Below the pieces are notes generated by a model. It made no database searches. It was given only the letters and a program-made list of their open reading frames with translations, and was not told the DNA's origin. Of a stretch of DNA of 36,089 bases, positions 1-36,089 are shown piece by piece; within the stretch, counting starts at the first letter, position 1, and every line of letters begins with the position of its first letter. The position numbers and the translations under genes are program-made. The stretch comes from a virus, in the IMG/VR virus record IMGVR_UViG_3300031669_000115, positions 1 to 36,089 of that record; one strand, written 5' to 3'.

Positions 1-556
1 CTACAGTCCCGGTTGTTGGTGATCTGCGCTGTGCGTTGTAGGCATCCTGTCTAGCCACATCTGCCGCGTGTGGGTCGGCCAATCCGCTGTTGTACTTCCT
101 GCGTCGATCCCAATCGACTGAAGCACGCTCACGATCTGCAAGCATGGTTGGCGAGTCCTCTTTTAAGTACCGGCCACCGAGCAGGTAGAATTCCTCATAA
201 GGGTTAGCTGTCCAGTCGTGCTTGCCCTTCCAATTCTGTTCCAACTGCATACACACGCCTTGAGGGTTGATTATACACAGCTCCAAGTCCATCATCCAGT
301 CCACATCTACGCGACACGCCAGCGTTATCTTGGAGTGGTCCAGATCCGCCAGCCGCACACCGTGGAACGAGTAGTCGATAAGCTCTATCTTCTCTGGCTT
401 TGGCATCTTGGCTTCCATACGCTCTAGCCCTTCAACCAATATGCCGCGCGCCAAAGTAGTTATAGCACACTCCTTGATCTTCGCAGCATCTCGCAACCGG
501 CCAATCAGCGTGCTGGTCATCGGCAATTGAAACGTGTAATCGAATAACTTAGCCAT
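1..556 (-). CDS. Partial CDS, possible ribbon-helix-helix N-terminus
   Basis: This leftward gene starts at ATG 556-554 and stays open for 185 codons until it leaves the window at position 1, so its C-terminus is missing. An AAGGAG Shine-Dalgarno lies about 6 nt upstream, and a TTGACA-N17-TACTAT promoter lies further upstream. I do not recognise the full protein. Residues 8-44 read as a short strand (TFQLP) followed by two helices (STLIGRLRDAAKIKE, ITTLARGILVEGLERME), which resembles an Arc/MetJ-type DNA-binding fold. The rest is Trp/Asp/Arg-rich and unfamiliar. If the fold is right it could be the regulator of the TTAGCTAAC sites next to it; that is inference only. Confidence 0.75.
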   Translation of the reverse strand, partial: MAKLFDYTFQLPMTSTLIGRLRDAAKIKECAITTLARGILVEGLERMEAKMPKPEKIELIDYSFHGVRLADLDHSKITLACRVDVDWMMDLELCIINPQGVCMQLEQNWKGKHDWTANPYEEFYLLGGRYLKEDSPTMLADRERASVDWDRRRKYNSGLADPHAADVARQDAYNAQRRSPTTGTV

Positions 557-604
557 GATTTTCTCCTTGTAAGATTTAACAGGTTAAAACTAACTTGCAG
601 GCCA

Positions 605-633
605 ATAGTAGAGAACAAAAAGTGAAATGTCAA
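605..633 (-). promoter_or_regulatory. Sigma70-like promoter for the 1-556 gene
   Basis: Read leftward, TTGACA (633-628) is followed by 17 bp and TACTAT (610-605), a perfect -35 and a 4/6 -10. Transcription would start near 598, leaving a roughly 40-nt leader that holds GTTAGTTTTAAC-like half sites and the AAGGAG ribosome site of the gene starting at 556. Confidence 0.6.
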
Positions 634-650
634 GAACTATATTAGCGGTA

Positions 651-690
651 TAGGTTGCTCTCACATAGTGGTGTAGGTCGTTCTCACATA
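651..690. repeat. Two 17-bp direct repeats, 23-bp period
   Basis: TAGGTTGCTCTCACATA (651-667) and TAGGTCGTTCTCACATA (674-690) differ at two positions and start 23 bp apart. They sit just upstream of the -35 box of the leftward promoter at 605-633. They could be binding sites for an activator or iteron-type sites; no binder is identified. Confidence 0.55.
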
Positions 691-720
691 TCAGGCTAGT
701 ATGCCGTTAGGTGCCTGTAA

Positions 721-747
721 CGTTAGTTAAAGGGGTCTTAACTAACG
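721..747. repeat. Perfect 10-bp inverted repeat, operator-like
   Basis: CGTTAGTTAA (721-730) is followed by a 7-bp spacer and its exact reverse complement TTAACTAACG (738-747). The arms match the TTAACTAAC core found elsewhere in this intergenic region, which points to a protein-binding dyad rather than a terminator, since no T-tract follows. Confidence 0.6.
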
Positions 748-756
748 GAAAGTGAT

Positions 757-792
757 GTTAGCTAACACTTCGTCGAATTAGCTAACACTTCG
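757..792. repeat. Tandem TTAGCTAACACTTCG repeats, 20-bp period
   Basis: TTAGCTAACACTTCG occurs at 758-772 and again at 778-792, exactly 20 bp apart (about two helical turns). The first copy extends to the palindrome GTTAGCTAAC (757-766). A third related copy, TTAACTAACACTTCG, lies inverted at 1158-1172. Phased copies on one face of the helix suggest cooperative binding. Confidence 0.6.
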
Positions 793-834
793 AAGTTTGT
801 AAGTGCTTGAATTATTGAGTATATTAGAGAGAAC

Positions 835-950
835 TAAAGAACAAAAAATTTCGGGTAGACATTGGGAAAAACAGAGGGCGAAAATGAATATTCGGAAAAA
901 ACGAAAATTTTACCTATCGGTTGCTTTTTGGACTGTTCTTTTGTTCTTTA
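835..950. repeat. 12-bp inverted repeat TAAAGAACAAAA
   Basis: TAAAGAACAAAA (835-846) has its exact reverse complement at 939-950. The arms are 92 bp apart, too far for a simple terminator, and lie in the AT-richest part of the control region. They could be paired protein sites or chance in low-complexity DNA. Confidence 0.35.
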
Positions 951-1096
951 ACACTGTTAGTTGGTACTTAAAAAATCATTTCTGGTCACAACCCGCGCTG
1001 GCCGTGGCTTTCAGAAAAACAGCCTGCTTAAAAAATAGGCAACGCACGGAACAAAAGTATAAGAGGGTATTTCAAACTAACACTTGCCCTCTGTAG
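884..1096 (+). CDS. Possible small membrane protein (doubtful)
   Basis: A 70-residue reading frame starts at ATG 884 with GAGGG five bases upstream. The product would have a basic N-terminus (MNIRKKRK), one hydrophobic segment at about residues 9-29 and a basic tail. It lies on the opposite strand to both neighbours and inside the repeat-rich control region, and I recognise no family. A longer version from GTG 803 has no better ribosome site. It may be chance coding in AT-rich regulatory DNA. Confidence 0.25.
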   Translation: MNIRKKRKFYLSVAFWTVLLFFNTVSWYLKNHFWSQPALAVAFRKTACLKNRQRTEQKYKRVFQTNTCPL

Positions 1097-1145
1097 AGTT
1101 TTGATTAAATGGCTGTTTTTTTAAGCACGGAACAATTTGCCATGC

Positions 1146-1212
1146 TTAACTAACGTACGAAGTGTTAGTTAAAAACCACATTGCGTTAAAAGTTAGCTAA
1201 TAATTAACTAAC
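1146..1212. repeat. Second cluster of TTAACTAAC sites
   Basis: TTAACTAAC (1146-1154) and its reverse complement GTTAGTTAA (1164-1172) form a dyad with a 9-bp spacer. AGTTAGCTAA (1191-1200) and another TTAACTAAC (1204-1212) follow closely. Together with the 721-792 cluster this makes at least seven related sites in about 500 bp. Confidence 0.55.
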
Positions 1213-1323
1213 ACACCAACAATTTACTACAGTACCGCGCGGCACAAGATGTTTGCAGCTTGTAGAATTAACGCGTTAAAACTTAAAGTAGTTTGAGGTT
1301 TAATTCAGGCAGGAATAACAGAC

Positions 1324-1352
1324 GAAAAAAATCCCCGTATTGCACGGGGATT
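1324..1352 (-). terminator. Rho-independent terminator of the 1374-1994 gene
   Basis: AATCCCCGT (1330-1338) and ACGGGGATT (1344-1352) form a perfect 9-bp stem with a 5-nt loop. Read leftward the stem is followed by seven T residues (1330-1324), the classic intrinsic terminator. It begins 22 bp after the stop of the leftward gene ending at 1374. Confidence 0.85.
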
Positions 1353-1373
1353 GAATTATTACAGGGTGAGAGG

Positions 1374-1994
1374 TTATGCGGCTTTTTTCTGATCCTTTGC
1401 GGCATAGAACACTTGCGCCGCTTTTAACGCACCGTCAAATTTCTTTAGCAGTGTTTCGGGCGCACCGTCATCGGTCAGTTGCTTGATGGTCAGGATGAGC
1501 ATTTCCAGTCCGTCAATGGGCTTTGTTGCGCCCTTGATAGCCTTCTTGCCTTCGCTGGCTTCAGGCTTGTCCGTGCTATGGTGCGCGCCCTTTTCAGCTA
1601 CAGCCTTGCCCTTGCCGATCCTTGGCAGGTCGGCTATCCGGTTATACTTGGTTGTGCCATCGTTGCGACCTTTCAATCGTTCTATAATCTCGGCGCGGCC
1701 CCCGGCTTCTGCTACCTTTTTACCGTTGAAAAATAACCCCATTAGAGCGCGCACATGCACGGCATTACTTCCAGCCATCGCCGTTGCTAGCGTGTTGTAA
1801 TACGCCCATTCGGAGCCTTCGGGAGCAGCGCCCGCCTTTGCCGCTTGTACCACTGGCAGCTTGGCCTTTTGCATGGCTTCGATAAGATCAACAAGGGATT
1901 GTGCTGTTACAGCTTCAGCTGTTGAGAGCTTGCCGCAATCTGCAAATACAGCGGATGCTACATCGTGTAACTTGTTTACATTTTGAGTTTTCAT
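1374..1994 (-). CDS. Hypothetical phage protein, 206 aa
   Basis: I do not recognise this protein. It is mostly helical by composition and rich in Ala and Lys, with an acidic/hydrophobic N-terminal half and a Lys-rich linker around residues 125-160 (GKGKAVAEKG, SEGKKAIKG) leading to a C-terminal helical segment (LEMLILTIKQL) and a Lys/Ala-rich end. No membrane segment is seen. ATG 1994 is preceded by AAAGGT. It is second in a two-gene leftward operon with the 2067-2276 gene, and an intrinsic terminator follows it. The basic linker would suit a nucleic-acid or host-protein binder expressed early, but this is only a guess. Confidence 0.8.
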   Translation of the reverse strand: MKTQNVNKLHDVASAVFADCGKLSTAEAVTAQSLVDLIEAMQKAKLPVVQAAKAGAAPEGSEWAYYNTLATAMAGSNAVHVRALMGLFFNGKKVAEAGGRAEIIERLKGRNDGTTKYNRIADLPRIGKGKAVAEKGAHHSTDKPEASEGKKAIKGATKPIDGLEMLILTIKQLTDDGAPETLLKKFDGALKAAQVFYAAKDQKKAA

Positions 1995-2017
1995 GATAGT
2001 ACCTTTCGATAGTTAGT

Positions 2018-2061
2018 GGCCAACATTGGCCCGATAGCGCACGGGTTAGGCATACGCTATC
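2018..2061 (-). other. Structured intergenic leader (two dyads)
   Basis: Between the stop of the 2067-2276 gene and the start of the 1374-1994 gene lie two dyads: GATAGCG/CGCTATC (2033-2039, 2055-2061, 15-nt loop) and GGCCAA-CA-TTGGCC (2018-2031). Neither is followed by a T-tract, so they look like RNA structures that could stabilise the transcript or tune translation of the downstream gene. Confidence 0.4.
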
Positions 2062-2066
2062 AGACT

Positions 2067-2276
2067 TTACTGTGTGAATTTAAGATAATCCGCATGGAGT
2101 ACACCAATGGAATACGCAATAGACTTTTTAGCCCACATGAAGGCGGCATCATAGTTGCCTAAATCATATTGCTTGTTGGCATCCGCTAAGCAAAAGCGCG
2201 CGGATTTGTCTAGTTGCACAGCGCCTAGATGCTTGCGCGCTGTAATGATTGCAGCATTAGCACGTGTGGATAGCAC
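2067..2276 (-). CDS. Small hypothetical protein, 69 aa
   Basis: This leftward gene starts at GTG 2276-2274, chosen because AAGGA lies about 6 nt upstream and no ATG is better placed. The product is a small all-helical protein; its second half (YDLGNYDAAFMWAKKSIAYS) resembles a single TPR-like helical hairpin, but one hairpin is too little to assign a family. It is first in the operon behind the strong promoter at 2321-2348. Its 5' leader shares the 14-bp element TAACTATCGAAAGG with the next gene (2297-2284 and 2015-2002). Confidence 0.7.
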   Translation of the reverse strand: MLSTRANAAIITARKHLGAVQLDKSARFCLADANKQYDLGNYDAAFMWAKKSIAYSIGVLHADYLKFTQ

Positions 2277-2320
2277 AATAGTTCCTTTCGATAGTTATGT
2301 AGCGACTTGCTACAGTTCCC

Positions 2321-2348
2321 ACTATACTCTTTTGTTAGCTAATGTCAA
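2321..2348 (-). promoter_or_regulatory. Strong promoter with embedded TTAGCTAA operator
   Basis: Read leftward, TTGACA (2348-2343), a 16-bp spacer and TATAGT (2326-2321) form a near-consensus sigma70 promoter for the 2276-1374 operon. The spacer contains the palindrome TTAGCTAA (2335-2342), the same core repeated in the 557-1373 region. A protein bound there would block RNA polymerase, so this is the best direct evidence that the repeat is an operator. Confidence 0.75.
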
Positions 2349-2393
2349 TATGCTATCTAGTCTTAACTCGTTAAATCTAAAGAATTCTTTCAT

Positions 2394-2430
2394 CTCGCAG
2401 ATGGGGGGCAGGGGGGAAAAGGGCTGCGAG
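2394..2430. other. G-rich hairpin, possible quadruplex or terminator
   Basis: CTCGCAG (2394-2400) and CTGCGAG (2424-2430) pair perfectly around a 23-nt loop made of G6, G6 and G3 runs, which could form a G-quadruplex on the + strand. A 12-bp palindrome AAAGAATTCTTT (2379-2390) is adjacent. It lies after the three-gene leftward operon ending at 2475 and before the next leftward promoter, so it may end or slow transcription, although there is no T-tract. Confidence 0.4.
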
Positions 2431-2474
2431 GCTATCATCATCTCATGCAGTCACATATAATTTTTTCAAGTTTT

Positions 2475-2753
2475 CTACTTAACTAACAAATACTGTGCCT
2501 CAACAAACCGCTTCGCTTCTTCAACCGGCATCCAATCTATAATCTGCAGGGCCATCCGCTGTGCTGGTGGATCACTGCGAGATGCTACAACCCTCCACAA
2601 AATTCTACAGTCGAGTCCAGACATACTCAATGTTGCAACCTTCCAGTTCCGAGTGATTAAATGATGCACAACATCCCGAGTCATACACCATAACTCCAAA
2701 CTACCACTATCTATAAGGTCTTTCGACTCAACCCAATAAAGTTCCTCACCCAT
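2475..2753 (-). CDS. Small paralog 3 of a tandem trio
   Basis: The last of three adjacent leftward genes that look like paralogs. I chose ATG 2753 because it overlaps the stop of the preceding gene (TGATG) and follows a GGGGGGAG ribosome site; GTG 2756 is one codon upstream. The 92-aa product is Trp-rich and ends in EEAKRFVEAQYLLVK, almost the same ending as its neighbour (EEAKRFVEAQYILMRGE). It starts MGEELYWVESK, comparable to MDEELVWSWKES in the neighbour. Function is unknown. The stop overlaps a TTAACTAAC site (2479-2487). One-base overlap implies translational coupling. Confidence 0.75.
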   Translation of the reverse strand: MGEELYWVESKDLIDSGSLELWCMTRDVVHHLITRNWKVATLSMSGLDCRILWRVVASRSDPPAQRMALQIIDWMPVEEAKRFVEAQYLLVK

Positions 2754-2980
2754 CACTCCCCCCTCATCAAAATGTACTGTGCCTCAACAAACCGCTTCGC
2801 TTCTTCGATCGTCTCAACCGGACAGACATCCAAAGTTGCTAACTTCTCCAGCGCATAGCGAAATTCCCCGTTTATTCGGTGTGAGGTAACTGCGCCGACA
2901 AACTTCAGATCAGCAGAGTATAAAAACCACTGCTGGAACATCTCGCTTTCTTTCCAACTCCAAACCAGTTCCTCATCCAT
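2753..2980 (-). CDS. Small paralog 2 of a tandem trio
   Basis: Middle gene of the trio, 75 aa from ATG 2980; a GTG one codon upstream is also possible. GGAGGGG is the ribosome site. It begins MDEELVWSWKES and ends with the shared EEAKRFVEAQY motif. The central part (F-Y-S-A-D-L-K-F-V-G-A-V) looks like beta strands before the terminal helix, a small alpha/beta fold. It follows the stop of the 2984-3223 gene directly. Function is unknown; position in a promoter-proximal leftward operon suggests an early host-takeover or accessory role. Confidence 0.75.
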   Translation of the reverse strand: MDEELVWSWKESEMFQQWFLYSADLKFVGAVTSHRINGEFRYALEKLATLDVCPVETIEEAKRFVEAQYILMRGE

Positions 2981-2983
2981 CAC

Positions 2984-3223
2984 TCACCCCTCCAATAAAC
3001 TCTGGTTCCCGATAAACTGCTTCGTCTCTTCAAGCGTGTCTGCGATCTTCCCCAGCTTCTCGGTCTTGAATCCATGGAACCTTTCAACAGAAAGATCCTT
3101 GAGATACACGCGATAGGCTCCGTACCACACGTAGTAGCACAAGTCATTAGACCCTTGGGGGCGCACAGCATCGCTCACCCACATCCCGGGCAGCGGTATT
3201 TGCTTAAACGGATCAACCTTCAT
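2984..3223 (-). CDS. Small paralog 1 of a tandem trio
   Basis: First gene of the trio, 79 aa from ATG 3223 with GGAG upstream. The C-terminal EETKQFIGNQSLLEG is a diverged form of the EEAKRFVEAQY ending of the next two genes, and the strand-rich middle (CYYVWYGAYRVYLKDLS) matches their layout. All three genes begin after a similar GGAGTGAGTGATG-type leader, which supports descent by tandem duplication. The TTGACA-N17-TAAAGT promoter at 3257-3285 drives it. No known family is recognised. Confidence 0.75.
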   Translation of the reverse strand: MKVDPFKQIPLPGMWVSDAVRPQGSNDLCYYVWYGAYRVYLKDLSVERFHGFKTEKLGKIADTLEETKQFIGNQSLLEG

Positions 3224-3256
3224 CACTCACTCCAAATTTTATTTTTGATGCTTGCT

Positions 3257-3285
3257 ACTTTACACCCTAATATACCCTCTGTCAA
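3257..3285 (-). promoter_or_regulatory. Leftward promoter of the small-paralog operon
   Basis: Read leftward, TTGACA (3285-3280) is separated by 17 bp from TAAAGT (3262-3257). Transcription would start about 30 nt upstream of the first of the three paralogous genes. Its -35 box lies only 20 bp from the -35 box of the rightward promoter at 3306. Confidence 0.7.
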
Positions 3286-3305
3286 ATTTATTTCTTGCGC
3301 CGTGC

Positions 3306-3334
3306 TTGACACGCACCCTCTTTTACTTTATCGT
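3306..3334 (+). promoter_or_regulatory. Rightward promoter at the start of the structural arm
   Basis: TTGACA (3306-3311), a 17-bp spacer and TATCGT (3329-3334) form a good sigma70-like promoter. The expected start near 3341 is only about 2 nt before the ATG at 3343, so the first gene would be translated from a leaderless or nearly leaderless message. It is the only rightward promoter I see ahead of the packaging genes. Confidence 0.65.
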
Positions 3335-3342
3335 GCAGCCCC

Positions 3343-3570
3343 ATGGCTAAGAAAACACTAAAATACTGTCCGGACTGTGGTGAGGAAATTCCCGTCTCTG
3401 AGTTCGGAAACAACATCCGCAATCCCGGCGGACTGGCAACCTATTGCCGGATGCACTCGCAGATACGCGTAAGGGCGTGGAAAGACGCCAACCCTGAGAT
3501 GGTCAAGGCCCAGATGATACGGTATGTGAACCGCGTGAAAAAACGCAACAGATCGGAGGGGAAGAGATGA
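3343..3570 (+). CDS. Small zinc-ribbon-like protein
   Basis: A 75-aa basic protein with a probable zinc site: C9-x2-C12 (CPDC) and C35-x2-H38 (YCRMH). The pattern GEEIPVSEF...GGLATYC resembles the zinc-binding N-terminus seen in phage endonuclease VII-type and HNH-associated proteins, but the nuclease part is absent. A Lys/Arg-rich helix forms the C-terminus, so DNA or RNA binding is plausible. No Shine-Dalgarno precedes ATG 3343, and the promoter at 3306-3334 would start the message almost at the ATG. The stop overlaps the next start (ATGA, 3567-3570). Confidence 0.75.
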   Translation: MAKKTLKYCPDCGEEIPVSEFGNNIRNPGGLATYCRMHSQIRVRAWKDANPEMVKAQMIRYVNRVKKRNRSEGKR

Positions 3571-3842
3571 GCGCGAGAGACTATCTGTTGGGTGCCGCAC
3601 AGATAATGGACGAACGCGGCCAGACTTACGATACCCCCGGCGGAGAGCGCAGCATGGGCAAGGCCGTGGCGGCGTTCAACATGATCACTGGACACACGCT
3701 GAAAGAAAGCGAAGGCTGGCTGCTGTTGCAGGTGCTCAAGGATGTGCGCCAGTGGTCGAGGGTTGACTTCCACAAGGACAGCGCGGATGATTGCGTTGCG
3801 TACGCCGCACTTAAAGCAGAGGCGCTTGAGAGCGGCAAGTAG
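3567..3842 (+). CDS. DUF6378-like phage protein
   Basis: The 91-aa sequence carries the family-like core ERGQTYDTPGGERSM, followed by AVAAFNMITG, ESEGWLLLQVLKDVRQWS and DSADDCVAYAALKAEAL, which I recognise as the DUF6378 pattern found in many phages. Function is not established; the conserved acidic and His/Asp residues and helical make-up recall small phage nucleotide-handling proteins, which is speculation. It overlaps the zinc-ribbon gene by 4 nt, implying coupled translation. Confidence 0.75.
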   Translation: MSARDYLLGAAQIMDERGQTYDTPGGERSMGKAVAAFNMITGHTLKESEGWLLLQVLKDVRQWSRVDFHKDSADDCVAYAALKAEALESGK

Positions 3843-3864
3843 TTTAATTTTTAAGGAGAAAACC

Positions 3865-4113
3865 ATGCACTATCGTAACGGCAGGGAAGCAAAGAATGGC
3901 GATGAGATTGTTCAGATCGACAGCCAAGGTAAGATCACCCACGTTGGTGTGCTGATTCGCGCAGTGGCAGGAAATGATTACTGCAATGGCATCATCGTGG
4001 ATGACCGCACACAAGCATTTAGTGGTGCCTGCATGTGTGACTGTTTGCACATGGACGACATCGCATCGATGCTGGCAGAAAAAGGTCTGGAGAAGCGACC
4101 AGCTGGTAAGTAA
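3865..4113 (+). CDS. Small hypothetical protein, 82 aa
   Basis: ATG 3865 is chosen because AAGGAG lies 6 nt upstream; an upstream frame extension would run antilogically through the preceding gene. The product starts MHYRNGREAKNGDEIVQID, then strand-rich segments (THVGVLIRAV, CNGIIVDD) and a Cys/His patch (CMCDCLHMDD), suggesting a small SH3-like barrel with a possible metal site. I recognise no family. It sits directly before the small terminase gene. Confidence 0.7.
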   Translation: MHYRNGREAKNGDEIVQIDSQGKITHVGVLIRAVAGNDYCNGIIVDDRTQAFSGACMCDCLHMDDIASMLAEKGLEKRPAGK

Positions 4114-4115
4114 AG

Positions 4116-4586
4116 ATGAACGGACTGGAAGCACTTGAGGAAGACTTCACCGACGAGGAGTTGTTTCAGCCACCGGCGGTGATTGAGGAAGTGCAGGAAT
4201 TTCAGCTGCAGGACCCATCACGTCTTTCATTCCCTCCAAGTCTTCCCATCGAACTGGCCATGCGCGAGCAGCCGGTCAAGATAATCTGCGAGAGCTACAA
4301 CATCACGCGCGAGCACTACGAGGCACTGTGCGAAAATAAACGCTTCGTCAAGGCGATCGAGAGCGCCATCGGCATGTTGGAGAAGGATGGATATACGTTC
4401 CGTGCGAAGGCTGGTCTGCAGGCAGAGAACGTGATCGGCACATCTTACGCGATGATTCAGGACCCGCGCACCCCTGCCAACGTCAGGGCGGATCTGATCA
4501 AGGCTACGGTCAAGTGGGCCGGCTACGAGCCGAAGGACACAGGCACCGCGAACGCCAATAACTTCCAGATCAACATCAACCTATAG
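4116..4586 (+). CDS. Terminase small subunit (putative)
   Basis: Small terminases recognise phage DNA and hand it to the large subunit for cutting and packaging. This 156-aa protein has an acidic N-terminus, a helical DNA-binding-like middle (ELAMREQPVKIICESYNITREHYEAL, residues about 46-71) and a helical oligomerisation-like stretch (TFRAKAGLQAENVIGTSYAMI), then PANVRADLIKATVKWAGYEP, typical of phage TerS proteins. It lies two small genes upstream of the large subunit. Only 2 nt separate it from the previous stop, with a weak GGTAAG ribosome site. Assigned mainly by pattern and position. Confidence 0.7.
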   Translation: MNGLEALEEDFTDEELFQPPAVIEEVQEFQLQDPSRLSFPPSLPIELAMREQPVKIICESYNITREHYEALCENKRFVKAIESAIGMLEKDGYTFRAKAGLQAENVIGTSYAMIQDPRTPANVRADLIKATVKWAGYEPKDTGTANANNFQININL

Positions 4587-4595
4587 GAGATAAAC

Positions 4596-4793
4596 ATGCT
4601 TACTCAAGAACAAGCACAAATACTGTGTGATGCCCACGAGATATATTCGCTGCTGGAGAACGAAGAAGAGATTGAACTGCTTGAATCTAACAATCCAGAA
4701 CTGCTTGAGGCATACTATGCGTTGCATCGTCTTGCAGCAGGGGCAGACACAGTAACAGAAGGCACCGATGGGTGTGAGCAAGAGAAGGTCTAA
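4596..4793 (+). CDS. Small acidic hypothetical protein, 65 aa
   Basis: ATG 4596 follows TAGGAGATAAAC. The product is very acidic and helical (LLENEEEIELLESNNPELLEAYYALHRL) with no membrane segment and no recognised family. It lies between the two terminase genes, where phages often carry small accessory genes. Its tight spacing and clear ribosome site support it being expressed. Confidence 0.65.
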   Translation: MLTQEQAQILCDAHEIYSLLENEEEIELLESNNPELLEAYYALHRLAAGADTVTEGTDGCEQEKV

Positions 4794-4812
4794 TTAACAG
4801 GAGGAGAAAACC

Positions 4813-5142
4813 ATGAGCATTGAAATCGAGCAGGAAATACAAGAGAAGGGTCTGACAGCACCACGTGTGACACCCGCAGATATTGAAGCAAACATAGTCG
4901 GGGAATACTGCTTCACAGCAGAGCAAGCCACAAAAGGATGTCCGCAACTTGATTCGTTGCGACTCCTGACATTTTGCGTTCTGGTGTTGAAAAACGGGTT
5001 TACTGTGACAGGGGAAAGTGCCTGCGCAAGCCCGGAGAATTTTGACGCAGAACTTGGGCGCAAGATTGCGCGCGCAAACGCTGTGAATAAAATCTGGCCG
5101 CTGATGGGCTATGCACTCAAAGAGAATTTAGCTGGAAAATAA
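4813..5142 (+). CDS. Phage Gp49/Gp66-like family protein
   Basis: The 109-aa protein matches the pattern of the phage gp49 (N4) / gp66 (Sf6) family: VTPADIEANIVGEYCFTA at the start, CVLVLKNGFTVTGESAC in the middle, then NFDAELGRKIARANAVNKIWPLMGYALKENL at the end. The role of this family is not known to me; it is common near packaging genes of podophages. AGGAGGAG lies 8 nt before ATG 4813. The large terminase starts one base after its stop codon, so the two are likely co-translated. Confidence 0.85.
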   Translation: MSIEIEQEIQEKGLTAPRVTPADIEANIVGEYCFTAEQATKGCPQLDSLRLLTFCVLVLKNGFTVTGESACASPENFDAELGRKIARANAVNKIWPLMGYALKENLAGK

Positions 5143-5143
5143 T

Positions 5144-6547
5144 ATGGCAGACGTAGACTACACGCCGCCGCCGACCGTCAAGGAGTTCATCAAGCACTAC
5201 TTGCCGGGACAGCTGTTCTACTCGTTCATTATCGGCCCGATCGGGAGTGGGAAAACAACAGGGTTGCTGTTCAAGATCGCATACCTTGCGCAACTGCAGG
5301 CACCCAGCCCTGTGGATGGGATACGGCGCACGCGGTTCGTCGTGGTGCGGAACACGTTCCCGCAGCTGAAGGATACGACGCTCTCTTCGTTCTTCACGTG
5401 GTTCAAGGATGGCGTGGCCGGCACATGGCGCGCGTCGGAGAACAAGTTCATCATGCGCTTCGGTGACTGCGAGGTGGAGATACTGTTTCGCGCACTGGAC
5501 ACTGCAGACGACGTGGCGCGCGTGCTGTCTCTTGAAGTGAGCTTCGCCGTGCTGGACGAGTTCGTGGAGTTGAACAAGGATGTCATCGAGGCGCTGTCTG
5601 CACGTTGCGGGCGCTTCCCGAGCAGGAAAGACGGCGGGTGCACTAACTGGGGGATGTTCGGGTCGAGCAACCCCGGACAGGAAGACTCGTACTGGTACAA
5701 GCTGCTGTTCGAGATGGCGCCGGACAACCTGAAACTGTTCGTGCAGCCATCGGGGTTCAGTGCGGATGCGGAGAATATCGAGAATTTGCCGGGTGGGAGA
5801 GGGTATTACACCGAAGGCATAAAAGGCAAGTCTGAGCCGTGGATAAAGCAGTTCGTGGAGGGAGTTTGGGGCTATTCGCACGCCGGCAAGCCAGTGTTCC
5901 CATACTTTAACAGAGATATTCACGTTGCGAAACAGTCTTTGCGTCCTAATCCATCGCTGCCCATCTTGGCGGGGTATGACCCGGGGTTGGCAGGCAGCGC
6001 GCTGGTGTTCGGGCAGATCGATCTGCACGGTCGCGTGACCATATTCGATGAAATTGTGCTGCAGAACGTGGGAACACATCGGATGATACCGGAATACCTC
6101 AAGCCGTTGCTCGCGCGCAAGTACAAAAACATGGAGTTCGGCATCATTCCAGATCCGGCAGCGAGCAGTCGCGCGCAGAGCACCGAAGACAGCGTGGTAA
6201 ACATACTGCGCAAGGCACAGCTAAAGGTGCACGAGCACACCGGGAACACACTGGCGCCAAGGTTGGAGTCTATGGAGTATTACTTGATGCGACTGACAGA
6301 TGTGGGGCCTGCCTTGCTGATTGACCCGGCATGTGTTAAGTTAATCCGCGCGCTGCAAGGTGGCTATCGGTACTCGGTCAACCAGAAGGGCGACAAGCAG
6401 GGTGAAGTACCTGAGAAAAACGAGCACAGCCACGTTGTTGACGCGGCGATGGAGCTGACGAAGCACTTCAAGAGCGGGGCGGACAAGGCTGGACGACGCG
6501 CTGCGGCGCGGTTCACACCGCCGAGATTCAATAACTCTTACGCATAG
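5144..6547 (+). CDS. Terminase large subunit
   Basis: The ATP-driven DNA packaging motor and nuclease, 467 aa, a normal length. The ATPase part shows Walker A GPIGSGKTT (residues 31-39), an adenine-binding-like RNTFPQLKDTT region (about 69-79), Walker B FAVLDE (134-139, with D138/E139) and a coupling motif GSSNPGQED. The nuclease part shows the acidic strands LAGYDPGLAG, GIIPDPAAS and a C-terminal HVVDAAMEL, which fit the RNase H-like metal site. ATG 5144 follows the preceding stop by one base with only a weak GGAA ribosome site, so coupling to the Gp49-like gene is likely. It acts at the portal vertex. Confidence 0.95.
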   Translation: MADVDYTPPPTVKEFIKHYLPGQLFYSFIIGPIGSGKTTGLLFKIAYLAQLQAPSPVDGIRRTRFVVVRNTFPQLKDTTLSSFFTWFKDGVAGTWRASENKFIMRFGDCEVEILFRALDTADDVARVLSLEVSFAVLDEFVELNKDVIEALSARCGRFPSRKDGGCTNWGMFGSSNPGQEDSYWYKLLFEMAPDNLKLFVQPSGFSADAENIENLPGGRGYYTEGIKGKSEPWIKQFVEGVWGYSHAGKPVFPYFNRDIHVAKQSLRPNPSLPILAGYDPGLAGSALVFGQIDLHGRVTIFDEIVLQNVGTHRMIPEYLKPLLARKYKNMEFGIIPDPAASSRAQSTEDSVVNILRKAQLKVHEHTGNTLAPRLESMEYYLMRLTDVGPALLIDPACVKLIRALQGGYRYSVNQKGDKQGEVPEKNEHSHVVDAAMELTKHFKSGADKAGRRAAARFTPPRFNNSYA

Positions 6548-6555
6548 GACTGAGC

Positions 6556-8757
6556 ATGACAACCTTGACGACACCACAGACGATGCCATCGACAGACCCA
6601 GCCATACTGCGCGATGCAGTTACCAAGGACCCGCAGAAACTGCGCGACTTGGGGATGCGGCTTGAGGCTAAATACATCCAGTACCGCAACGACCGCAGAC
6701 TGGCAGAACTCGACTGGCTTAAAAGTGCTCGTCAGTATCTCGGTATTTATGACCCTGATATCGAGTCGAAGCTGGGGCGGGACCGTTCGAAGGCATATCC
6801 GAAACTGACTCGCGTGAAGGTCGTAAGCATGGTGAGCCGGCTCATGAACCTGCTGTTTCCAACGTCCGAAAAGAACTGGACGCTGAAGCCGACGCCATAC
6901 CCCAACCTGCCAACACAGGACATGCAGAATATATTGGACCAGCTGGTGCAGCAGGCTCAGGGAGGACAGCTAGATGATGACATGATCGAGACGGCGATAC
7001 GAATGTTTGCGAAGGAGCGCGCGGCTAATCTGGAACTTGAGATTGAGGATCAGCTGGGCGAGCTGGGCGGCGACCGGATGCTGGACTACGTGGCCATGGT
7101 GCGCAAGGTCGTGTTCTCCGGCGTGATGTACGGCTGCGGCGTGCTGAAAGGCCCGTTCGTGCGCATGCAGAAACAACGCACATGGAAGCTGGTGCAAGCG
7201 CAACCAGAGTCAACCGCACCGCATCCGGAAACAGGACTTCCGGTAACTACTCCAGCACAGCCTGCGCAGTATGTTGCGGAAGAGAACGAAGTATATCGTC
7301 CACAGTTCGAGTTCGTGCCGTTGTGGCAGTATTACCCCGACATGGCGGCGAAGCGGTTTACGCAGATGGATGGGCAGTTCGAACGCCACATCATGTCGCG
7401 GCATCAAGTGCGCAAGCTGGCGGATCGGCCTGACTTCTTCAAGAAAGAAATCATGGACTATCTGGCGGCACATGCGGACGGTAACTACAAGCGCGAGACA
7501 TACGAGACGCAGATGAAGTCCATGGGCGTGCACAGTCAGGTAAACGACACGTCAGGGCGCAAGTATGAAGCGATCGAGTGGAACGGGTTCATGAGTGCCC
7601 ATGATCTGCAAGCAGCCGGCGTGACGATACCGCCCGGGATGGAAGGCGAAGAGATCGAGGCAGTCATCTGGGCGCTGGACAGCGTGATTATCAAGGCCGA
7701 CATCAACCCATGGGTCATGCTGGAAGGCGGCGAGAAAGTCCACATGTATCACCAGTTCATATTTGAAGAAGACGAGACGGCGCTGATGGGTAACGGACTG
7801 CCGAACATCATGCGCGACTCGCAGATGAGCGTGTGCGCGACAACGCGTATGTCGTTGGATAATGCAGGTGTGACGTGCGGCCCGATGCTGGAAGTCAACA
7901 CCGACTTGTTGCGGCCCGATCAGGACCTGTCATCGATATTCTCGTACAAGATATGGTATCGCGAAGGCATCGGCGCGGAGTCGCAGTATCCCGCAGTGCG
8001 CGAGATCAAGATGGACTCGCATCTGCCTGAGTTGAAGTCGCTGACGGACATGTTCCGTGAGTTCGCAGACATTGAGACGTTCATCAACCCGGCAACCGGC
8101 GGTGACATGCAGAAGGGACCAAGCGAGCCGTTCCGGACGGCCACAGGCGCGTCGATGCTGCGCGGCGATGCCGCCCTTCCGTTCAAGGATGTAGTGCGTA
8201 ATTTTGACATGTTCACTGAGTCTGTCATTTCGACGCTTGTGGCGTTCAATGCACAATACCCATCGCGGAACGACATACAGGGAGACTTTCAGGTTGAAGC
8301 GCGCGGCGCCACGTCGCTGATCGCCAAGGAGGTTCGCGGTATAACACTCGACACGCTGGCACAGACGTTGAAGCCGAACGAGCAGATATACATCGATGAC
8401 TACCAGTTCCTGAAGGAGCGGATGGCGTGTCGTGATGTGGACTTGACAGGTGTATTGTGCACCAAGGAAGAAGCTGTGACTAAGAAGCAAGCGTATGACC
8501 AAGATCAGCAAGCACAACAGCAACAACAGCAAGACCTGATGCGCGCCGAAGTGCGTAACCTGTTGGCGACGGCAACCAAATCACTCACGCAGTCGGACAA
8601 GAACTCCGCGAACGCGGAAGTGGCACAAGCGAACACCATACTGAAAGGACTCGAACATGGCCTCCAAACTGGACCAGACGCAGAAGGCGGATCTTCAGGC
8701 GCAGCTGTACAACAACCGGCAGCAGGTGCCAATTCCCCAGCTCAAGCAGCTTCTTGA
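6556..8757 (+). CDS. Portal protein
   Basis: Forms the dodecameric ring through which DNA enters and leaves the head. The 733-aa length is close to P22-type portals. Supporting patterns are the helical N-terminus (DWLKSARQYLG..YPKLTRVKVVSMVSRLMNLLFP), a mid-region strand-rich core, and a late helical stem with TGASMLRGDAALPFKDVVRNF. The end is a Gln-rich helix (residues about 650-660, DQQAQQQQQQD) and an Ala/Gly/Gln-rich tail. It follows the large terminase after 8 nt. The last 101 nt overlap the next gene in another frame, and the low-complexity tail is what lies over that gene. Confidence 0.92.
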   Translation: MTTLTTPQTMPSTDPAILRDAVTKDPQKLRDLGMRLEAKYIQYRNDRRLAELDWLKSARQYLGIYDPDIESKLGRDRSKAYPKLTRVKVVSMVSRLMNLLFPTSEKNWTLKPTPYPNLPTQDMQNILDQLVQQAQGGQLDDDMIETAIRMFAKERAANLELEIEDQLGELGGDRMLDYVAMVRKVVFSGVMYGCGVLKGPFVRMQKQRTWKLVQAQPESTAPHPETGLPVTTPAQPAQYVAEENEVYRPQFEFVPLWQYYPDMAAKRFTQMDGQFERHIMSRHQVRKLADRPDFFKKEIMDYLAAHADGNYKRETYETQMKSMGVHSQVNDTSGRKYEAIEWNGFMSAHDLQAAGVTIPPGMEGEEIEAVIWALDSVIIKADINPWVMLEGGEKVHMYHQFIFEEDETALMGNGLPNIMRDSQMSVCATTRMSLDNAGVTCGPMLEVNTDLLRPDQDLSSIFSYKIWYREGIGAESQYPAVREIKMDSHLPELKSLTDMFREFADIETFINPATGGDMQKGPSEPFRTATGASMLRGDAALPFKDVVRNFDMFTESVISTLVAFNAQYPSRNDIQGDFQVEARGATSLIAKEVRGITLDTLAQTLKPNEQIYIDDYQFLKERMACRDVDLTGVLCTKEEAVTKKQAYDQDQQAQQQQQQDLMRAEVRNLLATATKSLTQSDKNSANAEVAQANTILKGLEHGLQTGPDAEGGSSGAAVQQPAAGANSPAQAAS

Positions 8758-8896
8758 GAATGAGCTGGAGTTGGTAAACACACAGATTCTGGAAGCGGAA
8801 TCGACCGATAACTTGCGTATACTGCAAGGCGAGGGACGGCGCATAAAGAAGATATTGGCGATGTTCGACAAGCGACCCTTGACGGATATTAGCTGA
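8657..8896 (+). CDS. Small helical protein overlapping the portal gene
   Basis: ATG 8657 has AAGGA 6 nt upstream, and 101 nt of this gene lie inside the 3' end of the portal gene in a different frame. The 79-aa product is a charged helix or coiled coil (LDQTQKADLQAQLYNNRQQ, LKQLLENELELVNTQIL, GEGRRIKKILAMFD). Small helical proteins between portal and scaffold occur in related podophages; function is unknown. The non-overlapping 139 nt remain open and in good context, so I take it as real. Confidence 0.7.
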   Translation: MASKLDQTQKADLQAQLYNNRQQVPIPQLKQLLENELELVNTQILEAESTDNLRILQGEGRRIKKILAMFDKRPLTDIS

Positions 8897-8901
8897 ATAA
8901 G

Positions 8902-8930
8902 TTGACACGTATTTTTAACCAGAGTATAAG
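8902..8930 (+). promoter_or_regulatory. Promoter before scaffold and capsid genes
   Basis: TTGACA (8902-8907), 17 bp, then TATAAG (8925-8930) is a near-consensus sigma70 promoter. The expected start near 8937 is about 3 nt before the scaffold ATG (8940), so the AAGGA ribosome site (8928-8932) overlaps the -10 box and would be used only by read-through transcripts. The first eight bases, TTGACACG, match the promoter at 3306. Confidence 0.65.
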
Positions 8931-8939
8931 GACACCATT

Positions 8940-9920
8940 ATGCCCACAGATCAAGATGTTGCGCTTTCATTTGATGATGCTTTCGACGCTGCGGTGAAGG
9001 AAGAGATTCCTCCTGCTCCTGCGAAGGCTGTAGAAGAACCGGCCGCTGAACCCGCTGCACCCGCTGTTGCCGCTGAACCAGCCGCCAAACCCGCCGTTCC
9101 TGCCGCTGAACCCGCTGCCGCTGCCGCACCTGCTGAACCCGCTGCCGCTGCCGCACCTGCTGAACCCGCTGCCCCCGCCGCTGCTGCCGCTGAACCCGCC
9201 GCTGCCGCTCCCGCTGAACCCGCCGCTGAGACACCAGAACAGACGATCGCGCGGCTGCAGAGCGAATTGACCGCAGCCAGAAAGCCTGCTCCTGCGGCTG
9301 CCCCAGCCCCTGCACCGGCGCCTGCTGCGCCCGCCAAGGCGCAACCGCTGTACACGGAAGCTGAGCAGCAAATCATCGACAGCTACACGAAAGACTGGCC
9401 AGACATCCACACAGCTGAATCGCTGATCAGGCGCAAGGAGTATGCAGACATCGTAGGTCACATTTTTAATGAGGTGAAAGCCTACTACGAGCCGATGCTC
9501 GAATTTTTTCAGACACAATCCACCGATTCGCACTATAGTGCGCTCGTAAGCGCACATCCGGATTATGACGCAATCGTAGATGGCGTTCAGGAATGGATCA
9601 GCAAACAACCCGCTGGGATGCGCGCAGCGTATTCCAACATTGCAGAAAATGGGGATACCCAAGATGTAATTTCTTTGGTATCCTTGTACAAACAGGCAAA
9701 TGGCATCGTGACAAAGCCGAAGGAAGAAGCCAGTAAGGGACTTCCAGCAGCACCGGCAGCAGGAGTCATTGTCAAGCCTGTAGCAGCCCCACAGATAACG
9801 CCAGAGGCCAAACAAGCGGCAGCGAAGTTACGTGTGGTGTCCGCAGAGAGAGCAGCACCCCCGGCAGCCGGCGCAGACACATTTGATGACGCCTTCGCCC
9901 AAGCAGTCGCAGAGGGATAA
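8940..9920 (+). CDS. Scaffold protein candidate
   Basis: Placed between portal and major capsid, where scaffold genes lie. The 326-aa protein has an Ala/Pro/Glu-rich disordered region (about residues 25-118), a short coiled coil (EQTIARLQSELTAARK), a globular-looking helical part (YTEAEQQIIDSYTKDWPDIHTAE... to VSLYKQAN, about 140-255) and another Ala/Pro-rich tail. The motif FDDAF-x2-AV-x-E occurs at both ends (residues 11-21 and 315-325). The Ala-Pro region contains a 27-bp tandem repeat (9105-9158). It could also be a minor head protein; composition, position and length favour scaffold. Confidence 0.7.
   Translation: MPTDQDVALSFDDAFDAAVKEEIPPAPAKAVEEPAAEPAAPAVAAEPAAKPAVPAAEPAAAAAPAEPAAAAAPAEPAAPAAAAAEPAAAAPAEPAAETPEQTIARLQSELTAARKPAPAAAPAPAPAPAAPAKAQPLYTEAEQQIIDSYTKDWPDIHTAESLIRRKEYADIVGHIFNEVKAYYEPMLEFFQTQSTDSHYSALVSAHPDYDAIVDGVQEWISKQPAGMRAAYSNIAENGDTQDVISLVSLYKQANGIVTKPKEEASKGLPAAPAAGVIVKPVAAPQITPEAKQAAAKLRVVSAERAAPPAAGADTFDDAFAQAVAEG
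9105..9158 (+). repeat. 27-bp tandem repeat in the scaffold candidate
   Basis: Two exact 27-bp units (9105-9131, 9132-9158) plus a partial third encode AEPAAAAAP-type sequence. The unit length is a multiple of three, so copy-number change would keep the reading frame and only alter the disordered spacer. Confidence 0.85.
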
Positions 9921-9955
9921 CTTTTTGGTTCACTTACTTGTAATAGGAGAATATT

Positions 9956-10987
9956 ATGACCGCTGTTGTTAATTATGGGGATATATCCCCCGCCGTTGCG
10001 GCTTACATGGTCAAGGACTTGCTGAAACGCGGCATTCCTTATCTGGTTCTGGAAAAGTTCGGGCAGACATACCCGATCCCTTCCAACAGCACCAAAGTCG
10101 CAAAATTCCGCCGCTACTTCCTGTCCGGTTCGACCGGCTCTGCCAGCGATGGCACCGGCAACTTCTTCGTGCCTCTGGCCACTACGCCTTTGGTCGAAGG
10201 TGTGACTCCGGCGGGCAAGAATCTGTCCAAGGTTGACTACACCGTGACCTTGCAGCAATACGGCGATTTCACCACAATCACTGACGTGGTTCTGGATACC
10301 CATACCGATCCTGTGCTGCAGCAATGCACAGAGATTCTGGGCGAGCAGGCCGCACAGACCGTGGAAACCATCCGCTACAACGTGCTGAAGGCCGGGACCA
10401 ACGTGTTCTTCGCCAACGGCACCGCGCGCAGTTCGGTGAACACTGTAATCACTCGTGATCTGCAGCGGAAGATCACCACAGCACTGACACGCCAGAACGC
10501 CAAGCCGATCACTCAGATCGTCAAGTCCACACCGGACTTCCGCACTGAGCCGGTGGAAGCTGCATTCATCGGCCTCGTGCACCCCGATCTGGAGTCCGAT
10601 ATCCGGAACATGACTGGCTTCATCCCCACCAAGCAGTATGGTACGGTGACACCGTTCGAAAACGAGATCGGCTCCGTCGAGCGCGTGCGCTACCTGACTT
10701 CCACCATCTTCGCTCCGTTCGCGGACGCAGGCGGTGCAGCAGGTGCGATGCGTACCACTTCCGGCACTTCTGCGGACGTGTACCCAGTGCTGTTCATCGC
10801 ACGTGACGCATACGGGATCGTTCCGCTGAAGGGCAAGGACGCACTGACCCCCATGGTCGTGAACCCGAAACCCGCCGCTGGCGACCCACTGGCGCAGCGT
10901 GGCACGGTCGGCTGGAAGACCATGACCGCAGCTGTGATTCTTCAAGACGCATGGCTGGTTCGCTTGGAGTGCTCGGCAACCGCCTAA
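9956..10987 (+). CDS. Major capsid protein, N4-gp56 family
   Basis: HK97-fold shell protein, 343 aa. I recognise the N4-gp56 pattern: an N-terminal YLVLEKFGQTYPIP segment, KFRRYFLSGSTG, LVEGVTPAGKNLSKVDYTVTLQQYGDFTTITDVV, then DTHTDPVLQQCTEILGEQAAQTVE (the long spine-like helix), GLVHPDLESDIRNMTGF and the late RDAYGIVPLKG segment. TAGGAG lies 7 nt before ATG 9956. It follows the scaffold candidate by 35 nt. A short GC hairpin follows it (10995-11010), which would make it the most abundant message end of the block. Confidence 0.95.
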   Translation: MTAVVNYGDISPAVAAYMVKDLLKRGIPYLVLEKFGQTYPIPSNSTKVAKFRRYFLSGSTGSASDGTGNFFVPLATTPLVEGVTPAGKNLSKVDYTVTLQQYGDFTTITDVVLDTHTDPVLQQCTEILGEQAAQTVETIRYNVLKAGTNVFFANGTARSSVNTVITRDLQRKITTALTRQNAKPITQIVKSTPDFRTEPVEAAFIGLVHPDLESDIRNMTGFIPTKQYGTVTPFENEIGSVERVRYLTSTIFAPFADAGGAAGAMRTTSGTSADVYPVLFIARDAYGIVPLKGKDALTPMVVNPKPAAGDPLAQRGTVGWKTMTAAVILQDAWLVRLECSATA

Positions 10988-10994
10988 TGATGCG

Positions 10995-11022
10995 GGGGGC
11001 GCAGGCCCCCTGATCACTTTTT
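10995..11022 (+). terminator. Weak terminator-like hairpin after capsid gene
   Basis: GGGGGC (10995-11000), loop GCAG, GCCCCC (11005-11010), then a short T-run (11018-11022) after a 7-nt gap. The gap makes it a partial terminator at best; it could also protect the 3' end of capsid mRNA from decay. Confidence 0.5.
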
Positions 11023-11037
11023 GAAAGGAGAATCACG

Positions 11038-11298
11038 ATGACTACACGTAATGTAGGTGGGTCCAAAACCGATATCGATCTGCAGGAGCTGCTTAAAGCA
11101 GCTGTCGCGGACGTTACCGATCTGCGGACAAAGTACACTGCGTTGCTGGCAGACGTAACAGCGATTCGCGCCTCGGTTGTAGGCGTGAATGCAAAGCTGG
11201 ATGCTGATGCCGGCGTTACGGACACCAACTATGCTGCCACGTGGAATCCGGCAGCATTGACGGCCAGCGCCGTGGCAACGCAAACTCTGATCAGCTAG
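11038..11298 (+). CDS. Small head-region protein with KLDADAGVTDTNY motif
   Basis: The 86-aa protein is helical at the start (LQELLKAAVADVTDLRTKYTALLADVTAIRASVVGVNA, likely a coiled coil, residues about 15-52), followed by KLDADAGVTDTNYAATWNP (53-71). The same motif occurs three times in the next gene. AAAGGAG precedes ATG 11038. Position right after the capsid gene suggests a head fibre, decoration protein or trimeric coiled-coil spike; I cannot tell which. Confidence 0.75.
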   Translation: MTTRNVGGSKTDIDLQELLKAAVADVTDLRTKYTALLADVTAIRASVVGVNAKLDADAGVTDTNYAATWNPAALTASAVATQTLIS

Positions 11299-11328
11299 TT
11301 CTGACAATTTCTTTCTAAGGAGAGCAGC

Positions 11329-12015
11329 ATGACACAAGTTATCAATTTGCAAACTCAAGCCGCCGGAGTGGTCAACCACACCGCGGGCCACATCGTTACG
11401 GACGCTGGCGCTGCCGCTGCCGCTTCGATTCAACTGGGCTTCGCACCGCGCGTTGTCCGCATTCACAACCTGACTGATCGTATCAGCGATGAGTGGTACG
11501 CCGGCATGACCGAAGACAGCATCTACGAGTCGATTATCGGCATTACCGCCAAGCTGGACGCGGACGCAGGTGTTACCGACACCAACTACACCGCGTTGTG
11601 GACGCCTACGGCTATTGCAGGCGTCAACGCAGCTGACAACGGTACACCGGCGAACGATCTAGGCATCATGCGGAAATCGATCATTGGTATTTTGCTGAAG
11701 CTGGACGCCGACGGCGGTGTTACCGACACCAACTACACCGCATTGTGGACTCCGGCCACTGCTTCTGTTTCTGCGATAATTGCATCTATCGCAGGAATGA
11801 ACGCCAAGTTAGACGCTGACGCCGGTGTTACCGACACCAACTACGCCGCAACATGGAATGCTCCAAACACCATGTCGCTGCATACTGTCGCTGCAGGCAC
11901 TCGTACCTACGAGCGCACCAACGGCATATCGGTCGATCCGGATGCCAAGACCGTCACGCTTACCGCGACGACTCTGGCAGCAAGCAAGCAGTTTTATTTC
12001 GAAGCGATCGGCTAA
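11329..12015 (+). CDS. Head decoration or head-fibre candidate with three repeats
   Basis: A 228-aa protein with a strand-rich N-terminus (RVVRIHNLTDRISDEWYAGM), three copies of the KLDADAGVTDTNY motif starting at residues 75, 124 and 160, each preceded by a helix-like IIGIxxK stretch, and a strand-rich C-terminus (TKTVTLTATTLAASKQFYFEAIG-like). The N- and C-terminal parts resemble small phage capsid decoration domains with the repeats inserted between. It follows the 86-aa sister gene by 30 nt with TAAGGAG upstream. A clear terminator follows at 12021-12044. The role is inferred from position. Confidence 0.7.
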   Translation: MTQVINLQTQAAGVVNHTAGHIVTDAGAAAAASIQLGFAPRVVRIHNLTDRISDEWYAGMTEDSIYESIIGITAKLDADAGVTDTNYTALWTPTAIAGVNAADNGTPANDLGIMRKSIIGILLKLDADGGVTDTNYTALWTPATASVSAIIASIAGMNAKLDADAGVTDTNYAATWNAPNTMSLHTVAAGTRTYERTNGISVDPDAKTVTLTATTLAASKQFYFEAIG

Positions 12016-12020
12016 GAAGG

Positions 12021-12044
12021 AGGCCCCGCAAGCCGGGGCCTTTT
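12021..12044 (+). terminator. Intrinsic terminator after head genes
   Basis: GGCCCCG (12022-12028), loop CAAGC and CGGGGCC (12034-12040) form a 7-bp GC stem followed directly by TTTT. It would reduce transcription beyond the abundant head genes. The short T-tract suggests partial read-through. Confidence 0.75.
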
Positions 12045-12071
12045 ACCATGCTGAACACGATTGGAGGTTGT

Positions 12072-12323
12072 ATGGGCGACAATATCATAGTGCGCATCGA
12101 GCGGTTGAAGAACGGCTGGGAAGTTGAGTACAACGACCCGAAGATTCAGGAAGCCAACCGCAAGCCGAAGTCGCAATGGAAAGATCCATCGGTAGGGTAT
12201 GCCTTCACAGACATCGACGCGCTTCTGAAATTCTTGAAAGAACAGCTTCCAGTATTGGCGCCTGAAGACGAAGAGGGTGAATATGCCCAGAACTTCAAGT
12301 CGGCAGTAGCGGAGGATGATTAA
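12072..12323 (+). CDS. Small hypothetical protein, 83 aa
   Basis: I chose ATG 12072 because GGAGG lies 5-9 nt upstream; ATG 12049 in the same frame lacks a ribosome site and lies against the terminator. The product begins with strands (NIIVRIERLKNGWEVEYND), then a basic segment, then YAFTDIDALLKFLKEQLP helix and an acidic end. The pattern looks like a small single-domain phage protein of unknown role that recurs between head and tail genes. Confidence 0.7.
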   Translation: MGDNIIVRIERLKNGWEVEYNDPKIQEANRKPKSQWKDPSVGYAFTDIDALLKFLKEQLPVLAPEDEEGEYAQNFKSAVAEDD

Positions 12324-12348
12324 GTAGTCCAACTACAAAGGAGGTAAC

Positions 12349-12684
12349 ATGGGAAAAGCAGACTCTAAAGCACTTGCATCGCTCGGTGAAAACATGGGCG
12401 ACGAAAATGAAGCTGGCGTATTCGCAGCCAAGCCGGCAGCCGCCGGCAAACGCGTTCGCATCATTCTGGATGACAATGACGAAATTCCGCCAACTGGACA
12501 CCCAGTGTCGGTGAACGGCAAGCTGTACATCCTGAAGGCGAACGAAGAAATGGATGTGCCCGAGGAAGTTGCTCACGTGCTCGATCTGGCAGTGATGTCA
12601 GTTCCTGTGTTTGGCGACAACCAGAAAGTCGTCGGGTTCCGCGACCGTCCTCGCCTTCCGTACCGCATCATCCACCCACGATAA
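12349..12684 (+). CDS. Hypothetical head-region protein, 111 aa
   Basis: AAAGGAGG precedes ATG 12349. After an Ala-rich N-terminus the sequence VRIILDDNDEIPPTGHPVSVNG-type then KLYILKANEEMDVPEEVAHVLD recurs, to my knowledge, in phages with this type of head module, where its role is unassigned. The domain is strand-rich with a C-terminal RDRPRLPYRI tail. It could be a minor structural or assembly protein. Confidence 0.7.
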   Translation: MGKADSKALASLGENMGDENEAGVFAAKPAAAGKRVRIILDDNDEIPPTGHPVSVNGKLYILKANEEMDVPEEVAHVLDLAVMSVPVFGDNQKVVGFRDRPRLPYRIIHPR

Positions 12685-12699
12685 TTGAAGGAGACTACG

Positions 12700-13041
12700 A
12701 TGGACGAAACTACCATATATCCTGAAGCACCTACGGAGTTCGATTTGCCAATTCAGGAAGTCGCACAAGCCCCTGACGCGCCTGCTGAAGCATCCTTGAC
12801 GACTTCTGACTCGCTGGAGTCTGGTGCGACGATCTCGCAGTCAGACGCACCTGTTGAGCCGGTTGTTCCCGGCGCTGAAGTGGTTGTGTCCGCACCCAAG
12901 GCGTTCGAAGGCAGCGAGATGGTGCGTCTGGAAGAAGAGGTCAAGCTGATGATCAATGGCGTGGCCCATCGCATCCAGAACGGCGTGTCATGGGTTGAGG
13001 CGCACGTCGCCGAAGCTCTGCGCAACATTGGTAAGCTGTAA
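12700..13041 (+). CDS. Hypothetical protein with disordered N-terminus, 113 aa
   Basis: ATG 12700 is supported by AAGGAG 8 nt upstream; a TTG five codons earlier is unlikely. Residues 1-75 are acidic and Ala/Pro/Ser-rich, probably disordered, and the last 40 residues (VRLEEEVKLMINGVAHRIQNGVSWVEAHVAEAL) form a compact strand-helix unit. No family recognised. It ends 9 nt before the adaptor gene. Confidence 0.65.
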   Translation: MDETTIYPEAPTEFDLPIQEVAQAPDAPAEASLTTSDSLESGATISQSDAPVEPVVPGAEVVVSAPKAFEGSEMVRLEEEVKLMINGVAHRIQNGVSWVEAHVAEALRNIGKL

Positions 13042-13050
13042 GGAGCCGAG

Positions 13051-13788
13051 ATGAACTACGGGGAACTGCTATCGGAGTTGAGAAACAACATCCTTCGGGA
13101 TAAGTCGTCTCTGGTAGCGGGAAATCAGGACACGTTATGGGACGATGCTTCGCTTTTGCGGTATATTGATCAAGCATGCTCCATCATGGCGCGTAGGACG
13201 ATGTGTTTGCGGGATGATTCGACGCCGGCCATTACGCAGTTGAGACTTAAATTAGGCCAGACCGAATACCCGATGGACAAGCGCGTGCTTGCCATGTATT
13301 CCGTAAAGTTTGATCAGGATACGTTCGATCTTGGTCGGATCGGACACTTTGAGTTGAATACCTACATGCCGCCGGATACGCTGTGGTTTGACATAAATGT
13401 ATCCGCAACACTAGCCCCGGGCAGACCCCAATATGTAGCTACAGATGAGAGTATTGAAACACTGCGCGTCTACCCGGCTCCAGATGCGAAAAACGTCGGC
13501 AAAACGCTCTACATGCGCGTTGCGCGACTGCAAAAAGATACAGTGTCGATGGACAATCTGGACGCGACCCCAGAGTTCTTCGAGGAGTACCACATGTACC
13601 TGCTCGAGTGGGCGGCGTATCGCGCGTTCTCCAACCATGATGCGGATGGTGGAGATTCAGGCGAGGCGGACAGGCACAAGAAAAACTTCGAAGATCACAT
13701 CTTCCAAGTCAGGGAGGAAGTTCGTCGTCGTGCGTTTGCGCCGATGAATTTTCAGTTCGGGAGGTTGGGCTACGCGTGGATTAGATAG
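13051..13788 (+). CDS. Head-tail adaptor/connector protein (putative)
   Basis: A 245-aa protein starting MNYGELLSELRNNILRD, with WDDASLLRYIDQACSIMARRT, a strand-rich middle (YPMDKRVLAMYSVKFD; ESIETLRVYPAPDA; TLYMRVARLQKD) and a helical end containing FFEEYHMYLLEWAAYRAFSNHD and HKKNFEDHIFQVREEVRRR. This is the usual layout of podophage adaptor proteins that dock below the portal (like T7 gp11/P22 gp4 in role). AAGGAG precedes ATG 13051, and the nozzle gene follows after one base. Assigned by pattern and position. Confidence 0.7.
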   Translation: MNYGELLSELRNNILRDKSSLVAGNQDTLWDDASLLRYIDQACSIMARRTMCLRDDSTPAITQLRLKLGQTEYPMDKRVLAMYSVKFDQDTFDLGRIGHFELNTYMPPDTLWFDINVSATLAPGRPQYVATDESIETLRVYPAPDAKNVGKTLYMRVARLQKDTVSMDNLDATPEFFEEYHMYLLEWAAYRAFSNHDADGGDSGEADRHKKNFEDHIFQVREEVRRRAFAPMNFQFGRLGYAWIR

Positions 13789-13789
13789 C

Positions 13790-15043
13790 ATGGAGAATCT
13801 AACGACATTCAAGGGCTTTACAGGCATGGATAACATCCATGATGATGAAGAGCTTCCATACGCAGTCCTGCGCCGTGCAATCAATACAGACATCCTTGAT
13901 TCTGGGGTACTGCGTCGCAGAAAGGGATTCACGCAGGAGTTGGCAATTACAGGCGCGCATAGCATGTGGGGGAATGGGCAGCAGTCTTATTTCATCCAGA
14001 ATAACCAGCTGTGCCAGTTTTTACCTGACGGCACCTACACTGTTATTGGAGCATTTTCGGCTGGGAGCAATCGTGCAGCATACAAGGATGTAGCAGGGTC
14101 TATATTCATCACCTGCAAAACCGCGAGGATAAAATTAACAGATGGTGTAATGTCTCCTTGGGGAGTTGAAGTTCCAAGCAGTGCGCCAGTGTTGTCTGCT
14201 ACGGTGGGCACGATGGCTCCTGGAACGTACTATGCGGCGGTTACTTACTTACTGGCGGATGGTAGAGAATCAGGGCAGTCTTCACTGTCCAGTATTACAT
14301 TGACTGTGGCCGGAGGAATAGCAACCACAGCGATGCCTAATCCAGTTGATCCGGCCATTACAGCCAAACGGCTGTACCTGACAACCACGGATGGTGAAGT
14401 AATGTATAACGCTGTGCAAATGGCCGCTACAGATCAATTCACTTCGGTGGGGGCCTACCCAACAGGCGGGCGGTTGCGCACGGAATACAAGTCACCGCCT
14501 CCGTTCGGGCGGCACATAACGCACTACAACGGACGCATCTTTATCGTGGATGCAATAGACCCAAGTATTCTTTGGTTCACGGACGCCTTTGACTACGACC
14601 ATGTGGATTTGACCAAAAACTATTATCAGTTTCCTGCACCGATTACCATGGTTGCGACTGCGGATAATGGTGTGTTCCTTGCTCGAAATGGCTTGTATGT
14701 TGCATCCGACAGAACCTATTACCTGCCAGCTGCTGGAGAAACCAATGAAGAAATGCGAGTAGTATCCGATCTGACCGCAATCGAGTACACTCTGGATAGC
14801 ATTTCAGACACTTCGAATCCAATTTGGATGACACCAATGGGGCCGTGTATTGGCAAGCACAGTGGTGTGATGGAGTTTTTAGCGGAGGAATCAATCTCGG
14901 TCGGAAACATGGCAGAAGCGGCCAGCTTGATCAGGAAGCACAATGGACTTCGGCAGTATCTAGTTGTCGGCAGCAGCAATCAAGATGCCTTGATGCAGTC
15001 CAGCAGTTACGCCGAAGCAGAAGTAATTCGCAGAGCAACTTAA
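13790..15043 (+). CDS. Tail nozzle / DNA-stabilising beta-propeller protein
   Basis: The 417-aa protein begins TFKGFTGMDNIHDDEELPYAV followed by AINTDILDSGVLRRRKGF, the hallmark start of podophage tail-tube/nozzle proteins (role like T7 gp12 or P22 gp10). A strand-rich middle (TYYAAVTYLLADGRESGQSS) looks like an Ig-type insertion, and blade-like segments follow (HYNGRIFIVDAIDPSILWFTD; NGVFLARNGLYVASDRTYYL). ATG 13790 follows the adaptor stop by one base without its own strong ribosome site, so it is probably coupled. It would sit at the tail tip and hold DNA in the head. Confidence 0.75.
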   Translation: MENLTTFKGFTGMDNIHDDEELPYAVLRRAINTDILDSGVLRRRKGFTQELAITGAHSMWGNGQQSYFIQNNQLCQFLPDGTYTVIGAFSAGSNRAAYKDVAGSIFITCKTARIKLTDGVMSPWGVEVPSSAPVLSATVGTMAPGTYYAAVTYLLADGRESGQSSLSSITLTVAGGIATTAMPNPVDPAITAKRLYLTTTDGEVMYNAVQMAATDQFTSVGAYPTGGRLRTEYKSPPPFGRHITHYNGRIFIVDAIDPSILWFTDAFDYDHVDLTKNYYQFPAPITMVATADNGVFLARNGLYVASDRTYYLPAAGETNEEMRVVSDLTAIEYTLDSISDTSNPIWMTPMGPCIGKHSGVMEFLAEESISVGNMAEAASLIRKHNGLRQYLVVGSSNQDALMQSSSYAEAEVIRRAT

Positions 15044-15056
15044 TCAGGAGAGCACT

Positions 15057-15617
15057 ATGAGATCAGCAGCCAAAATTAAAGCAGGATTCAAGTACCATAT
15101 CGAGCATCTGCGCAGCATCGATGTGATGCACGCAATGGGGCTATCCATCGACGGGTTGGAACAGCGTGGCGATAAAGTTGTGTTGTCTGTCGAGGATGTC
15201 ACCAATCTGATTCCCACAGAAGGGCTGAACTATATGCTAGGGACAGCCCTTACCGGCGTGGCACAACTTCTGTCATGGTACATTGCAATTTTCTCGGGCA
15301 ACTATACGCCGGTAGCTACGCTCACCGCAGCTACTTTTACAGCCAACACAACAGAGTCAACTGCTTACGCTGAGACAACCAGAGTCGCGTGGACGCCGGG
15401 AGCGATTGCAGGGGGATCAGTAGATAATTCCGCAAATAAGGCTGTGTTCACAATGAACGCTACCACGACTATTTACGGGATCGGCCAACTTTCAGTGTCC
15501 ACCAAAAGTGCGACTACCGGCACACTGATATCGTGTGCATTGTTCGCTGCTGCGAAAGCTGTTGTGGCTACAGACGTTCTGAACGTGACAAGCACACTGT
15601 CTGCCACCAGCGCATAA
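15057..15617 (+). CDS. Phage structural protein, tail/fibre-adjacent
   Basis: The 186-aa protein starts with a basic helix (AKIKAGFKYHIEHLRSIDV), then WYIAIFSGNYTPVATLTAATFTANTTEST and VDNSANKAVFTMNATTTIYG, and a strand-rich end. I have seen this WYxAxFSGNYTPVA...ATFTANxxE pattern in many podophage virion proteins lying next to tail genes; its exact role is not known. AGGAG precedes ATG 15057. It may link the nozzle to the surface proteins encoded next. Confidence 0.7.
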   Translation: MRSAAKIKAGFKYHIEHLRSIDVMHAMGLSIDGLEQRGDKVVLSVEDVTNLIPTEGLNYMLGTALTGVAQLLSWYIAIFSGNYTPVATLTAATFTANTTESTAYAETTRVAWTPGAIAGGSVDNSANKAVFTMNATTTIYGIGQLSVSTKSATTGTLISCALFAAAKAVVATDVLNVTSTLSATSA

Positions 15618-15632
15618 TAGTGAGGGTCCGAC

Positions 15633-17570
15633 ATGACTTGGTTCGTCGGACTAGGCTCGACAAACTCCGCGACTCGTAGCTCTGACGGGATTACGTGGGA
15701 TGCAGCAGGGGCGATAGGCACTGTCCCTGTAACCGTCAGAGCAATGACTCATGGGAATGGGGTGTTTGTTGCAGTTGGAGACAATACATCGGGGGGAGGT
15801 GGGTGCTTTACTTCCCCGGATGGCATCACGTGGACAAGTAGATCCATGCCTTACGCGGCAAACTGGCTCGATGTAACGTGGAACGGGTCTGTTTTTTGCG
15901 CTGTTGGAAATTCAGCGTCTGGTGGCGCAGCTACATCCCCTGACGGCATCACATGGACAGGCAGAGCACTCACAGCGAGAACGTGGAAGTGTATAGAGTG
16001 GAACGGGTCCGTATTTGCTGCTTTAGCAGACGGTACAATCGCAGGAGCGGCTACATCTCCTGACGGGATCACATGGACGAATCGTACCGTACCTAGCGCA
16101 CAGACATTTATGCGCATGGCGTGGAACGGCAGTGTGTTTTGTGCCACCTGTTCCTCAGTGAATAACGTAGTCACATCTCCTGACGGAATAACTTGGACAA
16201 ATCGTGCTATCGGGGCTATAGCCAACTGGACCGACATAATATGGAACGGGTCTGTTTTCTGCGTCATAACACAGACAGGAACTACTTGTAGCACGTCTCC
16301 TGATGGGACCACGTGGACCGCACGCACGAAGCAAGCAGGAACAGGCACACCGTATTGGGACAGTCTCGCGTGGAACGGGTCTGTTTTTTGTGCTGTAGCA
16401 TGGAACGCATCGGAAGCGCAGACATCTCCAGATGGAATCACGTGGACGCTTAGAACAACGACAGCCGCGCTCTACGCCGTGGCATCTGGCAACGCGGTAA
16501 ACACTGTAGGCAGTTCCTCTACTGCGGCTGTGGTTGGTGCAGGGTCAGTTCGGCAGGACACTGTCACATCTGGATTCTCGAATGCTGGAGTGGTTTCTGA
16601 CACGAATACTGTAACGGTATGGCATGCAGCGGCGCTCTCATCACTAGCCTCAGCATACGCGGCAGCACTGGTTGGGGTAGCGAGAAGTGTGACGGGGTAT
16701 TCCATAGCTACCGCAGCAGGTAGTGGCTGGGCTAGTAACAGCACATTGGCAGCAGCAAATTCAAGCGCTACGATTCTCGCAGAGTCTATAGCAAGAGTTT
16801 TTAATGGCTTTGTTACAGCGCAGTCTATGGCCGCAATTCTTACTGGATCTGTAACGGGAGTTTTTGCTAGTGGATACAGCGCGGGGATTTTTACTTCTTT
16901 AACGCAGGCCCCAACGATATTCTGGGATGTCGTGTACAGCACGGCGCAGACCAGTGCCGCGAGTGATGGGGTGCGCAGGACAGAGGCCACGGTGATTGGT
17001 ACGATATCGATCGGGGGAATTATTCTCGGACAGGCTAAATACATTGTGGCAGGCATGTCAGAGGCACAGGTAAGCAGCGGCATTCGATTCCTTCAGCAGT
17101 ACTGGGATGGATGGGTTTTCAACTTGAACACAAAGGCACCTTCATTCTACGAGAACTTTAAGTTCAATTCGTTTGCCAGAATTGGAGACAACTATTACGG
17201 GTGCTCGGATACAGGCATATACCTGCTCGGAGGGGATCTGGACGACACAATGCCAATAAATTCCACCATCACCACAGGCACGTCCGACCTGACTACAGAT
17301 AAGTATGATGGCGCCACGACGAAGACAGTACCCTATGTATATGTAGAGGCCAGCAGTCCAGAACCGATGCTGCTCACGTGCAATGTAGAAGGGCAAAGTT
17401 ACACATACAAGACGCGCGTTGTAAAGACGGCGATAGCCTCATCCCGTGCGGATGTTGGGAAGGGCCTGATCGGAACTTTTTGGCAGTTTGAAATAAAGAA
17501 CCAGAATGGCGTAGACTTCAACATTGAATCAATAATAGCAGCGCCTATCTCCAGATCGAGAAGGTTCTAG
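15633..17570 (+). CDS. Seven-repeat Asp-box propeller tail protein
   Basis: A 645-aa putative receptor-recognition protein. Residues 1 to about 285 contain seven SxDGxTW repeats (mostly SPDGITWT), alternating with WNGSVFCA strands about 40 residues apart, as expected for a seven-bladed Asp-box/BNR-like beta-propeller. A Ser/Ala-rich middle (about 290-420) looks fibrous. The last part (NLNTKAPSFYENFKFNSFARIGDNYYGC through SRSRRF) is a conserved phage tail domain, shared with the next gene. GAGGG precedes ATG 15633. No signal peptide is seen, consistent with a virion protein. It probably binds a surface glycan, but no sialidase-type catalytic set is evident. Confidence 0.75.
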   Translation: MTWFVGLGSTNSATRSSDGITWDAAGAIGTVPVTVRAMTHGNGVFVAVGDNTSGGGGCFTSPDGITWTSRSMPYAANWLDVTWNGSVFCAVGNSASGGAATSPDGITWTGRALTARTWKCIEWNGSVFAALADGTIAGAATSPDGITWTNRTVPSAQTFMRMAWNGSVFCATCSSVNNVVTSPDGITWTNRAIGAIANWTDIIWNGSVFCVITQTGTTCSTSPDGTTWTARTKQAGTGTPYWDSLAWNGSVFCAVAWNASEAQTSPDGITWTLRTTTAALYAVASGNAVNTVGSSSTAAVVGAGSVRQDTVTSGFSNAGVVSDTNTVTVWHAAALSSLASAYAAALVGVARSVTGYSIATAAGSGWASNSTLAAANSSATILAESIARVFNGFVTAQSMAAILTGSVTGVFASGYSAGIFTSLTQAPTIFWDVVYSTAQTSAASDGVRRTEATVIGTISIGGIILGQAKYIVAGMSEAQVSSGIRFLQQYWDGWVFNLNTKAPSFYENFKFNSFARIGDNYYGCSDTGIYLLGGDLDDTMPINSTITTGTSDLTTDKYDGATTKTVPYVYVEASSPEPMLLTCNVEGQSYTYKTRVVKTAIASSRADVGKGLIGTFWQFEIKNQNGVDFNIESIIAAPISRSRRF

Positions 17571-17589
17571 CCCCCACGAGAGGTGAATT

Positions 17590-18363
17590 ATGGCTACGTA
17601 TGACTCCCCCGCCGCAAGCACCGCAGCCGCCAGTACACGATTGGTGGTAGGCATTTTTGCATCTGTGGTTGACACAGCCGCGCTGGTTAGCTTATGTGCG
17701 GCGCCTACAATCTTGTGGGAAGTCGTGTCCAGTACAACCACGATAACTGGTGCAGGGGCAGGCACTCGAAGAGTGGAAGCTGTGGTCTCAGCTACTGTGG
17801 TCTTGAACGGCACGATCATAGGGTCTGCGAGTTATCAAGTATCAGGACTTTCCACAACGCAAGTAATTTCAGGTATTCAATTCCTTCAAAAATATTGGGA
17901 TGGCTGGATTTTTAATTTGAACACCAAAGCACCCTCATTCTATGAGAACTTCAAATTCAACTCATTTGCCAGAATTGGAGACAACTATTACGGGTGCAAT
18001 GACGCAGGAATTTATCTGCTTGACGGCGATCTGGATGGCACACTACCAATAAACGCAGTGATCACCACAGGCACGTCCGATCTGTCTACAGATAAGTATG
18101 ATGGCGCCACAACAAAAACAGTGCCGTACGTATACATCACAGCTCGAAGTCCAGAGCCCATGCTGCTCACGTGCAACGTAGAAGGAAACTCTGGAACGTA
18201 TCAATTCCGCGCAGGCAAGACAGTGGTAGCCGCGTCTCGCGCAGATGTAGGAAAGGGCATAATTGGAACTTTCTGGCAGTTCGAACTGAAGAACCAGAAT
18301 GGAGCTGACTTTGACATTAAATCGCTGATAGCAGCGCCTGTATCGAGATCGAGAAGGTTCTAA
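17590..18363 (+). CDS. Tail protein, duplicate of the preceding C-terminal domain
   Basis: The 257-aa protein aligns almost end to end with the last third of the preceding 645-aa protein, including YWDGWIFNLNTKAPSF, FARIGDNYYGC, DLSTDKYDGATTKTVPYVY, SPEPMLLTCNVEG and GTFWQFELKNQNG, with both ending SRSRRF. It lacks the propeller and has only a short Ala/Ser/Thr-rich N-terminus. The two probably arose by tandem duplication and may assemble together, a short version capping or anchoring the long one. GAGGTG precedes ATG 17590. The next gene starts directly at its stop. Confidence 0.8.
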   Translation: MATYDSPAASTAAASTRLVVGIFASVVDTAALVSLCAAPTILWEVVSSTTTITGAGAGTRRVEAVVSATVVLNGTIIGSASYQVSGLSTTQVISGIQFLQKYWDGWIFNLNTKAPSFYENFKFNSFARIGDNYYGCNDAGIYLLDGDLDGTLPINAVITTGTSDLSTDKYDGATTKTVPYVYITARSPEPMLLTCNVEGNSGTYQFRAGKTVVAASRADVGKGIIGTFWQFELKNQNGADFDIKSLIAAPVSRSRRF

Positions 18364-19632
18364 ATGCTGCCGCGCATAATCAGTGCAATCGGAGCAACCT
18401 TGTCCAGTGACGAGATAGATGCAGTAGCTCGGGTCGTCCCACCCCGCAAGGGACAGAGCAGAGGGGTGTATCACGTAGTCGATGAACTGACAGGTGTTCT
18501 GGTTGAGTATCATGCCTACAAGTACACGGCTTACACCACTCCCGGGAACATCATCGGCGGGTATGCAGATAACGGAACATCAGGCAGTACCAGCGCATTC
18601 AAATTCGCGGGCGCAAAACTGTTCGATTTTGGATTTATGGGGACAGGGAACGTAGCAGCAATTTTCGGACTTTCAAACAAGGGAAAAACTGCAGTAGGTG
18701 CCGCCACACCATCCAGCGGGGCGCAGTCGGTAGCCGTCGTCTGGACCAAGGCAGAGGGATTTATCGATCTGGGGGCTGATCCGGGATTCTCGGGTGCCGC
18801 TGCGGTATCCAATGATGGTCTGGTGCTTGTGGGTTGGCAGCCAGCAAATGGTTCTTTTCGGTGCGTGAGAACAGGTTCGGCTTTGCCGCTGACAAACACC
18901 CTGACGTATCTGCCCTTTCTACCCAACAGCACATACTCAATGGGCTTGGCGGTATCCAGCGATGGATCGATCGTAGCAGGCTGTGCGTACATGACGTCAC
19001 CTGCTCCTCGGTCTGTAAGCAATCCAACGTACCACGGCTATAGATGGTCCGCGATAGACGGAGTTGAAGATATTGGGCTACCCGCAGGGGCGACGTATGC
19101 CGTGGCCACAGGGGTATCTGACGATGGGAATACTATAGGGGGCTACTGGGGGTCTGACCCCACGACAGCGATGCCTACAAATCCATCACTGGTTGCCCTG
19201 ACTAATCTGTCCTATGGTGTCGAGGGAGGATTTCGAGGATTCGTGTGGAAAAGGGTTGCGGGAAGTCCGGACACGATTACAGATATAGGGTTTTTACCAT
19301 CTGGAACATTTGCATACGTGACAGGAGTTTCTGGGGACGGTCTCACCCTTGTTGGATATGCGGATACGCCTTCCGGGATGCGTGCCTTTCGACGCACCGA
19401 TGCAGAAGGAATGGTCGATCTTGGACTGCCTGCAGGAGCTACAGCGGCTGTCGCTACGGCTGTAACCACAGACGGTAAAAGCATCACCGGATTTGTAGTT
19501 ACTTCAACAGGACGTAGATCGTTCATCTGGCGAAAACAGGGAGGCTATGTTTGGCCTAAAATTGGAGCCACTCCAGACCGAGACATCTTACCCGCAGGGA
19601 CATATTCACTAGCGACGTGCATTGCAAATTAG
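18364..19632 (+). CDS. HAF-repeat beta-propeller protein
   Basis: The 422-aa protein repeats the HAF-type pattern: GFIDLGADPGFSGAAAVSNDG, VEDIGLPAGATYAVATGVSDDG, ITDIGFLPSGTFAYVTGVSGDG and MVDLGLPAGATAAVATAVTTDG, each with a following VxGYxxxxxGxRxFRWx strand. Such repeats form propeller-like extracellular domains in bacteria, often in surface proteins. Its N-terminus (MLPRIISAIGATLSSDEIDAVAR) may attach to the virion. ATG 18364 follows the previous stop without a gap, with GAAGG upstream. Position suggests a second surface-recognition protein of the tail. Confidence 0.75.
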   Translation: MLPRIISAIGATLSSDEIDAVARVVPPRKGQSRGVYHVVDELTGVLVEYHAYKYTAYTTPGNIIGGYADNGTSGSTSAFKFAGAKLFDFGFMGTGNVAAIFGLSNKGKTAVGAATPSSGAQSVAVVWTKAEGFIDLGADPGFSGAAAVSNDGLVLVGWQPANGSFRCVRTGSALPLTNTLTYLPFLPNSTYSMGLAVSSDGSIVAGCAYMTSPAPRSVSNPTYHGYRWSAIDGVEDIGLPAGATYAVATGVSDDGNTIGGYWGSDPTTAMPTNPSLVALTNLSYGVEGGFRGFVWKRVAGSPDTITDIGFLPSGTFAYVTGVSGDGLTLVGYADTPSGMRAFRRTDAEGMVDLGLPAGATAAVATAVTTDGKSITGFVVTSTGRRSFIWRKQGGYVWPKIGATPDRDILPAGTYSLATCIAN

Positions 19633-19642
19633 TTTGCGCGAG

Positions 19643-19697
19643 TTGACAAGTAGTGTAAACTATGGATGTGTGAGTTAGGTATTGGGAGAAGCATGCG
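19643..19697 (+). promoter_or_regulatory. Possible weak promoter before ejection genes
   Basis: The 65-bp gap holds a perfect TTGACA (19643-19648) but no good -10 at 16-18 bp; the nearest AT-rich words are TAAACT and TATGGA at poor spacing. GGGAG (19684-19688) is the ribosome site of the gene at 19698. Promoter activity is uncertain. Confidence 0.3.
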
Positions 19698-20714
19698 ATG
19701 ACAACAACAGCAGATACACTCGCAGCACAGGCAGATAGTGCCTATACTGACGCATCGACTCGTGCGGATGCCGCGATATCACAAACAAGCACATCACTTA
19801 ACGAAGCGAAATCAGCGGCGAATGGTATATCAGTCATTGCAGTCAGTGGCGATATAAATCCTGCCAATGTAAATCCACAAGCAATAACGAAGCCAATTCT
19901 CCCTACAGGGGATTTTTCAGTTGATGTAAAAAATGCGTTTGATTACGCGTTCGGGTCATTCAATGAAGTCATTCAGCCTCAGATACTGAACTACATAAGC
20001 ACATTTTTTCCTGACATTTCTGCAGCGCTGAAATCCGATACAGATGCGTGGTTAGTCAACACAATGGAGAATGGACAGCTTGTCCCAATCGCCGTAGAAA
20101 ACGCACTGTGGAATCGCGCTAGGGACAGGGAAGAACAGTTATCGGCCACAACAGAGCAGCAGGTGATTGATGCGTCAGCCGCTCGTGGGTTCTCCATGCC
20201 ACCGGGGACGCTTAATCACACCATAAAGGCCACACAGGTGGAAACAACCTTGAAGCTGGCAAGTTTGAATCGTGAAATATCGATCAAGCACTTCGAGGTT
20301 GCCAATGAAAATACAAAGTTTGCTGTTGCAGAAGCTGTAAAAATGCGCGTTGGGTTTGTGACGGCATTGGGCGAGTTTATCCGTACCGCCGTGTTGCAGC
20401 CAAACAACGCAGTAAATTATGCAAAACTTATTTTAGAGTCCAAGACAGGACTTTACGATAGCGCTATTCGGTTGTACTCAGCGCAGATCAACGAAGAATC
20501 AGAGCGCACCAGAGTATTGCTGGAGAACAACGCGCAAGATTTGCGAGGAACGGAAATACTGTTTGGTAATTTTTACAAGGCGGCGGAGAACAATGTGCAT
20601 AAGGCTGAAATACAAGCGAAGGTTGCCGTAGCCGCCGCTGAGCAATTGGGCCGAGTTGCTGCTGCAGCTCTTACAACACGTAACAGCGTGGTCAGCGTAA
20701 GTGCCGCAGTTTAA
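19698..20714 (+). CDS. Helical virion/ejection protein candidate, 338 aa
   Basis: I recognise no family. The protein is largely helical with Ala/Asn/Glu-rich coiled-coil segments at both ends (about residues 1-45 and 195-325) and a middle with LPTGDFSVDVKNAFDYAFGSFNEVIQP. No signal peptide or clear membrane segment. It is first in a three-gene run ending with the 2253-aa protein, in the place where podophages encode internal core/ejection proteins, so a role like T7 gp14/gp15 is possible. ATG 19698 has GGGAG upstream; ATG 19693 is in another frame. Confidence 0.65.
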   Translation: MTTTADTLAAQADSAYTDASTRADAAISQTSTSLNEAKSAANGISVIAVSGDINPANVNPQAITKPILPTGDFSVDVKNAFDYAFGSFNEVIQPQILNYISTFFPDISAALKSDTDAWLVNTMENGQLVPIAVENALWNRARDREEQLSATTEQQVIDASAARGFSMPPGTLNHTIKATQVETTLKLASLNREISIKHFEVANENTKFAVAEAVKMRVGFVTALGEFIRTAVLQPNNAVNYAKLILESKTGLYDSAIRLYSAQINEESERTRVLLENNAQDLRGTEILFGNFYKAAENNVHKAEIQAKVAVAAAEQLGRVAAAALTTRNSVVSVSAAV

Positions 20715-20729
20715 CTAAAGGAGGCTATC

Positions 20730-22172
20730 ATGCCATCGACTTCACCAAAACAAGCACGAACCATGGCGGCGGCAGCGCACAATCCTGCATTCGCCCTCAA
20801 GATGGGAATACCTGTCAAGGTTGCGAAGGATTTCAACAAGGCAGATACCGGCAAGCACATGATCCACATGGCCGACGGTGGGCTACTTGGACTGCTTCGC
20901 CCACAGGGGTTCCCTGACGTATCTCGGCAGGAAGAAGAAGCTGGTATCGGCGCTACCTATCCGGCACAATCAGCCGATGTACCACAAACGGTACGTCAAG
21001 CCGCAGCTGCACCAGAGCAAGCACCTACTTACACCTACGAACAAGGTCAGGCCGCGACGCGCGCGCACAATCAGATGCTGGAGCAGGAACGGCAGGCAGC
21101 GCAGGCCAAGCCTAAAGTCAGGCAGACTGTGTTCAGCGATACCTACGCGCACGGCGGCATGGTGCGCAAGAACATGAAGAGTGGTGGACGAGTTAAAGGC
21201 CCGGGATCTGGAACATCAGATAGCGTGCCGGCCATGTTGAGCCACGGTGAGTATGTTATGCCGGCAGATACAGTGAGAAAGATCGGCGCTGGGAAGCTGG
21301 ACGCGATCAAAAACGCGACGCACAACCCCATGGGTGGAATGACGGTCAACAGTATGGGCGGTATGCCACACATGGCTGGCGGGGGGCTGACGATTATGCC
21401 TGCATACCCGGGAGCGCCTACGTATCCAGACGATTCCGATACAGAGCGAGGTGCTGAGCTTAATCGAGAATCAGTGCAAGGGTTGAAAAACGAAGCTCCA
21501 GCTACTGCGGGTTTGTCGCTTCCTTCCTTTATTCCAGACAACAGAGGAGGCTATCAATTTGCCACTCCACAAGACCAGAACAAAAATTTAGGGACGTACA
21601 GCATTACGAAAGGCTGGAATGATATGTCACCCGCTGCGCCGCCCCTAGAGAATCCTGTTACTGCGCCTGCTGCTCCGGCACCAGTCGTACCTGCAGCTGC
21701 GCCTGTTTCCTCAAAAGGACTTGTCGCATCTCCAACAACGCCAGTGGCGCCGACACCTACCACGCTGGCAGGTGGGCAAAGTTCGTACACTCCAACCACT
21801 CTAGCAGGAGCGCTGGTTGAAAATCGAGAGACACAGCGGCAATCTAAACTGCAGCAAACAGACAATACAAATGCGCTTGCTGCTTATGATGCCTATTCGA
21901 TGGCAAATACAAGAGCAGGTCAAGTGGCAAATCAGGCTAACGCACCAACCATCGCGGGTGAGTACCATCTTCGCGGTATGCAGGCGTTCGCTGGTCGTTC
22001 GGAGCCTCATTACGACCCGCTGACGGGGCAATTCCTTGGCAGCTACACAGCCAGCGGCCCGGGCGCAGGCACATACAAGCCATACAAGCCGCCACTTGTC
22101 GAAGGGCAGACTGGCACAGACAAGTACGGGAATAAACTTATAGTCCGCAACGGCGCAGTGGTACCAAGATAG
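20730..22172 (+). CDS. Internal virion protein candidate, 480 aa
   Basis: Strong AAAGGAGG precedes ATG 20730. The start SPKQARTMAAAAHNPAFALKM is a recurring phage motif with a basic amphipathic helix. Residues about 150-195 contain GGRVKGPGSGTSDSVPAMLSHGEYVMPADTV, a pattern found in phage internal and tape-measure-associated proteins. Met/Gly-rich (GGMTVNSMGGMPHMAGGG) and Ala/Pro/Thr-rich segments suggest disorder, and a conserved-looking end follows. Two bases separate it from the giant gene, so it is likely a partner loaded into the head with it. Function is inferred. Confidence 0.7.
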   Translation: MPSTSPKQARTMAAAAHNPAFALKMGIPVKVAKDFNKADTGKHMIHMADGGLLGLLRPQGFPDVSRQEEEAGIGATYPAQSADVPQTVRQAAAAPEQAPTYTYEQGQAATRAHNQMLEQERQAAQAKPKVRQTVFSDTYAHGGMVRKNMKSGGRVKGPGSGTSDSVPAMLSHGEYVMPADTVRKIGAGKLDAIKNATHNPMGGMTVNSMGGMPHMAGGGLTIMPAYPGAPTYPDDSDTERGAELNRESVQGLKNEAPATAGLSLPSFIPDNRGGYQFATPQDQNKNLGTYSITKGWNDMSPAAPPLENPVTAPAAPAPVVPAAAPVSSKGLVASPTTPVAPTPTTLAGGQSSYTPTTLAGALVENRETQRQSKLQQTDNTNALAAYDAYSMANTRAGQVANQANAPTIAGEYHLRGMQAFAGRSEPHYDPLTGQFLGSYTASGPGAGTYKPYKPPLVEGQTGTDKYGNKLIVRNGAVVPR

Positions 22173-22174
22173 CA

Positions 22175-25100
22175 ATGGCACAACCTTTCGACCCAGCTTC
22201 ATTTAAGCCGGATTTTGATCCAGAGTCGTTTACGCCTGATGCGCCTGTACAAACCAGCGCGCTCGGGGAGATCGGTCGCGGCCTGAAGCGGGGTTTAGTT
22301 GTCGGTGGCGAACAAGCCGCAGGAAAGGCATTGCAGATACTGTCTCCGGATGACAGTGCAATAAACGCTGCCGGAACGCAGATGGTGCAGAACGCGACCA
22401 ATCGCGGGGAAACTCCTGATTACACGATGCACCCTGAACAGCATGGCGCGATTGTCAATGCACTGGCGGGTGGTGCTGAAGGACTCGGTTCATTCTTGCC
22501 TACCATGGCAGTTGGTGCTGTGCAGCCCGAGATCGGCCTTGGCATGGCAGCAACGCAAATGGCGACAACTGGCGCGCAGGACACCTACGAGCGGGTCCTG
22601 AAGGCGACTGGCGACCCAGACCAAGCGAAAACCGCAGCTTTAGAGTCAGGCGCGATACAGGGTGTTGGTGGGCTAGTCGGTGGAGCACTCGTCGGGCGCG
22701 CGGCGCGCGGACTGGTTACAGGCGCTCTGTCCAAGGCTGCACCGGGTATTGAAGGTGCGATGGCGGAAGCCACGAGCAAGAACGTGTTCAAACCGGCACT
22801 GGCCAATATGGCCGAGAACGCCGTCGCGCTACCATTGACCGTCGCTGCCATGACTGCGGGGTCTGCTGCGGTTGAGAAGGCACACGGCGTAAACGTAGAC
22901 CCGATCGATGCTGCATTAGGCAGCATCCCATCTTCTTTGGGAATGGCGACGCTGCTTGGGCCGCTTTCTGTGTTCGGAGCTTACCGTGCGGCTCAGGCTC
23001 GCGATGTGGCAGCCAAGACGATCACACAACCTGTTGCCCCGGGCGCAGATGGCACTGTTGACCCAAATGCACTGACTCGCAGAAATGTTGAGGCAAGAAA
23101 GCTCTACGGCACGATCAAAGGCGCAGACCCACAGGCCGCGCAGTCATGGCTTGACTCAGCTACTCAGGCTATCGAGGCCAATCAGCCGGTGGACATCAGC
23201 AGTGCGTTCCCAGAAGCACACGCAAAGATGTTGGTAGATCAGGCGGAGGCAGCGCGGCAGCAGGTCGAACAGGCGATTCCGGCACTTCCGCACCTGCAGA
23301 ACGATACGATGTTCGTATTTCCAGATGGATCGACCGGAACACAATCGCAGATAGATGAGCATATAAACACACTGCCGGAAAGTGAGCGCGTCAGTGCTAG
23401 AGCAAATATGATGTACGGTGCGCGCGAAGCTGCGCCTGAAGACCAGACTGCACAACCAGCTGTGCCAGAAGCGCCCCCCGCAACCGCGCCCGTATCAGCG
23501 ACGCCAGAAGACACGCTGAAGGCCCAGCTGCAAGAATTTGGAGCTACGACCGTTCCTGCAGCACGTATCGCCAAACTGGCAGAAATGACGCCGGAAGAAC
23601 AGATTGCGCATCTTGACAACATGGACTTGGAAAATAGCAAGGCTGCATACGCTGAGGGACTGGCCAAGTATCACGATAGCTTGAAGCAAGGCACGCAGCT
23701 TTCAGTTCTGAACAAGCCACTACATGAAATGACTGCAGATGAGCTGGATGCAGCGTTACCAGCAGCACAAGCCAAGGATGCTCGTTTGGAGCAAGAAGCA
23801 GTTACAGCTGAGTATGGCCCGGAAGAAGCACAAAAATTTGCAGCCTTGGGAAGACGCGCGAAGGATAAGTGGTGGAACGCAAATGCGACAGAGGCTATGG
23901 ACAAACACGCATCCATGCACAGCGACAATGCTGAAAATGTAGGCAGCTACCGTGATGCGCAACATGATTTCGATCCAGAATCTGCAGCACACCTTGGGCG
24001 CAGTATTGCGATGAAGATAAAGGATTCTGACAGTCCTAATTTTGTACACTCTCCAGAATGGGTGACACTCAAGAATGCTTTTGAGTTCGCAGCCAAACAA
24101 GGCTGGTCATTTGACGATGTGATGAAAGGTGCCGGAGAAAGAGCGCATGAATGGGCTGGAAGCGACGCTGCGGAGCTATTCCCTAGACTGGAGAAATACT
24201 TTAACGGGGAAAAGAAAAATCAGAGGGCATTAAAAGGAGAATCAAATGAAGTCACCGCCAATGAAAATCAGGGGGCCGGAGCCGAACGCCCAGCGCCTGA
24301 AGCTGCCGTCAATGCCGGCGGCGCTGAACAGCCCGTTGAGAGGCCTACTGCCCAGCCTGTCGAAAAGGCCGCCGAAGCAGCCGCCAAACCAGTAGAACCT
24401 GAGATCGTATCTGTAAAGCAGATTAGAGGCACAGGAGAAACGCACGTCACAACCAGTACGGGTGACACCATCAAAATTTACAAGGACGACGCTACAGGTT
24501 CGATGGGACTCCCCGGGTGGCATTGGGACGAAAGTGGGCACAACAACCCCGGGCCAAGTCAAAGGGGCCATGTTACGACGTATTTGGCGGACACAAAAAG
24601 TGAAGCACTGAAAGAGTTAAAGGCTAGATTGCCTAGAATTCTAAAGCTCAAAGGAGTGGAACCTGTCGAAAAGGCCGCCGAAGCAGCCGCCAAACCAGTA
24701 GAACGGCGTAACCAAACGGAGCGTTCCGCGAAGTATGGTCTTGCAAAATCGCTTGCAGAGCAGGACGGAAAGATCAGTATTGGTCGTCTGCAGCGCGCGC
24801 ACTCACAGATCGGGGAGAGTGAAGCAGCGCGCCTTATAGAACAACTTAAGCAGGATGGTGTCATCGACACCGCTGTTGTAAAAGGCACGCACGCACTCTT
24901 GGAGAAGCCTGCGGAACAGGAAGTCGCACCTGAAGTTGCAAAGGCAGAACCTGTGGCCGCTAAGGCAGAACCGGAAGAAGGTATCGCACCTGAAACCGCC
25001 AAAGAAGCGTGGGACCAGATGCGCCACGACGAGTATGGCGATGCCAAGGAAATCCCGCGCTATGAGGATCTGAACGAAGCGCATCGCGATCTCTGGGACC

Positions 25101-28100
25101 AAGGCCGGCAGAGCGGCGCTGATTTCGAGGAACTTGCCAGTCGCCATCGCAACAACCAGATCGCAGAGCGCACGTCGCTGCGGATCAAGCCCGAACACAT
25201 CAAGGACGAAGACTGGGATGTGAACTTCAACGAGCGCGCCGATGGTGTTGGTGCGGCAGATGCGGCCAAGACTCAGGGGCTGTTGAAGGACGCCAAGACA
25301 CTTGGCGATGCACTGAGGATCGTGCGCGACAGTCTCGACCCGAAACTGAAGCGACTTGCAGACAAGCTGCTCTCAGATCCCAAAGCAGTTGCGGGTAAGT
25401 TCGAACTGAGTGGTCGGTCAAAGACGAATATCAACGGCAACGCTGTACTCGGAGAACACTATCGCGGGGATGTGGTATTGCATAATGGCGCGGGTGTAAC
25501 AACGCTGCTGCACGAGGCTGTCCACGCCAAGACTGCATGGGGACTTCGCAACGATGAGGTATTCAGGAATTCCGTCAAGGAACTGTATGATGCAGCGAAA
25601 GCTGCGTTTCCTAATCTCCAGTCGATATACGCCTTCAAGAATCTGGACGAGTTTCTGGCCATGGCCAATACCGATCCGAAGACTCAAGAAGCACTAGACA
25701 CTATCCCTTCTATCGGAGGCAAGTCGTTGTTCGGGCGACTGATCGATGCAGTGCGTTCGTTCTTGGGGATGCAGCCGGGACAGACTTCGCTACTGCGGGA
25801 TGTAATGAAGGTTACAGAACAAGCACCAGCGCCGCGCTACGATATCAGCCATGCGGCTGAATTGGGCGTGCAGCACTCTGAAACAACTCAGCAGGCACTC
25901 GATGCACCGAAGCAAATTCTCGACCGCGTTATTTCGGGAGTTAAAGATCAGGTTAAAAACCTGAGAACAATGCCTTCCGGCGTGCTCAAACAACTAGCCT
26001 ATGCACACACCATCAACCATCTGGCAGAAGCGTACAAATCGATAGCTCCGGGCATCGGCAAGTTCAAGGGTGCACTGGACCAAATACAAGGCACGCACAA
26101 GGCTCTGGAGATCGAGTCGGCGCTGGTCGGGCGCCAAGGCAACGAGTGGGAAGCACAGATAAAGCGCAAGCCGACCGGCTCGCAGGATGTCATGAAGCAG
26201 TCGCAACTCAGCCAAAGAGCCACACTGGACGCGATCGACCCACGCTTTGATCCGAGTAAGCCACTGGAAGGGCAGAAGTGGTACAAGGACCTTGCACGTC
26301 ATCACGCTAACGCAAAAGACTTGGCCATGGCACAGGAGTTCATGAAGGCATCGTACAAGGCAGAGAACGAGTGGGTTGCCAAGATGACACCTGCAGAACT
26401 TACTGAGTACAGGCAGAACCGCGCGAACTTGGAGAAGCTGTGGGATGAGAACGGCAGGATGCGCGCTCAGATCAAGAGCGGCACTGGTGGTAAGCCAGAG
26501 ACTATCAGTGGACAGGATGTGTTCCACCGTGAAGAGTTTCGCATGAAGCAGCTTGGACTTCGCTACAACGATGAGTCAGTCAAGACATGGTACGAGAACT
26601 TCCACGATGAAGCGTTCGGTCCGAAGGAGACTGATGTAGCCAAGATGCGCGAGCAGATCGCAGCATCCAAGAGCAAGTTCCCCGCTGTAGCCAAGGCAGA
26701 GTTGCAGCGGCTCGGAGAGTCACGCACCAACATTATGGCCTCGCCGTACTTCCACATGTTCCGGCCCGGAGATTTCTACGTCAAGTACAAGGGCAAGGAC
26801 GGCAAGACATACCTTAACTCGTTTGAGTCAGAGATGGCCGCACGGCGCGCATGGGGGGATTTAGCTGCGCAAGGCAAGGCAGCTGAAGACGGCTTCAAGG
26901 GTGGTCGCTGGGCGGACATGATGCGCGACAACGACGTGGCCAGTGCGAGCGCACTGCGAGACTTCATTAACCGTGCGACGGAGCGCGCTGAAGCCATATA
27001 CGGAGTGGGCACGCCAGAAGCCAAGTCGGAAGTCGAGAACATGCGCAACATCCTCGAACAGACAGTGCTCTCGTCGCTGACCCGAGGTAATAACCGCACG
27101 GCTTCTGCAAAACGCGTTGGCTATGAGGGCGCACTACCAGACATGCGCAGGAGCTTCGCCACACGGACGATGTACGCACACAACGCGATCGCTGTTCTGA
27201 CACACACTCGGGAAGCAAGTCAGGCGTTGCAGGATCTTGCGCAGCAAGCTAGAGACGCCGGCACGACAACGGAAGGACACCCTGCCAATCCAGAACTGCA
27301 ATCTAAGTTGCAGGTGCTGAGCGATGAGATGCGCACGAGGCAGCAACTATTTACCAAGCCGGTGAACGCCCCACTGCTGGATGCGTTGACGAACCTGAAC
27401 TACAACTTCTATTTGGGGCTGAGTCCTGCGTACTTGATCCGCAACGCGACACAGCCATGGGTGTACACGCTTCCGATGTTGGGGGGACGCTACGGCTTCA
27501 TGGACTCGGCACGCGCACTGACGCGCCACTCTGGCACGGCGATCAAGATTCTTGGTCACGTGATGAAGCAGGATTTCTTCAACCCGATTTTTGACATGTC
27601 AGGGGAGGCTATGGCCTCGCTTGGTTTGCGGCCTGACCAGATGAAGACACTTCAAGCACTGGCCGCTTCCGGTAAAGCCGATGCAACATTCGCCTATGAT
27701 ACAGGCGCTATCGCCCGAGGGCAGACAGGCAAATTAAGCCAGATGCAGAAAAAGTTTGGTGTGTTCGCCCACTATTCTGAAGTGCTGAACCGGATCGCCA
27801 CAGCTCTCGCTGCGCATGATCTTGAATTCGCACGCTCTGGCAGTCAGGAGTTGGCACAAGCGCAGGCGTTCAAGATGGTGGACGATACGCAGATGGACTA
27901 CTCGCCTACAAACAAGGCACGGATGTTGGGCAAGCACGGCGTCATGGGCAAGGCCACTCCCCTGCTGACCGCGTTCCAGCAGTTCAACTTTCAGGTTCTG
28001 GAGCTGATGTCGAGAATGACGGCCAACGCTGTCGGAAAGAACGGACCGGAAGAAGCGAACATCGCACGCAAACAAATTGCAGGGATGATGGGAACAACAG

Positions 28101-28936
28101 CCATCTTCGCCGGCACACTGGGCCTGCCCTTCGCCAACGTCATCGCAGCAGCGTGGGATAAACTTACAGGTGATGACAACAACCCTAGCGACATCAAATC
28201 CGAATACCGCACGTGGCTGTCGGAGACATTCGGACCGGAACTGGGAGAAGTTATCGCCCGGGGCGTCCCGCGCGCAATGAATTTTGACATGTCCTCCGGT
28301 GTTGGCATGCAGGATGTTCTGCCATTTTCACAGTTCTTGGCCGATAGGCGCGCATGGAAGGATCGTCTCGACACCTTGGTTGTTGGCGGGGCGGGGCCGG
28401 CTTATGGCATGCTGCAGAGTATGGCGCGCGGCGCTGATCAGATCAGCAGCGGAAATGTCTGGAAAGGTGTTGAGTCTGTCCTGCCGCACGCGCTTACCGG
28501 GGTTGCCAAGGCAGCTGAGATGCAGCAGAAGGGGCAGTTCACTGACTCCAAGGGTAACGTGCTGCCGATACAGGCAACCGGCTGGGATGAGCTGGTGCAG
28601 TCGTTTGGCTTGACCCCTGCGCACAAAGCAGAGATTCAGGAACAGTCGTTTGCCTACAAGCAACATCAGGCACTACTGAACACAACACGCGGCAAGTTGA
28701 TGCAGGACGCTCAGGAGGCTCGCGGAACGGCAGACATGCCTGCAGCTATTCAAAAGATACAAGCGTGGAACCAAGCGCATCCTGACATGCCTGTACGCAA
28801 CCTGAACAGCGCCGCCCGGGCACAGGCGCAGAAGTATCAAATGGCTAAACAGTCAGGCACAGGTATGCTAGTATCTCGGCGTGCGCTGCTTGGATTGAAC
28901 GGATATAGCTTCGCCAACGAAGGCGAACTTCAATAA
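22175..28936 (+). CDS. Giant polyvalent/ejection protein, 2253 aa
   Basis: A multidomain protein of the large polyvalent phage type, probably packaged and injected with the DNA. Seen: Gly/Ala-rich hydrophobic helices at about 85-275 that could insert in membranes; a helical domain near 540-670; a small domain at about 742-829 bracketed by a perfect 43-bp repeat; an FtsK-gamma-like winged helix at about 850-910; a zinc-peptidase motif H1113-E-A-V-H1117 with a candidate third ligand E1159 (NLDEFLA); long helical segments; and a C-terminal part with NFYLGLSPAYLIRNATQ, TPLLTAFQQFNFQ and a hydrophobic stretch near 1970. Only 2 nt follow the previous stop. No frameshift seen across 6.7 kb. Confidence 0.85.
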   Translation: MAQPFDPASFKPDFDPESFTPDAPVQTSALGEIGRGLKRGLVVGGEQAAGKALQILSPDDSAINAAGTQMVQNATNRGETPDYTMHPEQHGAIVNALAGGAEGLGSFLPTMAVGAVQPEIGLGMAATQMATTGAQDTYERVLKATGDPDQAKTAALESGAIQGVGGLVGGALVGRAARGLVTGALSKAAPGIEGAMAEATSKNVFKPALANMAENAVALPLTVAAMTAGSAAVEKAHGVNVDPIDAALGSIPSSLGMATLLGPLSVFGAYRAAQARDVAAKTITQPVAPGADGTVDPNALTRRNVEARKLYGTIKGADPQAAQSWLDSATQAIEANQPVDISSAFPEAHAKMLVDQAEAARQQVEQAIPALPHLQNDTMFVFPDGSTGTQSQIDEHINTLPESERVSARANMMYGAREAAPEDQTAQPAVPEAPPATAPVSATPEDTLKAQLQEFGATTVPAARIAKLAEMTPEEQIAHLDNMDLENSKAAYAEGLAKYHDSLKQGTQLSVLNKPLHEMTADELDAALPAAQAKDARLEQEAVTAEYGPEEAQKFAALGRRAKDKWWNANATEAMDKHASMHSDNAENVGSYRDAQHDFDPESAAHLGRSIAMKIKDSDSPNFVHSPEWVTLKNAFEFAAKQGWSFDDVMKGAGERAHEWAGSDAAELFPRLEKYFNGEKKNQRALKGESNEVTANENQGAGAERPAPEAAVNAGGAEQPVERPTAQPVEKAAEAAAKPVEPEIVSVKQIRGTGETHVTTSTGDTIKIYKDDATGSMGLPGWHWDESGHNNPGPSQRGHVTTYLADTKSEALKELKARLPRILKLKGVEPVEKAAEAAAKPVERRNQTERSAKYGLAKSLAEQDGKISIGRLQRAHSQIGESEAARLIEQLKQDGVIDTAVVKGTHALLEKPAEQEVAPEVAKAEPVAAKAEPEEGIAPETAKEAWDQMRHDEYGDAKEIPRYEDLNEAHRDLWDQGRQSGADFEELASRHRNNQIAERTSLRIKPEHIKDEDWDVNFNERADGVGAADAAKTQGLLKDAKTLGDALRIVRDSLDPKLKRLADKLLSDPKAVAGKFELSGRSKTNINGNAVLGEHYRGDVVLHNGAGVTTLLHEAVHAKTAWGLRNDEVFRNSVKELYDAAKAAFPNLQSIYAFKNLDEFLAMANTDPKTQEALDTIPSIGGKSLFGRLIDAVRSFLGMQPGQTSLLRDVMKVTEQAPAPRYDISHAAELGVQHSETTQQALDAPKQILDRVISGVKDQVKNLRTMPSGVLKQLAYAHTINHLAEAYKSIAPGIGKFKGALDQIQGTHKALEIESALVGRQGNEWEAQIKRKPTGSQDVMKQSQLSQRATLDAIDPRFDPSKPLEGQKWYKDLARHHANAKDLAMAQEFMKASYKAENEWVAKMTPAELTEYRQNRANLEKLWDENGRMRAQIKSGTGGKPETISGQDVFHREEFRMKQLGLRYNDESVKTWYENFHDEAFGPKETDVAKMREQIAASKSKFPAVAKAELQRLGESRTNIMASPYFHMFRPGDFYVKYKGKDGKTYLNSFESEMAARRAWGDLAAQGKAAEDGFKGGRWADMMRDNDVASASALRDFINRATERAEAIYGVGTPEAKSEVENMRNILEQTVLSSLTRGNNRTASAKRVGYEGALPDMRRSFATRTMYAHNAIAVLTHTREASQALQDLAQQARDAGTTTEGHPANPELQSKLQVLSDEMRTRQQLFTKPVNAPLLDALTNLNYNFYLGLSPAYLIRNATQPWVYTLPMLGGRYGFMDSARALTRHSGTAIKILGHVMKQDFFNPIFDMSGEAMASLGLRPDQMKTLQALAASGKADATFAYDTGAIARGQTGKLSQMQKKFGVFAHYSEVLNRIATALAAHDLEFARSGSQELAQAQAFKMVDDTQMDYSPTNKARMLGKHGVMGKATPLLTAFQQFNFQVLELMSRMTANAVGKNGPEEANIARKQIAGMMGTTAIFAGTLGLPFANVIAAAWDKLTGDDNNPSDIKSEYRTWLSETFGPELGEVIARGVPRAMNFDMSSGVGMQDVLPFSQFLADRRAWKDRLDTLVVGGAGPAYGMLQSMARGADQISSGNVWKGVESVLPHALTGVAKAAEMQQKGQFTDSKGNVLPIQATGWDELVQSFGLTPAHKAEIQEQSFAYKQHQALLNTTRGKLMQDAQEARGTADMPAAIQKIQAWNQAHPDMPVRNLNSAARAQAQKYQMAKQSGTGMLVSRRALLGLNGYSFANEGELQ
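24356..24704 (+). repeat. 43-bp perfect direct repeat within the giant gene
   Basis: The same 43 bases occur at 24356-24398 and 24662-24704, exactly 306 bp (102 codons) apart and in frame, encoding PVEKAAEAAAKPVE twice. Between them lies a small domain (VSVKQIRGTGETHV...GHVTTYLADTKSEALKELKARL). Perfect identity, codon for codon, indicates a recent duplication or an insertion mediated by the repeat. Confidence 0.95.
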
Positions 28937-28946
28937 GGACACGACT

Positions 28947-29705
28947 ATGGGCACCGATCTGGTAATTCAGCAAGGCAAGACATTTTCGCAGGTGCTCCGC
29001 TGGGAGACCGCGCCGGTCATCTACAAAGCCATCACGGCACTTACTCAGGCCGCACCTGCCAAAATAACTGCTGTCGGGCATGGCGTGCCGAGCGGTTGGC
29101 GCATCGCAGTTGTATCAGTGAAGGGCATGACTCAGATCAACTCCAAGAACACGCCGCCGCGCTCTACCGACTATCACGCTGCAACGGTTGTGGATGTGGA
29201 CAACATATCGCTTAATGACACGAACTCAGCTGACTACAGTACCTACACGAGCGGCGGGTATGTGATGTACAACACGCCGGCCAATCTTACAGGGTTCACC
29301 GCACGCATGACGATCAAGGATCAGATCGCGGCACCTAACTTGCTGATCTGTACGACTGCAGGGACATCAGGACTTGTGCTGCCCACGGCAGCTGGTGCCG
29401 ACGGAACGGCTGTTTGGGAAGTTGCCCCTGCTGGATCGGTGCGGTCTGTCACATGGTCTGCCAGCACCGCGTTTGCCCTGAATGACGTGATCGACACTCA
29501 CGAGTTGCTACGTCTTGACACAACGAACTTGCGCATCGTGATTGACACGGTGAACTACACGATAACGCTCACCATCGATGCTGTGACAACCGCTGAAATA
29601 TCTTGGGACACTGGCGTGTACGACCTTGAGTTGGTGTCGTCCGGCGGAGTGGTCACAGGTCTGATGAGCGGTGGAATATCTGTTGTAGATGAAGTAACTA
29701 CGTAA
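28947..29705 (+). CDS. Phage structural protein near fibre genes, 252 aa
   Basis: The pattern DLVIQQGKTFSQVLRWETAP, GHGVPSGWRIAVVSVKGMTQIN, TSGGYVMYNTPANLTGFTARM and the late ISWDTGVYDLELVSSGGVVTGLMSG, ending EVTT, is one I know from many podophage and siphophage genomes just upstream of tail-fibre genes. It is strand-rich and probably a virion protein that attaches or assembles the fibre. AAGGA precedes ATG 28947. Its exact role is not established. Confidence 0.75.
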   Translation: MGTDLVIQQGKTFSQVLRWETAPVIYKAITALTQAAPAKITAVGHGVPSGWRIAVVSVKGMTQINSKNTPPRSTDYHAATVVDVDNISLNDTNSADYSTYTSGGYVMYNTPANLTGFTARMTIKDQIAAPNLLICTTAGTSGLVLPTAAGADGTAVWEVAPAGSVRSVTWSASTAFALNDVIDTHELLRLDTTNLRIVIDTVNYTITLTIDAVTTAEISWDTGVYDLELVSSGGVVTGLMSGGISVVDEVTT

Positions 29706-29718
29706 GCACGGAACTGCT

Positions 29719-31197
29719 ATGGTCGATCAAGTTGTCATCACTGAAGCACCTACGACGGCTGTTGTCGAAACGACGGATGTGTTCGTTGTCGCGCCAAAGA
29801 CAGATATTCAAGTTGTCACAACAACTCAAGACAAAGTTGCGGTTGTTCAGACTAACAGCATCGACGTTGCGACCGTAGAAAAAGATTCTGCAATTATCGT
29901 TGAGTCGAAAGATATCGTGATAGTCAACAACACTGTTGGGCAGCAAGGACCGACCGGCCCGACCGGTGCCGCTGGAGCACAAGGCGTTCCCGGTGTGCCG
30001 ATCTTTCTCGTGGCGGAAGAAGGCGAGCAGGGCGACATGGGGCCGCAAGGTGTCAAGGGCGACATGGGGCCGCAAGGTGTCAAGGGAGCTACAGGAACGA
30101 CTGGTGTGGCAGGAACTAACGGGGTGGACGGAGCACAAGGCGTTCCCGGTGTGCCGATCTTTCTCGTGGCGGAAGAAGGCGAGCAGGGCGACATGGGGCC
30201 GCAAGGTGTCAAGGGAGATACGGGTGCGACCGGAGTAGCAGGCACGAACGGTATAGATGGTGCACAAGGCGTTTCCGGTGTGCCGATCTTTCTCGTGGCG
30301 GAAGAAGGCGAGCAGGGCGACATGGGGCCGCAAGGTGTCAAGGGCGATACAGGTGCGACCGGAGCAGCAGGAACGACTGGTGTGGCAGGAACTAACGGGG
30401 TGGACGGAGCACAAGGCGTTTCCGGTGTGCCGATCTTTCTCGTGGCGGAAGAAGGCGAGCAGGGCGACATGGGGCCTCAAGGTGTCAAGGGCGATACTGG
30501 AGCAACTGGAGCAACTGGAGCTACAGGAACGACTGGTGTGGCAGGAACTAACGGGGTGGACGGAGCGCAGGGTGTTCCCGGTGTGCCGTTATTCCTTACT
30601 GCAGAGGATGGAGAGGAAGGACCTATGGGTCCGCCCGGGACAGGCAGTGGGAGCAGCGGAGTAGGCACCTACTTTGACCCAGTGACTTGGGATGGCGTAA
30701 ACGACCGTGTATTAGGTGTAGGTCAGCACACCTCGGACTCATTCACCGCTCAAACCTCCATGCCTCTGCACATAGCTTGTGGTGATGGGCAGATTTATGA
30801 GATTGAAATAGTAGGAAGTTTCGCAGCGGCGGCAGCCGGAGCGCAGACACTGATTCAACCTAACAATGCTGTTCCAACAACAAATAGCTTTGATATAAGC
30901 CACATTAAGGTTAGTGGGACGACAGTTTCTGGAAACACTCTCACCGCCTCTGCAGATGGAGGATTTGTTATTGGGTACTCTAGTAGCGTGCTTAATTGCA
31001 AATGCTGCGTATTCACCTCGACCTTAACGAAAGCAGTTGAGACACTAAACAGTAAATGTTGGGACACTACCAACGGGAGGCGTTTATTTATACTAAATTC
31101 AGAATGGCTAGACACCACAACACTCTGGTCATCCCTCGGAACAATAACAATGCCGAATGCGTGGACAGGGACTATTACAGTGCGGAGGGTAGCTTAA
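29719..31197 (+). CDS. Collagen-like tail fibre protein
   Basis: The 492-aa protein has a Thr/Val-rich N-terminus (1-73), then about 230 residues of Gly-X-Y triplets (QGPTGPTGAAGAQG, GDMGPQGVKGD, GATGATGATG) interrupted five times by the conserved VPIFLVAEEGEQ block, and a globular C-terminal head (about 315-492) with three Cys near residue 420 (CKCC). Collagen-like stems form trimeric shafts in phage fibres, so the C-terminal domain is the likely receptor-binding tip. Four 86-bp DNA repeats lie under the stem. The stop overlaps the next start (TAATG). Confidence 0.88.
   Translation: MVDQVVITEAPTTAVVETTDVFVVAPKTDIQVVTTTQDKVAVVQTNSIDVATVEKDSAIIVESKDIVIVNNTVGQQGPTGPTGAAGAQGVPGVPIFLVAEEGEQGDMGPQGVKGDMGPQGVKGATGTTGVAGTNGVDGAQGVPGVPIFLVAEEGEQGDMGPQGVKGDTGATGVAGTNGIDGAQGVSGVPIFLVAEEGEQGDMGPQGVKGDTGATGAAGTTGVAGTNGVDGAQGVSGVPIFLVAEEGEQGDMGPQGVKGDTGATGATGATGTTGVAGTNGVDGAQGVPGVPLFLTAEDGEEGPMGPPGTGSGSSGVGTYFDPVTWDGVNDRVLGVGQHTSDSFTAQTSMPLHIACGDGQIYEIEIVGSFAAAAAGAQTLIQPNNAVPTTNSFDISHIKVSGTTVSGNTLTASADGGFVIGYSSSVLNCKCCVFTSTLTKAVETLNSKCWDTTNGRRLFILNSEWLDTTTLWSSLGTITMPNAWTGTITVRRVA
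29974..30491 (+). repeat. Four 86-bp repeats in the collagen-like stem
   Basis: Units lie at 29974-30059, 30130-30215, 30259-30344 and 30406-30491. The first two are identical over 86 bp and the others differ at a few positions; a fifth, degenerate copy starts near 30562. Spacings (156, 129, 147 bp) are all multiples of three. A 27-bp tandem duplication (30033-30086) lies at the end of unit one. Confidence 0.92.
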
Positions 31198-31493
31198 TGA
31201 AATCCCTACTCTACCCACTCTACGCAGCAGCAAGTTGGGCAATGACCATCTTCGCTATTATTTTGTCCCCACTAATCGCACTATTCGTAGACGCGCAAGG
31301 AAACTTGCCGAAGTATCTTAGCTGGTTTCAAACACCCGACGCTCCATGTTGGGGTGCACCTTTCTGGAAGCAGAAGAATTCGACTTACAGCACATACGCG
31401 CTCTGTGTGACTTGGCTCACCACTCAGGCTGCACACAATTTAGTTGATTCTATAGGGAAAAGAAGGTATCGTTTCGGAAGTCTAACGCATTAA
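31197..31493 (+). CDS. Small membrane protein, DUF7338-like
   Basis: ATG 31197 overlaps the stop of the fibre gene (TAATG); the frame is open upstream but that part only shadows the fibre. The 98-aa product has an N-terminal hydrophobic helix (about residues 8-32, AAASWAMTIFAIILSPLIALF) followed by NLPKYLSWFQTPDAP, which matches my memory of the phage DUF7338 pattern (LPxxLSWFQTPDNP). After that the family-like features fade, so the C-terminus may be degenerate. Role unknown. Confidence 0.65.
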   Translation: MKSLLYPLYAAASWAMTIFAIILSPLIALFVDAQGNLPKYLSWFQTPDAPCWGAPFWKQKNSTYSTYALCVTWLTTQAAHNLVDSIGKRRYRFGSLTH

Positions 31494-31503
31494 GGAGGTC
31501 ATC

Positions 31504-31872
31504 ATGGCGTCGAATAAGTCATTTCGTTTTGGTCCGGCAGCAATCGCTGCGACTGTCGCGAACATTCTCAACTGCAATGTCACATCCCTGTCAGGCCCTG
31601 TTGGGTTCACGATGTCCCAACCATATCTTCTGTTGCGCCACATCCGCATCGTGAATACCACGGCGGGCGCGCTTACTTTCACCGGCTACATCGGAGCCAC
31701 AGGCGCTTCAGCAGCAGGAACTGAATTTCTCGGCAAGGGCTTGTCGGTTGCTGCAAACTCTTACGTCGATTGGTACGGTGCACTGCGACTGGACGTTGCA
31801 GACTTCCTGACTGGAGTAGGCAGCGCCACTGGGCTGACCATCGAAGGCGAAGGCGAGATCGGCGTAGCATAA
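31504..31872 (+). CDS. Small phage structural protein, 122 aa
   Basis: Strong AAGGAGGT precedes ATG 31504. The sequence SNKSFRFGPAAIAATVANILN, then SLSGPVGFTMSQPYLLLRHIRIVN, GATGASAAGTEFLGKG and YVDWYGALRLDVADFLTGV is a recurring phage virion pattern with a jelly-roll-like strand content. It commonly lies between fibre and lysis genes. It may be a decoration or fibre-associated protein; the exact role is unknown. Confidence 0.75.
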   Translation: MASNKSFRFGPAAIAATVANILNCNVTSLSGPVGFTMSQPYLLLRHIRIVNTTAGALTFTGYIGATGASAAGTEFLGKGLSVAANSYVDWYGALRLDVADFLTGVGSATGLTIEGEGEIGVA

Positions 31873-31886
31873 TTTAAGGTTATCCC

Positions 31887-32171
31887 ATGGCAGAACTTAG
31901 CTTACAAGATAGAGATGATATTTTCGATGAGGTAGAACATCGCATATCTACAGATATGCGACTGGACGCACTGGAGGAAACCAATGTGCGACAAGAAGCT
32001 GAACTGAAATCCATCCTGCAGCAGATGGCTATAGATGAGGCTCTGGCTACTGAACGCGCGTCTTCTGCCAGAACATCGCTCGTCTTGGAGGTGCTGATCG
32101 CGCTGCTGGTAGGCTTGGAGACGATAGCGACGTTTTACTTGGCCTTCGGACACGGTTCTGGGGTACACTAG
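31887..32171 (+). CDS. Coiled-coil membrane protein 1 of lysis region
   Basis: A 94-aa protein with a charged N-terminal half (RDDIFDEVEHRISTDMRLDALEE), a coiled coil and one membrane segment near the C-terminus (about residues 65-88, LVLEVLIALLVGLETIATFYL). This is a C-terminally anchored topology, unlike an Rz spanin, which is anchored at its N-terminus. It could be a holin-like or antiholin-like protein by position. No family recognised. Confidence 0.65.
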   Translation: MAELSLQDRDDIFDEVEHRISTDMRLDALEETNVRQEAELKSILQQMAIDEALATERASSARTSLVLEVLIALLVGLETIATFYLAFGHGSGVH

Positions 32172-32188
32172 ACACTAGGGAGCAGTTT

Positions 32189-32626
32189 ATGAGTAACGAA
32201 TTGCAAGGGGGAAATGCTGTGGGAGACATCGATGAACTTCAGGAAACCGTCGAAGCCCTTGGAGGCAAGGTGAATAGGTTGGAAACAGGACACGCCGTCC
32301 TGCAGGAAAACCACGGTGAGTTGCGAAGACGCGTTGACGATGCCCACGTCAATATCGACCGACTTGCCAACTCACAGATCGCGTTGGAGTTGAAGTTCGG
32401 CCACATGTCAGGCACGATGGCTACAAAATCCGATCTGCTGGAGATGACAAACCGAATTGGTAATGGGTTCGAGACACTGCAGAAACAATACGGGGAGAAC
32501 TACAAGGCGGCTGTAGAGTCGATACCCGGTAAGATGTTAGCATGGATCGCCGGCATTGGTCTGATCTTAACACTAATCTCCGCTGTGGCGGCAGCAGTGG
32601 TTTACATTCATGGACAACACATCTGA
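32189..32626 (+). CDS. Coiled-coil membrane protein 2 of lysis region
   Basis: GGGAG precedes ATG 32189. The 145-aa product has a long heptad-like coiled coil (DELQETVEALGGKVNRLET through MATKSDLLEMTNRIGN) and one C-terminal membrane segment (about 115-142, MLAWIAGIGLILTLISAVAA). The layout is similar to the preceding gene: cytoplasmic coiled coil with a tail anchor. It overlaps the DUF1003-like gene by 17 nt. A role as regulator of the holin or as a membrane-tethered scaffold is possible. Confidence 0.7.
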   Translation: MSNELQGGNAVGDIDELQETVEALGGKVNRLETGHAVLQENHGELRRRVDDAHVNIDRLANSQIALELKFGHMSGTMATKSDLLEMTNRIGNGFETLQKQYGENYKAAVESIPGKMLAWIAGIGLILTLISAVAAAVVYIHGQHI

Positions 32627-32987
32627 ACAAAAGACCTTCGGACAGCTTGCAGCGGATTTTGCGCACGATCACATTGGCAGCTGGACGTTTTTATTTCTTC
32701 TTTCGGTGGCGATATGGTTATGGATTATCTACAACGAATTATCGCCAAGGCCCTTCGATCCCGCGCCATTTATCGGGCTAAATTTATTCCTTTCATTACT
32801 GGCAGCGGTACAAGCTCCTTTAATAATGATCAGCCAGAAGAGTCAGGACCTGAGACAACAGGCTGTGATCGATGCGATAGCATTGGTCGGTCAGGCGACG
32901 ATGGCGCTGACAGCAGCTACGAAGGAAATGCTGGAAGATCATCTGAAAATACTTCAACAGGAAAGGGACAAACATGACTCTGAGTGA
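32610..32987 (+). CDS. DUF1003 family membrane protein
   Basis: The 125-aa sequence has FGQLAADFAHDHIGSWTFLFLLSVAIWLWIIYN, then FDPAPFIGLNLFLSLLAAVQAPLIMISQKSQ, the two-membrane-helix signature of DUF1003 proteins, followed by a charged helical tail. Its function in bacteria is unknown to me. Here it starts within the previous gene and ends 14 nt inside the endolysin gene, so a lysis role (holin or pinholin) is a reasonable guess. No separate ribosome site is visible, so coupling is likely. Confidence 0.85.
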   Translation: MDNTSEQKTFGQLAADFAHDHIGSWTFLFLLSVAIWLWIIYNELSPRPFDPAPFIGLNLFLSLLAAVQAPLIMISQKSQDLRQQAVIDAIALVGQATMALTAATKEMLEDHLKILQQERDKHDSE

Positions 32988-33435
32988 CGAACAACTTGCG
33001 CTGCTGGACAAGGAACTTCGCAGGGACGAAGGTGTGCGCAACACCATGTACAAGGACTCCAAGGGCATCAACACTATCGGTGTAGGACACAACTGCGAAG
33101 CGAACCCGCTGCCGGATGACTGGACACAACCACTTTCCGGCGCGCAGATCGATCAGTTGCTTAACGAGGATCTGGAGGAAGTATTCAAGGATCTGGACGA
33201 TGCCTTCCCTTGGTGGGAGACACTGGACGATGTGCGCAAACGCTGCCTTGCCAACATGACTTTCAACATGGGCATCGAGACCCTGATGGAGTTCCACAAC
33301 ACGATGCGGGATTTTCAACGCGGCAGCTACGAGTCTGTGGCTGCGCGACTGCGATTGAGTTTGTGGTTCAAGCAGGTCGGTCCACGTGCAGTGCGTATCT
33401 GCGATGCGATTGAGACTGGCGTAATGCCGGAATAG
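32974..33435 (+). CDS. Endolysin, GH24 lysozyme
   Basis: Hydrolyses peptidoglycan glycan strands for host lysis. The 153-aa protein has the T4-lysozyme-type triad spacing E19-x8-D28-x5-T34 within RDEGVRNTMYKDSKGINTIGVGHN, then helical RKRCLANMTFNMGIETLMEF and the late LRLSLWFKQVGPRA. There is no N-terminal membrane or SAR segment, so release needs a holin. AGGAAAGGG precedes ATG 32974. It overlaps the DUF1003-like gene by 14 nt, which ties the two functionally. Confidence 0.93.
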   Translation: MTLSDEQLALLDKELRRDEGVRNTMYKDSKGINTIGVGHNCEANPLPDDWTQPLSGAQIDQLLNEDLEEVFKDLDDAFPWWETLDDVRKRCLANMTFNMGIETLMEFHNTMRDFQRGSYESVAARLRLSLWFKQVGPRAVRICDAIETGVMPE

Positions 33436-33443
33436 GAGGTGGT

Positions 33444-34070
33444 ATGAGCTTCGATCTTAAAACTGCAATTAGTTCAATCGCTCCGACAATCGCCACCATG
33501 CTCGGTGGACCGTTGGCCGGGGGAGCAGTCGCGTCTCTGATGGGTGCGTTCGGACTTACATCTGCCGGAAGCCAACAGAAAGACATCTCACAAATTACTC
33601 AGGTCATCCAGTCTGGCAGTATGACACCTGAGATTATCGCTGCTGTTCGAGCCGCAGACCAGAAGCACGAGGAAGTCCTGAAGCAGCAAAACATCGATCT
33701 TGTGAAAATAAATCAGGCGCATGAAGATGCTCAGTTTGCAACACAAACCGCCGACACGCAGGATGCCAGAAAAACATTTGGCCAATCGAATAACGCACTT
33801 GGCTATGTAATCCTGATCACGTTCGCCTGCCTGATGACTGCAGAGTTGTGGGGCTGCTACATGTTGTTGACTGGTGGCATCACGCTGAAAGATGTGGCCA
33901 TTGTCGCAGCGATCGCAAACGTAGTTGGGTCAATCACAGGCTATGTTGCATCAAACGCACAACAAGTGGTCAACTACAAATTCGGCAGCAGCGCAGGGAG
34001 TCAGGGGAAGGATGATGCTATCGCACTCCACATGACTAAATTGATCGACGCAAGTGGTACGCCAAAATAG
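33444..34070 (+). CDS. Holin-like membrane protein, 208 aa
   Basis: Strong AGGAGGTGG precedes ATG 33444. A glycine-rich hydrophobic N-terminus (IAPTIATMLGGPLAGGAVASLMGAFGL, about 12-38) is followed by an acidic/Gln-rich soluble stretch and two membrane segments (about 117-141 and 149-168). This is the layout of large phage holins that carry SIAPTIATMLGGPLAG-type starts. It is the last gene of the rightward block; its final 70 nt overlap the leftward SleB-like gene in antisense. Confidence 0.7.
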   Translation: MSFDLKTAISSIAPTIATMLGGPLAGGAVASLMGAFGLTSAGSQQKDISQITQVIQSGSMTPEIIAAVRAADQKHEEVLKQQNIDLVKINQAHEDAQFATQTADTQDARKTFGQSNNALGYVILITFACLMTAELWGCYMLLTGGITLKDVAIVAAIANVVGSITGYVASNAQQVVNYKFGSSAGSQGKDDAIALHMTKLIDASGTPK

Positions 34071-34624
34071 CGGGGCTGAATGATGGCGCGCGGGATGCGT
34101 GGCACGCTGGGAGTGGGTATAGGGCTGGGAGAGATATGCAGGCGATCGTGCTTCACTTCGATCATGGGGAGGTTGAGCGGCACAGATGCGACATCGGAAT
34201 GCTCAGCTGATCGCGTTCGCCGTCGCTCTCGACAGTACACCTGCGTACCGTACCGGGCCGTTGTCACACAAGATCCCACCCAGTAGGGAGACCCTGAAAC
34301 GATCTTGAATGTCTTGGTCTGGTGTGTCCCCTTGATGTAGTAGTGATCCGCCCCCTTGGTAACATCGCACCGCTTACCGCACTTCAATACTCGCGCAGCT
34401 ATAAGTCTGGATTTCTTCCACGCCTTGTTTGATTCCGACGGAACATCGCGATGCGACATCAGTGCCGTGAACTGCCATGGGCGGAACGCTTCCCTGCAAA
34501 CTCGTTTAGGTTGCCAGTGCGCGCGGGTCATGACGACATCTGCAATCGCTATCTGGCTCAAGGTCGGCTCGGATGCCCCTTCAAATTGAATTACCATCGC
34601 TAAACACCATGCGGCTACTATCAT
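34001..34624 (-). CDS. SleB-like cell wall hydrolase with long tail
   Basis: Leftward gene from ATG 34624 with AAAGGAG upstream. Residues 7 to about 112 match the SleB/Hydrolase_2 pattern: CLAMVIQFEGASEPTLSQIAIADVVMTRA (candidate catalytic E15), CREAFRPWQFTAL, AWKKSRLIAARVL, DVTKGADHYYIKGT. The domain starts at the N-terminus, so there is no cleavable signal. A further roughly 90 residues, basic then Pro-rich (SPSPIPTPSVPRIPR), have no match I know and run 70 nt into the end of the rightward holin-like gene. It lies just after the helicase gene, outside the lysis group. Confidence 0.7.
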   Translation of the reverse strand: MIVAAWCLAMVIQFEGASEPTLSQIAIADVVMTRAHWQPKRVCREAFRPWQFTALMSHRDVPSESNKAWKKSRLIAARVLKCGKRCDVTKGADHYYIKGTHQTKTFKIVSGSPYWVGSCVTTARYGTQVYCRERRRTRSAEHSDVASVPLNLPMIEVKHDRLHISPSPIPTPSVPRIPRAIIQPRYFGVPLASINLVMWSAIASSFP

Positions 34625-34640
34625 CGTTGTCTCCTTTGGA

Positions 34641-36089
34641 TTAGGCAGTCTTTCTTAAGTCAGTCACGTTGCTCTGAGCGAACAGCGCATCCCTTGGTTT
34701 TCCTGCCAGTGCAGGGTGGTCCAAGTCGATTATCCAGCAGCGTATCTTGGCCTTCTCGAAGTCCGTGCCGGCGCCCAGTGTCTTCTGTGCGCTCGGGTCG
34801 AGCAGCACGCCGCTGGAGAGCAGTTCAAGCTGTAGCTCGTGCATGTCGATGGTCTTCTCAGCGCAGATTTTCTTGAGCTGCTCGCGGGACATGTAGACCT
34901 TGCGAACGTCCATCTCGCAGCGTGCCCACATCTCTCCCCATGGTTCTTTAAGTGGGCGCATGTTCATGTTGCCCTTGCCGATGTCTGAGTTGACGACCAG
35001 TGTGTGCGGTCCGAACGCTTCCAGAAGTTCGCTGATTGTGCTGGTTGCCGACAGGTTGCTATCGCTTACATCGCCGCGCGCTTCGTCAAGATACGCTGAT
35101 GCAAACGATGTCAGAGAATTCAAATCCCAGTCGATGAAGCCCATCTTGCGAAGAACTTTACCCATGGCAAGGCCGCAGGCGATACCGGCAGACCAGAACC
35201 GCTCACGCGCTGAAATACGTTTCAGTGTGTCTAGTTGCTTCATGATCTCGCGCACGCTGTCTGCGATCATGTCTTGGTTCTGCACAAGGAACTCGACTAT
35301 CGGCTTGGCCGCGACTCCGTGATTCTCCGACATCTTCAGGAGCATCTCATCTGCCTCGACCTTGGTGTGGGTGTGTGTATCCTTTACCTTGAACTCTATC
35401 AGGCGCATCTGTTCGGCAGTGTTGTCTGCCTTGTAAGCACTCAGCTTGTTGCGCATGCTCTGGTTGGTCGTGGCCCCTAGTATGGTGCAGAACTTTTCCT
35501 GCTGGCTTAGCGACAAGCCATCACGCCCCAGACGATCCCTGCCGACACCGATAGATATGCTGTAAACCAGCGCGCTGGCGGTCTCGGGCGGCATGTTGCT
35601 GATCTCATCGTAGCCCACATGGATGTTCTGGTACAGACTGATCTTGCGGAACAGTGCGTTCACCGTGGTGCCGCGTTCAGTGCCATTGAGCATGATTTCT
35701 GTCGGATTACCATACACACTATGCGCCAGCTTGATCACCGTGGTTTTCCCTGCGCCACTCTCGCCATGCAAGCTAACGACCAGCCCCTCGACGTTCGTGA
35801 AGCGCAGCAGTGGTGCCCCGATGAGCATGAGCAAGGTCAGGCGGTAGGCTTCGTACCCCGGTCTGTTATAGAAGTTCAGCAGCTTCTTCCACTCTTCAAG
35901 GCTGCCCATTTCTTTGCCGAATCCCGGCAAGTCGCGCTTGAAGGGCGCTGGATAGGGGAACGGCTGAAAGCCTGTGGCGGTCATTACGCCATCTGCCATA
36001 ACGAAGTCGCGATCCTTCCAGCCCAGCGTGTTGTACATCTGCCTAGCGGGTGCGGCCTTCTGAAGTTGTTTTATATAGGCAACCATAAA
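34641..36089 (-). CDS. DUF927-type replicative helicase, partial
   Basis: The reading frame is open through the right edge, so the N-terminus is missing; the first Met in view (36086) may be internal. The part seen (at least 481 aa) has LGWKDRDFVMADGV, typical of the start of DUF927, Walker A GESGAGKTT (about 108-116 of the visible part), Walker B HVGYDE (156-161) and an N-rich sensor-like TTNQS. DUF927 ATPases often follow a primase domain and act as phage primase-helicases. It heads a leftward operon with the SleB-like gene 16 nt downstream. Confidence 0.75.
   Translation of the reverse strand, partial: FMVAYIKQLQKAAPARQMYNTLGWKDRDFVMADGVMTATGFQPFPYPAPFKRDLPGFGKEMGSLEEWKKLLNFYNRPGYEAYRLTLLMLIGAPLLRFTNVEGLVVSLHGESGAGKTTVIKLAHSVYGNPTEIMLNGTERGTTVNALFRKISLYQNIHVGYDEISNMPPETASALVYSISIGVGRDRLGRDGLSLSQQEKFCTILGATTNQSMRNKLSAYKADNTAEQMRLIEFKVKDTHTHTKVEADEMLLKMSENHGVAAKPIVEFLVQNQDMIADSVREIMKQLDTLKRISARERFWSAGIACGLAMGKVLRKMGFIDWDLNSLTSFASAYLDEARGDVSDSNLSATSTISELLEAFGPHTLVVNSDIGKGNMNMRPLKEPWGEMWARCEMDVRKVYMSREQLKKICAEKTIDMHELQLELLSSGVLLDPSAQKTLGAGTDFEKAKIRCWIIDLDHPALAGKPRDALFAQSNVTDLRKTA

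Follow-up and report, generated by a model that had tools for sequence, protein, structure and literature searches.

The 326-residue protein encoded between the portal and the major capsid protein (MCP) genes of a bacterial virus carries similar short peptides at its two ends. We read it as the scaffold of an N4-type phage, in which two end helices on flexible spacers would dock on the MCP and each chain would hold two MCP subunits; we put the probability of this reading at about two in three. Computation shows twin ends that are conserved and co-vary within proteins, no signal of a duplication, and a divergence of the ends that is linked to the MCP. The term window denotes the whole stretch of DNA that was analysed (36,089 nucleotides of IMG/VR record IMGVR_UViG_3300031669_000115).

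The scaffold candidate and its locus

The gene order in the window is terminase-portal-scaffold-MCP, with the following features:
5144-6547, plus strand: large terminase (phrog_2, E 6.1e-28)
6556-8757, plus strand: portal (phrog_332, E 2.9e-24; the family is described as head-tail adaptor, kind connector)
8657-8896, plus strand: 79-residue ORF of unassigned role in the portal/scaffold interval
8940-9920, plus strand: scaffolding-protein candidate, 326 residues, an ORF with ATG start in the portal/MCP gap
8970-9002, plus strand: N-end motif FDDAFDAAVKE, residues 11-21, in predicted helix 11-22
9006-9233, plus strand: N-side Ala/Pro/Glu spacer, residues 23-98, low confidence, no predicted helix
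9234-9701, plus strand: helical core, residues 99-254, of which 140-254 are predicted with confidence; homologues among the F116-type and Y3-type cores
9702-9881, plus strand: C-side Ala/Pro spacer, residues 255-314, mostly low confidence, predicted helix 288-296
9882-9914, plus strand: C-end motif FDDAFAQAVAE, residues 315-325, predicted helix 315-325
9956-10987, plus strand: MCP of the N4-gp56 family (TIGR04387, E 6.3e-96; phrog_1357)

The MCP scores 321.5 bits against TIGR04387 (cut-off 60), which places the window in the N4-gp56 capsid system, and the structure nearest to its model is the N4 capsid 9e99 (Z 23.3, rmsd 4.4, 303 residues aligned). Relatives of the scaffold candidate occupy the equivalent position in other loci, and some of these loci also have a short ORF at the portal/scaffold interval. 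In L040, L044, L047, L056, L088 and L176 the gap between scaffold and MCP holds extra ORFs, some of them homing-endonuclease-like. The window protein itself matched no PHROG, Pfam or NCBIfam family at E ≤ 0.01. Among 39 aligned proteins of its kind, 11 match phrog_13678 (no function given), one matches phrog_1018 (head scaffolding, E 0.0075) and one phrog_1052 (head assembly, E 0.0016); the relative in StenR_269 is annotated as 'scaffolding protein'. The product of ORF 8940-9920 probably helps this virus to build its head.

The initial annotation had described the motif FDDAF-x2-AV-x-E at residues 11-21 and 315-325, and both segments fit it. It had let the feature begin at 8970, which is the first phenylalanine of the N-end motif; the start codon lies at 8940. 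Its Ala/Pro spacers around a helical core are borne out by a TRF repeat array at 9038-9229, coinciding with the N-side spacer, and by the predicted model. In this AlphaFold2 model (39 sequences; mean pLDDT 75, pTM 0.42) helices are predicted at residues 11-22 and 99-114, five within 140-254, and at 288-296 and 315-325, with spacers of low confidence. By prediction the protein is helical with flexible ends, as is typical of the scaffold class. A PDB fold search with the model returned 27 matches, none at E ≤ 0.001, and the single match of the scaffold profile to solved structures, a ribosomal protein at E 0.6, was taken as chance.

The two 11-mers share six identical residues other than Ala and Pro, a number that none of 300 shuffles of the end segments attained. 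When a profile of the clade ends (including L007, a near-identical copy of the window) was run over all six frames of the window, the two motif copies ranked as the top two (29.0 and 23.3), ahead of a segment that overlaps the N copy out of register (16.7), one on the minus strand (16.1) and one in another ORF (13.1). The last is a weak in-frame match, KNAFDYAFGSFN at 19929-19964 in ORF 19698-20714; a further one (12.4) lies at 28133 in a 2253-residue protein. As candidates for other virion proteins that carry the motif as cargo, the window thus offers in-frame hits well below the scores of the two ends. This large protein (22175-28936) is perhaps internal or ejected, has FDPASF and FDPESF near its N-terminus and gave no Pfam match with its first 667 residues. 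Elsewhere in the window, the product of 29719-31197 is a collagen-like tail protein (PF01391, E 9e-28), and its gene contains repeats of 129 bp (30056-30376, 90% matching). The adjacent genes 11038-11298 and 11329-12015, after the MCP, have repeat units of type NAKLDADAGVTDTNYAATW in common, and the neighbouring proteins of 15633-17570 and 17590-18363 have a common C-terminal domain, which looks like a duplication.

Matching ends in relatives of the window protein

Eighty loci with related MCPs were fetched, the ORF upstream of the MCP was taken and clustering was done at 70% identity; 61 of the 80 loci gave an intact scaffold ORF. The pattern [FY]xxx[FW] is present in both the first 80 and the last 30 residues of all 39 window-clade clusters, that of the window included, and at both ends of all 61 intact clade proteins, against a background of 38 per 7969 positions elsewhere in these proteins; a stricter version is kept in 38 of the 39 clusters. 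The claim that homologs would conserve both motifs therefore holds throughout the clade, and conservation of just one of them was not found. Counting FxxxF was rejected as a sole test because it is too loose: 25 of 39 MCPs hold the pattern in their first 80 residues, probably as one homologous site, although none of the 39 has it in the last 30.

The data do not support a recent origin of the likeness by duplication of DNA or by gene conversion between the ends. Codons of identical end residues agree in 216 of 473 cases, compared to 208.5 expected from each gene's own usage (71 proteins), and the two 36-base motif copies of the window are identical at 23 of 36 bases. Codon agreement at the chance rate indicates that the end match is maintained at the protein level.

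The letters of the motif differ in more distant relatives. The ends read DAAALFTTLAGQ and DPVQLFTHLASQ in phage Y3, EEFDDAWEESKK and EEFDEIWEESKK in L175, AEMRKEVQAEIF and AELRESVRQEVF in L181, and LLAHYTDMVRQG and QLAHYTQMIKSG in L341, a Chitinimonas genome. Thus the exact FDDAF wording of the initial annotation is local, while the mutual match of N and C end is conserved widely with a word that differs by clade. This match was quantified by a pair test, in which the first 80 residues are searched for their best 12-residue match to the last 45, and the score is compared between true pairs and pairs of ends from different proteins. Fourteen loci with cut, missing or other ORFs were set aside, of which L040, L044 and L047 were restored (L040 as a cluster); for L176 the second ORF was used because the first is homing-endonuclease-like. 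In 93 clusters true pairs have a mean score of 28.5 versus 22.2, a difference reached in 0 of 50,000 permutations.

Could composition or low complexity alone make the ends look alike? Ala, Pro and acidic residues abound in these scaffold candidates, and some tests do respond to this. The last 28 residues find their best match within the first 70 in 62 of 93 clusters (25.8 expected), and reversed C ends still do so in 41 of 93, so composition inflates this position test. In the pair test with plain BLOSUM62 (90 clusters, z 11.9) five of six controls are not null, with z between 2.5 and 4.3 (scaffold residues 81-160, 3.2; middle, 3.2; -130 to -50, 4.3; scaffold N end against MCP C end, 2.5; MCP N end against scaffold C end, 2.6; MCP against itself, 0.5). 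However, when Ala/Pro matches are zeroed the signal survives (21.42 versus 16.31, z 11.0, 0 of 20,000; limited to the 90 clusters, out of 93, whose MCP is complete), also when permutation is confined to MCP groups (z 8.9), and the corresponding controls fall to z 0.9, 0.7, 2.9, -0.5, 0.1 and 0.8. Shuffling each protein's own ends, which keeps composition, gives p ≤ 0.05 in 47 and p ≤ 0.01 in 29 of the 93 scaffold clusters (46 and 30 in an earlier run), leaving about half (46 of 93) singly short of p ≤ 0.05. MCP controls (5 of 90 at p ≤ 0.05, none at p ≤ 0.01) and downstream ORFs (6 of 152 at p ≤ 0.05, none at p ≤ 0.01) stay at the chance rate.

The result was replicated with MCP relatives from genomes of named organisms, mostly bacteria. 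Sixty-two of 69 loci had an ORF, four were dropped as at least 70% alike to the first set, and 51 new clusters were left, whose counts retain at least L302 and L344, which look like unrelated genes. True pairs again score higher (23.39 versus 16.51, z 11.4, 0 of 20,000; control z 1.2), and own-end shuffles reach p ≤ 0.05 in 22 and p ≤ 0.01 in 13 of the 51. The zeroed scores, shuffles and control proteins rule out composition or Ala/Pro low complexity as the entire cause, and we regard it as a very improbable explanation of the likeness in general.

The likeness is not uniform. When similarities are averaged by group, a coarser comparison, the N end has its closest C end within its own group in five of eight groups (window clade, L159-175, Y3-like, F116-like and N4); this was not seen for L109-158, the ctsTn-like group and Sten/AD45. 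Twin ends are missing from the Bacillus, Paenibacillus and faecal-phage clusters (L090 Pony/Pascal, L093 API480, L094, L095) and from CRP-207.

The Y3-type and F116-type cores are homologous to the window core (hhalign probabilities 99.4% and 99.1%), and the core of USP_25 is identical to it at 46 of 115 positions (40%; BLASTP E 4e-17). In several of the aligned F116/USP_25-like members a TPEQ-like word lies close to each end; on a homologous core, both ends carry a word other than that of the window. USP_25 has DMTPEQ at both ends (DMTPEQLAQLLE and DMTPEQIEYYLN) and is alone among the seven F116-like members in reaching p ≤ 0.05 in the automatic test; the other six fall short. The F116/USP_25-like MCPs lie just under the N4-gp56 cut-off (58 and 53.5 versus 60 bits). 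Neither the MCP (E 0.5) nor the portal (E 0.88) of USP_25 has detectable BLASTP similarity to that of the window, and since USP_25 differs in both it cannot on its own pick the partner of the ends. LUZ24 gp63 (L351:14888-15880), an annotated scaffold considered as a possible third family, has ends that look alike by eye (EAAEAFGDLLGD and EAAAALFSSLDI; p 0.11), and its capsid protein matched no NCBIfam model at E ≤ 0.01. The ends of L357 are also similar by eye, those of L358 and L359 dissimilar.

The probable partner of the ends

The obvious reason why two ends stay alike while drifting is one shared binding site. Its likely owner was sought by partial rank correlation among 128 candidates, of which 101 had MCP and portal scores of at least 150 and 61 passed a motif filter. 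In these 61 genomes, similarity of the N end follows that of the MCP given portal and core (partial r 0.30, 0 of 300), and so does similarity of the C end (0.28, 0 of 300). The portal partials are negative (-0.18 for N, -0.11 for C), and the link to the core is weak (0.11 and 0.08; 13 and 27 of 300). With all 101 genomes, before the motif filter, the MCP gives 0.17 and 0.18 (1 and 0 of 300), and there is a correlation with the core as well (0.12 and 0.08; 0 and 5 of 300); the 22 named genomes taken by themselves give no significant MCP link (53 and 27 of 300). A first version with cruder gene picking (68 genomes) gave 0.34 for the MCP, -0.09 for the portal and -0.01 for the core. Note that MCP and portal similarities are collinear (rank r 0.74) and that portals were cut. 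The initial annotation had proposed end peptides that crosslink capsid or portal subunits. As the ends diverge with the MCP and not with the portal, the capsid alternative appears favoured and the portal alternative disfavoured. Tags that change together in this way across many related viruses suggest that both ends grip one shell protein.

A mixed arrangement, in which one end sits on the MCP and the other uses a site that mimics the capsid one on the portal or on an internal protein, and so builds the portal in, has a parallel in P22, where portal hooks are described that link portal and coat (available text of PMC12005531). Yet it is the MCP that the divergence of both ends tracks, with negative portal partials for each, and differing partners are unlikely to have kept the ends matched over so many words; we consider this arrangement unlikely. 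The ends might also pair with each other, so that chains network end to end while core or spacers bind the shell. Homotypic pairing would likewise select identical ends, and the ends are predicted helices. On the other hand, the 12-mers that match each other carry a net negative charge (mean -3.1 for N, -2.3 for C), which disfavours self-pairing, and pure self-pairing requires no link to the MCP, whereas the ends stay linked to the MCP once core and portal have been partialled out. Self-pairing is thus rather doubtful, although we rate it as the least improbable of the alternatives. Short terminal motifs can serve as release or degradation tags, or as a protease-recognition site, instead of docking peptides. 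However, no protease family was matched among the eight window proteins scanned, and tags read by a host protease are not expected to vary with the MCP; we give this explanation very little credence.

We therefore return to docking of both ends on the MCP. Each end would be a variant of a single short helix, acidic and aromatic, with its docking site on the MCP's inner face, and the long flexible spacers would tether both end helices to the helical core. In described scaffolds the contact is the N-arm helix of the MCP (available text of PMC6813328 and PMC12749128). Since the model of the window MCP has an N-terminal helix at residues 12-29, we infer docking of both ends there or nearby. A single chain could then hold two MCP subunits of the same or of neighbouring capsomers, and core oligomers would multiply this two-point holding. 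We infer that both ends can be bound at once, and that weak avidity would let the scaffold assemble the shell and then leave.

N4 gp57 as a probable scaffold, and known scaffolds

In coliphage N4, gp57 (L196:15084-16301) adjoins the MCP gp56 on its portal side, with a small gene, gp58, between gp57 and the portal gp59. Its annotation is 'tail length tape measure protein', and in the available text of PMC7650795 it figures among the core genes of the Schitoviridae, likewise as a tape measure. Its ends, FKMSDEEILNMP and LAMSDEDFMKLP, are alike (shuffle p 0.016; 0.023 in a second run). From 72 of 80 N4-type loci, 51 clusters from viral contigs were used. A regular expression for the gp57 word, composed after viewing the ends, hits both the first 45 and the last 40 residues in 47 of the 51 (0.03 expected per 40 residues). 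Own-end shuffles give p ≤ 0.05 in 41 and p ≤ 0.01 in 37 clusters, and the position test 45 of 51 versus 10.3 expected (reversed control, 20 of 51). Permutation within the gp57 set is not significant (1427 of 20,000) because the members share one word, and the census of both ends is the fitting test.

Like the window protein, gp57 has an N4-gp56 capsid neighbour, the equivalent gene place and twin ends, but its motif word differs and the two cores have no detectable homology (hhalign probability 0.3%), although a very remote relationship may exist. The twin-end design is therefore shared by two scaffold families. Gene place and twin ends suggest, on sequence grounds, that gp57 is the N4 scaffold. 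Among the 60 listed of 466 phage records with gp57 relatives, one has the annotation 'putative scaffold protein' and many are called tape measure, although the family is one of short-tailed phages. A term search in N4-like structure papers found no phage scaffold named in the text available: the paper on DEV goes no further than to mention a search for scaffolding-protein density, and the available part of PMC11654681 leaves scaffold, tape measure, procapsid and gp57 unmentioned. On balance we think it probable that the design is general: at least two N4-capsid scaffold families without a detectable common core would keep a duplicate docking peptide, rewritten at both ends as the capsid changes, so that the chain acts as a two-point staple, with N4 gp57 being the scaffold of N4.

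To the initial annotation such a design was not known from described scaffolds, which stands in part. The described scaffolds that were compared have one hook per chain (available text of PMC6813328 and PMC12005531). The twin-end test, with one protein each, gave p 0.25 for P22 gp8, 0.42 for T7 gp9, 0.99 for phi29 gp7 and 0.55 for 80alpha gp46; the ends of these four are dissimilar, whereas those of the window protein resemble each other. In the open PMC literature, titles and abstract starts among the matches listed revealed no matching end motifs in phage scaffolds; subscription papers and bioRxiv were outside this scope. The claim of novelty narrows with SPP1 gp11, which is called a 'double hook', albeit in the form of a dimer. 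It is described as bridging capsomers via the N-terminal helix and the spine helix of the MCP (available text of PMC6813328). Compared by description, SPP1 gp11 has one N-terminal hook per chain that is paired by dimerisation, while the window protein has a like peptide at both chain ends.

P22 gp8 resembles the window protein in being a separate scaffold gene between portal and coat. Its terminal coat-binding hook sits on a flexible loop (available text of PMC12005531), but this hook is single and C-terminal, with basic contact residues, and the window ends are acidic. A second likeness, as an analogy only, is offered by encapsulins. Some encapsulin cargo chains bear several targeting peptides. 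Like the window ends these peptides are short, terminal and on a disordered arm, and in the available text of PMC11202242 a cargo peptide docks between the N-terminal helix and the P-domain of the HK97-fold shell; unlike the window ends, they serve cargo loading instead of assembly and are mostly C-terminal.

The scaffold density that procapsid maps resolve tends to be weak (available text of PMC12749128). The finding bears on how non-rigid scaffolds space capsomers, since paired, co-varying end peptides point to the docking site on the MCP and predict valency within one chain. The matching-end rule may also offer a way to spot, from sequence alone, scaffolds without detectable homology, and it suggests gp57, a Schitoviridae core gene, as such a scaffold.
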